Positions 1-64,000 of a stretch of 64,000 nucleotides of DNA are shown one piece after another. Both the position numbers and the translations under genes were made by a program. The DNA comes from Acidiferrobacterales bacterium (GTDB lineage: Bacteria > Pseudomonadota > Gammaproteobacteria > Arenicellales > JAJDZL01): assembly GCA_028820695.1 (NCBI GenBank), contig JAPPIB010000050.1:57560-121559 (forward strand). The letters run 5' to 3'. Within the stretch, counting starts at the first letter, position 1. Every line of letters starts with the position of its first letter. The notes beneath the pieces were generated by a model, which worked only from the letters and a program-made list of their open reading frames with translations, had not been told where the DNA came from and did no database searches.

Positions 1-97
1 TCTCTTAACTCAAGACTGCTCAATGCCAATGCCATAACCTTATCGCTCCCACTCTTCTGAATCTAAAGATCTCGCAACCGCCCCATTGTCATCCTGG
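1..97 (-). pseudogene. Broken partial copy of the adjacent Rpn nuclease gene
   Basis: The first about 90 bases match positions 305-394 inside the neighbouring Rpn-family gene with only four mismatches to position 89, then similarity fades by about 97. Read on the minus strand the copy starts in the part corresponding to residue 248 of the intact protein and would continue beyond the left edge into the C-terminal region. One substitution turns the GAG codon (367-369 in the intact gene) into TAG at 63-65, so the copy cannot be read through. No start codon or N-terminal domain precedes it. I read it as the remnant of a tandem partial duplication; its far end is outside the window. Confidence 0.7.
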
Positions 98-401
98 ACA
101 AGTCATCCGGCCAGTGCGGCACTGTTGAAATTGATGAATCGAGCCGCTTAGTCTGGGTCGTCCAGCGTGCTTTTGATCCTTTCCAGTTGGTCTTGGTCCA
201 GGTCCGTAATCTCGCCAACGGTGCTACTGTCAAATCCCCTGCGAAGCAGTCGCTCCGCAATCGTGGTCCTGCTTTTGTCAATACCTTTCTGCAGAGCTTT
301 CTGTTCTCTTAACTCAAGACTGCTCAATGCCAATGCCATAACCTTATCGCTCCCACTCTCCTGAATCTCAAGATCTTGCAACCACCCCATTGTAACCTCC
401 T
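1..401. repeat. Direct repeat pair, 304 bp apart
   Basis: Bases 1-97 repeat bases 305-401, with mismatches at 56, 65, 73 and 80 over the first 89 bases. The right copy lies inside the intact Rpn gene and the left copy is the truncated paralogue. The left end of the repeat is cut by the window boundary, so its full length is unknown. Confidence 0.85.
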
Positions 402-1143
402 TATGATAGCGCTGCAAATAGTCATACGTCGGCCACCAGATTCGGGCAATGTCCCTCCCTTCCAACCGTCCGATCATCTCGACCATATTCGTCCCCACCG
501 TCCGGTCCATCGCACCCGATACCGTACCCATCGCATACCAGCCCACCGCAGTCGACAGCCCCGGGGCTAATAACCGACTTTGTACCTGCGGATCTCGCAG
601 GTTTACCACCAACGCATCGAAGTCCATCACATAACGGTCGTATTCGCGCCAAAACTCCCGATCCATCTGCTTGAGCCAATGGCGAAACTGAAACACACCG
701 CCAAAACCAGGCACACTGCCATTGGTTACCACCACGTTGATGACCGGCGTGTTGTCGCCTTGATACAGACCGCCCTGGTACCGTACCAGTTGCTCGCCAA
801 GCGAGTTTCGATCAATCCTGCTCTTGTGCTCAAACAAGAATCTGGCAATGATCTCGCGTTCTGATCCGCCCCGGTCACTGAGCGGTACGGTCATGACCGC
901 ATCGGCATGTCCCAGCGAACCATCGGCCAATCCCATCGCAGTAGGCACAAGTTCCGACCGGTCCGCATCAATAATCCGGAACTTCTCGTCATTGAGCGCA
1001 AGCCTCAATGCGTCACGCCGGAAACTGCGACTCTCACACAGTTTCACAAACAGCCAGTTGTGGGTGAATTTGACCTTGTTCCCTTTTTGCTTGTCTACGA
1101 TGATTTGCTCCTCCAAAGGTGATTCTCGTATCCTGCCAACCAA
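148..1143 (-). CDS. Rpn-family PD-(D/E)XK nuclease / putative transposase
   Basis: The predicted protein of up to 331 aa resembles the YhgA/Rpn family (PDDEXK_2), whose members promote RecA-independent recombination. A nuclease core is visible: the stretch GHADAVMTVPL supplies the first acidic residue and FLFEHKS the E-x-K motif, followed by QLVRYQ. The C-terminus is a charged tail with a repeated RxLLRRG helix, as is usual in this family. The start is unclear: the open frame begins at a TTG (1143), the first in-frame ATG lies about 68 codons later, and a strong GGAGGAG (1108-1114) is followed by ATC ATC rather than by a start codon. It stands alone, with a broken partial copy of itself downstream. 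Confidence 0.8.
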   Translation of the reverse strand: MVGRIRESPLEEQIIVDKQKGNKVKFTHNWLFVKLCESRSFRRDALRLALNDEKFRIIDADRSELVPTAMGLADGSLGHADAVMTVPLSDRGGSEREIIARFLFEHKSRIDRNSLGEQLVRYQGGLYQGDNTPVINVVVTNGSVPGFGGVFQFRHWLKQMDREFWREYDRYVMDFDALVVNLRDPQVQSRLLAPGLSTAVGWYAMGTVSGAMDRTVGTNMVEMIGRLEGRDIARIWWPTYDYLQRYHKEVTMGWLQDLEIQESGSDKVMALALSSLELREQKALQKGIDKSRTTIAERLLRRGFDSSTVGEITDLDQDQLERIKSTLDDPD

Positions 1144-1494
1144 TGCTTTCCAGACAACAGACTGCTGGCCCGACCCAGGCGAAACCGTCTGGCATGAATC
1201 GGACTAAGACAATTCATCGTGGGAATGTCCCCTGAATCGTAAATCCGTACTGTGGCAGGACGCGCAACGCACCCAATACCATCAAAACTGGAAAGGATAT
1301 ATGTCTAGATGAGGTGCAACCCTGCAATCGGATTGCGCAATTTCGCGGACGGCAACTGTTGCGCCGTCGGCCTTAGACGAGAAGATACGCTGGCCGCCGG
1401 CAAACTGCCGCTCGTGTTCAAGTATATCAAATACCCAAAGACATTCTTTGCCCGCGTTCAACGCATGTGTACGCTGGCTCGAAATTGGGACAAG
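1144..1494. other. Intergenic stretch without recognisable gene
   Basis: These 351 bases separate the start side of the Rpn gene from the stop of the 5'-nucleotidase-like gene. A plus-strand open frame enters from here (1309) but runs antisense through the nucleotidase gene and looks like nothing known. No convincing hairpin, promoter or RNA gene was seen. Confidence 0.5.
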
Positions 1495-3048
1495 TCAATC
1501 TTCGACCTTGATGCGTCCATCCGTGACAGGGGCAACCGTGCCAGTTGCGATGATATAGTCGATCAGCACTTCGGTCAGCAAGGGACCGGACACGGCATCA
1601 AGCACCACCTGACTATCGGCAAACACGTCATAACTGTTACCGCCCCCTGCCAGGAAATCATTTGTTGCGAGTGTGTAGAACTTCTCGTCCTCAAGCGGCG
1701 TACCGCCTACTGAAACGCTGCTGACACGCGAACCAGCCGACATACGCGGGTTGAAGCGGAATGTCAGCCCGGAGACTTGGGGAAAGCGACCCGAGCCTTC
1801 CCCTACCTGACTGACACCGATCTCAAGTGCCTCTCGAACCTGGGCACCGGTGAGACGAAGCACCACGATAGTGTCATCGTAAGGCAATTCGGTGAGTACC
1901 ATCTTTCGCGTGATTTGGGTTCCGGATGGATACACCGTGTTGCCGCGTATTGAGCCACTGTTTGTGAGGGCCATGTCCGCTCCCGTCGCGAGTCGAATGC
2001 TATCTGCGATCATATTTCCAAATGCGATATCCGTCACAAGATTCGCCGACCGTCGGGTATCGATTTCCGTGGCCGTCTCGCCGATCCGTACATTCAGGTT
2101 TTCGTCAAGTTGAGCCTGATAGGCACTGACCATGTCTGCCAGTCGTGCGGTCTGATCAGCGTTGCGGGTGGAACGCAGACGGAAGCTCGGGTACCAGACC
2201 ACCCGTTGCTCGCCGAGGTCGTTGGTGAGGCGTTCGATCTGCAAGGACAAAATACCGATATGACGGCCTTGGGATCCGGCTTTCATTATGACTTGTTGTC
2301 CATCATGGAGAGCGATGAGCAGGTGGTCGTGTCCACCGAGCACAATGTCAATATTCTTTACGTCCCGCAGCAGTTCCCGATCGTATTTCAGTTCTTGATG
2401 GGTCAGTGCGACAACGATGTCTGCGCCGGCATCCCTGAGTGCCTGAGCATGGAAAGCGCCTGATTCAATTACTGGCCTGAAGGATGTATCGGGGCCGGGA
2501 GATGAGATGACAGACGTCCGCGGTGTGACCAAACCAACAAAGCCGATCTGAAACCCATCCAGTTCCACTATCCATCGGTCCGCAGTGCCCGGCAAGCGCC
2601 CACCTTTGTGGGTCACATTGCTTGCCAACCAAATGGAATTGGACTCAGCGATTCGTTCCTGTAGCACTTCGGGACCGAAGTCGAACTCATGGTTACCAAC
2701 GACTGCCACATCAAAGCCTATGGCATCGGCGAGCGCAATCATGTGGGCGCCTTGATCAATCCCTGAGAATACAGATGGCGACACCAAGTCACCGCCGAAA
2801 GTAACCAATGCTTTGCCACCTTTGGCTTCAGCACGGTTCCGCTCTTCGGTAATGACAGTAGCGATCTTTGCGGCACCGCCTGCTCCATCGGTTTCCGCCA
2901 TCTGATCCCAATCGTTCACATGCAAAAAGGTGAGCGTGAGCGGCGCGGCGGCAGACGCTGTCACCATACTCACTGCAATCGCAGTCAGTACGGCGAGCGT
3001 CAGGTTCTTCAGGGAGCCGGGTAGGGCGATCGACGGAGAGAGATTCAT
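1495..3048 (-). CDS. Secreted 5'-nucleotidase / UshA-like metallophosphatase
   Basis: A periplasmic phosphoesterase of 517 aa in the UshA/CD73 superfamily, which hydrolyses nucleotides or related phosphoesters. I chose the ATG at 3048 because a clear Sec signal peptide follows (hydrophobic TLAVLTAIAVSMV, then an ASAAA cleavage region); the frame stays open upstream to 3141. The metallophosphoesterase domain shows FLHVND, TFGGD, VVGNHEFDFG, ALTHQE and LGGHDH. The C-terminal nucleotide-binding domain shows ALTNSGSIRG and LPYDDTI. The first motif reads NDWDQM, so the usual D-x-H is D-x-D, as in the NDVYE-type subfamily. No lipobox is seen. The substrate cannot be fixed from sequence. Confidence 0.88.
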   Translation of the reverse strand: MNLSPSIALPGSLKNLTLAVLTAIAVSMVTASAAAPLTLTFLHVNDWDQMAETDGAGGAAKIATVITEERNRAEAKGGKALVTFGGDLVSPSVFSGIDQGAHMIALADAIGFDVAVVGNHEFDFGPEVLQERIAESNSIWLASNVTHKGGRLPGTADRWIVELDGFQIGFVGLVTPRTSVISSPGPDTSFRPVIESGAFHAQALRDAGADIVVALTHQELKYDRELLRDVKNIDIVLGGHDHLLIALHDGQQVIMKAGSQGRHIGILSLQIERLTNDLGEQRVVWYPSFRLRSTRNADQTARLADMVSAYQAQLDENLNVRIGETATEIDTRRSANLVTDIAFGNMIADSIRLATGADMALTNSGSIRGNTVYPSGTQITRKMVLTELPYDDTIVVLRLTGAQVREALEIGVSQVGEGSGRFPQVSGLTFRFNPRMSAGSRVSSVSVGGTPLEDEKFYTLATNDFLAGGGNSYDVFADSQVVLDAVSGPLLTEVLIDYIIATGTVAPVTDGRIKVED

Positions 3049-3422
3049 ATATGGATTCGGGGTGACTGTGAACTTCAATCGGGTTGACCAGATTGCAATC
3101 TGATGACGAACCCCTTCACGCAGTGGATTTAGGCATGACATAAGTCGGATCGAAATGTTATGTAGTTGAATTTATTATAGTTCACGAACCCCGCTGAATG
3201 CGGGTTGCGCCATCACCGAAATGACGGTTCGAAAAGCAACTTAAAACCATTGCCTTGATGTTCTGAATATACAAGGCCATTCCTTTTTCATCGGTTTGAT
3301 ATGCGAATCAGGATGGAAGCAGTTTGCTTCGATGTCTCGTACAATAGGCAACAACTGAGGGTTGTCAATTGCGATCAATCAATATTATCTGACGAAAAAT
3401 TTACGAGCGGAGACAGAATCAA
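3049..3422. other. Divergent promoter region
   Basis: These 374 bases lie between two divergently transcribed genes (5'-nucleotidase to the left, FAH-family hydrolase to the right). The middle is AT-rich, with TATAAT on the minus strand and TTGTCA (3362-3367) plus TATTAT (3383-3388) on the plus strand; the 15 bp spacer of the latter pair is too short to be convincing. No small gene was found. Confidence 0.4.
3174..3179 (-). promoter_or_regulatory. Possible -10 box for the 5'-nucleotidase gene
   Basis: A perfect TATAAT on the minus strand lies about 126 bases upstream of the chosen start, inside an AT-rich patch. No good -35 box stands 17 bases further up. Immediately upstream are a short GTTC/GAAC inverted repeat (3180-3189) and a bulged hairpin (3187-3206) that might be an operator. 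This is a weak prediction. Confidence 0.3.
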
Positions 3423-4274
3423 ATGAAGTTGGCGCGTTACGGAGTGCATGGAGAAGAAAGACCGGCAGTTTTGGACTCCGATGGGACATTGCGTGATCTA
3501 TCCGGTCATATCCCCGACATCGGACCAGAAACTCTGGCACCTGTCAGTCTGGCTGAACTTGCAGCTTTGGATACGAACTCGCTTCCGGTCGTGCCGAGCT
3601 TCCACAGACTCGGACCACCTGTCAGCAACATCGGCAAGTTGGTGTGTATCGGACTCAACTACCGATTGCACGCTCAGGAAGCAGGTCTTGCTATCCCCGA
3701 AGAGCCGATTATCTTCATGAAGGCCACCACTTCACTTTGCGGACCGAATGACAATGTTATGCTCCCCAGAGACAGTGTCAAGTCGGATTGGGAAGTTGAA
3801 CTGACAGCAGTGATCGGAACCCGCGCCAGTTATGTTGAGGAAGCTGATGCACTTGACCATGTTGCCGGTTATTGCATCGCGAACGATGTATCGGAAAGGG
3901 CGTTCCAGATTGAAGGCACAGGGCAGTGGGTGAAAGGGAAGAGCGCCGATACATTCTGTCCCGTGGGTCCATATCTTGTGACGCGTGACGAGATCACTGA
4001 CCCGCAGCAACTCGGGTTGTGGCTGGAAGTCGACAGCAAGCGATATCAGGATGGCTCAACCGACGACATGATTTTCAGCGTGAGCCATCTGGTCAGTTAT
4101 GTAAGTCGGTACATGACGCTGATGCCAGGCGACCTACTGCTTACAGGAACCCCTTCCGGGGTTGGTTTTGGTCTGAAGCCTCCCGTGTATCTGAGAGCCG
4201 GGAATACCATGAGGCTTGGTATTGAAGGATTGGGTGAACAGGTACAGAACGTTGTTGCATTTGAACAAAATTGA
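3423..4274 (+). CDS. Fumarylacetoacetate hydrolase (FAH) family protein
   Basis: A cytosolic metal-dependent enzyme of 283 aa that would cleave C-C bonds of beta-diketo acids or isomerise/hydrate related acids. It has a short N-terminal domain (1-70) and a FAH fold. LVCIGLNYRLHAQEAG opens the catalytic domain, the metal ligands are the two Glu of DWEVELTAV and the Asp of IANDVSER, and LLTGTPSGVGFG is the family glycine loop. A purine-rich GCGGAGA lies 13 bases before the ATG. Relatives are annotated as 2-hydroxyhepta-2,4-diene-1,7-dioate isomerase, acylpyruvase or ureidoglycolate lyase. The last would suit the purine pathway 6 kb away, but the genes are not linked in one operon, so this remains a guess. 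Confidence 0.88.
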   Translation: MKLARYGVHGEERPAVLDSDGTLRDLSGHIPDIGPETLAPVSLAELAALDTNSLPVVPSFHRLGPPVSNIGKLVCIGLNYRLHAQEAGLAIPEEPIIFMKATTSLCGPNDNVMLPRDSVKSDWEVELTAVIGTRASYVEEADALDHVAGYCIANDVSERAFQIEGTGQWVKGKSADTFCPVGPYLVTRDEITDPQQLGLWLEVDSKRYQDGSTDDMIFSVSHLVSYVSRYMTLMPGDLLLTGTPSGVGFGLKPPVYLRAGNTMRLGIEGLGEQVQNVVAFEQN

Positions 4275-4499
4275 TAAGAATGGGGTGCTTGTCTTGAACT
4301 CCTGCAAGGGAGAATCTTGGGCGGTCAGATGTAGGCGAACTGCGTACCTGACCACAATGACGAACCCGGAAGGCAAGGGATTGGGAGGTTGAAAAGCCTG
4401 CGGTATTCAACCACTCAGCATCATAACGAAAGCTCATCTGTCCCCGGAATTCTCGCCACAAGAAACCGAAATTACCACCTCACCGTTATTGCGGACGGG

Positions 4500-5123
4500 T
4501 CAATTGATTTGCGCAATGCATTGCGCGAGCATGAGTATGCCATTTGCTGCACTCGAGACTGTCAGGATCCGACTTTGGTTCAGCGCATGATCGCCGCTCA
4601 CCAGGTCGGGAACGTGTACAAACAAGCAGATACAGTCAACCGAAAAAGTCGCGACATGATGGCAAGCCCGGTAGTAGCAGTGATTGCACACGAATCCTCC
4701 GGCATCATTCGATACTCTTGAGGGTATGCCTTGTTCTGTCAGGGCATTGGCGTACTCATCCAGTGGAAGGTCTATGGAGTATCGATCAGGTCCTTCTTCA
4801 ACGATACGATGGTTTTTCCTGACAGTTTCGTGATTGTCGCAAGATTCCGAACAGTCAAGATTCCGTGCGACCCGTTCCAACTGCAACTCCTTTGCCGTGT
4901 TGGAAACTCCGGTCATGATAAAAATTGCCGGATTGGTCGAATCAATCGCCTTGCAAACCGTTGCCGATGCAGTCTCGTAGACGACTGGAAGAATACGGGC
5001 TTGCAGACGGAATCCGTGCTTTTCAGCTGTCATATTCCGCAATTCACGAACAACAAGTTCAGAGGAGTTTGTTTCGACCCCGCGAAAAGGTCCGAAACCG
5101 GTGATCAGCAGATTCGCCAACAT
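4500..5123 (-). CDS. pcp: Pyroglutamyl-peptidase I
   Basis: A cysteine peptidase of family C15, 207 aa, which removes N-terminal pyroglutamate from peptides in the cytosol. TGFGPFRGVETNSS near the N-terminus is the family signature. The three catalytic residues are visible: Glu in QLERVARN, Cys in AGGFVCNHCYY and His in LFVHVPDL. The length matches the family (about 205-215 aa). It ends against the convergent FAH-family gene and lies 112 bases downstream of pdxJ on the same strand, so the two may share a transcript. Confidence 0.9.
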   Translation of the reverse strand: MLANLLITGFGPFRGVETNSSELVVRELRNMTAEKHGFRLQARILPVVYETASATVCKAIDSTNPAIFIMTGVSNTAKELQLERVARNLDCSESCDNHETVRKNHRIVEEGPDRYSIDLPLDEYANALTEQGIPSRVSNDAGGFVCNHCYYRACHHVATFSVDCICLFVHVPDLVSGDHALNQSRILTVSSAANGILMLAQCIAQIN

Positions 5124-5235
5124 CCTGCCGCTTCAGCTGAATACCACAAATTGGCGACAGTGCAGAACCGGTTGCGAGTCTGCCCGGATGCCGTTGGCAG
5201 CGACGTGTCGCGGGGTACGCCTGTGAAATCTTCGA

Positions 5236-5973
5236 TCAGTTGTTGCAGGACTCAATGATCGATACATAGGATCGCAGGGTCGGCTCGAAGCCCTCAAGCA
5301 AGGACTCAACTGTCAGCGCATGTCCGATTGACACCTCAAGTACATTCGGAATGGTTAGAAATCTCGCGAGATTTCTCTGATTCAGATCGTGACCGGCGTT
5401 GACTCCGAGCCCTGCATTCTGAGCAGCGTCGGCGGTTTGTCGGTATCTGTCCAGAACATCAGCGTTGTCATCACTATCGTAAGTTCTCGCATATTCTTCG
5501 GTATAGAGTTCAATTCTGTCAGCACCGGTCTGCGCAGCAGAATCAATCAGTCCCACATCGGGGTCCAGAAAGATGCTCGTACGGACTCCGTGATGCTTGA
5601 GTTCCGATATGACCGGGCGCAAAAAGTGAATTTCCGCCAGCGTATTCCAGCCATGATCCGAGGTGATCTGGTCGGGCGCATCTGGCACCAGAGTGCATTG
5701 GTCCGGTCTGGCGGACCTGACCACCTCGAGAAAATCAGCTGTCGGATAACCCTCCACATTGAACTCAACCCCGGGATACTGACTGCAAAACTCGGCGAGG
5801 TCTTTAACATCTTCATAAGTTGCGTGACGTTGATCCGGACGCGGATGGACGGTGAGGCCGTCCGCGCCGTTCGCTGCGCACAGCTGCGCGAAGTCCAGCA
5901 CTTTAGGGAAATTCATCCCGCGCGCGTTTCTAAGTAAAGCAATTTTGTTCAGATTGATACTGAGTTTGGTCAT
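5236..5973 (-). CDS. pdxJ: Pyridoxine 5'-phosphate synthase
   Basis: The enzyme condenses 1-deoxy-D-xylulose 5-phosphate with 3-amino-2-oxopropyl phosphate in the last ring-closing step of DXP-dependent vitamin B6 synthesis. At 245 aa it has normal family length. Signature segments are LSINLNKIALLRNARG at the N-terminus, VHPRPDQRH, FNVEGYPT, LVPDAPDQ, RIELYTE, GVNAGHDLN and VSIGHAL near the end. Its presence indicates the proteobacterial B6 route; several PLP enzymes are encoded elsewhere in the window. It sits 38 bases downstream of the TauD-like gene on the same strand. Confidence 0.96.
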   Translation of the reverse strand: MTKLSINLNKIALLRNARGMNFPKVLDFAQLCAANGADGLTVHPRPDQRHATYEDVKDLAEFCSQYPGVEFNVEGYPTADFLEVVRSARPDQCTLVPDAPDQITSDHGWNTLAEIHFLRPVISELKHHGVRTSIFLDPDVGLIDSAAQTGADRIELYTEEYARTYDSDDNADVLDRYRQTADAAQNAGLGVNAGHDLNQRNLARFLTIPNVLEVSIGHALTVESLLEGFEPTLRSYVSIIESCNN

Positions 5974-6011
5974 CTTGTCGCAGGTTCCCCACCCGCATCA
6001 TTTCAAAATCG

Positions 6012-7013
6012 TCAACCGTCGTAGGAGGTAAGCCCCAGGTCGCGATGCCATGATCGAACCAGATGCCGCTTTTGGGAGGGGTCTGGATGATCTACGATTT
6101 CGCTGCGGTAGTGTGCGATATCGATGTTGTTGATGTATTGCAGATGCCCCCGTTCGATCGGCAACTCAAACCACAGGCCGGACTCTTCAGATACTTCCTT
6201 CAGTGCGTGAACGGCATCTGATGTCTCAGCATCCATCTCGAATCCCGCCACGTCATAGCCCTTCCTGATCAGACTTGGATTGGCCCGTGTCCACAGTCGG
6301 TTGTTTTCGAACCGGAAAACCGGAGCTCGTACGACTATTGGCTCACCCTGGGCGTGTTCCGCCTGTCTGTCCCACAGAACAGGTTGGTACAGGCGCTTCA
6401 GTTCGGCCGGATATCTGCTCAGCATCTGGTTGTGAATCGAATACAGACTGCAGAACCGACTCAGTCCGCCCTCAACCGAAGGACGGATGCACATCAGTCC
6501 GACGTAGTGGGGAAGTGCGATACCAAAAGCATTGTCATTGTGGAAAAGAAGTTCAACCTTTGTGTATGAGCCGCGTACGCCATACCCGTACTCGACGCCT
6601 GTATCGCGGACGTGATAGATCATGGTCCCATCCCATTTCTGGGCGACATGACGTCCGACCTTCTGGCCGACGATCCAGAAGACGTCGATTGCCTGCTCAA
6701 TCGACAGGTCATCAAGCGGAAATGAATCGATCACCGCGACACCGGGCGGACTATCCAACCTCTCCCGAATTTCCGTCATCAGTTCAACAGTTTTGGGAAT
6801 TTCAAACTGATCAGGGCGCCTTAGCAGTGTTGGCAGCGGATTTGCGTCGATCACCTCTGCGGCTTTCAGGATTTCCCGTCTGACTTCGTCGCTGACCGGA
6901 ACAACACAGCTGAGCGGATCGATCTCACTATTGGTCCAGGCAAAACCGTCGTCAACCAGACACTCAAGTTGTCCGCTACTTTGTTCGTGCGAAAGATCAA
7001 GAATATTCATCAA
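6012..7013 (-). CDS. TauD/TfdA-type Fe(II)/2-oxoglutarate dioxygenase
   Basis: A 333 aa protein with the fold and motif order of TauD/TfdA-family oxygenases, which hydroxylate small carboxylates, sulfonates or amines using 2-oxoglutarate and Fe(II). The H-x-D iron ligands lie in LFHNDNAFG (about residue 158). The distal His is in NNIDIAHYRS, and the 2-oxoglutarate-binding Arg is probably that of RHLVRSWHRD near the C-terminus. The substrate is not recognisable. A second ATG follows immediately (MMN), so the start is ambiguous by one codon. It is the first gene of a leftward run with pdxJ and pcp. Confidence 0.82.
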   Translation of the reverse strand: MMNILDLSHEQSSGQLECLVDDGFAWTNSEIDPLSCVVPVSDEVRREILKAAEVIDANPLPTLLRRPDQFEIPKTVELMTEIRERLDSPPGVAVIDSFPLDDLSIEQAIDVFWIVGQKVGRHVAQKWDGTMIYHVRDTGVEYGYGVRGSYTKVELLFHNDNAFGIALPHYVGLMCIRPSVEGGLSRFCSLYSIHNQMLSRYPAELKRLYQPVLWDRQAEHAQGEPIVVRAPVFRFENNRLWTRANPSLIRKGYDVAGFEMDAETSDAVHALKEVSEESGLWFELPIERGHLQYINNIDIAHYRSEIVDHPDPSQKRHLVRSWHRDLGLTSYDG

Positions 7014-7210
7014 TCATCATCAGACAATAAAATCAATAACATGTAGGATATATGACATTATCTTATTGCGAAAACTGTTCCATCATCCGCCAAACTTCAA
7101 CCCATCCCTACTTTCGCCAATTTTACTTTCATCGACTTGGACTTGCCCAATATTTTGTCTGAATCTGGTAAAATCACAGCACTCTTGTGAACATCACTGC
7201 AGGTTATGAA

Positions 7211-7372
7211 ATGCATTATCTACTGGGAATTGCTGCGATTGTATGTTGCGCCATATTGTCGACTTTCACCATCTTCTTGGACTTTCCACTGAACAATGTC
7301 GCACTGTGGGGGATTGTTGTTTCTGTCATCTATATGGTCATGAAATCAATGCGCCTCGATCAATCCATCTGA
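7211..7372 (+). CDS. Small two-helix membrane protein, unknown
   Basis: A 53-codon frame starting at ATG 7211 (a GTG at 7187 is the longer alternative) encodes two hydrophobic helices, HYLLGIAAIVCCAILSTF and NVALWGIVVSVIYMVM, joined by a short loop and ending in a basic, soluble tail. CAGGT 8 bases upstream could serve as ribosome binding site. I recognise no family. It is the only coding candidate in the 460-base space between the TauD-like and SDR genes. Confidence 0.4.
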   Translation: MHYLLGIAAIVCCAILSTFTIFLDFPLNNVALWGIVVSVIYMVMKSMRLDQSI

Positions 7373-7474
7373 TACCTCGAATTCGACGACCAGACCCGGT
7401 CAGACAGGCGACACTTCCACACCTTTCGTTTCTCCTCACTGACCAGACAGGTTTTCCTGTGGGCATCTGAAAAA

Positions 7475-8281
7475 ATGAAAGCCAACGGTTTTGACTTTAC
7501 GAACAAGACAGTCATTGTCGTTGGGGGAACAAGTGGAATCAATCTTGGCGTTGCAGGAAACTTCGCGGATGCCGGTGCCAATGTCGGCGTGATCGGGCGG
7601 TCGCAGGACAAAATTGACGCTGCGGTTCAACACTTGACGCAGGCAGGGGTCCTGGCATATGGATTCAGTGCCGATGTAAGGGACTACGCAAAGGTAACAG
7701 AGGCATTCGAGACGTTCCACAAGAAATTCGGAGAAATTTCTGTTCTGATATCGGGGGCTGCCGGAAATTTTCCCGCCCGTGCGACAGACATGTCCGCAAA
7801 CGGGTTCGCTGCAGTGATGAATATTGATCTTCTGGGCAGTTATCACGTGCTGCGAGCGGCTTATCCCTACCTTGTCAAACCGGGCGCTTCGGTCATCAAC
7901 ATATCCGCTCCTCAGTCTTTCGTCCCGATGATTCTCCAGTCTCATGTCTGTGCCGCCAAGGCCGGCGTCGATATGCTGACCAGAACCCTGGCGATGGAAT
8001 GGGGCGGTGAAGGCATCCGCGTCAACTCGATTGTGCCGGGTCCGATCCAGGATACCGAAGGCATGAGGAGACTGGCGCCCACCGCGCAGATTCTGGATGA
8101 CGTGAGCGAGTCCGTACCCCTCAAGCGACTTGGAAGCACTGACGATATCGGCCAGGCTGCCATGTTCCTGTCATCAACGCTGGCCGACTACATCACCGGT
8201 GCGATCCTGCCGGTCGATGGTGGCTGGTCCCTGTCCGGTGTATCCAGCCTGATGGAAAAGTTGGAAAACGAATCCAACTGA
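7475..8281 (+). CDS. SDR oxidoreductase, 2,4-dienoyl-CoA reductase-like
   Basis: A 268 aa short-chain dehydrogenase with the nucleotide motif GGTSGINLG, SGAAGNFPA after the fourth strand, and PVDGG near the C-terminus. The usual Y-x3-K is absent: the segment reads SHVCAAKAG, with Lys kept and Tyr replaced. That arrangement and the AAGNFPA segment are typical of the peroxisomal-type 2,4-dienoyl-CoA reductase (DECR) subfamily, which reduces dienoyl-CoA intermediates of unsaturated fatty acid oxidation with NADPH. It is convergent with the acyl-CoA synthetase gene, which supports a role in acyl-CoA metabolism. Confidence 0.85.
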   Translation: MKANGFDFTNKTVIVVGGTSGINLGVAGNFADAGANVGVIGRSQDKIDAAVQHLTQAGVLAYGFSADVRDYAKVTEAFETFHKKFGEISVLISGAAGNFPARATDMSANGFAAVMNIDLLGSYHVLRAAYPYLVKPGASVINISAPQSFVPMILQSHVCAAKAGVDMLTRTLAMEWGGEGIRVNSIVPGPIQDTEGMRRLAPTAQILDDVSESVPLKRLGSTDDIGQAAMFLSSTLADYITGAILPVDGGWSLSGVSSLMEKLENESN

Positions 8282-8338
8282 CCGATAAGGCGCAACACCG
8301 AAACCGACAATTGGGGTTTGCTGCCGCCTGTGGTGTCG

Positions 8339-9856
8339 CTATTGGGTATTGAACGCTGATTGATATCGAAGCCGCAGGCGCTTCTTTTCGACCTTGCCCA
8401 TTGCGTTTCTGGGAAGTTCATCAACAAACTCGATTGTTTTCGGGATCTTGAATGAAGAGAGCCGGTCCCTGATCGCCGCGACAATGTCATCGGCGGTGAT
8501 GACGGCGTTCATCTCTTTCACCACAGTCGCAAAAACCGCCTCACCCAGATCCGGATGCGGAACTGCGAACACGGCTGAATCCACAACGCCGGCAATCCGG
8601 TTCAGTTGCATTTCCACTTCTTTAGGATAGATGTTGAAACCTGCTGAAATGATCAGATCACTTTCCCTGCCGACAATCGACAGGTAACCATTTTCGTCAA
8701 TCGTGCCGAGGTCGCCTGTAACGAAGTACCCGTCCTCTCGAAAAACCCGTTCAGTCGCGGCTGGATTGCGCCAGTAACCACGGAACACATTCGGCCCGCT
8801 GACTTCCACCATGCCGACTTCACCGTGATCGAGCGGCTCGCCCGAGTCATCGCAGATTCGCAACCTGACACCCGGAAGCGCCAGACCCACAGTACCGATC
8901 CGCCGTTCACCCAGTATCGGATTGGACGAAATCATCTGGCCTTCTGACATTCCATACCTCTCAATGATCCGGTGACCGGTTCGTCGTTCGAATTCGTGTG
9001 CGGTCTCCGGCAACAACGGCGCGGACCCAGAAACAAAGATACGGATGTCCTGACACAGCTCCCCCGTCAGCCTGTCATCCGAGAGCAGACGCCCATAGAC
9101 TGTGGGTACCGCCATCAGAACCGAGGCGCAGGGAATCAACCTCATGGTTTCGTTGACAGAGAATCTGTTCCGAAACAATATTTTCGAGCCACCCATAATT
9201 GGACAGTGAAGTGCAGGGCACAGTCCGTGGACGTGAAACACAGGCAACACATGCAAAAGGACATCCTGTGCAGTCCAGTGCCAGAACTCCATGAGTGCCA
9301 GAAGGTTGGATTGAAGATTTCGGTGCGTGACCATGGCACCTTTCGGCCTGCCGGTCGTGCCGGAGGTGTAAATCAGCAAGGCTGCATCATCGCCCGAACG
9401 TTCCGCAACTGCGAATTCATCGGATTGATCCAACACCTGATCCCACAAGGAACCACTGCCATCCACATCCAGCGTTTCAACGTGTTGTATGTCGAACCGC
9501 TTGGCGAGCAGCCGAACGTTGTCGGCGATTCCGGGTCGGCAGACGACAAGAGATGGTTGTGCATCGTCAAAGAAATGTTCAAGTTCGTGCAGGGTGTATG
9601 CAGTGTTCAGCGGATGGAATATCAGTCCTGATCTCAGACACGCTAGATATAAAATAACCACCTGTGCTGACTTTTCCACTTGTACGGTTACCCGGTCCCC
9701 GGATTTCAGACCCAATGCCGCCAGTCGGTTGGCAACTCGGGCGCAAGTCCGATCAGCTTCGCCATACGTGATCGATGGTTGATCTTCCAACTCAAGAAAG
9801 ATGCGATCGGCTGATGCCCGGATCTGTTCGTGAAGCGTGGAGAAGAAGTTGGACAT
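8339..9856 (-). CDS. matB: Malonyl-CoA synthetase-like acyl-CoA ligase
   Basis: A 505 aa member of the ANL adenylating enzymes. The P-loop LIYTSGTTGRPKGAM, the A5 region RYGMSEG, YFVTGDLG and the C-terminal PRNAMGKVEKKRLR are all present. Overall length and the NAMGKV ending resemble MatB, which makes malonyl-CoA from malonate, ATP and CoA; another short-chain dicarboxylate or acyl substrate is possible. I use the ATG at 9856 because the preceding 31 codons (to 9949) are unlike the family and the protein then begins at its usual N-terminus. It diverges from the purine operon and converges on the DECR-like gene. Confidence 0.85.
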   Translation of the reverse strand: MSNFFSTLHEQIRASADRIFLELEDQPSITYGEADRTCARVANRLAALGLKSGDRVTVQVEKSAQVVILYLACLRSGLIFHPLNTAYTLHELEHFFDDAQPSLVVCRPGIADNVRLLAKRFDIQHVETLDVDGSGSLWDQVLDQSDEFAVAERSGDDAALLIYTSGTTGRPKGAMVTHRNLQSNLLALMEFWHWTAQDVLLHVLPVFHVHGLCPALHCPIMGGSKILFRNRFSVNETMRLIPCASVLMAVPTVYGRLLSDDRLTGELCQDIRIFVSGSAPLLPETAHEFERRTGHRIIERYGMSEGQMISSNPILGERRIGTVGLALPGVRLRICDDSGEPLDHGEVGMVEVSGPNVFRGYWRNPAATERVFREDGYFVTGDLGTIDENGYLSIVGRESDLIISAGFNIYPKEVEMQLNRIAGVVDSAVFAVPHPDLGEAVFATVVKEMNAVITADDIVAAIRDRLSSFKIPKTIEFVDELPRNAMGKVEKKRLRLRYQSAFNTQ

Positions 9857-10059
9857 GATGATGTTAAGATATTGAAGGTAGTTGGATTTGATGAACTGCC
9901 GGCCGGGCAGTCGGTATGGGTATCGTCCGCGGCGGTGTGTTGAACGCATTCATTGTATTGAATAATCCGTGACTTTCAACCGGCAATGGAACCGCACCCG
10001 ACAATGCCGAACGACATTGGCGGCTGATCGCCGTTTGATCTGAACTGGAAACGAGGGTG

Positions 10060-11268
10060 ATGACAGGAAATTTTTTCGCAGAATGGATTGAACTGGCCCT
10101 GCGCTGGACCCATCTGACAGTTGGAATCGCGTGGATCGGCGCGTCCTTCTATTTCAACTGGCTCGAGAATCGTCTTGAGCGAGATCGTGCCGAAGCCGCC
10201 GGGATCGAAGGTGATCTATGGGCGATCCACGGTGGCGGGTTCTATCACGTCCAGAAATACGCAGTGGCACCTGAGCATCTGCCGCCTCAACTTCACTGGT
10301 TCAAGTGGGAGGCATACTTCACCTGGTTTACCGGTCTCGCGTTATTGGCATGGATCTTTTATCTGGATGCAAGCCTGTTCCTGCTGGATCCGACCTTGAA
10401 TGACCTATCGCCGATACAGGGGACTGTGATCGGAGTGCTGACCCTGGTGGGATCGTGGGTGGTCTACGACGGCATGTGTCGATCGTTTCTTCGAGACCGA
10501 CCGCGATGGCTTGGCGCACTGATATTCATTTGGTTTGCCGTGCTTGCGTTTGTACTGTGCCAGTTGTTCAGTGGCCGCGGGGCCTATATTCACGTCGGGG
10601 CGGCGATTGGCACCGTGATGGTGCTGAACGTCATGGTCGTGATCATTCCATCGCAGAAGTCACTGGTCAATGCCATGAAAACCGCTGCCGAGCGGGACGC
10701 CGCGCTTGGACAGGCCGCGTTGACTCGATCAAGACACAACAATTACCTGACTCTCCCCGTACTGTTCATGATGATTGCGAGTCACTACCCGTCCACGTTC
10801 GGCAGCTCGTGGAATTGGCTCATACTGATCGCACTGGGCGTTGTCGGAATACTGATCCGTCACTTTTTCAACATACGGCATCTCGCCGGGATGAAGTGGT
10901 GGCTGCCGGCCAGCGCCTGCGCGCTGTTCATCCTGATTGCGGCGCTCTCAATTCCCAAGTCGATGCAAAACCCGAATGAGTTAAAATCTGTGACCATGGA
11001 CACCATACGCGGAATCATTCATGAGCGTTGTACGGTCTGTCACTCTGCCACGCCGGTGCAACCTGGATTCGCCGCTGCGCCCGGGGGTGTTGTCTTGGAT
11101 TCGGACAGTCAGATTGAGACCATGGCAGCGCGCATTTACTCTTCCGCCGTTGCCACCCGCTCCATGCCGATCGGCAACGTATCGGCAATATCCGAAGAGG
11201 AGCGTCAGATGATCGCTGCCTGGTATACACAGACGATTCGATCAGGGCAATCACAACCGAGTCAATAG
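10060..11268 (+). CDS. puuD: Membrane urate oxidase with C-terminal cytochrome c
   Basis: Matches the PuuD family: an N-terminal multi-helix membrane domain (about residues 1-310, with WTHLTVGIAWIGASFYFNW and several further helices) fused to a c-type cytochrome domain with one haem site, CTVCH at residues 324-328. PuuD oxidises urate to 5-hydroxyisourate and passes electrons to the respiratory chain instead of making peroxide. A GTG directly precedes the ATG at 10060; GAGG just upstream can serve either. It is the first gene of the operon puuD-uraH-xdhABC, 17 bases ahead of uraH, whose product consumes the hydroxyisourate. Confidence 0.93.
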   Translation: MTGNFFAEWIELALRWTHLTVGIAWIGASFYFNWLENRLERDRAEAAGIEGDLWAIHGGGFYHVQKYAVAPEHLPPQLHWFKWEAYFTWFTGLALLAWIFYLDASLFLLDPTLNDLSPIQGTVIGVLTLVGSWVVYDGMCRSFLRDRPRWLGALIFIWFAVLAFVLCQLFSGRGAYIHVGAAIGTVMVLNVMVVIIPSQKSLVNAMKTAAERDAALGQAALTRSRHNNYLTLPVLFMMIASHYPSTFGSSWNWLILIALGVVGILIRHFFNIRHLAGMKWWLPASACALFILIAALSIPKSMQNPNELKSVTMDTIRGIIHERCTVCHSATPVQPGFAAAPGGVVLDSDSQIETMAARIYSSAVATRSMPIGNVSAISEEERQMIAAWYTQTIRSGQSQPSQ

Positions 11269-11285
11269 TCGGAGATGCAAACCGG

Positions 11286-11639
11286 ATGGGAAAACTGACA
11301 ACACACGTTTTAGACCTGGTGCGTGGAACGCCGGGAAAGGGAATTCGTATTGATCTTTATCGCGTCGACGGTGAGACAAGGGAGCACCTCGCATCCCGGG
11401 TCACCAACGACGACGGACGGGTGGACTCGCCCTTGCTGGAAGCCGGAGCGCTGACTGCAGGAACCTACGAAAGTGTATTTCAGGCTGGGGAATATCTGCG
11501 GGCAAAACAACCGGACTACCAGAATCGGGAATTTCTGGATGAGATTGTGATTCGATTCTGTGTCGCCGATGCGAATCAGCACTACCACGTTCCATTGTTG
11601 CTGTCCAACTTCGGATATTCAACCTATCGGGGCAGCTGA
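11286..11639 (+). CDS. uraH: 5-hydroxyisourate hydrolase (transthyretin-like)
   Basis: A 117 aa enzyme that hydrolyses 5-hydroxyisourate to OHCU, directly after urate oxidase in the pathway. Family marks are the N-terminal THVLDLVRGTPG, the internal RVTNDDGR and HYHVPLLLSNFGY, and the C-terminal tetrapeptide YRGS, which distinguishes the hydrolase from vertebrate transthyretin. Its stop overlaps the xdhA start (TGATG at 11637-11641). No OHCU decarboxylase (UraD) follows in the window. Confidence 0.96.
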   Translation: MGKLTTHVLDLVRGTPGKGIRIDLYRVDGETREHLASRVTNDDGRVDSPLLEAGALTAGTYESVFQAGEYLRAKQPDYQNREFLDEIVIRFCVADANQHYHVPLLLSNFGYSTYRGS

Positions 11640-13099
11640 TGCAGTCAGTCAACTCGATTCGGTTTCTTCTCGGAGACCAGCCCCGGACATTGTCCGATCC
11701 TCCGCCGACCATGACCGTATTGGATTTTCTGCGCAAGACAGAAAATATGACGGGTACCAAGGAAGGTTGCGCAGAAGGCGACTGTGGTGCCTGTACCGTG
11801 GTCGTGGGTCGGGTACAGAACGGCCGGATGCACTATCGTGCGGTCAATTCATGCATCATGTTCGTGCCATTCCTTAACGGACAGCAGCTGATCACCGTTG
11901 AGCATCTGAAAACAGCCGACGGACAGTTGCATGCGGTTCAGCGGGCGATGGTCGAGGAGCATGGCTCGCAGTGCGGTTTCTGTACGCCCGGGTTCATCAT
12001 GTCGATGTTTGCCATGTATCACAATCGGTGCCCGACCGACAGGCAATCGATTGACAACGCACTTGCGGGAAACCTTTGCCGGTGTACCGGATACGCTCCG
12101 ATCGTCCGGGCTTGCCGCAAAGCCCTGAAGTCGGTGACTGACGATCAATTCGATCAGTGCGAGCGCGAGACTGTCGGCAGAATTTCGAAACTCGATGCCG
12201 GCGCACCTGTCGAAGTCAGGGCCAATGGCCAGAAGTACTTCGCGCCCACCACGACCGACGAATTGGCGCAAATCCTCAAACTTCATCCAGAAAGTCGCAT
12301 GGTGGCTGGCGCGACCGATGTGGGTCTTTGGGTCACCAAGCAGAGGCAACACCTTGAAACTGTGGTCTACACCGGTGCAGTTGAGTCGCTGACCCGAATC
12401 GACATCGATGACGGTTACATACGTATTGGCGCGGCGGTGACGATCGCTGACGCGATGGCTGTGCTTGCCGAGCGCTACAACAGCCTTGATGAGCTTTTTG
12501 TTCGCTATGGATCCGAACAGATTCGCAATCTTGCCACACTGGGAGGCAACGTTGCCAATGGCTCACCGATCGGTGACAGTTTGCCGGCATTGGTGGCGTT
12601 GGATGCACGTTTGCTCATTTCCTCGAAACAGGAATCCCGAACGGTTGCCGCCGAAAACTTTTTCATCGACTACGGCAGACAGGATCTTGCACCAGGTGAG
12701 TATCTCGAACGAATTGATGTGCCGTTGCCGCGGGAGCATCAGACTTTTCGCATCTTCAAGATCTCAAAACGCTTCCATCAGGACATTTCTGCGGTCTGCG
12801 GTGCGTTCTCGGTGACCATGCGGGATAAGCAGGTGCAGACCGCCAGGGTCTGTTATGGGGGCATGGCGGCGACGCCGTTGAGAGCCGCCAACTGCGAGCA
12901 AGCACTGGTCGGAAATGTACTGGACGCGGCGGGTGTCGCACAGGCTCGCGAGGCACTTGATCTGGATTTCAGTCCGATTACCGATTTCAGGGGAAGTTCC
13001 CGCTACCGAACGACTGTCGCGACCGCCTTGCTGGAACGATTCGCTGATGAGTTGCGAAGTGGTGAGCCGATCAGCGTGTGGCAGGTGCAGCATGCTTGA
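11639..13099 (+). CDS. xdhA: Xanthine dehydrogenase small subunit (FeS/FAD)
   Basis: A 486 aa subunit that carries electrons from the molybdenum site to NAD+. The N-terminus holds a plant-type [2Fe-2S] cluster (CAEGDCGAC from residue 44), then the second cluster domain with QCGFCTPGF and LCRCTGY. After a linker (about 165-190) comes the FAD-binding domain with TLGGNVANGSPIGDSLP and a CoxM-like C-terminal domain. FeS and FAD modules in one chain is the usual proteobacterial XdhA layout. The gene overlaps xdhB by 8 bases, suggesting translational coupling. Confidence 0.95.
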   Translation: MQSVNSIRFLLGDQPRTLSDPPPTMTVLDFLRKTENMTGTKEGCAEGDCGACTVVVGRVQNGRMHYRAVNSCIMFVPFLNGQQLITVEHLKTADGQLHAVQRAMVEEHGSQCGFCTPGFIMSMFAMYHNRCPTDRQSIDNALAGNLCRCTGYAPIVRACRKALKSVTDDQFDQCERETVGRISKLDAGAPVEVRANGQKYFAPTTTDELAQILKLHPESRMVAGATDVGLWVTKQRQHLETVVYTGAVESLTRIDIDDGYIRIGAAVTIADAMAVLAERYNSLDELFVRYGSEQIRNLATLGGNVANGSPIGDSLPALVALDARLLISSKQESRTVAAENFFIDYGRQDLAPGEYLERIDVPLPREHQTFRIFKISKRFHQDISAVCGAFSVTMRDKQVQTARVCYGGMAATPLRAANCEQALVGNVLDAAGVAQAREALDLDFSPITDFRGSSRYRTTVATALLERFADELRSGEPISVWQVQHA

Positions 13100-15419
13100 T
13101 TATGTTCCGGACAAGAATCTGACACGAACTGTCCGCCACCCGGTGGCACACGACAGTGCGGTTCGTCATGTGACCGGCGAGGCCTGTTACGTTGACGATG
13201 TGCCAGAACCGCGCGATCTGCTTCATGTCTGGGCAGCGTTGAGCCCACATGCCAGTGCGCGCATCATTTCCGCCGATCTTCGAGCTGTCTCACAGTCGCC
13301 CGGTGTGGTCGGGGTGTTTGATGCGGAATCGATTCCGGGCGTCAATGAATGCAGTCCCACCGTCGGCGGCGATCCTGTTTTCGCACAATCGCGTGTTGAC
13401 TTCGCAGGTCAGGTCCTGTTTGCGGTAGCTGCGCAGTCCGAACAGCAGGCGCGGGACGCGTGCCGACAGGCGCATTTCGAATATGAACTTGAAGAACCTG
13501 TGCTGACTGTCAAGCAGGCACTTGACCGGGAGAGTTACGTGTTGCCAGCCTCGACCATCCAAAAAGGTGATCCGCAGACTGCGATCGACGGCGCGGCCAA
13601 CCGGATCAGCGGGCTATTCGAATGCGGAGGGCAGGATCATTTCTATCTTGAGGGACAGGCCGCGATGGCGATTCCGCGCGAGGGAGGAGATTTTCTGATT
13701 CATTCTTCGACCCAGCATCCGTCTGAGGTCCAGCATCTGGTTGCAAAGGTCCTGGACATACCGTTCAATGCTGTTCAGGTGGAGGTCCGTCGCATGGGCG
13801 GCGCATTCGGCGGCAAGGAGTCACAGGCTGCGCAGTGGGCCTGTATCGCAGCGATTGTAGCCAAGTCGACGGGCAGACCCGCGAAAATGAGGTTGGATCG
13901 CGACACTGACATGCTGGCAACCGGCAAGCGGCACGATTTCAGATACGAGTACGAAGTGGGATTTGATGAGAAGGGACGCATTCAGGGTCTCAAGGTTGAC
14001 ATGGCATCGAGATGCGGTTACTCGGCAGATCTGTCAGGCCCCATCAACGACCGCGCACTGCTGCACCTCGACAATGCCTACTACCTGGATAATGTCATAG
14101 CGACAACCCGTCTTTGCCGGACCAATACAGTATCGAATACGGCTTTCAGGGGGTTTGGCGGGCCGCAGGGGATGCTGTGTATCGAACGGATCATCGATGA
14201 GATTGCCTGCCATCTGAACAAGGATCCGTTGCAGGTACGACGATTGAATTTCTACCGCAGACGGACCCGAAACATCACACCGTACGGAATGCGGATGACC
14301 GGTTTCGAAATACGGTCATTGGTGTCTGAGTTGGTTGAGGATTCGAATTATCACGCCCGCCGAATCGCCATTCGACGGGCCAACCGCGCCGGCGCGAGAA
14401 TCTGTCACGGAATTGCGCTGACGCCGGTCAAGTTTGGGATATCGTTCACCGCGACACACTTCAACCAGGCGCATGCACTGGTTCACGTATATACCGATGG
14501 AAGCATTCATCTGAATCATGGCGGGACTGAAATGGGACAGGGACTGTTCATCAAGGTCGCCCAGGTGGTGGCCGAGGAGTTCAGTGTTCCCCTGAGTACA
14601 GTGAAAATAGCCGAAACCAATACTTCGAGGGTACCGAATACGTCCGCCACTGCGGCTTCATCCGGTTCGGACGTCAATGGAAAGGCGGCGCAGGATGCCG
14701 CCCGGAAAATAAAAGATCGCCTGTGTGAGGTTGCCGCAAGGCTATGGAACACCAAGCCTGCTGCTGTACAGTTCACACGCGGGCAGGTGGTGGCCGGCCG
14801 AGACTCCGCTTCGTTCGCTGAAGTCGTCCGGCTGGCGCACGCGTCCCGGGTGCCGCTTTCAGCGACCGGACACTACAGGACGCCGAAGATCAACTGGGAC
14901 CGGACCAAGATGCAGGGGCGGCCATTTTTTTACTTCGGAACCGGAGCGGCGGTCAGCGAGGTTGCGGTGGACCGGCTGACAGGTGAGTATCGATTGAGTC
15001 GGGTCGACATCCTGCACGACGTAGGCCAGTCGCTGAATCCTGCCGTGGACCTGGGACAGATTGAAGGTGGATTCGTGCAGGGTGCCGGCTGGCTGACCAG
15101 TGAGGAGTTGTGGTGGGACGACAGCGGCAATCTCAAGACTCATGCACCTTCGACCTATAAGATTCCGACCGCCGGAGACGTTCCCGAGCAGTTCAATGTT
15201 CGAATTTGGACGCGTGGTCGAAACCAAGAGAATACAATCTATCGTTCAAAAGCTGTGGGTGAACCGCCGTTGATGCTTGCGATCTCAGTTTACAGTGCGA
15301 TCTGTGATGCGATTTCAAGTCTTTCCGGATATAAGGTTTGGCCGCATCTGGATGCGCCTGCCACACCCGAGCGGGTGATCGAGGCGATAAGCAATATTCA
15401 GGCTGGTAGGAGTGGATAA
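13092..15419 (+). CDS. xdhB: Xanthine dehydrogenase molybdenum subunit
   Basis: A 775 aa catalytic subunit that hydroxylates hypoxanthine and xanthine to urate. MRRMGGAFGGKE-type and FRGFGGPQG motifs bind the molybdopterin cofactor. The purine-specific residues known from bovine XDH are present: Glu in HGGTEMGQG and Arg in AFRGFGG, plus the catalytic Glu in VGEPPLML. This makes a true xanthine dehydrogenase much more likely than a CO or aldehyde enzyme. The start at 13092 overlaps xdhA by 8 bases; the frame stays open upstream without family similarity. Confidence 0.95.
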   Translation: MLDYVPDKNLTRTVRHPVAHDSAVRHVTGEACYVDDVPEPRDLLHVWAALSPHASARIISADLRAVSQSPGVVGVFDAESIPGVNECSPTVGGDPVFAQSRVDFAGQVLFAVAAQSEQQARDACRQAHFEYELEEPVLTVKQALDRESYVLPASTIQKGDPQTAIDGAANRISGLFECGGQDHFYLEGQAAMAIPREGGDFLIHSSTQHPSEVQHLVAKVLDIPFNAVQVEVRRMGGAFGGKESQAAQWACIAAIVAKSTGRPAKMRLDRDTDMLATGKRHDFRYEYEVGFDEKGRIQGLKVDMASRCGYSADLSGPINDRALLHLDNAYYLDNVIATTRLCRTNTVSNTAFRGFGGPQGMLCIERIIDEIACHLNKDPLQVRRLNFYRRRTRNITPYGMRMTGFEIRSLVSELVEDSNYHARRIAIRRANRAGARICHGIALTPVKFGISFTATHFNQAHALVHVYTDGSIHLNHGGTEMGQGLFIKVAQVVAEEFSVPLSTVKIAETNTSRVPNTSATAASSGSDVNGKAAQDAARKIKDRLCEVAARLWNTKPAAVQFTRGQVVAGRDSASFAEVVRLAHASRVPLSATGHYRTPKINWDRTKMQGRPFFYFGTGAAVSEVAVDRLTGEYRLSRVDILHDVGQSLNPAVDLGQIEGGFVQGAGWLTSEELWWDDSGNLKTHAPSTYKIPTAGDVPEQFNVRIWTRGRNQENTIYRSKAVGEPPLMLAISVYSAICDAISSLSGYKVWPHLDAPATPERVIEAISNIQAGRSG

Positions 15420-16483
15420 TGAGTTGGACGCGCGAATTTGTTTCGCTTGCGCAGCGCACAGAGCCATTTGTTGCTGTCACTGTAATTGAGGTGATTGGCT
15501 CCGCCCCGCGTGAGATTGGCGCGCGGATGCTGGTGACCGACTCCGGCGAATACGAGAGTATCGGCGGTGGCAATCTTGAATACAACGCGATCCGCAGGGC
15601 GCGGGAAATCCTTCAGTGCACTTCCGATTCCCTGCGCGAAACGAAAATGTTCGGTTTGGGTGTTGAGATGCATCAGTGCTGTGGTGGTGCCGTGCGCTTG
15701 CTGTTCGAAAAGCCATCACCTGAAGAAGTCGCAAGTTGCGCGCGTGAATTTGAAAGCCAGAACAGCCGGACGATCAAGTATCTCGTAACTCCGCTTCATG
15801 ACGAAACCCCATCCATCGTTCTGAATAACAAGTCCGACTACGATCAGGTACCTGAACTTTTTGGACATGCGACAGACAGTCTCCTTCGGGCAGCGGTTCC
15901 AAACGCGTGTGTGGTGGGTGACGGCATCTCCGAATGGCTGGTGACCCGATTGGATGATCTGCCGACAAATGTGGTAGTTTTTGGAGCCGGGCACGTCGGC
16001 AAGGCACTGATCAGGTTGCTTGGCGATCTGCCGTTTCGGATCGAGTGGGTGGACCAACGGTCCGATATGTTTCCGCTAACGGTTCCGGATAATGTTGCAG
16101 TAATTGATCAGGTTGACCTCAAGGAAATCTTGATGAACCAGGAGCCCGGGACGTTCTACGCTGTGATGACACACAGTCACGGACTTGATTACGAAATCTG
16201 TCTTGAAATCTTGAAACAGCGGGATTTTGGATGGCTGGGACTGATTGGGTCCAGTACCAAGCGCAGAAGATTTGACAAGAGATTTGTTGCCGACGGCATC
16301 GACCCCTTTACGCTCAGACGCCTCGAATGCCCCATCGGTGTTGCAGCCATCAAGGGCAAGCATCCGGCTGTCATTGCGATGTCAACAGCCGCCAAATTAC
16401 TTGAGGAGCGTCAGCGCGTTCTGGATGTGGAGTTTTCCGATCGGACCGCCTCGCCCCGAAATCTGGATTCCACAGCATCCTGA
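15419..16483 (+). CDS. xdhC: XdhC molybdenum cofactor insertion factor
   Basis: A 354 aa XdhC-family chaperone that binds molybdenum cofactor, promotes its sulfuration and delivers it to XdhB. It has the complete two-domain layout: an N-terminal XdhC_CoxI domain (GSAPREIGARM and GGGNLEYNA, about residues 20-60) and a C-terminal Rossmann domain beginning VVVFGAGHVGKAL (about 184-196). Its start overlaps the xdhB stop by one base. It differs from the split XdhC proteins at 31-32 kb, so each hydroxylase in the window has its own factor. Confidence 0.93.
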   Translation: MSWTREFVSLAQRTEPFVAVTVIEVIGSAPREIGARMLVTDSGEYESIGGGNLEYNAIRRAREILQCTSDSLRETKMFGLGVEMHQCCGGAVRLLFEKPSPEEVASCAREFESQNSRTIKYLVTPLHDETPSIVLNNKSDYDQVPELFGHATDSLLRAAVPNACVVGDGISEWLVTRLDDLPTNVVVFGAGHVGKALIRLLGDLPFRIEWVDQRSDMFPLTVPDNVAVIDQVDLKEILMNQEPGTFYAVMTHSHGLDYEICLEILKQRDFGWLGLIGSSTKRRRFDKRFVADGIDPFTLRRLECPIGVAAIKGKHPAVIAMSTAAKLLEERQRVLDVEFSDRTASPRNLDSTAS

Positions 16484-16525
16484 ATCCACTCCCGCCCCCA
16501 GCTTATTCCGAACAAGTCCGTAATC

Positions 16526-18064
16526 ATGTCCACAGACACTCCGCTCTTAGCATTGAAAGGCATAACCAAGGCCTTTCCCGGCGTGGTTGCGAACGATTCG
16601 GTCGACTTTGAGATTGCCGAGGGTGAAATCCACGCACTGCTCGGCGAGAACGGGGCGGGCAAGAGCACCCTGGTCAAGATCATTTACGGGTACTACTCCG
16701 CAGATGCCGGTACGATGAACTGGCAGGGTGAGCCGGTGAAGGTTTCCAGTCCTGCGCATGCGCGTCAGATGGGGATCGGCATGGTATTTCAGCATTTTTC
16801 GCTGTTTGAGGCAATGTCAGTCCGCGAGAATATCGAACTGGCGGTTTCATCGGGAAAGAAAGGGTTGGAGCTTGCGGATGAGATTCGCACTGTTTCAGAT
16901 ACGTACGGACTGGGATTGGACCCGGAACGCGATGTGTTTTCGTTATCGGTCGGGGAACGTCAGCGCGTTGAGATTGTGCGCTGTCTGCTGCAGTCGCCAA
17001 AACTTCTTATCATGGATGAGCCGACATCAGTTCTGACTCCGCAGGAATCCGACAAGCTGTTTGCGGTCTTGAGAAAGTTGGCCGATCAGGGCTGCGCGGT
17101 CCTCTATATCAGCCATAAGCTGGAGGAGATCCGCGTCTTGTGTCACCACGCAACCATACTTCGTCATGGCAAGGTGGTGACAGAGTGCGATCCGACCAAG
17201 GTCGATACCCAGCAACTTGCCGAGATGATGATCGGTAAGTCACTGAAAGCCCCGACCTCGCAGCCGAAGGAGCCCGGTAAAGTGGTGTTTTCAGTTCGAA
17301 ACCTTTCCCGTACGGCAGAGAGTGAACGCAATATTTCGCTGAAAGACATTGATTTCGAAGTCCGTGCCGGTGAAATTTTCGGCATCGCGGGTGTGGCTGG
17401 CAACGGACAGACAGAACTCATGGGTATGTTGTCCGGTGAAGTATTGGCGGATCTGGACTCGTCAGTGTGCATCAACAGCGTAGACTGTGGACGATACGGT
17501 GTCCGGGCCAGACGGGAACTGGGAATGGCGAGCGTTCCGGAGGAACGGCTGGGGCACGGTGTTGTCGGCAACATGTCGCTGACTGAGAACGTCTTTCTCA
17601 GCGGACACAAGAAATACGATCTCAGCAAGAATCTGTTGATGCATTTCTCTAATGCGCGTCGCTTTTCACAGAAAATATGTGATGATTTTGATGTCAGACA
17701 TGCGGGCATTCATGTCGATGCGAGCAGCCTGTCTGGCGGCAATCTGCAAAAGTTTCTCATGGGCCGGGAAATTCTCCAGCATCCGGCTGTCATGATCGCA
17801 TCGCAACCCACCTGGGGCATTGATGCAGGATCACAGGCGGCCATACACCAATCCCTTATCGATCTGGCGCAAGACGGAGCTGCGGTTGTTGTGATCTCGC
17901 AGGATCTCGATGAGCTGATGGGCCTGTGTGATCGGATATCGGTCATGTTTGCAGGCCAGCTGTCCGAATCTCACCCGGTTGCCGGCCTGACTGCACAGAA
18001 AATCGGATTGCTCATGGGCGGGGCTCAGGTCGAAGCTGACCAGGATGCGGCAAATGCCCATTAG
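16526..18064 (+). CDS. BMP-type ABC importer, tandem ATPase
   Basis: A 512 aa protein with two ABC domains, as in sugar and nucleoside importers of the YufO/NupO type. The first domain has LLGENGAGKSTL, the Q-loop FQHFSLFEAM, LSVGERQR and LLIMDEPTS. The second has the degenerate Walker A GVAGNGQTE and LSGGNLQK, and lacks a normal Walker B Glu (VMIASQPT), which is common in these tandem ATPases. It lies 42 bases after xdhC, and two permeases follow. With the upstream operon this suggests uptake of a purine base or nucleoside; the substrate is inferred from context only. Confidence 0.9.
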   Translation: MSTDTPLLALKGITKAFPGVVANDSVDFEIAEGEIHALLGENGAGKSTLVKIIYGYYSADAGTMNWQGEPVKVSSPAHARQMGIGMVFQHFSLFEAMSVRENIELAVSSGKKGLELADEIRTVSDTYGLGLDPERDVFSLSVGERQRVEIVRCLLQSPKLLIMDEPTSVLTPQESDKLFAVLRKLADQGCAVLYISHKLEEIRVLCHHATILRHGKVVTECDPTKVDTQQLAEMMIGKSLKAPTSQPKEPGKVVFSVRNLSRTAESERNISLKDIDFEVRAGEIFGIAGVAGNGQTELMGMLSGEVLADLDSSVCINSVDCGRYGVRARRELGMASVPEERLGHGVVGNMSLTENVFLSGHKKYDLSKNLLMHFSNARRFSQKICDDFDVRHAGIHVDASSLSGGNLQKFLMGREILQHPAVMIASQPTWGIDAGSQAAIHQSLIDLAQDGAAVVVISQDLDELMGLCDRISVMFAGQLSESHPVAGLTAQKIGLLMGGAQVEADQDAANAH

Positions 18065-19142
18065 ACTGGTTGCCAGACAAACCCATTCCCGGTTGATGAC
18101 ATGGCTGACGCCGATCATGGCACTGGCCTTGAGTCTGATTGCCGGCAGCGTCATCTTTTCGCTGCTCGGTTACCCGCCACTGACCAGCCTCTACACTTTC
18201 TTTCTGGCGCCAATCAGTGATCTGTACGGAGTCAGCGAACTGATGATCAAGGCGGCCCCGCTGGCAATGATCGCAGTCGGGCTGGCCATGGGGTTCAGGG
18301 CCAATGTCTGGAATATCGGCGCAGAGGGGCAGCTTACCATCGGCGCGGTTGTTGGAAGTGTGTTGCCGATCTACTTTCCTGAGTCAGACAATGCACTGAT
18401 TTTGCCGGCGATGCTGGTGCTTGGTATTCTGGGCGGTATGGCCTGGGCGTCCATACCGGCTTTTCTGAAGACACGGATGAACACCAATGAGATTCTCACC
18501 AGTTTGCTGTTGGTTTACGTCGCTGTGTTGGTCTTGAGCACTTTGGTACACGGTCCGTGGCGCGACCCTGGGGGGTACAATTTTCCGGAGTCGGTAGTCT
18601 TCCAGGACGCGGCTTCGATCCCCGGAATACTCAGTGGGACACGACTGCATGGCGGTGCAATCATCGCACTGTTGGCGGTTTTGACGGTGTGGGTGCTGTT
18701 TTCACGAACAGTCGCTGGATTCCAGGTGAGGGTTGCGGGTCTGGCACCCAATGCTGCACGCTATACCGGGATTCATTACAACCGTATCGTCTGGTATGTC
18801 CTGCTCGGTGCCGGAGGTCTGGCGGGTCTCGCCGGAATCATTGAGGTTGCCGGACCGATCGGTCAGCTGCAGCCGATCATTTCTCCGGGTTATGGTTTTT
18901 CCGCCATTATCGTCGCCTTTCTGGGTCGACTGCATCCAGTCGGGATAATTTTCGCAAGTCTGGTACTGGCACTGTCGTACCTGGGTGGGGAATTTGTTCA
19001 GATCAAGATGGGACTGCCACTTGGAATCGCCGGCGTGTTCCAGGGAATGCTGCTTTTCTTTCTGCTGGCGAGTGATGTTCTCATCAATTACCGGGTCGAA
19101 TGGCGAAAGTCACGCACAGGCAGTCTGGTGGGGTCTGACTGA
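18045..19142 (+). CDS. BMP-type ABC importer permease 1
   Basis: A 365 aa inner-membrane permease of the branched/sugar-nucleoside type (BPD_transp_2), with about nine hydrophobic helices. GLAMGFRANVWNIGAEGQ is the conserved segment near residue 80, and TRMNTNEILTSLL follows the third helix. Translation may begin at 18045 or at the ATG at 18054; either overlaps the ATPase gene, so the two are probably translationally coupled. It forms the membrane channel with the next gene product. Confidence 0.9.
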   Translation: MRQMPIRLVARQTHSRLMTWLTPIMALALSLIAGSVIFSLLGYPPLTSLYTFFLAPISDLYGVSELMIKAAPLAMIAVGLAMGFRANVWNIGAEGQLTIGAVVGSVLPIYFPESDNALILPAMLVLGILGGMAWASIPAFLKTRMNTNEILTSLLLVYVAVLVLSTLVHGPWRDPGGYNFPESVVFQDAASIPGILSGTRLHGGAIIALLAVLTVWVLFSRTVAGFQVRVAGLAPNAARYTGIHYNRIVWYVLLGAGGLAGLAGIIEVAGPIGQLQPIISPGYGFSAIIVAFLGRLHPVGIIFASLVLALSYLGGEFVQIKMGLPLGIAGVFQGMLLFFLLASDVLINYRVEWRKSRTGSLVGSD

Positions 19143-20071
19143 TGGAAGCGATTGTAACTGTCGAGCTGATCATGCTGACTGTCGTCAGTGCCGCGACCCC
19201 GCTGTTGCTGGCGGCAACCGGGGAACTTGTGGCTGAAAAGTCCGGTGTGCTCAATCTCGGTGTCGAGGGCATGATGCTGATCGGTGCGGTCTGTGCCTTT
19301 GTTGTCGCACTGACATCCGGCAGTTGGTTGCTCGGAATTGTCGCTGGCGCGGTTGCGGGTGTTCTGATGTCAATGCTGTTCGGATTGCTGACCCTGGTGT
19401 TCCTTGCCAATCAGGTCGCTTCGGGCCTGGCCCTTACACTGTTCGGTATCGGCTTGAGTTCACTGATTGGAATTCCGTTTATCGGTCTGCCGATTGAGAA
19501 GCTGCCGACGCTCAGTGTTCCGGTCCTGAGTAATATTCCTCTTGTTGGACCGTTGCTGTTTTCGCAGGACATACTGATTTATCTCTCGGTGATCATGGCA
19601 TTCGCTGTCCATTGGTTCCTGAATCATACCAAACCGGGGCTGGTGCTTCGCGCAGTGGGCGAATCTCACGACGCGGCGCACTCAATCGGTTATGCGGTTG
19701 TCAAGATACGCTTTCTTGCGGTCATGTTTGGCGGTGCGATGGCGGGGCTTGGCGGTGCCTTTCTGTCCTTGTCATACACCCCGATGTGGGTTGAGCATAT
19801 GACAGCCGGGCGGGGCTGGATTGCGCTGGCTTTAGTCGTGTTCGCAACCTGGAAACCGGGCCGTGTGATCATCGGTGCCTATATTTTCGGATCGGTCACC
19901 ATTTTGCAACTGCACCTGCAGGGTATCGGTGTCCAGATTCCCGCCCAGATACTGTCCATGCTGCCGTATCTGGTGACTATATTGGTGCTTGTGATCATTT
20001 CCCGGCAATCAACCCGGGTCAAGCTGAACGCACCGGCCTGTATCGGACAGATATTTCATCCCAATGCCTGA
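19142..20071 (+). CDS. BMP-type ABC importer permease 2
   Basis: A 309 aa partner permease with the family segment ATGELVAEKSGVLNLGVEGMM minus its ends near residue 25-45 and about eight hydrophobic helices. The ATG shares one base with the stop of the first permease (TGATG). It is the last gene of the rightward purine operon; the lipoprotein-type binding protein expected for this importer class is not next to it or elsewhere in the window. The operon ends convergently with mgtE. Confidence 0.9.
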   Translation: MEAIVTVELIMLTVVSAATPLLLAATGELVAEKSGVLNLGVEGMMLIGAVCAFVVALTSGSWLLGIVAGAVAGVLMSMLFGLLTLVFLANQVASGLALTLFGIGLSSLIGIPFIGLPIEKLPTLSVPVLSNIPLVGPLLFSQDILIYLSVIMAFAVHWFLNHTKPGLVLRAVGESHDAAHSIGYAVVKIRFLAVMFGGAMAGLGGAFLSLSYTPMWVEHMTAGRGWIALALVVFATWKPGRVIIGAYIFGSVTILQLHLQGIGVQIPAQILSMLPYLVTILVLVIISRQSTRVKLNAPACIGQIFHPNA

Positions 20072-20130
20072 ACCCGCTGACAAACGGGGGGAGTCTGAAC
20101 GGCGGACTGCCGGGACCGGTATGGACGGAG

Positions 20131-21450
20131 TCAGACGAGCATTCCCATCAGCAGCGTCGCAATCCCTAGAAATGAGAAAAATCCGGCAATATCGGTAACA
20201 GTCGTCAAAACGATTGAAGATGCCACCGCCGGATCCTGTCCCAATCGCATCAGTCCCATAGGAATCAGGGCGCCAGCAAGCCCTGCCAGTATCATGCTGA
20301 TGATCATCGACGATACGATCACCAGTACCAGTCCGAATGTCCCACTCCAGACATAGACACCGATTCCGCAGACGATCGCAATGGAAATTCCATTCCAGAG
20401 TCCAACGTTACCTTCCTTGATGGCCAGCTTAAGCCAGTCTCCGAGATTGACTTCGCGCAACGATAGACTGCGCATGGTGACCGCCAATGCCTGCGCACCT
20501 GCATTTCCAGACTGTCCGGCGACCACCGGCAGCAGGACCGCCAACGCAGTGATTTTGGCGATTGTCCCTTCGAACAGGCCAACCACCGCAGCAGCCAGGA
20601 ATGCTGTCAGCAGATTGACCTGAAGCCAGGGCATTCGCTTTCGAACTGCGAATCCGATGCTCGAATTGGCTGTTTCATCCTTGCTTGCACCGACCATGGT
20701 CTGTATGTCAAGTGTCGCGCTTTCCTTCAGTGTATCCATCAGTGTGGAATATCGGATGACTCCTAGAATATGCCCGTTGCCATCGATCACGGTGAGTTCT
20801 TCCAGTCGGAACTCCTCCATCTTTTCGATAATCTCCTGCCGGGAATCCATTGGCTTGACAACGGCTTCAATGCCTTTGGAAATACTGTCCAGCGTAGCCG
20901 CCGAATCGGCCAGCGCGAAATCCTTGATGTCTACAAGCGACTTGAGAATACGTTGCTCGTCGACAATGCGAAGTTCGTAAACTGCGGTGTTCAGGCCAGC
21001 ATTGCGGATGATCTGCTTCGCCTCTGAAACCGTGGTGTTGCCGGGAAATGTCAGCACCCGTGTATCCATGAGCCCGCCGGCACTGTCGTGCGGATAGTCG
21101 ATCAGTTCGCTGATTTGGTTTGCAGTTGCTTCATCGACGCTGGAAAGAACAGACTCTTTCGTGCGCGGGTCAGCCAGCGCGAGAATGGATGCTGCCCGTC
21201 CCGGGTCAATTCCGCGAAGTACTTCGCTGGCGTTCTCAACCGGCAGGTGATTGATGATTTGTGCACCGTATTGCGGATTGAGCAATTCCCAGACCGTTGA
21301 TGCAGTGGTAATCGGGACTCGTCGCAAGACATCTGTTGCTGCCTTGACGGTGAGAGTTTCCAGTCTGTAGGCTGCACTGCTTGGTGCTTCCTCGAAAAAC
21401 TTCGCTGTCAGACTGTCCAGTGCTGTTTCTACATTTTGATTGGCGTTCAT
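20131..21450 (-). CDS. mgtE: MgtE-family magnesium transporter
   Basis: A 439 aa divalent cation channel with the standard order: MgtE_N superhelical domain (about 30-130), two CBS domains (about 135-255) and five membrane helices (about 285-439). The pore segment reads PVVAGQSGNAGAQ, a recognised variant of the Mg2+ selectivity sequence. The CBS and N domains sense cytoplasmic Mg2+ and close the channel in characterised homologues. It follows 17 bases after the soluble paralogue and forms one unit with it and the MscS-like gene. Confidence 0.92.
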   Translation of the reverse strand: MNANQNVETALDSLTAKFFEEAPSSAAYRLETLTVKAATDVLRRVPITTASTVWELLNPQYGAQIINHLPVENASEVLRGIDPGRAASILALADPRTKESVLSSVDEATANQISELIDYPHDSAGGLMDTRVLTFPGNTTVSEAKQIIRNAGLNTAVYELRIVDEQRILKSLVDIKDFALADSAATLDSISKGIEAVVKPMDSRQEIIEKMEEFRLEELTVIDGNGHILGVIRYSTLMDTLKESATLDIQTMVGASKDETANSSIGFAVRKRMPWLQVNLLTAFLAAAVVGLFEGTIAKITALAVLLPVVAGQSGNAGAQALAVTMRSLSLREVNLGDWLKLAIKEGNVGLWNGISIAIVCGIGVYVWSGTFGLVLVIVSSMIISMILAGLAGALIPMGLMRLGQDPAVASSIVLTTVTDIAGFFSFLGIATLLMGMLV

Positions 21451-21467
21451 TTCGGTTTGCCCTTCTA

Positions 21468-22304
21468 TCAGGTTGAATCCTTGATTTGATTGTTGCCGGC
21501 CAAAGTCATGGAAACAAGATTGGCCATTCCGACATAGCAGGACTCGGTGAATCCAAGAAATTCGTTTTCACCGACATCTTTTGGTGTGGAGTCCTGCTGG
21601 GTGTTCAGTGCTGCGACCAGATCAACGAAACGGATCGCACCGATCAGTTTGCTTTGCCGATCGACAACTGGCAATACCTCAGTATCTGCCCATCGACCGT
21701 CGTTGATTGCCTGTTTCAATCTGGATGATGCGTATATCGCACCAACACCATCCTGGATCAGTGTCGTGATTGGACTGTTCCTGTCGGCACGCTGATACAG
21801 GTCTACAACTGAAACGAAACCCTTGATGGTGAGATCGCTGTTGACTGCAAAAGCAATAGCGTATTTCTGGCTCTGCGACTCGATCCGGCGGCAGGCATCT
21901 GCGGCGGTGATATTTGCCGGCAGTGGCTGGATGTCGGAATTCATCCAGGCACCTACGAGCAGTTGCGAGTAATTGATCGTCAGGGTGATGGGCACTGACT
22001 TGGATTTTGGCAGTTGGCGAATCAGTTCATTGCGTTGCTTGCTGCCAATGCATCTCAGTATTGCGGCCGCGTGATTGGGCGATAATCTGCCGAGATAGCC
22101 GATTGCTGTGGGAAGCGGTAAAGCCCGGATGCCAATGGATGCGTGATAGGGGAGCATCGCAGTCAGGGCGGTGAGCGCGGTGGCGTCCGGTAAGTCCTCG
22201 AGAAGACTGGCCATGACGTCAGAGGACATTTGTTCGATCGCTCGCGCCGCATCCTGGTTCTTCGTCTCGATGAAATACTGCACCAGTTGCATGTGTTCAG
22301 ACAT
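21468..22304 (-). CDS. Soluble MgtE-N/CBS-domain protein
   Basis: A 278 aa protein that looks like the cytosolic half of MgtE without the membrane part. Residues about 1-105 resemble the MgtE_N helical repeats (LEDLPDATALTALTAM, YLGRLSPNHAAAIL). Two CBS-like segments follow (about 115-235), with LTIKGFVSVVDL and KLIGAIRFVDL. The C-terminal 40 residues are polar apart from one mild hydrophobic patch, not a channel. The start overlaps the end of the MscS-like gene by 8 bases and mgtE follows. I infer a regulatory partner of the full-length MgtE; no function has been shown. Confidence 0.75.
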   Translation of the reverse strand: MSEHMQLVQYFIETKNQDAARAIEQMSSDVMASLLEDLPDATALTALTAMLPYHASIGIRALPLPTAIGYLGRLSPNHAAAILRCIGSKQRNELIRQLPKSKSVPITLTINYSQLLVGAWMNSDIQPLPANITAADACRRIESQSQKYAIAFAVNSDLTIKGFVSVVDLYQRADRNSPITTLIQDGVGAIYASSRLKQAINDGRWADTEVLPVVDRQSKLIGAIRFVDLVAALNTQQDSTPKDVGENEFLGFTESCYVGMANLVSMTLAGNNQIKDST

Positions 22305-23133
22305 CGTCGTTCTCCTGCTTGATCAAGATGCTTGGCTGCTCTGACAGGATTCGGGCGGGAATTGTGACACGGCCGTGTTCACCGTCCAGTACGATGGAAA
22401 CGGAATTGATTTCCAAGACTGTTCCTTCGTATTCGCCGACCCGGATCAATTCGCCGACCCGGTAGTCCGGATTCAGGTAGCGGATGCCGATCAGGTTGCT
22501 GACCAATGTTCTGGCACCGAGACTGAACGCGATGGACAGTCCCCCGAGCAGGGCACCGATCACGACCGACATCACAATGACGATTACGGTGATATCGATT
22601 CCGATCTGGTTGACACCGATCAGGACGAGCATGAGCAGAAAGAAAAACTGCGCCCCTCTGGCGACTACCGTACGTTGCGAGTCGCTTACGCCGACCTTCG
22701 TCGCGAGAACAGCCTGAAAGATCAGATTGCTGAAAATGACCCCGGCGCCGACGATCAGCACGCCGGACAGGATGTTGGGCAGATAGTCAACCAACCTGCT
22801 CAGCCAGCCGGCGAACATATTCATTCCGAGCAGGCTCGCGGCGGAGGTTATGAAAATCAGGAAAGTAAACCAGTAAAGGATGCTGCCGATGAAGTTTGCT
22901 GAAGATTCGCCTAGTTTCGAATCGGGGTCGATTCCGATAAATCTGATCTTTCCGGAAAACCGGTCAAGACCCTTGATGAGTCTGACAACCACTGTTCTCA
23001 CCAATCGAGAGACCAGCCATCCAATAAAGAGCAGAATAAAGGCACCGATCAGATTGGGCAGGAAATCTATGAATCCCTCAAACCAGCCGGATACAACATT
23101 CAAAGGTGTTGTCCAGTCGTAAATTTTTTCCAT
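22297..23133 (-). CDS. MscS-like mechanosensitive channel with TM-helix repeats
   Basis: A 278 aa inner-membrane protein. I start it at ATG 23133, preceded by GAGGAG; the frame is open to 23256 without family similarity. Two related hydrophobic segments, LPNLIGAFILLFIGWLVSRL and LPNILSGVLIVGAGVIFSN, match the conserved TM-helix repeat of CmpX-type channel relatives. They are followed by a pore-like helix (GALLGGLSIAFSLGARTLVSN) and an MscS-type beta domain (YRVGELIRVGEYEGTVLEI). It probably releases solutes or ions on membrane tension. It heads the unit with two MgtE-type genes, which suggests a link to ion homeostasis. Confidence 0.82.
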   Translation of the reverse strand: MEKIYDWTTPLNVVSGWFEGFIDFLPNLIGAFILLFIGWLVSRLVRTVVVRLIKGLDRFSGKIRFIGIDPDSKLGESSANFIGSILYWFTFLIFITSAASLLGMNMFAGWLSRLVDYLPNILSGVLIVGAGVIFSNLIFQAVLATKVGVSDSQRTVVARGAQFFFLLMLVLIGVNQIGIDITVIVIVMSVVIGALLGGLSIAFSLGARTLVSNLIGIRYLNPDYRVGELIRVGEYEGTVLEINSVSIVLDGEHGRVTIPARILSEQPSILIKQENDDV

Positions 23134-23913
23134 AATCACTCCTCTACTTGGGCGAAGGTTGTGGTCCTGACTGTGAACCGAGACAACACGGATGATGCCA
23201 GTTCGACTGAATGGGCGATACATAATCAGGACCGCGAAACAAGCCTGCCCCGTCACTTTCTAAATTGATTGTATCAAAACATATAACTTGGAAATTCTGA
23301 TCAGTCAGCGTAAGTGAATCCAGCCATAGTAATTTAGACTGCAGTGTCACTTCAAGGGTCAGACAGTTGCATTTACCGTGCACTCATCAGTTGTTCTGAT
23401 TCTGATTTTGACAAAAAGTCCATGTACTTGATGCTCCGCTGGAACTTGGTACTAAACGGTCATGATTGGTGTCATTCACCCCGCACAATGAAAACAATTT
23501 TCAAGGCAAGTCAAGTGTAGAGAGAATCTCGCACCTTTTGAAACAATCCCCGCACCGAGGAGACCATAAATTCATTGAACTTGGGCCGGCTCAGGGTTCG
23601 TTCAAATTCATCGGTTGGCAGCAAGGATTCTTATTTGTGCACAAACCAAGTGTCAAATTTCTGACTTTACGTTGATCATCAGTTCGAAGTTCTCAGGATA
23701 GAATCAAGTTCTCCTCGCAGGCATCCCTGCTGTGATACTGACTTCGGTCGCACAATGCTGGTGCTTGAGGGTGTCGGATGGATTGTGTTGTGGAGGTACT
23801 CGGTCAGATTGTCTCATAGCCGAGGGATGGACTGCTGACAACATTTGAGTTTCGAAGGCCATCCAACAGACTTCCGACCGGACTTATCAGCAAAACAGCG
23901 TCTTCAAATCCGG
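23134..23913. other. Long non-coding stretch
   Basis: These 780 bases separate the MscS-like gene start from the stop of the acetyltransferase gene. An open frame of 69 codons (23466-23675, plus) has no recognisable similarity or ribosome binding site. A weak inverted repeat GACCGGA/TCCGGTC flanks about 30 bases near 23877-23919, at the acetyltransferase stop. The promoter of the mscS-mgtE unit should lie at its left end, but no clear boxes were seen. Confidence 0.4.
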
Positions 23914-24540
23914 TCAGTGAGTATTGAGGTCGATCCGCGGGTCATCGATTATCTGAGCTTCCTGGCGATAGACCGAAAAACCCGCCTTCTGGTAGGTCGC
24001 AAGAGCATGGGGTGAATCAAAGTTGCAGGTGTGTACCCACACCCGTTTAGGATTCTCAGACCATGCGGTCTTTACGCCCCAATGAAGAAAATATGTTCCG
24101 AGTCCCCGACCAGTGAATTCCGGAAGCAATCCAAAGTAAGCGATTTCAACTTCCCTATTCACCCTGAAGTCCAGCTCGCAATATCCGGCCGGTGTACCTT
24201 TCAGATAGAGCACATACAATCGGACCTTGGGGTGGTGGATGATTTTTTCCAGTTCCTCGTCGCTGAGCAGATTCCGCTCGTACCACAACCAATCCTTTCC
24301 CACCGCGTTATACAGATATCGATAAAAGCCTGTACCCGGATCGTAGGCACGTATGATGGACAGGTTCTCGGCGCGGGTTGATGTGCGGGGGTAGATCGGT
24401 GGTTTTCTCATCTCCAAATAGGTTATAACCATTCGGAGTTTTCCAGGTGCAAGGGTATCAGGCTCATCACTTTTCTTGATTTGCCTGTAGTCTCCGAACA
24501 GTGAGACTGAACTTTTCGGCGGGTCGGACTGCTTTGTCAT
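23914..24540 (-). CDS. GNAT-family N-acetyltransferase
   Basis: A 208 aa protein with a GNAT domain in the second half. YCELDFRVNREVEIAYFGL forms the central strands, LLPEFTGRGLGTYFL is the acetyl-CoA binding loop (Q/RxxGxG/A) and NFDSPHALATYQKAGF is the typical C-terminal motif. It would transfer an acetyl group from acetyl-CoA to an amine; the acceptor is unknown. It stands alone, divergent from the CoxG-like gene. Confidence 0.85.
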   Translation of the reverse strand: MTKQSDPPKSSVSLFGDYRQIKKSDEPDTLAPGKLRMVITYLEMRKPPIYPRTSTRAENLSIIRAYDPGTGFYRYLYNAVGKDWLWYERNLLSDEELEKIIHHPKVRLYVLYLKGTPAGYCELDFRVNREVEIAYFGLLPEFTGRGLGTYFLHWGVKTAWSENPKRVWVHTCNFDSPHALATYQKAGFSVYRQEAQIIDDPRIDLNTH

Positions 24541-24662
24541 GACATTGAAGATTCACCTTTCGCTATGGATTATTTTATATGTTCGAGTCCCCGCCGGTAT
24601 GAGACTCATGACTTGACATCACCTGAACACACATGATCAGATGTGAGTTATTGGAATAGGAT

Positions 24663-25118
24663 ATGGAAATTTCAGGAAGTCGGGTATTGCCCGTTGAGCG
24701 TGCCAGGGTATGGCGATCGTTACATGACGCAGACCTGATCCGCGACTCACTATCCGGATGTGAGTCACTCCAATGGATCTCTGACGACGAGCTTGAGGGC
24801 GTGATCACGCTCAAGTTCAGTGCGATCAAGGCAAGGATGCAGATTCGGATGACAATTTCGGATGCGGTGGAGCAGGAGGGTTATCGGATTACAGGCTCAG
24901 CCAATGCCCGTGCTCTCGGATTCGCCAAAGCGGAAGCCACAATCAGACTCGAGGATGTTGCTGACGGATGCGAGCTCTTTTATGGCGCCCAGGTCAAGAT
25001 CGGTGGAAAAATCGCTCAGATCGGCTCCCGCTTGATGACCGGCATGTCGACCAAGATCATCGATGAGTTTTTTGATGCTTTTGTCGCTGGAATGAGCGAG
25101 GACAGCACTCGACAATGA
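24663..25118 (+). CDS. coxG: CoxG-like SRPBCC protein
   Basis: A 151 aa protein of the carbon monoxide dehydrogenase subunit G family, a START/SRPBCC fold. It begins MEISGSRVLPVERARVW with the LRDSLSGCESL-type segment, typical of the family. In Oligotropha, CoxG helps to anchor CO dehydrogenase to the membrane, and relatives have been proposed to carry lipophilic cofactors. It lies about 200 bases before coxS on the same strand, at the head of the molybdenum-hydroxylase locus, and may be the first gene of that operon. Confidence 0.85.
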   Translation: MEISGSRVLPVERARVWRSLHDADLIRDSLSGCESLQWISDDELEGVITLKFSAIKARMQIRMTISDAVEQEGYRITGSANARALGFAKAEATIRLEDVADGCELFYGAQVKIGGKIAQIGSRLMTGMSTKIIDEFFDAFVAGMSEDSTRQ

Positions 25119-25325
25119 GGCACCAAACGAGTATATTGAATTTCACCGAAAGATTACCTGATTCGTGTGATTTGACCGGCTCGAAAATGGCCGCTGCGAA
25201 TCAACGGACAAGTCGGGAAAGCGATTTTAGTTACAGGGAGCCGATCAGATAAGGACTGGACACAAAAAGAAGCGCAGACAGTCCGGTTTTCAGTACTCGG
25301 CACAACAAACCAGGGAGAGTATTTT

Positions 25326-25802
25326 ATGAGTGTAACTGTATCAATGACTGTCAACGGTAACAGCGTGTCGGCTGAGGTCGATGCGCGGACATTGCTGGTT
25401 GACTTTCTTCGTGTTGATCAACGATTGACCGGCACGCATGTGGGTTGTGACACCAGTCAGTGCGGTGCGTGTGTTGTGCACGTCAACGGCAAGTCAGTGA
25501 AGAGCTGCACCATGCTGGCCGCACAGGCAGATGGCGCGCAGGTCACAACCATCGAAGGCTTGGCCATTGATGGAGAACTGCATCCGATGCAGGAGGCGTT
25601 TCGCCAACACCACGGTCTGCAGTGCGGTTTCTGCACTCCCGGCATGATCATGAGCGCACTGGATCTGGTGAGCGTCAACTCGGACCCTACCGAGCAGGAG
25701 GTTCGGGAGTGGCTGGAAGGTAACCTTTGCCGTTGCACAGGCTACCATAATATTGTCAAGTCCATTCAGGCCGGTGCTGAGGCCATGAGGGAGGTGCAGT
25801 GA
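25326..25802 (+). CDS. coxS: Mo-hydroxylase 2Fe-2S subunit (CoxS type)
   Basis: A 158 aa iron-sulfur subunit passing electrons from the molybdenum centre to the flavin subunit. The first cluster is bound by CDTSQCGAC with a later Cys in KSCTMLA, the second by QCGFCTPGM and [10 protein letters not shown] strong GGGAGAG precedes the ATG. Its stop overlaps the coxL start. Unlike XdhA it carries no FAD domain, so this is a three-subunit S-L-M enzyme. Confidence 0.95.
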
Positions 25803-28156
25803 TGGGTGATACCGGAATCGGCGCATCTGTACGCCGTAAAGAAGACCTGCGTTTCGTACAGGGCGCAGGCAAATACACAGATGACATGAATCTGCCCGGC
25901 CAGGTCTATGCCTATATCTTGCGTTCCCCGCATGCCCATGCGGCGATTCAGTCCATCGACACCTCCGCTGCAAGAAAGGCCGAGGGCGTGGTTGCTGTTT
26001 TCACATCCGCAGACATGACTGAGGTCGGAGGCATTCCATGCGGCTGGCAGGTGCACAGCAAAGACGGCTCCGCGATGGCCGAACCCAAGCATCCGGTGCT
26101 TGCGGAAGACAAGGTTCGTCACGTGGGTGACCCGGTTGCCGTGGTGCTGGCGCAGTCCCGCACCCAGGCCAGGGATGCCGCTGAAAGCATCATTGTTGAT
26201 TATGATGTGCTCAATGCAGTCGTAGACATGCAGGCTGCGGTGACAGACGGGTCAGCAAGTGTTCACGACGATGTCGGTACCAACGTCTGCTATGACTGGG
26301 GGTTGGGTGACAAGGATGCTGTCGACGAGGCGTTTTCCAACGCGCATCATGTGTCCAGACTGGATCTTGTCAACAATCGCCTGATTCCGAACGCGATCGA
26401 ACCGAGGTGTGCGATTGGAGACTACGATCAGGCGACCGGTCAGTATACCCTGCACACCACGAGTCAGAACCCGCATGTGATCCGCCTGCTGATGGGTGCA
26501 TTTGTACTGGGTCTGCCAGAGCACAAATTGCGGGTCCATGCGCCCGATGTCGGTGGCGGTTTCGGATCGAAGATTTTCCATTATGCGGAGGAAATCATCG
26601 TCACCTGGGCATCCGGTCAGATCAATCGGCCGGTCAAGTGGACAGCAGACCGCAGCGAGTCATTTCAATCCGATGCGCATGGACGGGATCATGTAACCTC
26701 AGTCGAACTGGCGTTGGACAGCGATGGAAAATTTCTTGCGCTGCGTGAGTCTACGCTTGCGAACATGGGAGCCTATCTTTCCACGTTTGCACCTTGCATA
26801 CCAACGTATCTTCATGGTACGCTGCTGGCCGGTCAGTATTCGACTCCGGTCATCTATTGTGAGGTGAAAGCGGTCTTTACGAATACGGTACCAGTCGATG
26901 CCTATCGCGGCGCCGGACGTCCGGAAGCAACCTATCTTCTGGAGAGAATTGTTCAGGTTGCCGCCGATGACATGGGCATGGACCCGGCGGAAATCAGACG
27001 CCGCAACTTCATCCAGCCAGGTGATTTTCCGTATCAGACGCCGGTGGCGCTCATCTATGACACAGGCAACTATCAAGCCAGTCTTGATCAGGCGCTTCAA
27101 GCCGCCGACTATGCCGGATTCAGCAACCGAAAGGCGGCATCGAAACAATCCGGTAAATTGCGCGGTATTGGAATCGCGTCCTATATTGAAGCGTGTGGAA
27201 TCGCACCGTCCAATGTTGTCGGCTCCCTGGGGGCCCGTGCAGGGCTCTATGAAGCTGCGACAGTTCGGGTCAATCCGACCGGTTCGGTCAGTGTGATGAC
27301 CGGATCACACTCCCACGGGCAGGGGCACGAGACGACTTTTGCCCAGGTCGTATCCGAGAAACTGGGAATCGATTTCGACAGTATTGATATCGTCCACGGA
27401 GATACCGACAAGATTCCGTTCGGTATGGGAACCTACGGCTCCCGGTCGATCGCAGTCGGAGGCACCGCGATCGTGAACGCAATCGACAAGATCGTTGCGA
27501 AAGGCAAGAAGATTGCCGCACATCTGCTGGAGACTTCCGAGTCAGACATCGAGTTTGAGGACGGTCAGTTCATCGTGCCTGGAACCGACAAGTCCAAGGC
27601 ATTCGGTGAAATTGCCTTGGCGGCCTATGTTCCCCATCAGTATCCACTCGAGGAACTCGAACCCGGATTGGAAGAGACTGCGTTCTACGACCCGAAGAAT
27701 TTCACGTTTCCTGCAGGAACCTATGTCTGTGAGGTTGAAGTGGACCCGGAAACCGGAACGGTGGATATAGTGAGTTTTCATGCAACCGATGACTTCGGTG
27801 TGGTCATCAATCCGATGATTGTCGAGGGACAGGTACATGGCGGACTGGTACAGGGTATCGGTCAGGCACTGCTGGAAGGTTGCAGTTATGATGAATCCGG
27901 TCAGTTGCTGTCCGGTTCATACATGGACTACACCATGCCGCGTGCCGCGGATGTGCCATCTTTCACTGTGGACACGACAGTGACTGAGTGCTCACACAAT
28001 CCATTGGGTGTGAAGGGTTGCGGTGAGGCTGGTGCGATCGGTTCACCACCGGCCGTCATCAATGCCATCCTGAACGCACTGTCGGAAGTCGGTGTGACCA
28101 ATCTTGATATGCCTGCGACCCCACACAGGGTGTGGCAGGCGATTCGCGATGCGTAG
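25802..28156 (+). CDS. coxL: Form II CoxL-type molybdenum hydroxylase large subunit
   Basis: A 784 aa catalytic subunit of the xanthine oxidase superfamily. It starts [16 protein letters not shown], has GGGFGSKIF and the molybdopterin loops, and the catalytic Glu in [10 protein letters not shown]. The active-site loop is AYRGAGR at residues 367-373, the form II signature, instead of the AYRCSFR of proven aerobic CO dehydrogenases. CO is therefore not the safe assumption; form II enzymes act on other or unknown substrates. It overlaps coxS by one base, and coxM follows after 22 bases. Confidence 0.93.
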
Positions 28157-28178
28157 GCATCCCAACTGAGGTTTGATT

Positions 28179-28976
28179 ATGTATGCTTTTGATTACAAAC
28201 GTCCGTCGAGTCTGGATGAAGCGGCGGAGCTGTTGAGAAATTCCGACGATGCACTCGTGCTCGCCGGTGGGCACACACTGCTGCCCACATTGAAACAGCG
28301 CCTGGCATCGCCCAGTGATCTCGTCGACCTGTCCGCAATTGACGAGCTCACGGGCATTTCGTCGTCAGATGGTACCGTGACGATCGGTGCGATGACGACC
28401 CATGCACAGGTCGCTGCCTCATCACAGGTGCGCGATGCAATACCGGCTCTGGCTGATCTTGCAGGAGGAATCGGTGACCCTCAGGTTCGAAACAAGGGAA
28501 CCATGGGTGGATCCATCTCCAACAACGATCCAGCTGCTGACTATCCAGCCGCTTTGGTGGCGTTGAGGGCGACCATCAATACGACAAGTCGCTCCGTCTC
28601 AGCCGATGATTTCTTTACTGGAATGTTTGAGACTGTCCTGGATGATGGCGAGATCGTCACTTCGGTTTCGTTCCAGGTTCCGTCCAAGGCCGCCTACTGT
28701 AAGTTCCCAAACCCGGCATCGCGCTATGCGATCGTCGGCGTCTTTGTGGCACAGGGTTCGGATGGTGTCAGAGTTGCCGTTACCGGTGCCGGAGGATGTG
28801 TATTCAGGGTCAGCGAAATGGAAGCGGCACTGAATCAGGACTTCGCGGCCTCAAGCGTGGCGGACGTCCAGGTTTCGGACGACGGTCTGAACGAGGATAT
28901 CCATGCCAGTGCGCAATATCGTGCCCATCTGATCACAGTGATGGCAAAACGTGCGGTGGACAAGGCGAACGGCTGA
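28179..28976 (+). CDS. coxM: Mo-hydroxylase FAD subunit (CoxM type)
   Basis: A 265 aa flavoprotein subunit that oxidises the reduced FeS clusters and hands electrons to an acceptor. Both FAD pyrophosphate motifs are seen: LAGGHTLLPTL (about 29-39) and TMGGSISNNDPAADYP (about 108-123). The C-terminal CO_deh_flav_C domain includes KFPNPASRYAIVGVFV. I use ATG 28179; a TTG two codons upstream is the longer alternative. Gene order S-L-M differs from the M-S-L order of classical CO dehydrogenase operons. Confidence 0.93.
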   Translation: MYAFDYKRPSSLDEAAELLRNSDDALVLAGGHTLLPTLKQRLASPSDLVDLSAIDELTGISSSDGTVTIGAMTTHAQVAASSQVRDAIPALADLAGGIGDPQVRNKGTMGGSISNNDPAADYPAALVALRATINTTSRSVSADDFFTGMFETVLDDGEIVTSVSFQVPSKAAYCKFPNPASRYAIVGVFVAQGSDGVRVAVTGAGGCVFRVSEMEAALNQDFAASSVADVQVSDDGLNEDIHASAQYRAHLITVMAKRAVDKANG

Positions 28977-28995
28977 TCTGAATCATTCGTTTTCG

Positions 28996-29024
28996 GGCAC
29001 CTGACCAACCTTCGGTCAGGTGCC
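28996..29024 (+). terminator. Perfect 11-bp hairpin after the Mo-hydroxylase subunits
   Basis: GGCACCTGACC at 28996-29006 pairs perfectly with 29014-29024 across a 7-base loop. It lies 20 bases after the coxM stop and before the MoxR gene. No run of T follows, so it may be an mRNA 3' stabiliser or partial attenuator that raises subunit mRNA over accessory-gene mRNA, and not a full terminator. Confidence 0.5.
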
Positions 29025-29064
29025 GAGTCGCATTGACAGCTGCGTCCTCCACATTCATTCCGCA

Positions 29065-29970
29065 ATGAAGATTCCTGTTGACATCCCGTCCACCATGGAA
29101 CTGCTATCGGCAGGCAACTATATCGCGGATCGGAGTCTCGCGACGTCTGTCTTTCTTGCCCTCAATCTGAGGCGACCACTTCTGCTTGAGGGCGAAGCGG
29201 GTGTCGGCAAGACTGAAGTCGCCAAGGTTATTGCGCAGGCAATGGATCGACCCTTCATCAGACTGCAGTGCTATGAGGGACTCGATGTATCTTCCACCGT
29301 GTACGAATGGGACTATTCCAGGCAGATGATCGAGATTCGTCTGGCGGAAGCACAGGGTGTGCACGATCGCGATGAAATTGCAAAGGATATATTCTCACAA
29401 CGGTTTCTGATCGAGCGACCGCTCCTTCAGGCACTCAATAGTCGCAGTGGCGCGGCCCCGGTTTTGCTGATTGATGAGATCGACAGGGCCGACGAGCCAT
29501 TCGAGGCTTATCTGCTCGAGTTGCTGTCAGAGTTTCAGGTAACCATACCGGAGATAGGAACTGTGAAAGCCGATGAGCCGCCAGTCGTGATCATTACGTC
29601 TAACCGAACCCGGGAGATTCATGATGCGCTCAAGCGGCGATGCTTTTTTCATTGGGTTGACTATCCTGATGCCGAGCGGGAACTTTTGATTCTTGCCGCC
29701 AAGGCACCGCAGGCAGGTTCGGAACTCGCCCGGCAGATCGTGGGGTTTGTACAAAAACTGCGTGACGAGGATTTGTATAAGGTGCCAGGCGTGGCGGAGA
29801 CAATCGATTGGGCTCATGCCCTGGTTCAGATTGACGTGATCAGCTTGAAACCTGCAGTAGTCGACAACACGCTTGGTGTACTGTTGAAGTATCAGGAAGA
29901 TGTTGAGCGGGTTCGCGGGCACCAGGCGATGCGCATACTGGAGACGGTTCATTCTGCAGCCGGTGCCTAG
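29065..29970 (+). CDS. coxD: MoxR-family AAA+ ATPase (CoxD-like)
   Basis: A 301 aa AAA+ ATPase. Walker A is GEAGVGKTE, Walker B LLIDEIDRADE, and sensor-type ITSNRTREIHDALKRRC follows. In CO dehydrogenase operons CoxD is needed to mature the active site; MoxR ATPases generally act with a VWA partner, which is the next gene. I use ATG 29065; the longer GTG start at 29020 falls inside the hairpin upstream. Neither start has a clear ribosome binding site. Confidence 0.9.
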   Translation: MKIPVDIPSTMELLSAGNYIADRSLATSVFLALNLRRPLLLEGEAGVGKTEVAKVIAQAMDRPFIRLQCYEGLDVSSTVYEWDYSRQMIEIRLAEAQGVHDRDEIAKDIFSQRFLIERPLLQALNSRSGAAPVLLIDEIDRADEPFEAYLLELLSEFQVTIPEIGTVKADEPPVVIITSNRTREIHDALKRRCFFHWVDYPDAERELLILAAKAPQAGSELARQIVGFVQKLRDEDLYKVPGVAETIDWAHALVQIDVISLKPAVVDNTLGVLLKYQEDVERVRGHQAMRILETVHSAAGA

Positions 29971-29979
29971 GGTGAAGCC

Positions 29980-31260
29980 ATGAATGACATCGGAACAGAT
30001 GTCGGCAACGGGCAATTTGTCGCGAATCTGGTACATTTCGGACGCATATTGCGATCATCCGGTTTGCCGGTCGGTACCGGCAGAATCCTGGATGCGGTTC
30101 AGGCGGTGCGACTGGTCGGCGTCGCGAATCGGGAAGACTTCTACTGGGCACTGCATGCAGTCTTGGTGAATCACCCGCGTCAGCGACACATCTTTGATCA
30201 GGCGTTCCATATTTTTTGGAAGAACCCGCGGATATTCGAGCGATCCATCTCAGCTCTTCTCCCCGAAGTGCGGACTGCGCAAAGTGACAAGTCGTCCCGG
30301 GAACTTGCACGCAGACTCACGGAAAGTCTCTATCCCGGCACGGTTTCTGAGGACATGGTGCCGGAAAGTGAGGAACAAATCGAACTTCGCGCATCACTGA
30401 CATTCTCTGATCGAGAACGATTGCAGACTACCGATTTCGATTCGATGTCGGGCAGTGAGATGGAGGAGGCAAAAAAAGCAATCGCAACCATGCGATCTGC
30501 ATTTGACCGGATACCCACCAGACGCTACCAGGTTGATTCGTCCGGCAACAGGCTCGATATGCGAAGAACCCTCAAGAGCAGTATGCGAGGCGGCGCGGAT
30601 ACGATCACATTGATCAGGAGCAAACGAAAGAGCAGACAGGTCCCGGTCGTTCTGTTATGTGACATTTCGGGTTCAATGAGTGAATATTCGAGAATGATGC
30701 TGCACTTTGGACACGTACTGACTTTGAGTCGAAAGGAAGTCGCCTGTTTTGTCTTTGGAACGAATCTGACCAACATCACACGTCAGTTGCGCACTCGAGA
30801 CGTTGACTGTGCGATGGACGAGATCGCAGATTCGGTCGCAGACTGGTACGGTGGTACGAAAATTGGCGAATGTCTCAAGGATTTCAACTTCAACTGGGCT
30901 CGCCGGCTACCTCTTCACTCGGCTGTCGTCCTGCTCGTAACCGACGGTTTGGATCGTTCGGAGAGTGGTGATCTGGAATCACAGATCGGCCTGCTCCAAC
31001 GTTCTTGCCGAAAGTTGATCTGGCTGAACCCTCTGCTGAGGTACGATGAGTTTCAGCCGAAAGTCAGTGGAATCCGAAAGATGTTGCCGCATGTCGACGC
31101 GTTCTTGCCCGTACACAACCTTGTCAGTCTCAGCGACCTGACTCACGTCTTGGGATCCGGATCCCGCACGGCCGCCAACCGGCTGAATCAAAACCGGTCA
31201 TATTGGCGTCGACGATTGTCGGAGCAGGAGTCGCTGCAACCCGCACAGGCAGTTTTATAG
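29980..31260 (+). CDS. coxE: VWA-domain protein (CoxE-like)
   Basis: A 426 aa protein of the CoxE family. The N-terminal half is helical (LVHFGRILRSSGLPVGTGR is characteristic) and a von Willebrand A domain begins near residue 220. Its MIDAS motif DISGSMS is intact and LLVTDGLDRSESGD carries the later metal ligands. CoxE works with the MoxR ATPase CoxD in maturation of the molybdenum hydroxylase. It starts 9 bases after coxD and its stop directly abuts the ATG of the next gene. Confidence 0.9.
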   Translation: MNDIGTDVGNGQFVANLVHFGRILRSSGLPVGTGRILDAVQAVRLVGVANREDFYWALHAVLVNHPRQRHIFDQAFHIFWKNPRIFERSISALLPEVRTAQSDKSSRELARRLTESLYPGTVSEDMVPESEEQIELRASLTFSDRERLQTTDFDSMSGSEMEEAKKAIATMRSAFDRIPTRRYQVDSSGNRLDMRRTLKSSMRGGADTITLIRSKRKSRQVPVVLLCDISGSMSEYSRMMLHFGHVLTLSRKEVACFVFGTNLTNITRQLRTRDVDCAMDEIADSVADWYGGTKIGECLKDFNFNWARRLPLHSAVVLLVTDGLDRSESGDLESQIGLLQRSCRKLIWLNPLLRYDEFQPKVSGIRKMLPHVDAFLPVHNLVSLSDLTHVLGSGSRTAANRLNQNRSYWRRRLSEQESLQPAQAVL

Positions 31261-31596
31261 ATGAGTGACAATCCGAACATGACCAATGAACTTTCCATTG
31301 CCGCACAGTGGCTGAATGACAGGTATCGCGTTGCGATCGCCACTGTCATCTCAACGTGGGGATCATCGCCGCGCCCGGTCGGCAGCCAGCTTGTTGTCAA
31401 CAATCTGCGACAATTCGAGGGGTCTGTATCGGGCGGATGCGTCGAGACAGCGGTGATTGAAGAAGCAATTGACGTGATGGATTCCGGCGTACCCCGGATC
31501 TTGGAATATGGTGTCAGCAATGATCAGGCATGGGAGGTGGGGCTCGCCTGCGGCGGTCAGATACAGGTGTATGTTGAACCACTCACGGTGGATTGA
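31261..31596 (+). CDS. XdhC/CoxI N-terminal domain protein
   Basis: A 111 aa protein equal to the first domain of XdhC: IATVISTWGSSPRPVGSQL near residue 25-43, then GSVSGGCVETAVIEEA and LACGGQIQVYVEPL at the end. XdhC proteins bind and sulfurate molybdenum cofactor. The protein stops where the two-domain XdhC would enter a linker, and the matching Rossmann domain is encoded separately 13 bases downstream. The ATG abuts the coxE stop, so translation is probably coupled. Confidence 0.85.
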   Translation: MSDNPNMTNELSIAAQWLNDRYRVAIATVISTWGSSPRPVGSQLVVNNLRQFEGSVSGGCVETAVIEEAIDVMDSGVPRILEYGVSNDQAWEVGLACGGQIQVYVEPLTVD

Positions 31597-31609
31597 ACAA
31601 GCTGTTGGC

Positions 31610-32299
31610 ATGAAAACGACGATTCTCCACGAGGTGATCAATGCCGGTTCCGACAGACAGGCGGTTGCATTGGTGACCAACCTTGAGGACAACACCCAGG
31701 CCCTTTTCTTCCGCCACACACTGACCGGTACGACATCGCTGGAGCTGGCAATAAGTGATGCTTTCAGGCGCGATCAAAGTCGTGTTGTGGAAGTCGACGG
31801 CGACCGACAATTCATTCAGGTTTACAATTCTCCATTGAGATTGTTGATTGTCGGTGCGGTTCACATCGCCAAGCCATTGGTCGATATGGGTCAGTCCTGC
31901 GGTTACGATGTCACATTGATCGACCCTCGCCGCGCATTTGCCTCGGAAACGCGATTTCCCGGTGTGAATCTGAGTCATGAATGGCCGGATCAGGCGATGA
32001 GGAATCTTGGACTGGACTCGCGGACCGCAGTGGTTACCCTGACACACGATCCAAAACTTGACGAACCGGCATTGATTGAGGCTCTTGAGTCAGAGGTTTT
32101 TTACGTTGGCGCGCTCGGTAGCAGAAAAACCCATGCCGAACGATGTGACCGACTGACGCAGTCGGGAATCACTTCCAGTCAGATCGATCGGATACACGCA
32201 CCCGTAGGTCTGGATATTGCCGCCCAGTCACCGGCAGAAATTGCGGTCTCGATTATTGCTGAAATCACACACAAGTTGCGAAAGGCACAGTCACAATGA
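31610..32299 (+). CDS. XdhC/CoxF C-terminal Rossmann-domain protein
   Basis: A 229 aa protein covering the second half of XdhC. Residues about 80-95 show a Rossmann start, LLIVGAVHIAKPLVDMG, and the end carries YVGALGSRKTHAER and APVGLDIAAQSPAEIA, the best-conserved segment of the family. I take ATG 31610; the frame is open further up, overlapping the preceding gene, which leaves the possibility of an old frameshift in a once continuous gene. The stop overlaps the next ATG by 4 bases. Confidence 0.88.
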   Translation: MKTTILHEVINAGSDRQAVALVTNLEDNTQALFFRHTLTGTTSLELAISDAFRRDQSRVVEVDGDRQFIQVYNSPLRLLIVGAVHIAKPLVDMGQSCGYDVTLIDPRRAFASETRFPGVNLSHEWPDQAMRNLGLDSRTAVVTLTHDPKLDEPALIEALESEVFYVGALGSRKTHAERCDRLTQSGITSSQIDRIHAPVGLDIAAQSPAEIAVSIIAEITHKLRKAQSQ

Positions 32300-33972
32300 T
32301 ATTCGGTCGAATCCCTTTGAAAGACTGCGAGGGTGCGATTCTCGCCCATTCGATTGTGGTCTTGAAGCAAAAGTGGAAGAAGGGAAGGCAGTTGTCTTCA
32401 CACGATGTCAGTGTGCTGGCCCATGAAGGGTTTGAGAGTGTCCATGCCGCGAAACTGGAACCGAACGATGTCGGAGAGGACGCGGCAGCTGAAGCGGTTG
32501 CGCGTGTACTCACCGGTCACGGAGTGGAGGCCAGAAAAGCGGTAACCGGCCGCTGTAATCTGTATGCCACCGACCGGGGTTTGCTGCGACTTCGGACTGA
32601 GCGGATACAATCGTTGAATGCAGTTGATGAGGCGGTTACAGTCGCGACGCTTGACCCTCACAGCAGGGTCTTTCCCGGTCAGTTGCTGGCATCCGTCAAG
32701 GTGATGCCATATGCGGTCAGCCGCCGTCTGGTTGACCGATGTGTGTCCGCGGTGGCAAGTGGTGCGCCGGCGGTCCGGGTCAATCTGTTTCAGTCATTGA
32801 CCGTCGGCCTGATTCAGACTCGGACGGATTGGTTCAATCCGCGTCTGCTCGAGAAGGGGTCTCGTATGCTGCGCGAGAGAGCCGAAATGGTAGGCTTAAG
32901 TATTGGGATTGAGAGGATTTGCGATCATCATGAGGATCAGGTCTCGGGCATGGTGCAGGAGTTGCTGGGCGAGAATCTGGATTTGATCCTGGTATTGGGC
33001 GCTACAGCCATTCAGGATCGCCGGGACGTCATTCCGAGCGCGATTGTGGACGCGGGAGGAAAGATCGAGCATTTCGGAATGCCGGTCGACCCTGGAAATC
33101 TTCTGTTACTGGCCAAATCGGGTCGAACTCGAATCCTAGGTCTGCCCGGGTGCGTACGATCGCCCAAGCGTAATGGATTTGACTTTGTATTTGAGCGAAT
33201 CGTTGCAGGTCTGGACATGGACGCGGAAGAGATCATGGCAATGGGGGTTGGAGGCATCCTTACCGAACCCTCGCGCCGCCCGGAACGTCGTACGGCCGCG
33301 ACAGTCGGGAGCAGGCGCGGCGAACAGGAAATCGCGGCGATTGTTCTCGCTGCCGGTCAGTCCAGACGGATGGGAACGGAGAACAAATTGTTTCTTCCGC
33401 TTGGGAGCGGATCGGTCATCCAACAGGTCGTCGCGAATCTGGAAGGTTCGACAGTCTCCCGGATATTCGTCGTGACCGGTCACCAGCACGAAGAGATCTG
33501 CAAGGAGTTGAGTGAAACTTCGGTGACATTTGTCAACAATCCCGAATATTCGAAGGGGCTCAGTACCTCGCTCAGAACGGCACTCGCGAACTTGCCACCG
33601 GAAATTTCCGGGGTTCTGGTGTGTCTTGGTGATATGCCGTTTGTGCGCAGTGAGCATGTCAATGCGTTGGTGGATTCTTTTGACTCGGTCACCGAACGTC
33701 AGATCTGTGTCCCGACATTCAACGGAAAACGTGGAAATCCGGTCCTATGGGATCGTCGTTATATGCAGGAGATGATGGAAGTGCGGGGCGACGTGGGTGC
33801 GAAGCATATGATCGGTGACTATGAAGAGAATGTTACCGAGGTGGCGTTTGACGACCCCGGCGTGGTTTCGGATATCGACACGCCTGAAGTCTATGCGGAA
33901 CTCATTGCTCGCAGTCAAGAACTGTCAGCAGATCCTGAGAAAGACAGTAGTTTGGAAACCGAATCCGGATAG
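32296..33972 (+). CDS. Molybdopterin-binding / MobA-like nucleotidyltransferase fusion
   Basis: A 558 aa two-domain protein. The N-terminal about 330 residues resemble MoeA/MogA-type molybdopterin-binding proteins (VRVNLFQSLTVGLIQT, LILVLGATAIQDRRDVIP, HFGMPVDPGNLLLLA). From about residue 345 there is a MobA/MocA-type domain with IVLAAGQSRRMGTENKLFLP, VCLGDMPFV and GKRGNPVLW. MocA makes the cytosine dinucleotide form of the cofactor used by xanthine-oxidase-family enzymes. The protein probably completes cofactor for the hydroxylase of this operon. The gene overlaps the preceding stop by 4 bases. Confidence 0.88.
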   Translation: MIFGRIPLKDCEGAILAHSIVVLKQKWKKGRQLSSHDVSVLAHEGFESVHAAKLEPNDVGEDAAAEAVARVLTGHGVEARKAVTGRCNLYATDRGLLRLRTERIQSLNAVDEAVTVATLDPHSRVFPGQLLASVKVMPYAVSRRLVDRCVSAVASGAPAVRVNLFQSLTVGLIQTRTDWFNPRLLEKGSRMLRERAEMVGLSIGIERICDHHEDQVSGMVQELLGENLDLILVLGATAIQDRRDVIPSAIVDAGGKIEHFGMPVDPGNLLLLAKSGRTRILGLPGCVRSPKRNGFDFVFERIVAGLDMDAEEIMAMGVGGILTEPSRRPERRTAATVGSRRGEQEIAAIVLAAGQSRRMGTENKLFLPLGSGSVIQQVVANLEGSTVSRIFVVTGHQHEEICKELSETSVTFVNNPEYSKGLSTSLRTALANLPPEISGVLVCLGDMPFVRSEHVNALVDSFDSVTERQICVPTFNGKRGNPVLWDRRYMQEMMEVRGDVGAKHMIGDYEENVTEVAFDDPGVVSDIDTPEVYAELIARSQELSADPEKDSSLETESG

Positions 33973-33978
33973 GCACGA

Positions 33979-34779
33979 ATGGAACAGGAAGTGTATTGGA
34001 GGCTGGGTGTATTCTTCGCGATCCTGGCGGCGGTTGCGTTGTGGGAAACCATTTACCCCAAACGTCCATGGCAGTTATCGAGAGTGCGACGATGGACCAA
34101 CCATATTTCGCTTTCGATACTCAATACCGTCGTTGTCCGACTGGTGATTCCGCTGACAGCGGCGGCCTATGCGCTGACTCTGGAATCGGAGGGAGTTGGA
34201 TTGCTGAACCTCGTGGACCTGCCGAACTGGATCGCGATTGTCATCGCAGTCCTGATTCTTGATCTTGCAATCTACGCTCAGCATGTGTGGTTTCACAAGT
34301 TGGAGTTTTTCTGGCGATTCCATCGTATGCATCACACTGACCTCGACATTGACGTAACGACCGGTGTCCGCTTTCATCCAGTCGAAATCGTAATCTCCAT
34401 GCTGATCAAGTTTGCGGTCATCTCTTTGCTGGGACCGCCCGCGATGGCGGTGATTGTGTTCGAGATTGTGCTGAATGCGACATCCATGTTCAACCATGGG
34501 AATGTTCGGATTCCAGTCCCGATCGATCGCGTATTGCGGTTATTCCTGGTAACGCCTGACATGCATCGTGTGCATCACTCTGAGATCAGGACCGAGACCG
34601 ACAGTAACTTCGGGTTCAATCTACCGTGGTGGGATCGACTGTTCGGGACTTATCGCGATCAGCCCCAGGAAGGACATCTGGGCATGTCGATCGGCCTGCC
34701 GATATTTCGCGACGGTCAGGAACTGCGGCTTGACCGACTGATCAGCCAGCCGTTTCGCAAGCCTCAGCCGGACCAGTAG
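33979..34779 (+). CDS. Sterol desaturase / fatty acid hydroxylase family protein
   Basis: A 266 aa integral membrane di-iron enzyme candidate. The three histidine clusters are HVWFHK, HRMHH and HRVHH, spaced as in the family, with hydrophobic helices before and between (IAIVIAVLILDLAIYAQ). Such proteins hydroxylate or desaturate lipids or carotenoid-like molecules. It starts 6 bases after the cofactor gene, so it is in the same operon although its link to the Mo-hydroxylase is unexplained. Its stop abuts the stop side of the convergent aminotransferase gene with no spacer. Confidence 0.87.
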   Translation: MEQEVYWRLGVFFAILAAVALWETIYPKRPWQLSRVRRWTNHISLSILNTVVVRLVIPLTAAAYALTLESEGVGLLNLVDLPNWIAIVIAVLILDLAIYAQHVWFHKLEFFWRFHRMHHTDLDIDVTTGVRFHPVEIVISMLIKFAVISLLGPPAMAVIVFEIVLNATSMFNHGNVRIPVPIDRVLRLFLVTPDMHRVHHSEIRTETDSNFGFNLPWWDRLFGTYRDQPQEGHLGMSIGLPIFRDGQELRLDRLISQPFRKPQPDQ

Positions 34780-36141
34780 CTAAGCGGCGACTGTGGACGA
34801 CTTGATCGTTTTCAGTCCATCTTCAATGGACTGGTACAATCGGTCCACGATCATTTCTATGTGTGCCTCGTCAACGATATAGGGTGGTGCGAGCAGTACA
34901 TGGTCACCGTTCTTGCCATCTATTGTGCCGCCGCCGGGGTAGACCAGCAATCCATTTTTGTGGCAGGCCTGTTTCAACACTGAATGGAATTGCAGGCGCG
35001 GGTCGAAGGGTTCCCGGGTTTGGCTCTTGGCGACGAATTCGACGCCGACGAACAGACCCCGCCCTCGAATGTCGCCCACATTGGGGTGAGATCCGAGACG
35101 CTCGTTCAGCAAATTGACAAGCAGTTTACCCTGTCTAGTGACATTTTCGAGCAGGTTATCCTCCTCGATTGTCCGGATTACGGCCAGTGATGCCGCACAG
35201 GCTGTTGCGTGACCCATATAGGTGAAGCCGTTGGCCAGTGATCCTGAACCCTGCTGAAGCGTGTCGTAAATTTCGGAACTGCACATTGTGGCAGCGATCG
35301 GCTGGTAACCGGCACCCAGTCCTTTTGCCAGTATCACGATGTCGGGTATCACGCCGTCCTGCTCGCAACTGAAAAATGTTCCGGTTCGTCCACTTCCGCA
35401 CATCACCTCATCGAGGATCAGCAATATACCGTAGCGGTCGCATATCTGGCGAATCCGCTTCAGATAGCCATCAACCGGCGGCTGCACGCCAGCGGTGGCG
35501 CCACCGACGGTCTCGGCAACGAAACCGATGACCGATTCCGGTCGAAGCTCAAGAATTTTCGCCTCCAACTCGTCGGCAATCCTCCTGCCGTATTCCTGTT
35601 CTGACTCATCGGCGCGCTGTTCGCGATAGGGATAGCATGGCGAAATTGCATGCGAATCGATGAGCAGCGGTCGATAGGGTTCCTTTCTCGACTCATGATG
35701 ACCGACGGCAAGGACTCCCAATGTATTTCCGTGGTAACTTTGGCGACGGGATATGAAATGATTGCGTTTCGTCTGTCCTTTCTCAAAATAATATTGTCGT
35801 GCCAGTTTCAATGCCGACTCAACAGCTTCGGACCCACCGGACAGAAACAAGGTATGCCTGATGTCGCCCGGTGCGAGCGCGGCCAGTTCTTCGGCCAGTT
35901 CTTCGGTAACGTCAGACGTAAAGAATCCGGAGTGAATATAGGGGAGCTGACTGATCTGTCTGTGAATTGCCTCGATTGGTGCGGGATGATTGTGTCCCAG
36001 GCAGCAAACCGCCGCCCCTCCGGAAGCGTCCAGATAGGAATTGTTCTGGTTATCGTAGACAAATAAACCCTCCCCATGCGATAAAGTTGGCAACGAATTG
36101 GATAGGCTTCTGTGTATTACGCTGGACACGGTGTACTCCAT
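34780..36141 (-). CDS. Class III PLP aminotransferase
   Basis: A 453 aa pyridoxal-phosphate enzyme of the omega-amino acid / diamine aminotransferase class. It shows LFLSGGSEAVESALKLAR, ISRRQSYHGNTLG, the cofactor Asp in LLILDEVMCGSGRTG and the Schiff-base Lys in VILAKGLGAGYQPI. The closest naming in the class is 'aspartate aminotransferase family protein'; the amine substrate cannot be told. It diverges from the ornithine-cyclodeaminase-family gene across 480 bases, and the two could act in one amino acid pathway. Confidence 0.9.
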   Translation of the reverse strand: MEYTVSSVIHRSLSNSLPTLSHGEGLFVYDNQNNSYLDASGGAAVCCLGHNHPAPIEAIHRQISQLPYIHSGFFTSDVTEELAEELAALAPGDIRHTLFLSGGSEAVESALKLARQYYFEKGQTKRNHFISRRQSYHGNTLGVLAVGHHESRKEPYRPLLIDSHAISPCYPYREQRADESEQEYGRRIADELEAKILELRPESVIGFVAETVGGATAGVQPPVDGYLKRIRQICDRYGILLILDEVMCGSGRTGTFFSCEQDGVIPDIVILAKGLGAGYQPIAATMCSSEIYDTLQQGSGSLANGFTYMGHATACAASLAVIRTIEEDNLLENVTRQGKLLVNLLNERLGSHPNVGDIRGRGLFVGVEFVAKSQTREPFDPRLQFHSVLKQACHKNGLLVYPGGGTIDGKNGDHVLLAPPYIVDEAHIEMIVDRLYQSIEDGLKTIKSSTVAA

Positions 36142-36621
36142 ACGAGAATGGTTGAAATCGAGCGCCTCGATCGGGAAGTCAGGTTAGCAGGAAGGTTCTG
36201 AACTTGACGACCGCAATGGTGACATTCGACAATTCGCCCCACCCGAAAAGACCGGTCAAGGCATGTTGGTGATGATCAGATAATCAGTTCAAGGCAAATA
36301 TCAGCAACTGCGAATATTTTAAACTTTTCGTTGCCACTTGAATGAAGCCATGTTGTGAGAGTTTTTCAGGCATGGACGGCGTCCTCGAGGCAACGTAGGC
36401 GAGCCTCGGGATCAGTTTTGTGAACGTTCCATTCGGCTGCAACGTGCCTGAACTTCGCATCTGGTCTGATTTTGATTATTCGAATTGAAGCGAAATCGAG
36501 TGAATTGCAACTGACAACACTTGAATCGGCAGGATTCGATTGGTGTATAAAATCCCCGTTGTAGTTTCTCCAACTGATTGCAAGGACTTGCGTTGCTCTT
36601 TGTGGACCGGTGAGATCAGTA
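36142..36621. other. Divergent intergenic region without gene
   Basis: These 480 bases lie between the divergent aminotransferase and ornithine-cyclodeaminase-family genes and should hold both promoters. Several AT-rich patches occur (around 36300-36330 and 36465-36555), but no clear pair of promoter boxes, hairpin or small gene was found. Confidence 0.4.
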
Positions 36622-37674
36622 ATGCTGCAAGTTGAACAGCTATCGAGTGCAAGTCAAATGAATGAGCTGGAACTGTTGTTCCTTTCAAACGACGATGTAG
36701 AGTCGTTGAACTTAGGCCTGAAGGAGGTTATGGACGTCATTGAGGCCGGGCTGATCGCGCATGGCCGGCAGAAAGTCATCATGCCCTCAAAAAGTCATCT
36801 CGTTCTGGATTTTCCGAACCGGTTGTTCAACATACTCAAAGGTTATGTGGAACCGGTCAACGTCGCCGGTGTGAAGGTCATTGGAGACTTCCACGACAAC
36901 TTTCGGCATAACCTGCCGTCAGAATTTGCGCTGGTAAATCTTTACGATCCTGAAACCGGTGTGCCATTCGCAATCGTCGACGGCACTTTGAATACCTGGA
37001 TGCGAACAGGCGCGGTGACTGCACTCGGTGCGAAGTATCTCGCCGACAGGAATTCCAGGGTGCTGGGCCATATCGGCGCTCGCGGTACGTCATGGTACAA
37101 CGTACGGATGCTTGATCAGATTTTCGATTTCGAGGAAATTCGTGTTACCAGCCGACGACCTGAATCGAGAGAGCGGTTTGCGGATGTCTTGTCATCTGAA
37201 CTCGGCAAGGAAATCAAAGTGAAGGATAACACCAAGGATACAGTAGCGGATGCCGATATCATCATTGACGCGTCGCGTCTGCTTGAGCATCAGATTCTAG
37301 TGGCTGATAAGGACGTGAAACCCGGCGCGCATGTCCAGGCGTACGGTGCGGTGTTATCCGTCGAAAGAAAATTGCCGTTTTCGGTTGATAAATTCGTAGT
37401 TGATGATTGGAATCAGTGCAAGATTTCTCCTTACGGCCAGTTCGCTGACTTGGTCCAGCAGGGGGAGTTGCGTGATGAGCATGTGTATGCGGACGTTGGA
37501 GAAATTGCTGCGGGTCTGAAGCCGGGTCGGGAGTCGGATACAGAGCGCAGTCTTTTCTGGCATAAGGGGTTTGCGATAAGCGATATCATGCTGGGAAACC
37601 TGGCCGTGCAAAAAGCCAGGAAGCAGGGTGTCGGAACTCGACTCACATATTGCTCCCGCCCTCGCGACATGTAA
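36622..37674 (+). CDS. Ornithine cyclodeaminase / mu-crystallin family protein
   Basis: A 350 aa NAD(P)-binding protein of the OCD/mu-crystallin superfamily. [11 protein letters not shown] opens it, [10 protein letters not shown] and [16 protein letters not shown] form the substrate side, [17 protein letters not shown] is the family signature and [15 protein letters not shown] the dinucleotide loop (GxGxx variant). Members act as ornithine cyclodeaminases, delta1-pyrroline-2-carboxylate reductases or proteins annotated as tyramine oxidase subunit B. With aconitase X two genes away, a pyrroline-2-carboxylate reductase role is plausible. GTG 36610 and ATG 36658 are alternative starts. Confidence 0.85.
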
Positions 37675-37687
37675 GGAGGCCGCAGAG

Positions 37688-38266
37688 ATGACTGCTGATT
37701 CCGTTGTTCGAAAAAAGTCCAATCTAGTTTGGATTGATCTTGAGATGACGGGGCTCTCCCCGCAAAATGACAGGATTATCGAAATCGCTTCCATTGTCAC
37801 TGACATTCATCTGAACATCGTTGCGGAAGGACCGGAACTTGTCATCCACCAAAGCGATGAGCGCCTCAACGCCATGGATGAATGGAACACAAAAACACAT
37901 GGGGAGAGTGGACTGATTGATCTTGTTCGAGCGTCCACGATTGATGAACAGGAAGCGGAACGGCAGACCCTCTCGTTCCTGAGACGTTATGCGACGAAAA
38001 ATCGCTCGCCGCTATGCGGCAATGCAATATGTCAGGATCGGCGATTTCTTGACCGATACATGCCGCAGGTTTCAGCATATCTCCACTATCGCCATCTGGA
38101 TGTCAGCACAATCAAGGAACTTGCCAAACGTTGGCGGCCGGAATTGTTGCTGACGCAGACCAAGCGTAACCGACATCGCGCCAAGGACGACATCATGGAG
38201 TCTATCGAGGAACTGCGCAGGTATCGGGATCAGTTCTTCCTGACCAACCCGATTGAGATCTGCTGA
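37688..38266 (+). CDS. orn: Oligoribonuclease
   Basis: A 192 aa DEDDh-type 3'-5' exonuclease that degrades 2-5 nt RNA and pGp[11 protein letters not shown] has the first D and [19 protein letters not shown] the second Asp, and [14 protein letters not shown] the His-x4-Asp end. I start at ATG 37688 because AAGGAGG stands 10 bases before it, overlapping the stop region of the previous gene, and because the N-terminus then matches the family (about 180-190 aa). Its place between two amino-acid-metabolism genes is odd. Confidence 0.95.
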
Positions 38267-38331
38267 CCGATTGCACCGGGAAGGCGACCGGGCAGACCGG
38301 GTGAACATCAAGCGCAAGAGAGCTTTCGGTC

Positions 38332-39582
38332 ATGACCTCTGACGTGAAGTTGACGAGTCACGAAAAGCAAATGCTGGATGGCCGGCATGGCTACCCCCGC
38401 CAATGGGCGATGGAACAGCAGCTGAAGGTAGCGCAATTCTTCGGTGCCGAGGATTTTGTCGAAGTGACTCAGGCTCATATCATGTGTGATACGGAATCGC
38501 TGGGCGAGGCCGGAATCGCACATGTCGAGAAACTTGCGCGAAGCAGTGAGGAAAGCCGAAAAGTGGTGATTCCTGCAGTTACTGATCCCAGGGGGATCGA
38601 GTTCAGTCACTACCGGCGGTTTGGTCAGCCTGAAGAGTTTGCAAGGCGTGAGCAACGCCTCATTGACGCCTTGCAGGCCATGGGTGTTCTGATGACTGAT
38701 ACGTGTATCAACTACCAGACTGTAGCGCCACCGGTATTCGGCGAACACCTCGCCTTTGGCGATACCGGATCGGTGATTTACGCGAACAGTGTTTTCGGAG
38801 CGCGCAGCAATTTCGAAGGTGGACCGGCCGCGTTATCTGCCGCGCTGACAGGGCGAGTCCCGCGCTATGGGTATCATCTTGATGAGTGTCGGGTTGCCAT
38901 CCATCATTTTCGGGTGGACTTCCGTCCCCGTACGCTTTCTGATTGGGGTGCTTTGGGTGCCGTGATTGGAAGGGAGGCGGGCTCTTACTGGAACACCCCG
39001 TGGATTTCTGGAATAGACAGAAGTCCAACTTCCGATGAGCTGAAGCACTTCGGAGCTGCTATGGCGAGTTACGGGTCAGTTCCGCTATTTCACATTCAAG
39101 GCGTTACACCGCAAGCGCTCAATTGCGAAAAGTTCGCGGGTGAGACGTATGGAACGCCCGTCAGCATTAGCCGCGCAGACATCGAGCGGATGTATGCCAA
39201 GGCGGACCGGTCAGTCAAGGTAGATGTTGTCGTATTTGCGGCGCCGCAGGTGTCCTTGTTCGAGGTGCAGGACATAGTCAGGTTTCTTGACGGTCGTCGG
39301 ATCAATCCTTCAACTGAACTCCTCATTGCCACCTCGCCTGAAATCAAGTCGGCCTGTGACCGGTTTGGTCTGACCGAACAGTTGGAGCAATCTGGGGCCA
39401 CGGTGTTAAGCGGTGTGTGTTTCTATCAGATGTACGCGAGAGAACTCGGTCAATTGAACGATTGGAGAATGCTTGTCAGCAATTCAGCGAAGCTGGTGAA
39501 CATCATTGCGGGTTACGGCTACGAGCCCAAGCTTGCGACAATGCAACAGTGTGTTGATGCGGCGCTAACCGGTGTTCTATGA
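38332..39582 (+). CDS. Aconitase X catalytic subunit
   Basis: A 416 aa protein of the aconitase X (DUF521) family. The N-terminal LTSHEKQMLDGRHGYPRQWAM, then AHIMCDTESLGEAG, TCINYQTV and GSVIYANSVFGARSNFEGG are strongly conserved, including Cys positions used for the iron-sulfur cluster. Characterised bacterial members of this two-gene type are cis-3-hydroxy-L-proline dehydratases, forming delta1-pyrroline-2-carboxylate; archaeal relatives dehydrate mevalonate 5-phosphate. It overlaps the small subunit by 4 bases. Confidence 0.9.
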   Translation: MTSDVKLTSHEKQMLDGRHGYPRQWAMEQQLKVAQFFGAEDFVEVTQAHIMCDTESLGEAGIAHVEKLARSSEESRKVVIPAVTDPRGIEFSHYRRFGQPEEFARREQRLIDALQAMGVLMTDTCINYQTVAPPVFGEHLAFGDTGSVIYANSVFGARSNFEGGPAALSAALTGRVPRYGYHLDECRVAIHHFRVDFRPRTLSDWGALGAVIGREAGSYWNTPWISGIDRSPTSDELKHFGAAMASYGSVPLFHIQGVTPQALNCEKFAGETYGTPVSISRADIERMYAKADRSVKVDVVVFAAPQVSLFEVQDIVRFLDGRRINPSTELLIATSPEIKSACDRFGLTEQLEQSGATVLSGVCFYQMYARELGQLNDWRMLVSNSAKLVNIIAGYGYEPKLATMQQCVDAALTGVL

Positions 39583-39998
39583 CAATGAATGAGACGATTA
39601 TCCGATGCTCAGCGGGAATGGGCAACCCTATATCCGGGGTAGCATTGTCTGCCAGCGATGATTTCAGCGCCCGATATGATCTGGATCGAATACGGGGTGT
39701 ATTTTCCCGCCCTTCGCATAAGTTATATGGGGAAAGTTACGTCGGAAAGATTCTGGTTTTGAATACCGCGAAGGGCGGAGTCGCTACTGCCTGGATGCTC
39801 CTGGATATGGTATCGAGAGGTTTGGCACCTGCCGCATTGATTCTAAACCGTGCGAATCCGATTATGGTGCAGGGTGCCGCATTTGCGGAGCTTACGCTGA
39901 TGCATGGCTTTGATGTTGATATCCCAACCCAAGTTGAGACCGGCGAATTGATCAGGGTCGATCCTGTCGCAAAACACCTGATCAAGAACCACTGTTGA
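39579..39998 (+). CDS. Aconitase X swivel-domain subunit
   Basis: A 139 aa partner protein (DUF126). RIRGVFSRPSHKLYGESYVGKILVL minus its ends shows the swivel fold entry, NTAKGGVATAWMLLDM the conserved substrate loop, and PIMVQGAAFAELTL the C-terminal part. It closes the active site of the catalytic subunit. ATG 39579 overlaps the upstream stop (ATGA). Together the two make a type II (two-chain) aconitase X. Confidence 0.9.
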   Translation: MTMNETIIRCSAGMGNPISGVALSASDDFSARYDLDRIRGVFSRPSHKLYGESYVGKILVLNTAKGGVATAWMLLDMVSRGLAPAALILNRANPIMVQGAAFAELTLMHGFDVDIPTQVETGELIRVDPVAKHLIKNHC

Positions 39999-40067
39999 CG
40001 GTTGGAATTTCTGTATCCATCGACCGCAATTCGCCGCAATCTATCGGGCTTCATCGTGAATGCTGTT

Positions 40068-40076
40068 TGATATAAT
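40068..40076 (+). promoter_or_regulatory. Extended -10 promoter for tRNA-Lys
   Basis: TGATATAAT at 40068-40076 is a perfect extended -10 element (TGnTATAAT), 145 bases upstream of the tRNA. The -35 position (around 40048-40053, GCTTCA) is weak, as is usual with extended -10 promoters. A long leader would be removed by processing. Confidence 0.5.
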
Positions 40077-40220
40077 CCATTTCTGTTATTCAGTTCGGGT
40101 GTCTTGTCTGCAAATCCTCATCTTGTCGATCAACAAGCAGACCAATCCAGATACCAGAAAATCAACGGCGATCGGTGTGAACTTCGCCGTTTGTACTGTA
40201 GATTTGAGTTCCTGAATTGC

Positions 40221-40296
40221 GGGCCGTTAGCTCAGTCGGTAGAGCATCTGACTTTTAATCAGGGTGTCGCAGGTTCGATTCCTGCACGGCCCACCA
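40221..40296 (+). tRNA. tRNA-Lys (anticodon UUU)
   Basis: A complete 76-base tRNA with GGGCCGT pairing ACGGCCC in the acceptor stem, a D arm GCTC/GAGC, anticodon stem TCTGA/TCAGG with loop CTTTTAA (anticodon TTT at 40254-40256), T arm GCAGG/CCTGC with TTCGATT, and an encoded CCA end. No repeat of its 3' end was noticed in the window, so there is no sign of an integrated element using it. Confidence 0.97.
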
Positions 40297-40586
40297 AATA
40301 CAGAGAAACGCTGACAATATCCCAACTAACAGATATCACTTAAACCAAATTTGACCCCACACGGTTGCTACAACTTTGGAGTGATGCACAAACGATGATT
40401 GAATCAGCAATTGACTGAGACCCGGATATTTTGGGTGGCGCTCCAGTCTATCGCAGCACCCGAGTTCGCCGCTTTTTTCAGCCCCGCCACGCACGTCTTT
40501 TCGCAATATCTCCGGTCTATTAGGATCGCAAATAACCAACTGAGCCGGTGTACTTTGACTCGATTCAGTTCTGTTTGGTCAGGGAG

Positions 40587-41669
40587 TCAATTCGTCTGTT
40601 CCTGCAATGCCCTTTGTTGACTCAAAAAATCAAACGTATCGCTTGATGTCCGTTTTGATTCTGCAATGCTAAGGGGTGTGTGACCTTCAACATTCTCGAT
40701 ACAGATTTGAGCGCCGTGCTCGACGAGAAGGTTTATGACGACGTTCTTTCCGCGTCGACTGCAACACGACCCGTAGGGAATCATTGAATCATGCGTATCC
40801 TGTGCGTCATCCGCCGTTGCAATATGCAATGGCGTATTGTTCGCTGAGTCTCTGGAGTCGATCTGAGCGCCGCGCGCCAACAGAAGATCCGCAGTTTCAG
40901 GAGAATTGAACCATGCTGCCAGATGTAACGGAGTCGCACCGGAAAAATTACGGACATCTGCCGGTGCACCATGGTCAAGCAAAACTTCCGCGACATCACT
41001 CATATTCGTTGAGGCGGCAAGATGCAGCGGAGTGTTTCCACCTTCGTCCTGTTGGTCAAACGTCGCTCCGTGCTCAAGCATTATGCGAACAGCTCTGGCC
41101 GGATCCTGTAACTTCATACCGAATCTCGAGAACTGCCCGCCAAGAAAAATAGCAACCCGGCTGTCCGCGCGATACATGGCGAGCCAATGGAGCATTGTCC
41201 GGGACTCCCGGTCCTTTGCATCCACAGCAAACCCATTGCGCAACAGTGCACGCAGGGCCTTGTCCGAACCTGCGCAAAGTGCACAGTGCACCGGGTTCAG
41301 GTCGGGATATGCGGAGGTTTCAAATGCCGCACCGTATTCAAACAGAAACTTCATGCATTCGACAGAATCAACACTGGCAGCAATATGCAACGGCGTCAGT
41401 TCTCGCACTGCCCAGAAATTGGCATCCTCGAACCGGACTCCGAATCTCTTCATCCGTTTTCGGAAAGATAGTGGGGGCTTTTCGAAGACTCCGAAAACAT
41501 TGGATGCCACTGCTTGTGCGTCCGCTCCACAACTCAGCAGATACTGGACCGCTGAGACATCTTTATCGATTACTGCCCAGTGCAAGTGGGTAAATCCAAA
41601 TTTGTCCGTCTTGGTCGGTTCAGGATCGACACCTAACTTTTCGGCGAATGAAATTGTTTTTCTTTCCAT
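40587..41669 (-). CDS. Ankyrin-repeat protein
   Basis: A 360 aa protein made almost wholly of about eight ankyrin repeats. The best are FTHLHWAVIDKDVSAVQYLL near the N-terminus, NTPLHLAASTNMSDVAEVLL, ATPLHLAAWFNSPETADLLL and NTPLHIATADD, which continues after a short insertion as VVINLLVEHGA. No signal peptide, membrane helix or catalytic domain is seen, so it is probably a cytosolic binding protein or an effector exported by another route. It stands alone downstream of tRNA-Lys, convergent with it. Confidence 0.88.
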   Translation of the reverse strand: MERKTISFAEKLGVDPEPTKTDKFGFTHLHWAVIDKDVSAVQYLLSCGADAQAVASNVFGVFEKPPLSFRKRMKRFGVRFEDANFWAVRELTPLHIAASVDSVECMKFLFEYGAAFETSAYPDLNPVHCALCAGSDKALRALLRNGFAVDAKDRESRTMLHWLAMYRADSRVAIFLGGQFSRFGMKLQDPARAVRIMLEHGATFDQQDEGGNTPLHLAASTNMSDVAEVLLDHGAPADVRNFSGATPLHLAAWFNSPETADLLLARGAQIDSRDSANNTPLHIATADDAQDTHDSMIPYGSCCSRRGKNVVINLLVEHGAQICIENVEGHTPLSIAESKRTSSDTFDFLSQQRALQEQTN

Positions 41670-42041
41670 GGCGTTTGATTCCAGTCAGCAGCAGACTTGC
41701 CCCTCCAAGTCATCATACCACTACTGCGCGTTTCGGAATAGCGCCATGCCCTGACGCGCATACTGAAAGCCTGCGTCATTGACGCAGGCTTTCAGCGTTG
41801 ACTGTCTTCGGTTACCCGTCCAGCCAGACAAGCTCCGGAAGCTCGGATGAACACCAAAACCAATCCGATCAACCGCAGTAAAAATGAAACGTTGCAATCC
41901 TTTAAGTTCTTTTGTCTGGTGTTGATCCCAATTCAGGCAAACTTCTTCAGAATTTCGCCTTGAAATAAATCGACTTCGACACTATAAGTATCTTGATTGC
42001 CAGGTAAATGTAGATGTGTCGTTTGGCAAGTATTTTTTCCT
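41670..42041. other. Divergent region between ankyrin and dehydrogenase genes
   Basis: The 372 bases contain the strong hairpin described separately and, to its right, an AT-rich segment (41880-42030) that should carry the dehydrogenase promoter. No open frame with any recognisable content was seen. Confidence 0.4.
41763..41795. terminator. Perfect 15-bp hairpin in a divergent region
   Basis: Fifteen bases at 41763-41777 (CTGAAAGCCTGCGTC) pair perfectly with 41781-41795 across a 3-base loop. The A-run and T-run on its arms give it the shape of a bidirectional terminator, though the T-run is only three long. It lies between the divergent starts of the ankyrin and alcohol dehydrogenase genes, where a terminator is not expected; an insulator or the end of a small unrecognised transcript is possible. 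Confidence 0.5.
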
Positions 42042-43130
42042 ATGAAAGCAGCAGTTTTGCACGAACCGCATCAACCACTCATCATCGAGGAGGTTGATAT
42101 ATCCAACCCAAAATCGCGCGAGGTCCTGATTCGTACCGCCGCTGTCGGGGTCTGTCATTCGGATTTGCACTACATTGATGGCCATTACGCAACTCCGTTA
42201 CCAACTGTGCTTGGGCATGAGGCCTCAGGCATTGTGGAAAAAGTCGGTTCGGAGGTGAACTATGTGAAACCAGGTGACTATGTCATAACCTGTCTCTCGG
42301 TTTTTTGTGGTTACTGTGAATTTTGCGTAACCGGCCGGCCGTTCAGCTGCGCCAATCCAAAAACCGCGCGGGCAGACCATGAGTCACCGCGGTTGTCGCA
42401 AGATGGGAAAGTTGTTCACCAGTTTTACGATCTGTCCTCATTTGCTGAACAGATGCTGATTCATGAACATGCTCTGGTAAGGATTCGAAGAGATATGCCG
42501 CTTGATCGGGCTGCGCTGATCGGGTGTGCGGTAACGACCGGTGTCGGTGCCGTAGTCAACACTGCAGACATTGAAGTCGGCGCGACTGTTGCCGTAATCG
42601 GATGTGGAGGCGTCGGACTCAGTGCAATAAATGGTGCTGCGATTGCCGGTGCCGGGCAAATCATTGCCATTGATGTTGCGGACTCGAAACTTGAGGTTGC
42701 CCGGCAGTTCGGAGCAACCGATACCATCAACAGTATCGATCTTGATCCAGTGGAAATGGTGAGGGAATTGACATCCGGTGGTGTCGAGTACTCGTTTGAG
42801 GCATTGGGGACGAAACCGACCAGCGAGCAAGCGTTTGAAATGCTGCGCCGATCTGGCGTGGCGACGATTGTCGGAATGGTGCCAGAGGGACAGATGATTG
42901 AAATCGAAGGTGCTGAACTGATTAACGACAAGCGGTTGCAGGGATCCAATATGGGGTCCAATCGATTTCGCGTAGACATGCCGCGCTACGTGGATTTCTA
43001 CCTGCGAGGCCAATTGAAGTTGGACAAGATGATTTCAAAGCGCATCGCGCTTGAGAATATCAATGAAGCCTTTGATGACATGAAGCGAGGTGAGATTGTT
43101 CGTTCCGTAATAGTCTTCAATCAGGAGTGA
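42042..43130 (+). CDS. Zinc-dependent alcohol dehydrogenase (class III-like)
   Basis: A 362 aa medium-chain dehydrogenase. Catalytic zinc ligands are Cys in VGVCHSDLH and His-Glu in LGHEASG; the structural zinc site is CGYCEFCVTGRPFSC. The NAD loop is VAVIGCGGVGLSA. Sequence features resemble the class III / NDMA-dependent group that oxidises primary alcohols or hydroxymethyl adducts. I start at ATG 42042, as the upstream 15 codons are not family-like. A short AT-rich leader precedes it. It seems to be a single-gene unit. Confidence 0.9.
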   Translation: MKAAVLHEPHQPLIIEEVDISNPKSREVLIRTAAVGVCHSDLHYIDGHYATPLPTVLGHEASGIVEKVGSEVNYVKPGDYVITCLSVFCGYCEFCVTGRPFSCANPKTARADHESPRLSQDGKVVHQFYDLSSFAEQMLIHEHALVRIRRDMPLDRAALIGCAVTTGVGAVVNTADIEVGATVAVIGCGGVGLSAINGAAIAGAGQIIAIDVADSKLEVARQFGATDTINSIDLDPVEMVRELTSGGVEYSFEALGTKPTSEQAFEMLRRSGVATIVGMVPEGQMIEIEGAELINDKRLQGSNMGSNRFRVDMPRYVDFYLRGQLKLDKMISKRIALENINEAFDDMKRGEIVRSVIVFNQE

Positions 43131-43213
43131 TTCAAGTAGGCGCAGATTGCCTTGTCATGCAATCGTGAGCAATTGAATCTAAGGTTCTGTCAATACTATG
43201 GAGGGTTTGACCT

Positions 43214-44035
43214 ATGTTATCTGCAAGTAAGTGGACCGGGATGATGACGCATGTCCGCTTGATATTTGTCTTTGTCGTCTGTCTGTCGGGTGTCGCGTAT
43301 GCCGGCGAATCACCACAAATCACGTCTTTGGCCGTTGATAATCCCTCACGTCTCCTCTTTGTCGGAAACAGTTACCTTTATTACAACAATAGCCTCCACG
43401 ATCATCTGTTTCGGATGGTTGTTTCCGCCGGGTTATACGATCAGGCTGATATGACGATCAAATCCGTCACCATCAACGGTGCCAGACTCCGCCATCACGA
43501 TGTGGAAAGTTATCTCAAACCGAACGCACTCGGTTCGGATGAACCGTTTCAGGTGGTGGTTCTACAGGGGCATAGTACCGCCGCGTTGACGGATGATCAC
43601 CGCGCGCAATTCGCCGATTCTGTCAGACAGTATGCGCAATTCATACGTCGCCAAGGCGGCGAAGTGATACTGTATATGACCCCAGCTTATGTGTATCCTC
43701 ATAAGCTTCAACGCAGTGATATGATCAGGGATATTGAGTCTCTGTATACGACTGTGGGAAATGAAGTCGATGCACTGATCATTCCGGTGGGCCTCGCATT
43801 TGAGGAAGCTTACCGTCGGCGTCCGAATATTAGGTTACACGAGGCATATGACGGGACGCATCCAACCCTGCTTGGTACCTACCTGGGAACGGCTACCGTG
43901 TTTGCGTGCCTATACAATCAATCTCCGGTGGGCAACAGTTACGATTATTTTGGTGAGATTGATACCGATACAAGAGTGTTTCTGCAAAACGTGGCGCAGG
44001 ATGTGGCAACGAAATTCTGCCAGCACGCCTCTTGA
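43214..44035 (+). CDS. Secreted SGNH-type hydrolase-like protein
   Basis: A 273 aa protein with a signal peptide (LIFVFVVCLSGVAYAGE, cleavage probably after AYA). The mature part has the outline of an SGNH/GDSL hydrolase: block I LLFVGNSYLYYNNSL with the nucleophile Ser, a Gly in NGARLR, block III VVVLQGHS, where Gln takes the place of the usual Asn region, and block V DGTHPTLLG with Asp and His. The GNSYxYYN form resembles DUF4886-type proteins. It should be periplasmic; the ester substrate is unknown. ATG 43241 (MMTHVR) is a second start choice. Confidence 0.75.
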   Translation: MLSASKWTGMMTHVRLIFVFVVCLSGVAYAGESPQITSLAVDNPSRLLFVGNSYLYYNNSLHDHLFRMVVSAGLYDQADMTIKSVTINGARLRHHDVESYLKPNALGSDEPFQVVVLQGHSTAALTDDHRAQFADSVRQYAQFIRRQGGEVILYMTPAYVYPHKLQRSDMIRDIESLYTTVGNEVDALIIPVGLAFEEAYRRRPNIRLHEAYDGTHPTLLGTYLGTATVFACLYNQSPVGNSYDYFGEIDTDTRVFLQNVAQDVATKFCQHAS

Positions 44036-44094
44036 TGCATCAATAACGGACGATGATTGTGCGGTAGTCTTGGCGAAGGTCAATTTCACTGCAA

Positions 44095-45105
44095 TCAATA
44101 ACCCAATTCAGGATTGACCGGGTTTTGCAGTGATTTGCCTGAGAGGAAAAGTCGAAGGTTGCGAAAAAACAGCGACAATGTCATCGGTACGTAGGAATTT
44201 CCGTCATCAGCGGAAATATGCGGTGTGACAATCAGGTTCCTGGTTGTCCACAGACGTGAATCAGCGGCGATAGGCTCGGGATCGAACACATCCAGTATGG
44301 CGCCACCGAGCGTGCCCTCATCCAACTTGTCACAAAGCGCATCGTAATCCATTACAGATTCCCTTCCGATATTGACAATTCCGGCGGTGGTCTTCATCAG
44401 GTCAAGCCGCGCACGCGACATCAGACCGCGGGTCAGTGGTGTGTCTGGTGTTGCGATCAGCAGGTAGTCGGCATCGGGTAACACATCGTCGAGCTGTGCG
44501 GTAGTCACCACCCGGTCACATCCTTCCACACGACTGCCGGAACGGTTCACACCGATCACCTGCACATTCAACTGCCTGACTTTGCGGGCCGTCGAACCGC
44601 CGAGTGAGCCTGTTCCCAGGACTACCAGTGTCTTGCCGGCAATGGGTGATGAGTAGAGCGAATCGTAAACCGCGTTGCGCTGATTGAACACCACCGAGGG
44701 AATGTGCGAATGCAGCATCAAGACGGCCATCAGGCCGAATTCGCCAGCTTTGGCCACATGGACACCCTTGTTGTTGGTCAGTGTCACCGGTTCCGGCAGC
44801 CAGTTCATTGGCAGCAAATGCTCGACACCGGCCCCGATACAGTGAATCCAGCGCAGACGAGGGGCGACACTGCCCAGCGCCTCAGTCGGCAGATCCCATG
44901 TCAGCAAGATGTCCGCGTCGGACATGGACGACGTAAAGTTGTCGGTGTCCCAGTCGACAAAGAACTCAACTTTGCCCGCGAGATCCGGAAACTCAGCAAG
45001 TGCGATATCAATGCGTTCCTGCGATATGGTGAATACAGCCTCACCCTCGGGAGTATTGGGAAACGAACCCGGTCGCCAGCGGTTGTTCTTGACATGTACC
45101 TTCAT
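44095..45105 (-). CDS. D-2-hydroxyacid dehydrogenase
   Basis: A 336 aa NAD(P)-dependent dehydrogenase of the D-isomer family, interconverting a 2-oxoacid and a D-2-hydroxyacid. The dinucleotide loop is VLGTGSLGGS (about residue 165), and the catalytic Arg, Glu and His lie in NIGRES, FDPEPI and TPHISAD. It overlaps the Rieske oxygenase gene by 4 bases (ATGA), so it probably works on a product of the same pathway. It is the last gene of a long leftward operon. Confidence 0.9.
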   Translation of the reverse strand: MKVHVKNNRWRPGSFPNTPEGEAVFTISQERIDIALAEFPDLAGKVEFFVDWDTDNFTSSMSDADILLTWDLPTEALGSVAPRLRWIHCIGAGVEHLLPMNWLPEPVTLTNNKGVHVAKAGEFGLMAVLMLHSHIPSVVFNQRNAVYDSLYSSPIAGKTLVVLGTGSLGGSTARKVRQLNVQVIGVNRSGSRVEGCDRVVTTAQLDDVLPDADYLLIATPDTPLTRGLMSRARLDLMKTTAGIVNIGRESVMDYDALCDKLDEGTLGGAILDVFDPEPIAADSRLWTTRNLIVTPHISADDGNSYVPMTLSLFFRNLRLFLSGKSLQNPVNPELGY

Positions 45106-46490
45106 TGGAATGACTCTGTTCGGTCGATGCCGTGCACTTCAAGATCCTTCAGTCGGTCGATGATCTCGTCATCACGACTTTCTTCATTGGCGGCCTCTGC
45201 GGCGAACTGCAAATCCATCACTGCCTTACCGATCCGGTCAAGATATGCCTGATCATCCTCGCCACTTCTCGCTGGCAGGGCCAGGACCGTGTCCTGGCCA
45301 TAGGTCTTTACGAAGTTGCCGCCCGATCTGGTCGGCTGCGGCGGGTTGATTTGGTCGGCCAGTGCGCGAACCTGTTTACGTATGCGCCTGCGGTAAAGGG
45401 CGATACCCCGATCCGTCGGCATCAGGTTCTCACCCTTGTGGGTCGAAATGCCGCCCATCCCTTCAACCGCCTCTGAATCCGCCGGAAAGCGTTTCTTGTC
45501 CTCCAGGCTACGATCAATCACTTCGCCTTGCTCGATCATCTCGTAACCTTCCCTGGTGTTGTATTGATGCGGGTCCCAGCGACTGCCGAAATTCGCCCAC
45601 GCGTAGACGATCGAGTTCTCGTCATCAACCGGTACAACCCACCGGGTGAAGCAGGAACGGCCGAAATAAATCTGCTTTTTACCATCTGCGGCAAAGGCTG
45701 AACCGGCTTGTGTAAAATTCGGGAGAATCAACTCATTGACCCGAACCCATACATTGTCACCAACGCGGCGGGTTGCAGAGCCCAGGAAGTGGTTTTCGTG
45801 CCGCTCGTAGAATTGCAGCACACCCTCAGCTTTCATGCCTTCCGAAAACTGTGGGTGACTGTTTCGGCTGTGAAGGTAGGTGGTGTGAGTCGGGTCGAGA
45901 ATTGCGTCCAGAATCTGAATCCAGTTGCACCTGTACGGAGCCTTGTAGACTGCGCTGGTCATGTCCTCGTAAAGGCATGCGTCATATATCGGGAAATCAG
46001 GCTGATCGTCAGGCGGTCCCATATAGGCGAAAATCAATCCGCGGTATTCGATAACGGGATAGGCGCCAAGCCGCGCAGTCTTGCGCAGCATGTCAGCAGT
46101 CTTGGAGCTCTCAGCCGGCATCTCCAGGATCTCACCATCAGGCGCGAACAGCCATCCGTGATAACAGCATCGGATTCCATTGTCCTCGCATTTGCCGTAT
46201 TCCAGCGACGCGCGCCGGTGAAGACAATGTTTGTGTACCAGTCCGATCCTGTCCCGCTGCTCTCCGTAGCGAAACAAAACCAGATCTTCGCCGAGAATCC
46301 TGATCGCTTCAGGCAACTCACCCAACTCTTCGGTGGTATAGACAGGATGCCAGAATCGGCGGTAATATTCACCGGCAGGTGTTCCGGGCCCAATTCTCGC
46401 GATTTCCTCATCTGCCGCAGCCGGCTGCGACTGCGCGTATCCACTGAATCTGCCATCCATGACCTGCGGTCGAACGTCCTTCTTGAACAT
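45102..46490 (-). CDS. Rieske oxygenase, phthalate/LigXa-like
   Basis: A 462 aa oxygenase component. The Rieske cluster is bound by CLHRRA (residues about 89-94) and CCYHGW (about 107-112). The mononuclear iron site is LDPTHTTYLH, matching D-x2-H-x4-H. The N-terminal YRRFWHPVYTTEELGE and RILGEDLVLFRYG segments are typical of the one-component oxygenase group that includes phthalate 4,5-dioxygenase and LigXa, which hydroxylate or demethylate aromatic acids. No reductase gene is adjacent. It is co-transcribed with the downstream dehydrogenase. Confidence 0.88.
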   Translation of the reverse strand: MFKKDVRPQVMDGRFSGYAQSQPAAADEEIARIGPGTPAGEYYRRFWHPVYTTEELGELPEAIRILGEDLVLFRYGEQRDRIGLVHKHCLHRRASLEYGKCEDNGIRCCYHGWLFAPDGEILEMPAESSKTADMLRKTARLGAYPVIEYRGLIFAYMGPPDDQPDFPIYDACLYEDMTSAVYKAPYRCNWIQILDAILDPTHTTYLHSRNSHPQFSEGMKAEGVLQFYERHENHFLGSATRRVGDNVWVRVNELILPNFTQAGSAFAADGKKQIYFGRSCFTRWVVPVDDENSIVYAWANFGSRWDPHQYNTREGYEMIEQGEVIDRSLEDKKRFPADSEAVEGMGGISTHKGENLMPTDRGIALYRRRIRKQVRALADQINPPQPTRSGGNFVKTYGQDTVLALPARSGEDDQAYLDRIGKAVMDLQFAAEAANEESRDDEIIDRLKDLEVHGIDRTESFQ

Positions 46491-46643
46491 AGTCGTTATC
46501 CTTTTGGGTTGAAGTATCTATCGGTAAAGCACTAAACAATTCTCGGTGGGAACGTCACTATCCGTCTATCCCCACCAATCTATCACCTCCATTTGGGAGT
46601 ACGAGAGGCTGGTTGATCGAATTGACACTCTGATCAAACCGAC

Positions 46644-47657
46644 TCAATCCAGTAATTCGCGAATTGCCAGGTCCAGGTAATCATGAAATTCAGGGTCGTT
46701 ACCCGGTGAGGCGACGCAATGCCCCCACGGAGATTCGTAAATTCGAAGCTCTCCGTTCGGAATGTGTTCGATTTCGAGCTGGTTATCCTCCGGACGAAAA
46801 TACAGATCATTGTCACATGCAATGATGATCGTCTTTGCCTTGATTCCATTCAGTGCCGCAACGAAATCGCCACCGTAAGCGGGTTGCGAGCTGATGTCGC
46901 CATTCTGCCAGGTCTTGAGCTTGCACAGCAGATCGTTGGCATCCCAATCTAAGTGGTCACGCTCCCAATCCTGCAGCAATTCCTCCGCAGTCGCAAACCC
47001 CTTGAGTTCAAACATTCGGTTTCGGTAGAAGGTCTGTGAAAAAGCCCAGCCGGCATAGACCCGACCGAACGCCTTGAGACCCTTGACCGGTGGTGTGGTG
47101 TATTTACCCTCATCATAGACCGCATCAGCAGTGAGTGCCGACTTGACACCTTCGAGAAATACGATGTTGTGTTCGGAAGTTCTCGCCGAACCGCAAAAAG
47201 GAAGTATCGCGCTGACAAAATCGGGAAACTGCGCGCCCCACTGAAACGCCTGGCATCCGGCCATTGACCAACCTGCAACCAAGGCGATCCTGTTTACGCC
47301 CAGTTCTTCGGTAAGCAGACGGTGCTGTGCACGTACATTGTCATATAACGTCACCTGGGGAAATCTCGCCGCATCGAATGGTGGTGGAGTGTTGCTGGGA
47401 GACGATGAGATTCCGTTGCCGAACATGTTTACTGACACCACGAAATGTCGCGCAGGGTCAATCGCCCGTCCGGGTCCGAAAAAGCCCTCGTTGCGTATGT
47501 GCGTTCCAGTGTAGAACGTAGGCAACAATATCACGTTGTCTCGGTCTTGATTGAGCTTTCCGTAAGTCTTGTAAGCGAGCAACGCGTTCGGCAGTACTGC
47601 ACCAGACTGGAGTTCGAAACTGCCGAGAGAAAAACTTTCGTGGCCTGTGGTCATCAT
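46644..47657 (-). CDS. MetX-like alpha/beta hydrolase
   Basis: A 337 aa protein of the homoserine acetyltransferase-like branch of alpha/beta hydrolases. The nucleophile elbow is VAGWSMAGCQAFQW, the Asp lies in IACDNDLYF and the His in SPWGHCVASPG. Length and the N-terminal AYKTYGKLN are as in MetX, but the residues around the nucleophile differ from true acyltransferases, and the catabolic context makes hydrolysis of an ester or amide equally likely. A GTG directly before the ATG is an alternative start. It lies between the oxygenase and ABC genes. Confidence 0.82.
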   Translation of the reverse strand: MMTTGHESFSLGSFELQSGAVLPNALLAYKTYGKLNQDRDNVILLPTFYTGTHIRNEGFFGPGRAIDPARHFVVSVNMFGNGISSSPSNTPPPFDAARFPQVTLYDNVRAQHRLLTEELGVNRIALVAGWSMAGCQAFQWGAQFPDFVSAILPFCGSARTSEHNIVFLEGVKSALTADAVYDEGKYTTPPVKGLKAFGRVYAGWAFSQTFYRNRMFELKGFATAEELLQDWERDHLDWDANDLLCKLKTWQNGDISSQPAYGGDFVAALNGIKAKTIIIACDNDLYFRPEDNQLEIEHIPNGELRIYESPWGHCVASPGNDPEFHDYLDLAIRELLD

Positions 47658-47695
47658 CACTCGTTCAAGTCATCTTGTCTGGCGGAAAACTCGGG

Positions 47696-48514
47696 TTATT
47701 GTTCCACATCGCTGGCTTCCTCTCGCATCATATGCAGAATTTTTCGTTCAATCTCGTAATAACCCGGTGTCTCGAACAATTCTTCCTTGCTGGGAATCCT
47801 GCGTCCCTGCTTGAACTCCATGGTCAATATCTCACGGATTCGACCAGGGTGTCTTGACATGAAAACGATTCGATCAGCGAGAAACAATGCCTCCGAAATA
47901 TCGTGAGTGACCAACACGACCGTCATCTGTGATTCATCAATGATGTCCAGTATCAATTCCTGCATATGCCAGCGCGTCTCCGCGTCCAGTGCGCCGAAAG
48001 GTTCATCCATAAGCGAAATTTCCGGTGAGTTGGCCAGCATCCGCGCGATCGCGACGCGTTGCTTCATACCACCAGACAGCTGTTTTGGATATGCCTTGCG
48101 AAACCGCTCCAACTTGACTTTTTTGATGAAGAAATCCACCCGTTCGCGTCGTTCAACCGGGTTCACCTTGTTCAGACGCAATCCATATTCCACATTTTCT
48201 TCGACCGTCAGCCACGGAAATGAAGTGTAACTCTGAAAGACCATGCCGCGTTCCTGACTGGGACCGGCAATCTCCTTGCCGTTGAAGCTGAGGGCTCCGG
48301 AGGTTGGATCGACAAGCCCGGCCATCATATGCAAGACTGTTGTCTTGCCGCAGCCGGACGGGCCCAGCAATACGCAAACCTCGTTGTCAAAAACTTCCAT
48401 GGATATGTCCTTCACCGCCACAACCGGCTCGGCGCGCTTGAGCATGTATTGTTTCGACACATGCTCAAGCACCAAGTTGCTGCGGTGCACCTGTTCCAGG
48501 TAACCGGTACCCAT
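47696..48514 (-). CDS. NMT1/Tau-type ABC importer ATPase
   Basis: A 272 aa ATPase of the nitrate/sulfonate/taurine group. Walker A is LLGPSGCGKTT, the signature LSGGMKQRVAIAR, Walker B ISLMDEPFGALD, and LVTHDISEALFLADR follows. It energises import by the permease and binding protein encoded just upstream in the same operon. I use ATG 48514; a TTG three codons upstream is possible. Confidence 0.93.
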   Translation of the reverse strand: MGTGYLEQVHRSNLVLEHVSKQYMLKRAEPVVAVKDISMEVFDNEVCVLLGPSGCGKTTVLHMMAGLVDPTSGALSFNGKEIAGPSQERGMVFQSYTSFPWLTVEENVEYGLRLNKVNPVERRERVDFFIKKVKLERFRKAYPKQLSGGMKQRVAIARMLANSPEISLMDEPFGALDAETRWHMQELILDIIDESQMTVVLVTHDISEALFLADRIVFMSRHPGRIREILTMEFKQGRRIPSKEELFETPGYYEIERKILHMMREEASDVEQ

Positions 48515-48571
48515 AGTAGTCAATGAAAAGAGTGCTGCACGGGCGTTAATACACTCCGCGCAGCAGGTTTT

Positions 48572-49624
48572 CTAGCCTCTGTAGCCTGAATCATAGAGCT
48601 CCTTGAGCAGGTCGCAGTTTACGCCCTTCTCAACAGGATTCCGACTCTCGAGAAAGCCGAACTTGAGCCACCAGTCAGACATGAGTTCGTAGTGAGCGCT
48701 CATCTGACCGTTGGTTTGGTTGAACGGAGGATTACCGGGAGCCGAACCACAGAAACGTGCCGCTTCAAGGAAGTCATAAATGTAGAGTCCGCCGTCAAGT
48801 CCGGTTCCATCCTTACCGATGACCAGTTCAACGTCCTCGATGCTCATCTTCATTCCTTTCGCAATAATTTCGTTGCCTTGTGTTGGATTTTCTTTCCACC
48901 AGGCAATCGCATCGTACAGTGCCCGCATGGTATCCAATGCGACATCGTGACGTTCTTCGATGAATTTGGCGTTCATGTAAAGGCCGTCGGCAATGACCGC
49001 TTGAGAGGTCCAGTAATCTTCTCGCGATTGAGACAGTACCTTGGAACCCTCAAGAGCCTTGAGCACGTTGCTGCCGTATGGTTCCCAGAACTCAGATGCG
49101 GCAACATCTCCGCCGATCATGGCGGCAAATGCATCATCCGCGATAATATTGGAATATTCAACCGAATCAAAAGGAAATCCGTTTCGTTCCAGCCACATGG
49201 CAACATAAATCTGTGCCAGTCCGCCTTCAACCACGGCTACTTTCTTTCCCTTGAGATCTGCCGGACCTTCGATACCCGGTGCGACCACGATCTTGTCAGT
49301 TCCATACGACAAGTTCGCAAAAGCAACCAGTTTCAGCGGCATGTTGCGTTCAGCCGCGATCGGAGAAAACTCAACCGTGCTCGAGACCACATCCATCCTG
49401 TCAGCGGTCACGAGGTTATAGCTTTCGTACGGGTCTTCGATAGTCTGGTATTGGATATCGAGATTCGGCGCGAGATTCTTGTCCCGGGCGATGAACCAAA
49501 AGCCGTAACCCGGCCATGTAAAACCGGAGATCTTGACCTCTTCGGCCGCATTGGCCGGCAGGGCGAAAGTCAGCAAGCTCGCGCATGCGAGTATTAATGT
49601 AGCGATTGATTTTTTTGTTGTCAT
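48572..49624 (-). CDS. NMT1/TauA-like substrate-binding protein
   Basis: A 350 aa periplasmic binding protein with a Sec signal peptide (TLILACASLLTFALPANA, then AEE). The mature part has the NMT1/SsuA fold: VKISGFTWPGYGFWFIARDK, then the DLKGKKVAVVEGG hinge segment. Ligands of this group include sulfonates, thiamine-precursor-like pyrimidines, nitrate, aromatic acids and amines, so it does not fix the substrate. It lies between permease and ATPase in the operon. Confidence 0.9.
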   Translation of the reverse strand: MTTKKSIATLILACASLLTFALPANAAEEVKISGFTWPGYGFWFIARDKNLAPNLDIQYQTIEDPYESYNLVTADRMDVVSSTVEFSPIAAERNMPLKLVAFANLSYGTDKIVVAPGIEGPADLKGKKVAVVEGGLAQIYVAMWLERNGFPFDSVEYSNIIADDAFAAMIGGDVAASEFWEPYGSNVLKALEGSKVLSQSREDYWTSQAVIADGLYMNAKFIEERHDVALDTMRALYDAIAWWKENPTQGNEIIAKGMKMSIEDVELVIGKDGTGLDGGLYIYDFLEAARFCGSAPGNPPFNQTNGQMSAHYELMSDWWLKFGFLESRNPVEKGVNCDLLKELYDSGYRG

Positions 49625-49733
49625 TTCTCATGTACCTCCAACTTCAAAATCGGGTGAAAAAGTATTGACAGTTAAGATTGGTCTGCATTGATGTCAGACC
49701 GGAAAAATTGTGTCGGTTGGCTTTGACATCGCG

Positions 49734-50564
49734 TCAATTACCATCAAGATACGGGAACAGCATACGTCGCAGGCGGCGCAACAGAATATCGAAAACCAAT
49801 CCGAGCAAGCCGATCGTGATGATGCCAGCCATGATCTCGTCGATGTGCACGAATCGCTTGGCGCGCATCATCATTGCGCCAATGCCGGACTCCGCAGCGA
49901 CAATTTCGGCAATGACCAGATAGGTCCAGCTTACCGCGAGCATCTGACGCATGGCGGTCAGTATGTCCGGTAACATTGCCGGTACAACCACAGTCAGCAG
50001 CACTTGTTTGCGGTTGCCTCCCAGAGTCAGGGCCGAATTGACAAAATCGGCGGGTACGGACTTGGCATAGTCCATGATGAGTGTGATCAGGAACCACACC
50101 ACACCGAGAAACAGCAAAGCCAGTTTCTGTTCTTCGCCCGCGCCAAGCCACATCAGCAGCAGGGGAATGAATGAGGGCGCCGGAAGATAGCGGAACGCCG
50201 AAACCAACGGGTTGAAGAATGCCTCGACTCTGCGAAACGTACCCATCATGATGCCCAGCGGGATTGCAAACAGACAAGCCAACGCAAAACTGGCTACGAT
50301 CCGGAACAGGCTCATCCCGACGTCGTGCAGGTAGTTCTTGACCGTAAACAACTCGATGAAACTCGCGAGAACTGTGAACGGACCCGGCAACAGGACCGCA
50401 TTGGTCACTTTCAACAGGACTGCGAGTTCCCAAATTCCAAAAAAGACAAACCACGCGGCCAATCCCAAACGTATGGTGCTGACCAGCGAAATCGCCCGGT
50501 TGAACTCGAAGAGTCGAGACTTGCGACCGCTTATCCTTGCCGGTGCGGACTGCACGTTGCTCAT
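49734..50564 (-). CDS. NMT1/Tau-type ABC importer permease
   Basis: A 276 aa inner-membrane permease with about six helices. The first is LGLAAWFVFFGIWELAVLL, and the cytoplasmic coupling region is QMLAVSWTYLVIAEIVAAESGIGAMM, given here only in its central part, as in SsuC/TauC. About 110 bases separate its stop from the binding protein gene; a 6-bp hairpin (49680-49700) lies there. It is the first transport gene after the glutamine-synthetase-like gene. Confidence 0.92.
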   Translation of the reverse strand: MSNVQSAPARISGRKSRLFEFNRAISLVSTIRLGLAAWFVFFGIWELAVLLKVTNAVLLPGPFTVLASFIELFTVKNYLHDVGMSLFRIVASFALACLFAIPLGIMMGTFRRVEAFFNPLVSAFRYLPAPSFIPLLLMWLGAGEEQKLALLFLGVVWFLITLIMDYAKSVPADFVNSALTLGGNRKQVLLTVVVPAMLPDILTAMRQMLAVSWTYLVIAEIVAAESGIGAMMMRAKRFVHIDEIMAGIITIGLLGLVFDILLRRLRRMLFPYLDGN

Positions 50565-50622
50565 ACTGGATCACTCATGTCGGTTCGCAGTGGTCGAAAA
50601 CACTCAACCTGGTTTTTGTTGG

Positions 50623-52038
50623 TTAATACAGTCTCAGGTACTCCTGAACTTCCCAATCAGTAACTGACTGGTGGTACCGCTCCCATTCGTCGACTTTATA
50701 AGCGATATAGGACTGGCGCATACCTTCGCCCATGACTTCCTGTGCGAGTTCGTCTGTGGCCAGCGCCGCGGTGGCGGCACTGAGATTTCGCGGCAGCCGG
50801 CGGATTCCGGCTTGCTTGAATTCGGCGTCGGTCATCTGATACAAGTCGCGGTCAGTTGCCGGACCGGGGTCGATCTTGTTGACGATGCCTTTCACTGCTG
50901 CTTTCAGTGTCATCGCAAGACCCAGATAGACATTCATGCACATGTCGGCAGCACGGTTCTCGATGCAGTAGCGACTCTGTGGCAGACGAAACTGGGCCGA
51001 CCGGTTGTTGTGACCGTAGGTGATATTGGTCGGTGCCCAGGTTACTGTTCCGCCTTCAAATCCACCGACCCGCGGTACCAGCCCGTTATAGGAATTCACT
51101 GTCGGGCAGGTAATGGCAGTAAGCGCGTCCGCATGCGTCATCAGGCCCCCGACTGCGTGAAGCGCTTCATCCGACCAGCCGGACCCATCCGAGCCGAAGA
51201 TATTTTTTTCCGGAGCGTCCACCGACAGCATTGAGAAATTGATGTGTGCGCCTGAGCGCCAATCACCGGTGGTCGGCTTGGGCATGAAAGTGATGAACAT
51301 GCCATGCTTCTTTGCGACTTCCTTGAGCAGAATCCGCAAGAACACCAGCCGGTCTGCCATTTCCAGAGGATGGGTGTAGTGAAAGTCAAGCTCAAACTGC
51401 GAATAGGCACCTTCTGCCACGACGTCATGCAGATTCCAGCCGAGACCCTCGAGAATGTCGATCATGTCCCTGAAGAAAAACATGGAGTCGAGCGAGTACT
51501 CGACATCGTAGCCAAATGCCTGTCGGCGCGGTCTGACACCATTCAGGGGGTCGTTGTCGATCGCTTTGACCGGATTGCCATCGTTGTCGTAACGCATCGC
51601 GATGAATTCCGGTTCGATACCAGCCATGCCCAAAAAGCCGGCTTGGGCGCCATCGCGAATCGCTCGCTTCAATGCCTGACGCGGACAATGATCGTAGGGT
51701 TTGCCTTCCCAGAAAAGATCGGCAAATATGATCGCCATGCTTTTGTCCCACGGACACACATATACCGCATCAAGATCCGGCACCATGATCTGGTCGGAAT
51801 CCGCCGGTGTCAGTTCGGGAACATACGAGATGGAATGTACCGCGAACTGCGGTCCCTTGCCTTTGCACAGCAATTCAAAGTCACTCATCGGCACGGGCTT
51901 GGTTTTCGGAATGCCGAAAAGGTCAATCCAGCTCGACAGAACGTACTTGACTCCTTCGGCTTCAAGCTGTTTGCGTACCGCAGCGATACGCTCGTCTGAG
52001 GGCAGGGCGTCGGCAAAGTTTTCAATATAGGGATTCAT
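50623..52038 (-). CDS. Glutamine synthetase-like gamma-glutamyl ligase
   Basis: A 471 aa member of the glutamine synthetase superfamily. VLSSWIDLFGIPKTKPVP is the beta-grasp start, GIEPEF and SQFELDF hold metal-binding Glu residues (SQFE where GQFE is usual), and GAHINFSM and the Arg-rich QFRLPQSRYCIENR are in the C-terminal domain. The form FMPKPTTGDW resembles the GlnT / gamma-glutamylmethylamide synthetase group more than housekeeping GlnA. I infer ligation of glutamate to an organic amine, matching the oxygenases and importer around it. The Lrp-type regulator gene lies 43 bases upstream on the same strand. Confidence 0.85.
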   Translation of the reverse strand: MNPYIENFADALPSDERIAAVRKQLEAEGVKYVLSSWIDLFGIPKTKPVPMSDFELLCKGKGPQFAVHSISYVPELTPADSDQIMVPDLDAVYVCPWDKSMAIIFADLFWEGKPYDHCPRQALKRAIRDGAQAGFLGMAGIEPEFIAMRYDNDGNPVKAIDNDPLNGVRPRRQAFGYDVEYSLDSMFFFRDMIDILEGLGWNLHDVVAEGAYSQFELDFHYTHPLEMADRLVFLRILLKEVAKKHGMFITFMPKPTTGDWRSGAHINFSMLSVDAPEKNIFGSDGSGWSDEALHAVGGLMTHADALTAITCPTVNSYNGLVPRVGGFEGGTVTWAPTNITYGHNNRSAQFRLPQSRYCIENRAADMCMNVYLGLAMTLKAAVKGIVNKIDPGPATDRDLYQMTDAEFKQAGIRRLPRNLSAATAALATDELAQEVMGEGMRQSYIAYKVDEWERYHQSVTDWEVQEYLRLY

Positions 52039-52081
52039 CAGCTATTCTCCTTGCATAGGCGCTGGTTGGCTTTTTTAGGGT

Positions 52082-52594
52082 TCAACTCCACTCGTACTTG
52101 AGTAGGAACTGGTTCTTGAAATTCTTCAGTCCCGACATGACCTCACTCGATGCGATGTCGGGTTGGACATGAATTTCCGTTTCCAGAAAATCGTGAAAAC
52201 TGCACATACTGTTGGTGACTACTTCGACCAAAAGGTCGAAACGTCCGGTTACCCATAGAATGTAGACAACATCGGGTGATTCACCGATTCGTTTGGCAAC
52301 TTGGTCAACCGAGTGATTGGCTGCGACTCTTACGCCGATGATTGCATCTGCCTGGTAGCGTACCACGGTCGGGTCGACCAGCGCCACAATCCGAAGAGCT
52401 CCGGCGTTTTTCATCGACTGCACCCGATTGCGCACCGTACCCTCCGACACGCCCAGTGTTGTAGCAATCTCCCGGTACGGACGACGTCCGTCATTTTGAA
52501 GCATCTTGACGATCTCGCGGTTGAGGTCGTCCTCAATCGCTGCTATACCGTTCAACTTCTGATTTGCAGGTGACCGCGACTCAGTCTTGATCAT
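52082..52594 (-). CDS. Lrp/AsnC-family transcriptional regulator
   Basis: A 170 aa regulator with an N-terminal helix-turn-helix (REIATTLGVSEGTVRNRVQ, about residues 42-60) and a C-terminal RAM ligand-binding domain (VVYILWVTGRFDLLVEV). Such proteins respond to amino acids or related molecules. Being first in the leftward operon and divergent from the second Rieske gene, it probably controls both. Two near-identical 12-13 base repeats sit just upstream (52603-52657). The first 15 residues form an extra polar extension. Confidence 0.92.
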   Translation of the reverse strand: MIKTESRSPANQKLNGIAAIEDDLNREIVKMLQNDGRRPYREIATTLGVSEGTVRNRVQSMKNAGALRIVALVDPTVVRYQADAIIGVRVAANHSVDQVAKRIGESPDVVYILWVTGRFDLLVEVVTNSMCSFHDFLETEIHVQPDIASSEVMSGLKNFKNQFLLKYEWS

Positions 52595-52602
52595 TGTGAA
52601 TT

Positions 52603-52657
52603 CATCAAAATACTGTTTATTATTTGTTGAATAGTGAATATACTACATCAAATACTG
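52603..52657. promoter_or_regulatory. Direct repeats upstream of the Lrp-type gene
   Basis: CATCAAAATACTG (52603-52615) and CATCAAATACTG (52646-52657) lie 43 bases apart, about four helical turns, within AT-rich DNA between the regulator and the divergent Rieske gene. The spacing and place suit binding sites for an oligomeric Lrp-type protein. This is inference from position only. Confidence 0.4.
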
Positions 52658-52738
52658 CGAAACGATGAATTTTTTTGCAATACAAGTTGCGAATACAGAA
52701 ATCGTCGATGGTTTGATATTGGCTCATAAAGGCATTTG

Positions 52739-53878
52739 ATGAATTTCGACATCACGTTGCTGGAACACTTCGAAAGGACCGGGAAAACGCTCCACGGCCT
52801 GCCTGGCGCAGCCTACACAGATGATCGATTTTTCCATCTTGAGCTGAGCCGGATTTTCGCACGGGAGTGGGTATTCGCAGGTTTTGCCCACGGGATGGAA
52901 AAGGTGGGCGATGTCCGACCGATCGAGGTGGGGGGATTTCCGCTGTTCCTGCTACGCGCAGAGGATGGGAATATTGCCGCCTATCACAATGTTTGCCGAC
53001 ATCGGAATACGCAACTGGTGGGTTCTGACTGCAATACCGGCCGGCAGATTCGATGTCCATATCACCACTGGAGCTATGATCTTTGCGGAGCGCTGAAAAG
53101 CGCCCCTTATTTTGGCGGTCGCACCCGCGAGCTGCCCGTTGACTTTCGTTTTGAGGAATATGGATTGCTGCCGGTGCACTGTCAGGTCTGGCATGATTGG
53201 ATATTTGTCAAACTGGCTTCAAGTCCGTTGCCGTTTGAGGACTTTCTGGCTCCGATCAAGAATCAGTTGGGGTTGACCGATGTCTCTGAGTTCGAGCCGG
53301 TGACGACGATAGACATGGGTGTCGTTGATTGCAACTGGAAGTCATTGATGGAAAACTACATCGAGCCATACCATGTCCAGTTTGTACACAAGGACACGAC
53401 TGACCAGCCGCTGACCGGGCACTACACGGTGGTCGACAGGCACTGCCTTGGCAGTGCATTTGATTCGGAAGAGTCAGATGTGACTCGGGTGCGCGAGGGC
53501 ACCTTGGGTGTGACTTCGCACTATCTGACGCTGTTCCCGAACTTCGTTCTGGGCACATACCAACCGGATCAATTGGGGGTGCATATCAATACACCGCTCA
53601 GTGTCTCGACCACCCGACAGAGCCGGGTGATTTACATTCACAGGGAATCGCAGTATAGTGATAATCAAATCAAGCAGCTGGAGGATCTTTGGTACAAGGT
53701 GCACCTGGAAGACCATGAGATGTGCGAGCGAATGCAGCTCGGACGCCGGTCTCCGGTTGCCAGTACTGGCGGGGTGCTCTCACCGCACTGGGAAAACAGC
53801 GTACGCAAGTTTCAGGAACTAGTAGTCCGATCAGTTGCACCCGCACTCGCAAATACTGACAAAGGAGGTAATCCATGA
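52739..53878 (+). CDS. Rieske oxygenase, quaternary-amine-type
   Basis: A 379 aa oxygenase. Rieske ligands are in CRHRNTQ (about 86-92) and CPYHHWSYD (about 106-114). The catalytic iron site is ENYIEPYHVQFVH, N-x2-E-x2-H-x4-H form. The overall pattern (REWVFAGFAHGMEKVGD, HNVCRHR, GLLPVHCQVWHDWIFV) resembles the group with glycine betaine, carnitine and stachydrine oxygenases, although aromatic substrates are not excluded. No reductase gene is adjacent. It is divergent from the Lrp-type regulator and overlaps the glyoxalase gene by 4 bases. Confidence 0.87.
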   Translation: MNFDITLLEHFERTGKTLHGLPGAAYTDDRFFHLELSRIFAREWVFAGFAHGMEKVGDVRPIEVGGFPLFLLRAEDGNIAAYHNVCRHRNTQLVGSDCNTGRQIRCPYHHWSYDLCGALKSAPYFGGRTRELPVDFRFEEYGLLPVHCQVWHDWIFVKLASSPLPFEDFLAPIKNQLGLTDVSEFEPVTTIDMGVVDCNWKSLMENYIEPYHVQFVHKDTTDQPLTGHYTVVDRHCLGSAFDSEESDVTRVREGTLGVTSHYLTLFPNFVLGTYQPDQLGVHINTPLSVSTTRQSRVIYIHRESQYSDNQIKQLEDLWYKVHLEDHEMCERMQLGRRSPVASTGGVLSPHWENSVRKFQELVVRSVAPALANTDKGGNP

Positions 53879-54288
53879 GTGAGCCAAAACCTGACTTTCG
53901 ACTTGACCACACCATGATCCGCGTATTCGATCAGGAAAAAACACTGGATTTCTATACCCGCATCCTTGGCATGAAAATCCTGCGGCAGAACGAGTATCCG
54001 GAAGGTCGGTTTACCAACACCTTCATCGGATATCAGGGCGAGGACGAGGGAACAACGATCGAAATGACCTACAACTGGGATCAGCAAGAGCCGTACGACA
54101 TGGGCGATGCCTGGGGGCATCTGGCGCTCAAGGTTTCCGATGTCTATGCGACTGCGAATTATCTCAAGTCACAGGGTGTAGAATTTGTGCGCGAGCCGGG
54201 CCCGATGAAGGGCGGTACCCGCGTGATCGCATTCATCAAGGATCCCAACGGCTACAAGATCGAGTTGAACGAACCCATCGGCGGATGA
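53875..54288 (+). CDS. gloA: Glyoxalase I-like lyase
   Basis: A 137 aa vicinal-oxygen-chelate protein matching lactoylglutathione lyase. Metal ligands are His in RLDHTMIRV, Glu in TTIEMTYNW, His in WGHLALKV and Glu in YKIELNEP. GloA isomerises the glutathione hemithioacetal of methylglyoxal. A strong AAAGGAGG lies 9 bases before the ATG, inside the end of the Rieske gene. The coupling suggests either protection from a reactive aldehyde made by the oxygenase or a specialised pathway step. Confidence 0.92.
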   Translation: MSEPKPDFRLDHTMIRVFDQEKTLDFYTRILGMKILRQNEYPEGRFTNTFIGYQGEDEGTTIEMTYNWDQQEPYDMGDAWGHLALKVSDVYATANYLKSQGVEFVREPGPMKGGTRVIAFIKDPNGYKIELNEPIGG

Positions 54289-54301
54289 AGCGCTGTGTCG
54301 G

Positions 54302-54319
54302 GGTGCGTCTCGACGCACC
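54302..54319. terminator. GC-rich hairpin between convergent genes
   Basis: GGTGCGT (54302-54308) pairs with ACGCACC (54313-54319) around a CTCG tetraloop, between the stop of the glyoxalase gene and the stop of the convergent lipocalin gene. It could end transcripts from both sides, but no T-run follows on either strand. Confidence 0.45.
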
Positions 54320-54327
54320 TGGTCGCG

Positions 54328-55491
54328 TTATCGGTAACCGACCAGTTCAAGATAACCGGAACCGACAATGCGATCAGCTCCTTCACGACCTGCAACTTTG
54401 ACAGCGCCTTCCCAGTAGCGGAAAATGCGATCATGTTCCTGGTTGTCGATAACCGGTTCAATCTCCAGCGATAGGTTCCTATTCGGAATATTGAGGGTCC
54501 ACGAAACCGGATAACTGACCCGCGTATGCGGATTTGTCCAATTCCTCACCGGTTGGAATTCGATTTCGTGAATCCTGAGCCGTTCGGTACCGCCGTTTTT
54601 GTCGACCAACGTGCCCTCACTGGTTCCAAAGGCGTTTCCGTCCTGCGTTCGCAACTGATAGTACATCAGTTCCCGCCCGTCGTCGAACTGTAACGAAACC
54701 CAATCCCAGCCGACCAGTTGGTCGTCCAGTGCCGACGTCGACCATTCGTGGTCCATCCAGCTCAGGCCGCTGACCGCTTCAGCCCTGTCGCCGATGTGGA
54801 TGTGCCCGCTTGTTTCCATACGGGTGAGTGAATAGTAGTGCGACGCGTTTCCAGGCGCATGTCCTTTCTGGCTGTACCCCCGATCTGCCTGATAGACGAC
54901 AGGTTTGACACTCTTCAGGTTCAGATCGATTGAAAAACCGTCTGCTTTTGCTTGCAGTTTCAATTGCAAGCAACCGGTACAGTCGGAAATCAGGTTGCCC
55001 TCGGCCGACCAGTGATTGACATGTGCCACAAAAGGTGACGCTGAGACCCGGGCCAGGCCTGCCGCGCCTCGGGCGAAGATCTCATCAGAGTGGAATTTGT
55101 TGCCTGAGGTGTCTGTCAGTGCCACATGAGCCATGTAGATCTGGTTTGTTTCCCACTCTGAGCCGGTTTCAGTTTTCGCCTTTGCGTTGGCCTGTCGAAA
55201 AATCGTGAACTGATAGCCATAGTGTTTGCCATCGGATGAGACTGTGTTGCCGGTGAAATACCACCACTCGGTGCGAAATTCCGGATGCGGGCCATGATCT
55301 TCGGGAAAAACAAACTCACGCGGCTCGTTGACGACAGCAAAGTCATGATCGTCAAGTTGCAGGATGTCTTCGGTTATGGACAGTCGGGCCGGGCGCGGCT
55401 GTGGCGCGTCTGGTCTGAGCAGGACCCACGTCGCCGCCGCGACCGACAGCACACACACCACAACTGCAATGAAAGGTCGAACCGATACCAC
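54328..55491 (-). CDS. AttH-like lipocalin (CrtC family)
   Basis: A 387 aa exported protein, starting at GTG 55491, five bases after the stop of the permease gene. The N-terminus has one membrane/signal helix (FIAVVVCVLSVAAATW), and the rest is the double lipocalin-like fold of the AttH / carotenoid 1,2-hydratase family: PEFRTEWWYFTGN, YGYQFTIFRQ, SGLSWMDHEWSTS and GWDWVSLQFDDGRELMYYQLR. In the AttEFGH layout such a protein is the periplasmic partner of the ABC exporter. Enzyme activity on lipids is possible. The frame is open upstream to 55566, so a TTG start inside the permease gene cannot be excluded. Confidence 0.82.
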   Translation of the reverse strand: MVSVRPFIAVVVCVLSVAAATWVLLRPDAPQPRPARLSITEDILQLDDHDFAVVNEPREFVFPEDHGPHPEFRTEWWYFTGNTVSSDGKHYGYQFTIFRQANAKAKTETGSEWETNQIYMAHVALTDTSGNKFHSDEIFARGAAGLARVSASPFVAHVNHWSAEGNLISDCTGCLQLKLQAKADGFSIDLNLKSVKPVVYQADRGYSQKGHAPGNASHYYSLTRMETSGHIHIGDRAEAVSGLSWMDHEWSTSALDDQLVGWDWVSLQFDDGRELMYYQLRTQDGNAFGTSEGTLVDKNGGTERLRIHEIEFQPVRNWTNPHTRVSYPVSWTLNIPNRNLSLEIEPVIDNQEHDRIFRYWEGAVKVAGREGADRIVGSGYLELVGYR

Positions 55492-55495
55492 AGCT

Positions 55496-58006
55496 TCAGT
55501 CAATTCCCTGCAATGCCATGGCCGGAACCTTACGGACCTGCCGCCATGCTGCGATTGTTCCGGCAATTAATGCTGCGATGACTGCCAACGCCACCGCTTC
55601 GATCAGAATCAACGGGTCCAATTGCATTTTCATGGTCCAGCCGAATGAGCGTTGCTCGATCACCCAGATCAGCAGCCAGGCCATCAGGATGCCAATCGGA
55701 AGCGAAAGCATTCCTGCAAGAAGTCCCATGACACCGGTTTCAATACTTGCGACAGACCAATTTCGAAGCACTGTGAAACCAATTGTTCTCAATACGACAA
55801 GTTCCCTCTCTCTTTCAATCTGCAGTGTCGCCAACGCTGACAGGACAGCCACGAAAGCGACGATGATCGCAAGGGTTCGCAGGACATAGGTGATCGCGAA
55901 GGTCTGATCGAAGATCTGCATTGAGGCTTCGTGAAGCTCCTGATTTCGCCACACCCGCGCCTGTGGCGACTGTATGCGCTGTTCAATGGTGTCTGAGAGT
56001 GCCGCCAAGTCAGTTTGCGGGTCTGCAAACAGGGCAACGGACGAAATGGTGTGATCACCAAAATGGCTGACATAGACATCGCGATGGATCGCAACAATTC
56101 CTTGGTCTGAACTGTAGTCGTAAAAGACTCCCGCGATCGGGAACCGAACAGGGCTTTTCCCGATCAGCAGCTCCACGGTATCTCCCACCCGGACATCGTT
56201 GCGATAAGCGTACGGTTCGCTGACGATCACGGCACCGGCCGTGAATTGTGTCCAGACGTCGTTATCGGTTTGTTCCTTGAATTGGAATCCGCGGAACGCG
56301 TCTTCTCCGTAGTCAACTGCGAATACGGTGGTTTTCCCTGAAACGGTTGGTATCGTCGCCCACTTTGCGACTCCGAATGCTGTCAGGCCATCAAGCTCCT
56401 GAAGTTGCGCGATATCCTCGAGTTTGAGGCCGGTATCAGATTGTGATGGCGTGGTGATGTAGACATCCCCCCTGAGGCGGCTGGTCAGCCATTGGTCGAC
56501 CGTCAGACGGAAACTGCTGACCATGATGTCAACTCCGATAACTGCCGACAAGGCGAGACACAGCACTGCAATCGTAATGGAAGTCTGTCCCGGTCGCGAC
56601 GAGAACGCCCGGATTGTCATCAGGCCCTGTACGCCTAATCCTCGCCTGATGAGGGGGCGCAGCAGTCGTTTCAACCGGTCGGTTATCAATGGAACAAGCT
56701 GGAGATACCCGATAACGATCAGGAAGATGCCGGCGAATCCGAGAACGATGCTGCGCTGATTCCCCCACAGCAGCAACGCCCCTGCGACCATCCCCCCGCA
56801 TCCGACTGCGAAAGACCTGATACCGGGCCCTGTCGAGTAATGTTCGACTCGCGACCGTCCGACCGCCACCGCAGGCGGCATGGATGAAATTGTACGAATC
56901 ACCGCCAGTGCCAAAAGCACCGGTGTGACGATACCCAATATGATCGCCTTGGTCACTGTAATCGGTGACAATACGGCAATATCTGCGGATATCGGAAAAT
57001 ATAGGGTCGCGATGGATTGCTCAACAAGTTCCAGCAGAACTACGGACAGCTGAATTCCAATCGCAAGCCCGATTGCGGTCGCGATCGCACTGATGATCAC
57101 GACCTCAAGCAACGCGCAAACAATGATATCCCTTGGCAGCGCACCCAGTATCCGAATCAGTCCGATGTGCCGCTGGCGGCGATTAATCATAAAGGATGTG
57201 GTGTTGTAGATGAGAAACATCGCAACCAGAAATGCCAGCAATCCCAGAGCGGTAAGGTTGATTTGGAATGCCCGAGTCAACGCGACTTGCGAATCGTTCT
57301 GCTGGGATTGGTTTTCGATGTAAACATCGTCGGGCAGGGCGGACTGAGTCAGTTCGATCTCGGCCGACTCATCGAATAGGGCATGAATTGCGGACAGGTA
57401 ACCGCGACGGTCAAGCACGATCTGGGCGGTAGCGATATCTGTAAGGAGAAGATATCGAAGCGATTGTGCTTGCAGGGGATTTGCCGGCTCCAACAGGCCA
57501 ATCAGTGTCAGATTGAAATCATCTTCGGCACCTGAGATCGTGATCGTCTCTCCGACCGACCAGCCGAGCAATTGAGCAGTTTGTGGTGTTGCCATTACCG
57601 TGAATTGGTTGCCGATCAGGGTCGCGGCAGTTCCGATACCGACTTCGCTCCAGATCTGGTTTGAACTGACGTTGATTTCGGCCAACGGGTCTATACCGTA
57701 CAGTCGAAGCCGCGGCTTGCCTGTTTGACCTGATTCAATCAGACCATCAGCGACCGGCGTGACATCAAGTCCGAGATCGACACGCAGATGTCGATACAGC
57801 TCTTGTGCTATTCGACCGGTGATTCTGTGTGTGGTTGTGCCGTAGATGGTCTCATTGGCGGCGAGAAAACTCTTCTTCGCGCTGTCATTGGCGATGTCAA
57901 CTGCGGCGACTGTGGCGACGCCCAGGGCAACTCCGACTATGGACAATAAGGTGAGCGCGGGACGACGCAGAATCTCGCGCAGCCAGGAAACGAATATGAG
58001 CCTCAT
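55496..58006 (-). CDS. FtsX-type ABC permease (AttFG-like)
   Basis: An 836 aa permease with two FtsX halves and about ten membrane helices. The N-terminal helix (RRPALTLLSIVGVALGVATVAAVD) is followed by a large periplasmic domain, three helices (LGLLAFLVAMFLIYNTTSFM onward), a middle helix group near 390-440, a second periplasmic domain and three C-terminal helices. Its size equals two permeases joined, as in AttF plus AttG or YbbP-type proteins. It probably moves lipids or lipoproteins with the ATPase encoded upstream, which overlaps it by 4 bases. Confidence 0.88.
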   Translation of the reverse strand: MRLIFVSWLREILRRPALTLLSIVGVALGVATVAAVDIANDSAKKSFLAANETIYGTTTHRITGRIAQELYRHLRVDLGLDVTPVADGLIESGQTGKPRLRLYGIDPLAEINVSSNQIWSEVGIGTAATLIGNQFTVMATPQTAQLLGWSVGETITISGAEDDFNLTLIGLLEPANPLQAQSLRYLLLTDIATAQIVLDRRGYLSAIHALFDESAEIELTQSALPDDVYIENQSQQNDSQVALTRAFQINLTALGLLAFLVAMFLIYNTTSFMINRRQRHIGLIRILGALPRDIIVCALLEVVIISAIATAIGLAIGIQLSVVLLELVEQSIATLYFPISADIAVLSPITVTKAIILGIVTPVLLALAVIRTISSMPPAVAVGRSRVEHYSTGPGIRSFAVGCGGMVAGALLLWGNQRSIVLGFAGIFLIVIGYLQLVPLITDRLKRLLRPLIRRGLGVQGLMTIRAFSSRPGQTSITIAVLCLALSAVIGVDIMVSSFRLTVDQWLTSRLRGDVYITTPSQSDTGLKLEDIAQLQELDGLTAFGVAKWATIPTVSGKTTVFAVDYGEDAFRGFQFKEQTDNDVWTQFTAGAVIVSEPYAYRNDVRVGDTVELLIGKSPVRFPIAGVFYDYSSDQGIVAIHRDVYVSHFGDHTISSVALFADPQTDLAALSDTIEQRIQSPQARVWRNQELHEASMQIFDQTFAITYVLRTLAIIVAFVAVLSALATLQIERERELVVLRTIGFTVLRNWSVASIETGVMGLLAGMLSLPIGILMAWLLIWVIEQRSFGWTMKMQLDPLILIEAVALAVIAALIAGTIAAWRQVRKVPAMALQGID

Positions 58007-58698
58007 GACTGCGGATCGGGGTGATCGAATGATCCGAACCGCAACGGCCAGACTTCATCCGCCTGACTCGCGATTTCCCTGCTGTGAGTGACCACAATGA
58101 CTGTTCGCTGATGTGCGGTGTAGCGCAATGCTTCGAGAACCTGACTGGCGCTGTCGTAGTCCAGGTTGCCTGTAGGTTCGTCGGCAAGCAGCAGTTCAGG
58201 TTCGTGTACAACGGCTCTGGCAATGGCGACCCGCTGTCTTTCTCCGCCTGACAGTACTTGTGGGTAGTCATCTGCGCGGTCCCTCAGTCCAACCCGGTCC
58301 AGAATATGCATCACTCGATCCTGACGGCTGTCCATGCCGGCGAGATCCAAGGGCAGTTGAACATTCTCCTGTACCGTAAGGGAAGGAATAAGGTTGAAGA
58401 ACTGAAATATGAACCCGATCGTTTCTCTTCGAAGCAGAGTTCTTTGGTGTTCGGTGGATTCGTTGATGGCACAGCCGTTGATTTCGATCGTTCCGCTGTC
58501 CGGCAGGTCAACTCCGGCGATAAGGTTCAGCAGGGTTGACTTGCCAGAGCCGCTTCGGCCGACTACCGCGTGAATGCCACCTCGTCTGAATCGGGCATTG
58601 ATGTCAGCCAGTACAGATCTGTGATTGTCACCTTCAAGAAAGGACTTGGAGACGTCCTTGAGGACTACAATCGGTGAGTTTTCCGTGGATTCGTTCAA
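58003..58698 (-). CDS. LolD/AttE-like ABC ATPase
   Basis: A 231 aa ATPase of the LolD/MacB group. Walker A is [14 protein letters not shown], the signature [14 protein letters not shown], Walker [13 protein letters not shown] and the switch His in VVTHSREIA. It drives the FtsX-type permease of the next gene. The gene order ATPase, permease, lipocalin on one strand with minimal spacing indicates one operon. Confidence 0.93.
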
Positions 58699-59042
58699 GG
58701 GCAGTGCAGGCTGTTCAGCAGATTAGCGATCATCTGATTCAGGCTTTTGGCTCACTCACTGGCAAATCGGGTACCTGAAACTGATTGGTCCGGGTGAAAG
58801 TATGATACTTCCATATTACAGGCTTGGGTATTGGCCGACAAGATCAGTATTTTTCGTTGCAGGGACCCTCAGAGTTCGTAAAATTTGAAAAGTCGGTTGC
58901 ATTCAATTTGGAGCCGGTATTAATTCAGCAAAGCAGAAATAGCGCCCGAGACCTGTAATCTGCCAACGGCAAATTGGCGTTGCGCATTCGGCAAGTGCAA
59001 TTGTGCTGATCGGTTCACATTACGGTAAAGGAATCCAGTTTC
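58699..59042. other. Divergent region without gene
   Basis: These 344 bases lie between the divergent ABC ATPase and aminotransferase V genes. A TATGAT (58800-58805) on the plus strand is a possible -10 box, without a good partner. No small gene or strong hairpin was seen. Confidence 0.4.
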
Positions 59043-60278
59043 ATGAGCAAGCCACAATTCGACCTGCGTTTCATTCGCAGCCAGTTTCCGAATATCGGTG
59101 ATTGGGCCTTTTTCGAAAACGCGGGCGGCACTTTCGTTCCATCGACGGTCAGCGATCGCGTCTATGACTACATGCGCTGCAATCAGGTTCAGCCCGGTGC
59201 GCCTTATCGAGCGTCAGCTCAAGCGCAGCAGCGCATTGACCGCAGTCATCAGAAACTCGCCGAACTGGTCAATGCCGCCCCTGAGGAAGTCATCGTGGGT
59301 CACTCGACCACCATGAATGTGTACGTCCTGGCCAATGCGCTGAAACCTTCACTGAAAGCAGGCGATGAGATAGTCGTTACCAACCTTGACCACGAACCGA
59401 ATATCGGCTCATGGCGCAGGCTTGAGGATGCGGGAGTGACAATCCGGCAATGGGAGATTGACCCTGACACAGCGGATCTTGGGGGAGTGGAAAAACTCGC
59501 GCCTTTACTTTCAGATCGAACCCGTCTTGTGTGCTGCACCTGGTGTTCGAATATTACGGGCGCAATAAACGATATTCGGTCGATTGCTGATCTGGTGCAT
59601 TCGGCCGGTGCGTTGATTTGCGTCGATGCTGTGGCTTATGCACCTCATCGCGCGTTGGATTTTCAGGCGTCTTCGGTCGACTTCCTTCTATTCAGTCTGT
59701 ATAAATTGTACGGACCTCATCTGGGCGTGTTGTGCGGCAAAAAGGAACACCTTCTGAAACTGGAAAATCAGAATCATTTCTTTTTCACCAAGTCCGCCTT
59801 GCCCTGCAAGCTTCAGCCGGGCGGTTATCTGCACGAAACAGCCGCTTCGATTGAAGGTATCGGCGAATATTTTGACCGCGTTTTTCACCATCACTTCGGT
59901 GAATGTGGACGGAGTCTGCACGATCGCTACATCAAGGTGTTCGAAATGTTCGCCGCACATGAAGATGAAATAGCCCGCCCACTGATGGATTATCTCAATA
60001 CGCGCAACGATGTTCGCATCATCGGTCCAGCGCAAGTCGGCGCTGCTTCACGAGTACCGACAATTTCTTTCGCGGTTGAGGGAAAACGCTCCGACAAAGT
60101 TGCCGAACAGCTCGGTTATCAAGACATTGGCATCGGCTCCGGCAACTTTTATGCGAAGCGCTGTGTCGATGCACTTGGACTGGACCGGGCGGGCGGAGTC
60201 ATACGCATCAGTATGGTCCATTACAATTCCGCATCAGAAGTCGAGCGTCTGATCGCGGCGCTGGACAGTATCCTGTAA
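59043..60278 (+). CDS. Cysteine desulfurase-like class V aminotransferase
   Basis: A 411 aa PLP enzyme of the SufS/CsdA-like group (the cysteine desulfurase-like family annotated by TIGR01976). FENAGGTFVPSTV opens it, GHSTTMN binds phosphate, TNLDHEPNIGSWRRL the cofactor ring, CVDAVAYAPHRALD has the cofactor Asp, and the Schiff-base Lys is in FSLYKLYGPHLGVL. The Cys-containing loop of active desulfurases is not obvious, so the substrate may not be cysteine. No iron-sulfur assembly gene is adjacent. Confidence 0.87.
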   Translation: MSKPQFDLRFIRSQFPNIGDWAFFENAGGTFVPSTVSDRVYDYMRCNQVQPGAPYRASAQAQQRIDRSHQKLAELVNAAPEEVIVGHSTTMNVYVLANALKPSLKAGDEIVVTNLDHEPNIGSWRRLEDAGVTIRQWEIDPDTADLGGVEKLAPLLSDRTRLVCCTWCSNITGAINDIRSIADLVHSAGALICVDAVAYAPHRALDFQASSVDFLLFSLYKLYGPHLGVLCGKKEHLLKLENQNHFFFTKSALPCKLQPGGYLHETAASIEGIGEYFDRVFHHHFGECGRSLHDRYIKVFEMFAAHEDEIARPLMDYLNTRNDVRIIGPAQVGAASRVPTISFAVEGKRSDKVAEQLGYQDIGIGSGNFYAKRCVDALGLDRAGGVIRISMVHYNSASEVERLIAALDSIL

Positions 60279-60309
60279 TCCAAGTTCAAAGTTCTAGTTC
60301 ACCCTGAAA

Positions 60310-60780
60310 GTGTCAAGTCAATTCTTGCGAACCACACTGACAATCGCGTTTTTGCTTCTGGCAGCAGCAGTTTCGGCCAGCGCAGACCTCAAGCGCGGTA
60401 CCGCTGCCGAGGCCAAGGACATGGTAGCGCGGGCGATTGCTTACTACGATCAGGTTGGTAGCGATAGGGCATTTGAAAAGTTTACTGACAACCCCGCGCC
60501 TGAGTTTTTCGACCGTGATCTTTACGTTTTCGTCATTCGGATTGGCGGGCCGATTGTTGCTCACGCGGCGAATTCATCCTTTGTCGGAGTCGATATCCGA
60601 CAGTTCGTTGACATTGATTCAAACGAATTCGGCAAGAAAATGTTAAGCACTGCATCCCCGACAGGTACGTGGATCAACTATAAATCGATAACCCTGACTG
60701 ATGGCGCACCGAGGAAAAAGGCAAGTTGGCTTGTACTGCACGACAATCACCTCTTTGGCGTTGGCATCTATATAGACTGA
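60310..60780 (+). CDS. Secreted single Cache-domain protein
   Basis: A 156 aa protein beginning at GTG 60310 with a signal peptide (LTIAFLLLAAAVSASA) and then one small Cache-type sensor domain: EAKDMVARAIAYYDQVGSD, FFDRDLYVFVIRIGGPIVAHA and WLVLHDNHLFGVGIYID. Cache domains bind small ligands, usually as part of chemoreceptors or kinases; here no signalling domain follows, so it may be a free periplasmic ligand binder. No ribosome binding site is evident. It lies 32 bases after the aminotransferase gene. Confidence 0.8.
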   Translation: MSSQFLRTTLTIAFLLLAAAVSASADLKRGTAAEAKDMVARAIAYYDQVGSDRAFEKFTDNPAPEFFDRDLYVFVIRIGGPIVAHAANSSFVGVDIRQFVDIDSNEFGKKMLSTASPTGTWINYKSITLTDGAPRKKASWLVLHDNHLFGVGIYID

Positions 60781-61288
60781 TGTCTTGCAGCAGATTGCCG
60801 CCACAATTTCAGTTCTGCGTCTCCTTCAGGCATCTTGGGGTACAGAGAACGTTTTGGTAACGCACCCGCACCCGCAGATTGAAGTCCGGCCTGCCCGGGA
60901 TATCGCGTCCGATACGATGCCAAGAAATGCAAAGCCACTTGCCACGACAGCGACAAGTTTCCAATAGGTGAGAGGCACCGGTTTGGAGTTGACGAAAACG
61001 GCTGTGGACGGAGGAAAGTGCATACTCACGGGATACCGGAAAAGGCACTTTGGTAAACCACTACTGATCGATAGGCATATAATTCGCGGTCACAAGCAGT
61101 CGTTGCGCATGTGTGTAGTGCGATATGACGGTCTGCACTGTGTGAGTCCCTTGATTTCTGTCGCAAATCATCGTTGTCAATACGGAAGCTGAACCGAATT
61201 ATTTTGCCGGCCTTGAAAGTTCCGGCTTAGATACGTCAGGCAGCCATATACGGACCCGTCGATTTGTACCACTAAGACGCATTCACAA
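60781..61288. other. Non-coding stretch upstream of secA
   Basis: These 508 bases hold no supported gene. A minus-strand frame (60826-61029) encodes one hydrophobic segment but has no recognisable family or ribosome binding site. The secA promoter and leader should be in the right half; no clear promoter boxes or stable hairpin were found by eye. Confidence 0.4.
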
Positions 61289-64000
61289 ATGTTCTCGAAG
61301 ACGCTGTCGAAGGTTTTTGGCAGTCGAAATGAAAGACTGCTCAAGCAGTTTTCCAAGACTGTCAAGGCAATTAATGAACTAGAGCCGGCCATGCAAGCCA
61401 TGTCGGATGAGGAGCTTGCCGCGCATACACCGAAACTGAAAGAACTCCTCGAGACCGGCCAACCGATTGACGACATCCTGCCGACGGCTTTTGCAGTCGT
61501 TCGCGAGGCGTCTGCAAGAACGCTGAACATGCGGCATTTCGATGTGCAGCTGGTTGGCGGCATGGTGCTTCATCTTGGCAAGATCGCCGAAATGCGCACC
61601 GGCGAGGGCAAGACGCTTGTCGCCACACTCCCGGTCTATCTCAACGCGCTGGCTGGACATTCAGTACATATCGTGACCGTCAACGACTATCTGGCCCGCC
61701 GGGATGCGCAGTGGATGGGAGCGATCTATTCATTTCTTGGCATTTCGGTTGGTGTCGTTGTTCCCAATATGACCCCGAATGAGAAACAGGCTGCCTACGC
61801 CTGTGACGTTGTTTACGGCACGAACAATGAGTTGGGTTTTGACTACCTGCGTGACAACATGGCCTTTAGGGCCAATCATCGTGTTCAGGGAAAACTCACC
61901 TATGCCATCGTTGACGAAGTTGATTCGATCCTGATTGATGAGGCAAGAACCCCGCTGATCATATCGGGTGCCGCCGAGGACAGTACAGCACTCTACGCGC
62001 ACATGAACCGGATTGTTCCAAAACTCACCCAACAGATCGAGGAGGATGGCCCCGGCGATTTTCATGTGGATGAGAAGTCCCGACAGGTGTATCTCACAGA
62101 TGAGGGACACGAACACGCCGAAAAGCTGTTGGCCACGGCAGGATTGCTGCCCGAAGGCAGCACGCTGTATGATTTCTCGAACGTCGCATTGGTGCATCAT
62201 CTGCATGCAGCGTTGCGGGCCAATCGGTTGTTTCAGAAGGATGTGGACTACATCGTGCATGAAGGCCAGATCGTAATTGTCGATGAGTTCACAGGAAGGA
62301 TGCAGCCGGGGCGTCGATGGTCGGACGGACTCCATCAGGCGGTCGAGGCCAAGGAAGGGGTGACGGTTCAGCGCGAGAACCAGACGCTTGCATCCATCAC
62401 TTTCCAGAACTATTTCCGTCTTTACGACCGGCTTGCCGGAATGACCGGTACTGCGGATACGGAAGCGGAGGAATTTCAGCAGATCTATGGACTGGAAGTG
62501 GTGGTGATTCCGACACATATGGAGATGGTTCGGGACGATAATCCTGATCTGGTGTACCGCACGTCTCGAGAAAAATACGCCGCCATTGTCGAGGGCATTC
62601 AGAATTGTCGGGACCGCGGTCAGCCGGTCCTGGTCGGCACTGCCTCGATCGAGACATCCGAGTATCTGGCGGGGCTGCTCAGCAAAGGCAGTATTCCGCA
62701 TGAGGTGCTGAATGCCAAACAACATGAGAGAGAAGCGCGCATCATCGCTCAGGCGGGTCGTCCCGGTGCGGTGACGATCGCCACCAACATGGCGGGTCGG
62801 GGTACCGACATCGTTCTTGGCGGCAATCTGGAAATGGAACTCGCCGATGCACAATCTAATAGCGCTGACCCTGAATCCATCAGAATGGATTGGCAAGGTC
62901 GTCATGATGCAGTGGTCAGTTCCGGCGGCCTGCACGTACTGAGCACCGAAAGACACGAATCCAGAAGGGTGGACAACCAGCTCAGGGGACGCTCTGGCCG
63001 TCAGGGTGATCCGGGCTCAAGCAGATTCTACCTTTCTTTGGAAGACAACCTTCTGCGAATCTTCGCGTCTGAGAAGGTGTCAAGCCTGATGGGTAAATTG
63101 GGCATGGAAGAGGGCGAGGCGATCGAGCACAGCTGGGTCAGCAAGGCCATCGAAAATGCACAGCGCAAGGTCGAAGGCAGGAACTTTGACATACGCAAGC
63201 AGTTGCTGGAATTTGACGATGTGGCCAACGAGCAGCGAAAGGTTGTATACGATCAGCGAAATGCCCTAATGGATTCGGAAGACATCCGCGATGCGATCGA
63301 CCTGATCCAGGGTGAATTCGTAGCGTATGTTGTAGATTCCTGCATCCCTAAGGAAACTGCCGACGAGTACTGGGAAGTCGATCGACTTGCCCGCGAAATT
63401 GATCATGCGTTCGACCTTAAGTTGCCGATCTCACAGTGGCTGGATGAAGACTCCAACCTGACTCAGGACAGCTTGCTGACGCGAATCAATGAATCCGTTC
63501 AGGAACGATACTTTCAACGAATGGAGGAAGTCGGCGAAAATGAGATGAAAGCGGTGGAAAAGGCTGTGATGCTGATGGTACTTGACAACGCATGGAAAGA
63601 TCATCTGGCCAACATGGATTTCCTTCGGCAGGGCATTCATCTGCGCGGCTATGCCCAGAAAAATCCCAAGCAGGAATATAAGCGCGAGGCATTCGAAATG
63701 TTTTCCGACATGCTTCAGAACGTGCGTCATGAAGTCGTGCGAATGTTGTCGCGTGTTCGGATTGCGGCGTCTGACACTGCTGAGACGATCGGTCGTCGCA
63801 AAGCTCCGCCGCAGCAGAAAATGCAATTTTTTCATCCGCAATCCGATACCTACGCCGGACAAGAGCCAGCACCCTCACCGCAACCCGGGTCACAATCGGG
63901 TTCAGCGGTGCCGGCGAGAAAACCGGTTGTCAAGCAGGTCGTTCGGGAAGGCCGCAAAGTGGGACGGAACGAGCCCTGTCCCTGTGGTTCTGGAAAGAAA
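61289..64000 (+). CDS. secA: Protein translocase ATPase SecA (3' end beyond window)
   Basis: The first 904 codons of SecA, the motor that pushes preproteins through SecYEG. The frame is open from ATG 61289 to the window end. Residues 102-109 are the Walker [40 protein letters not shown] (Walker B), [22 protein letters not shown] and [12 protein letters not shown] follow in family order. The C-terminal zinc tail has begun (PCPCGSGKK) when the window ends, so only about ten residues are missing. The N-terminal [10 protein letters not shown] matches gammaproteobacterial SecA. Confidence 0.98.

Follow-up and report, generated by a model that had tools for sequence, protein, structure and literature searches.

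The gene clusters for aniline and 1-naphthylamine breakdown combine a GS-like ligase with a hydrolase and a Rieske oxygenase (PMC11335346). The module described here, located in a 64,000-nucleotide stretch of Acidiferrobacterales DNA (the window), shares the general ligase-oxygenase-hydrolase logic of these clusters. However, its hydrolase is of another class, its oxygenases are two single-component alpha subunits without a beta subunit, a glyoxalase and a D-hydroxyacid dehydrogenase are present, and the pocket of its ligase is altered. The ligase resembles GmaS and other GS-like amine ligases (PuuA, IpuC, AtdA1/TdnQ) in fold, in metal and ATP residues, and in the loss of Asp50, but differs from them in the exchange of the glutamate-binding Arg and Gly (~35% identity). 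The nearest described counterparts of the second oxygenase (RO2) are the Group Va enzymes, CntA carnitine monooxygenase and choline monooxygenases. These share with RO2 a bridging Glu and an aromatic residue two positions earlier (E205 and Y203 in CntA, forming the Group Va signature; PMC7948474), as well as, by prediction, the overall fold. RO2 is 22% identical to them, lacks a Cys pair, and has a glyoxalase and a GS-fold ligase as partners, whereas the Group Va enzymes are partnered by CntB and an aldehyde dehydrogenase. Our searches of the openly licensed literature, which covered the gene set, Rieske proteins in SAR11, and the MetX-like hydrolase, found no account of this cluster.

Ten ORFs are open across 44095-54288, and profile searches matched all of them to their own families far beyond chance, so that the genes are present as first described, minor naming slips aside (Table 1). 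HADH and RO1 overlap by 4 bp, as do RO2 and GLO, and the remaining leftward gaps are 35-153 bp. Because of these distances and the divergent spacing, the layout is consistent with one leftward and one rightward operon having a promoter region in common. This region is AT-rich, with short patches conserved among five Arenicellales genomes. A search within it for an Lrp operator yielded only short AT-rich patches common to relatives, and promoter and terminator scans gave chance-level results.

Table 1. Features of the locus, with positions in the window, strand, and principal family evidence.
Feature	Position	Strand	Evidence
HADH, D-2-hydroxyacid dehydrogenase	44095-45105	-	Pfam PF02826, E 4.8e-42
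RO1, Rieske oxygenase, phthalate-4,5-dioxygenase/LigXa-like type	45102-46490	-	Pfam Rieske + LigXa_C
MetX-like alpha/beta-hydrolase, PRK07581 subfamily	46644-47660	-	NCBIfam NF005757, 450 bits
ABC transporter ATPase (importer)	47696-48523	-	PF00005
NMT1/SsuA-type periplasmic binding protein	48572-49624	-	PF09084, E 1.1e-12
ABC permease	49734-50564	-	PF00528
GS-fold ligase (GS)	50623-52038	-	PF00120, E 2e-86
Lrp/AsnC-type regulator	52082-52594	-	PF13404 + PF01037
Divergent promoter region, 141 bp, between both units (candidate)	52595-52735	.	Coordinates; no operator demonstrated
RO2, Rieske oxygenase alpha subunit	52736-53878	+	PF00355 + PF00848
GLO, glyoxalase I	53875-54288	+	TIGR00068, 147.1 bits

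The ten genes constitute one functional catabolic module, as supported by their distribution in other genomes. Across 109 genomes of the host order, GS and the MetX-like gene occur together in 36, singly in 1 and 4, and are both missing from 68 (Fisher p 4e-23, a test that, here and below, ignores kinship among the genomes). The corresponding counts (both, GS only, partner only, neither) are 29, 8, 4, and 68 for RO1 (p 5e-15) and 25, 12, 0, and 72 for RO2 (p 7e-16). The co-occurring genes are frequently on separate contigs in this set, and RO2 and GLO are absent from some genomes having GS and the MetX-like gene (RO2 from 12 of the 37). We found 345 relatives and examined the gene neighborhoods of 80. 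The full divergent block occurs in 29 of 47 SAR11 loci, with HADH and RO1 leftward and RO2, glyoxalase, a EutQ-like cupin, GS, and MetX rightward; the latter five are in this order in 42 of the 47. Parts of the module occur in roseobacters, Mesorhizobium, and Mycolicibacterium, one Mycolicibacterium locus having GS and MetX alone in common with it (L146). HADH adjoins RO1 in nearly every genome examined, the order GS, permease, binding protein, ATPase, MetX is kept in loci L101, L111, L164, and L185, and the Lrp regulator is found in 26 of 34 non-SAR11 loci in a scan of named genomes. This co-occurrence and co-location across Gammaproteobacteria and Alphaproteobacteria argue that GS, the MetX-like protein, RO1, HADH, RO2, and GLO act together. 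The sequence-only reading had proposed a single catabolic island around the Lrp regulator and had named a lack of co-occurrence elsewhere as evidence against it; the gene set does co-occur elsewhere, and synteny common across phyla backs the proposal. SAR11, Leisingera, and M382 also have ThDP enzymes in the vicinity of the cluster, but these were rejected as one common step, being only ~24% alike.

The GS-fold ligase has an altered substrate pocket. Relative to Salmonella GS, the changes are D50 to A66, N264 to W260, G265 to R261, and R321 to G319, the last of these replacing the Arg that binds the alpha-carboxylate of glutamate. Gly319 is found in at least 97% of 105 GS relatives, and all orthologues examined (n=105) have Arg at the place of Gly265. 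The host has separate GlnA and GmaS-like proteins besides the cluster GS; both of these (L219, L220) retain Arg321, as do the solved relatives compared. Because of the two exchanges at positions 321 and 265, the acid substrate of GS is probably not L-glutamate. The ligase also scores 357.7 bits against the type III glutamine synthetase profile (NCBIfam TIGR03105), under the cut-off of 469.6, and judging from this score and its pocket residues it is not a gamma-glutamylmethylamide synthetase; its original label, GlnT/GMAS-like, is therefore dropped. Were the module a gamma-glutamylation route of the kind that handles aniline, isopropylamine, or methylamine, GS would join glutamate to an amine, a Rieske oxygenase would oxidize the conjugate, and the MetX-like protein would free the glutamate. 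Such a route would fit the closest solved relative of GS being a glutamate-methylamine ligase (9qur), the Asp50 to Ala change at the ammonium site, which occurs in GmaS as well and suits a bulkier amine, and the pairing of a hydrolase with GS. We consider it unlikely, as the family-wide loss of Arg321 and the Arg and Trp at positions 265 and 264 speak against it, and the aniline and putrescine routes are known for hydrolases of the class I amidotransferase type, to which the one here does not belong. The earlier reading of an aniline-like or aromatic route with a gamma-glutamyl ligase is not supported, given the missing alpha-carboxylate Arg and the Gly265 to Arg exchange.

The hydrolase belongs to the PRK07581 subfamily, scoring 450.1 bits against NF005757 (cut-off 332) versus 150.6 bits against the homoserine O-acetyltransferase MetX profile TIGR01392 (cut-off 500). 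The first label, "MetX-like", is corrected to this extent. Like the alpha/beta-hydrolases 5e4y and 5d6o, its PDB matches (E ~1e-62), the protein passes the family cut-off and has an intact Ser-Asp-His triad (S132-D285-H314, conserved); unlike them, it is strictly paired with a GS-fold ligase. HADH has the catalytic residues R248-E277-H296, which at least 97% of 63 relatives keep as well. GLO scores over the glyoxalase I cut-off of TIGR00068 (120 bits), and its metal ligands H12-E63-H82-E130 are conserved in 57 relatives. RO1 has a bridging Asp199 with His202 and His207 (family motif WIQ[IV]LDAI.DP.HT..LH).

The iron site of RO2, as predicted from its residues, is of the quaternary-ammonium Rieske oxygenase type. 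The Rieske CXH...CXXH and the 2-His iron site are both present (C87/H89, C107/H110, and H213/H218, conserved in the family), and the RO2 motif EN[FY]IEPYHVQFVH is the Group V (quaternary ammonium) signature. The bridging E210 and the aromatic residue F/Y208, which match E205 and Y203 of CntA and thus the Group Va signature, are found in all motif variants listed among 58 relatives. A Cys-X-X-Cys pair near the iron is unique to some Group V members (PMC10952381); P211 and V214 occupy those places in RO2. The RO2 model (pLDDT 80) retrieves quaternary-ammonium-type Rieske chains at all of Foldseek ranks 1-18, namely CntA, Stc2, and 3n0q. VIA-align Z-scores for the model (33.4 versus 31.9 for toluene dioxygenase) place CntA within ~1.5 of aromatic dioxygenases, so that the substrate class of RO2 is undecidable by fold alone. 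RO2 scores 141.4 bits against the profile of the glycine betaine monooxygenase GbcA (NCBIfam NF058607), under the cut-off of 670. Its relatives neighbor BCCT betaine carriers and EutQ-type cupins, and in locus L118 another Rieske protein, with F-x-E before the His pair, adjoins MetX.

Importers linked to the module in other genomes suggest a similar class of substrate. A ProX-type betaine importer (435 versus 215 bits) adjoins GS-MetX in loci L164, L181, and L127, whereas in loci L065, L066, and L068 its neighbor is RO1-HADH. The NMT1-type binding protein of the window itself is outside the betaine-binding families and has only weak PDB matches, to SsuA/TauA; its model, built from five sequences, has a pLDDT of 52. 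The quaternary-ammonium signature of RO2 and the ProX linkage make a betaine-type substrate likelier than an aromatic amine, and they lend indirect support to the methylated amine that the sequence-only reading had mentioned.

On balance, if only slightly, we favor the breakdown of a betaine-type compound, quaternary or otherwise N-methylated, as the function of the module. The compound would be taken up by the ABC importer, or by the ProX-type importer in relatives. RO2 would hydroxylate the carbon beside the quaternary nitrogen, releasing a methylated amine and a carbonyl, plausibly a 2-oxoaldehyde, which GLO with glutathione would convert to a D-2-hydroxyacyl thioester or acid. HADH would oxidize the D-2-hydroxyacid to a 2-oxoacid, with return of NADH, and RO1, whose gene is paired with that of HADH, may hydroxylate to yield another 2-hydroxyacid. 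The ligase and hydrolase may act as a pair, with the former making an ATP-dependent amide on a non-glutamate acid and the latter cleaving it later; Lrp would presumably respond to an intermediate and govern the leftward and rightward units alike. The sequence of these steps is inferred, as are the acid and the amine that the ligase would use. More tentatively, and with the chances rather against it, the non-glutamate GS-fold ligase, alpha/beta-hydrolase, and two Rieske oxygenases may form a tag-oxidize-release route for an abundant marine betaine, used by SAR11, roseobacters, and marine Gammaproteobacteria such as Arenicellales. Research on carbon and nitrogen cycling in the ocean has long asked what dissolved nitrogen compounds are consumed by SAR11 and its neighbors, and by which enzymes. 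The seven-gene block, ordered across dozens of SAR11 genomes and common to culturable roseobacters and Mesorhizobium, is a directly testable target. If the proposal is true, a GS-fold ligase with a rebuilt acid pocket would widen the known repertoire of the ancient GS family.

Also improbable is a guanidino substrate (arginine-, creatine-, or agmatine-like, possibly N-methylated), with ureohydrolases or creatinase-like enzymes in the pathway. The surroundings of GS-MetX include arginase-family genes in L102/L103, L123, L129, L118, and L101, and M24 creatinase-like proteins in L102/L103, L115/L116, and L093; a further gene in M382 carries the annotation 5-guanidino-2-oxopentanoate decarboxylase. 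However, the window cluster has none of these genes, nor does the SAR11 block, and the families vary by lineage (23-32% identity) and may be separate nitrogen-scavenging loci. We regard an aromatic substrate, with RO1 opening the attack on the ring and the remaining genes as a lower pathway, as quite unlikely. The closest proteins to RO1 are indeed of the phthalate 4,5-dioxygenase type (best PDB matches 7fhr and 7fjl), and NMT1-type binding proteins import aromatic acids among others; however, the module has no ring-cleavage dioxygenase, its VOC protein being a genuine glyoxalase I, and RO2 and the linked importers indicate quaternary amines. There is little chance that the module is the marine homarine pathway homABCDER, which reportedly occurs in SAR11 and Rhodobacterales and is similar in its taxonomic spread and in having five co-directional genes and a regulator. 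Ruegeria pomeroyi DSS-3 rapidly draws down homarine (PMC12817926), but the genome of this consumer has no orthologue of the cluster ligase (best 35%, its GmaS-like protein). That the window holds two independent units, neighbors by chance, is scarcely credible, since RO1-HADH and RO2-GLO, although unlinked from GS in some genomes, co-occur with it in those same genomes, and in SAR11, as in locus L179, GS-MetX is flanked by both pairs.

As noted from the start, no reductase is encoded in the module. The host genome has at least four flavin plus [2Fe-2S] reductases elsewhere, and in orthologous clusters a ferredoxin reductase, ferredoxin, or Rieske ferredoxin adjoins RO1-HADH.

The module consists of ten genes in a host genome of 58 contigs and 2.77 Mb, and profile searches gave strong family matches for them. 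The genes of Rieske oxygenase RO1 and the D-2-hydroxyacid dehydrogenase (HADH) overlap by 4 bp, as do those of RO2 and the glyoxalase (GLO). Other gaps are short, and a single 141-bp divergent region separates the two units, which suggests two operons under one common control region.

Features of the module, of related loci and of the surrounding window
Feature	Position	Strand	Content
Whole module	44095-54288		ten genes
Leftward unit		-	8 genes: Lrp/AsnC regulator, GS-like ligase, permease, NMT1-type binding protein, ATPase, MetX-like hydrolase, RO1, HADH
Rightward unit		+	2 genes: RO2, glyoxalase
Window locus	10057-18064		urate oxidase N-terminal-type protein, two-subunit molybdenum (xanthine-dehydrogenase-like) enzyme, ABC ATPase
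Window locus	25799-33972		molybdenum hydroxylase large subunit, MoxR-type ATPase, CoxE-like VWA protein, MobA-like protein
Window locus	36610-39998		ornithine cyclodeaminase/mu-crystallin gene, oligoribonuclease-like ORF, two-part aconitase X gene
SAR11 extra run	L141:4792-12615		luciferase-like monooxygenase, ThDP enzyme, PF06684 'amino acid synthesis' family protein, alpha/beta hydrolase, aldehyde dehydrogenase, EamA transporter, branched-chain-type binding protein
SAR11 genes after MetX and beyond HADH	L183:9223-10164; L167:6648-7535		L-carnitine-dehydrogenase-like gene, BKACE-type gene
Split RO1, complete same-genus genome G002	L081:12049-15834		RO1 interrupted by ~2.4 kb with other ORFs

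The genes are one module. Among 109 genomes of the host's order, 37 have the GS-fold ligase (GS), spread over 14 of 31 genera; 40 have MetX, 33 have RO1 with identity above one half, and 25 have RO2. GS was found in all 25 RO2-bearing genomes, MetX in 36 of the 37 with GS, and all four together in 18, although these genomes are related and hence not independent, so that co-occurrence p-values call for caution. Because the genes are frequently split over separate contigs, their co-occurrence goes beyond mere linkage of neighbors. Scanning named genomes turned up 345 relatives; 80 loci were kept, 47 of them in SAR11. The order RO2-GLO-cupin-GS-MetX is kept in 42 of these 47, and 29 have the complete block, in which HADH and RO1 point the other way; the cupin is EutQ-like and absent from the window cluster. 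Thus, the sequence-only reading that the genes belong together is borne out, and conservation in SAR11 adds to the module's interest. A Leisingera thetidis plasmid carries RO2, GLO, cupin, GS, permease, binding protein, ATPase and MetX as a single run, and an Lrp gene pointing the other way; this gene content comes close to that of the window cluster. The M382 and Alisedimentitalea plasmids have GS, MetX, Lrp and the importer.

In ~17 SAR11 loci (L141; similarly L133, L149 and L151), the block is followed by an extra run that is possibly a second uncharacterized catabolic run. In another ~19, MetX is followed by an L-carnitine-dehydrogenase-like gene, and beyond HADH lies a gene of the BKACE type (3-keto-5-aminohexanoate cleavage). 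Carnitine 3-dehydrogenase and BKACE genes also occur on Leisingera plasmid L203, both within ~10 kb of MetX.

In ordinary GS, Arg321 and Gly265 (Salmonella numbering) bind glutamate through its α-carboxylate and α-amino group, and ammonia is activated by Asp50. Alignment to solved GS and γ-glutamylmethylamide synthetase (GmaS) chains and to the host's own GlnA (L219) and GmaS-like protein (L220) revealed Arg321 replaced by Gly, Gly265 by Arg, Asn264 by Trp and Asp50 by Ala; each replacement is shared by 97% or more of 105 relatives. Ala at position 50 is shared with GmaS, whereas the Arg321 and Gly265 changes are not found there. Equivalents of the metal and ATP ligands are retained. Taken together, the straightforward reading is of a predicted ATP-dependent ligase that would join an acid other than glutamate to some nucleophile that is not ammonia.

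RO1 belongs with the phthalate-dioxygenase-type Rieske enzymes and has Asp as its bridging residue; in G002, junction residues are repeated around the ~2.4 kb, which looks like an insertion. GLO is a true glyoxalase I, all four of its metal ligands being present, and catalytic residues are kept in HADH and MetX. The iron site of RO2 is EN[FY]IEPYH in a motif listing of 58 relatives; a bridging Glu and an aromatic residue two positions before it distinguish Group Va quaternary-ammonium oxygenases (PMC7948474). The RO2 AlphaFold model is fair (pLDDT 80), and its top 18 Foldseek matches are quaternary-ammonium-type chains (CntA, Stc2 and 3n0q), but VIA-align Z-scores lie near those of aromatic dioxygenases, and so the class assignment rests mainly on the motif.

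A betaine-type substrate is favored, on account of ProX-type glycine-betaine importers (435 bits; cut-off 215) beside parts of the module and of the genes that accompany RO2 relatives. The importer adjoins MetX in Roseovarius (L164) and Pontibaca (L181), lies just past MetX-Lrp in Mesorhizobium (L127) and adjoins RO1-HADH in Arenicellales (L065, L066, L068). Of the three tryptophans that form the box in E. coli ProX, it keeps two and has Tyr in place of the third. The nearest plasmid relatives of RO2 outside its family lie beside BCCT carriers and EutQ-like cupins. The substrate may instead be a guanidino compound, given that ureohydrolase and creatinase-like genes lie close to the module in several Alphaproteobacteria. 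Homarine is unlikely, since Ruegeria pomeroyi DSS-3 consumes it (PMC12817926) yet a module GS orthologue was sought and not found in its genome (G732, identified by megaplasmid metK at the same coordinates, 9429-10610 of C2, with 100% identity). The chemistry proposed from sequence was half correct: the methylated amine fits the favored betaine-type substrate, and the γ-glutamyl ligase does not fit a GS with Gly at Arg321 and Arg at Gly265.

Gene association and residue patterns are what we observed; the whole of the metabolic flow is what we infer. After uptake, RO2 would hydroxylate beside the quaternary nitrogen, with departure of a methylated amine, and the carbonyl product would pass via GLO and then HADH. 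GS and the hydrolase may act as a tag-and-release pair on an acid intermediate, and RO1 would carry out one more hydroxylation, linked to HADH. Reductases encoded elsewhere in the genome would supply the electrons; in relatives, a ferredoxin, Rieske ferredoxin or ferredoxin reductase lies beside RO1-HADH. Systems in which Rieske oxygenases break down betaines or methylated amines are already known. As far as we found in the literature searched, the gene set and altered GS are new, in keeping with the earlier impression of an unfamiliar set.

Elsewhere in the window, the aconitase X locus resembles one for cis-3-hydroxyproline catabolism, the urate oxidase locus is probably for purine catabolism and uptake, and the CoxE locus is a putative carbon-monoxide-dehydrogenase-like (form II) locus.
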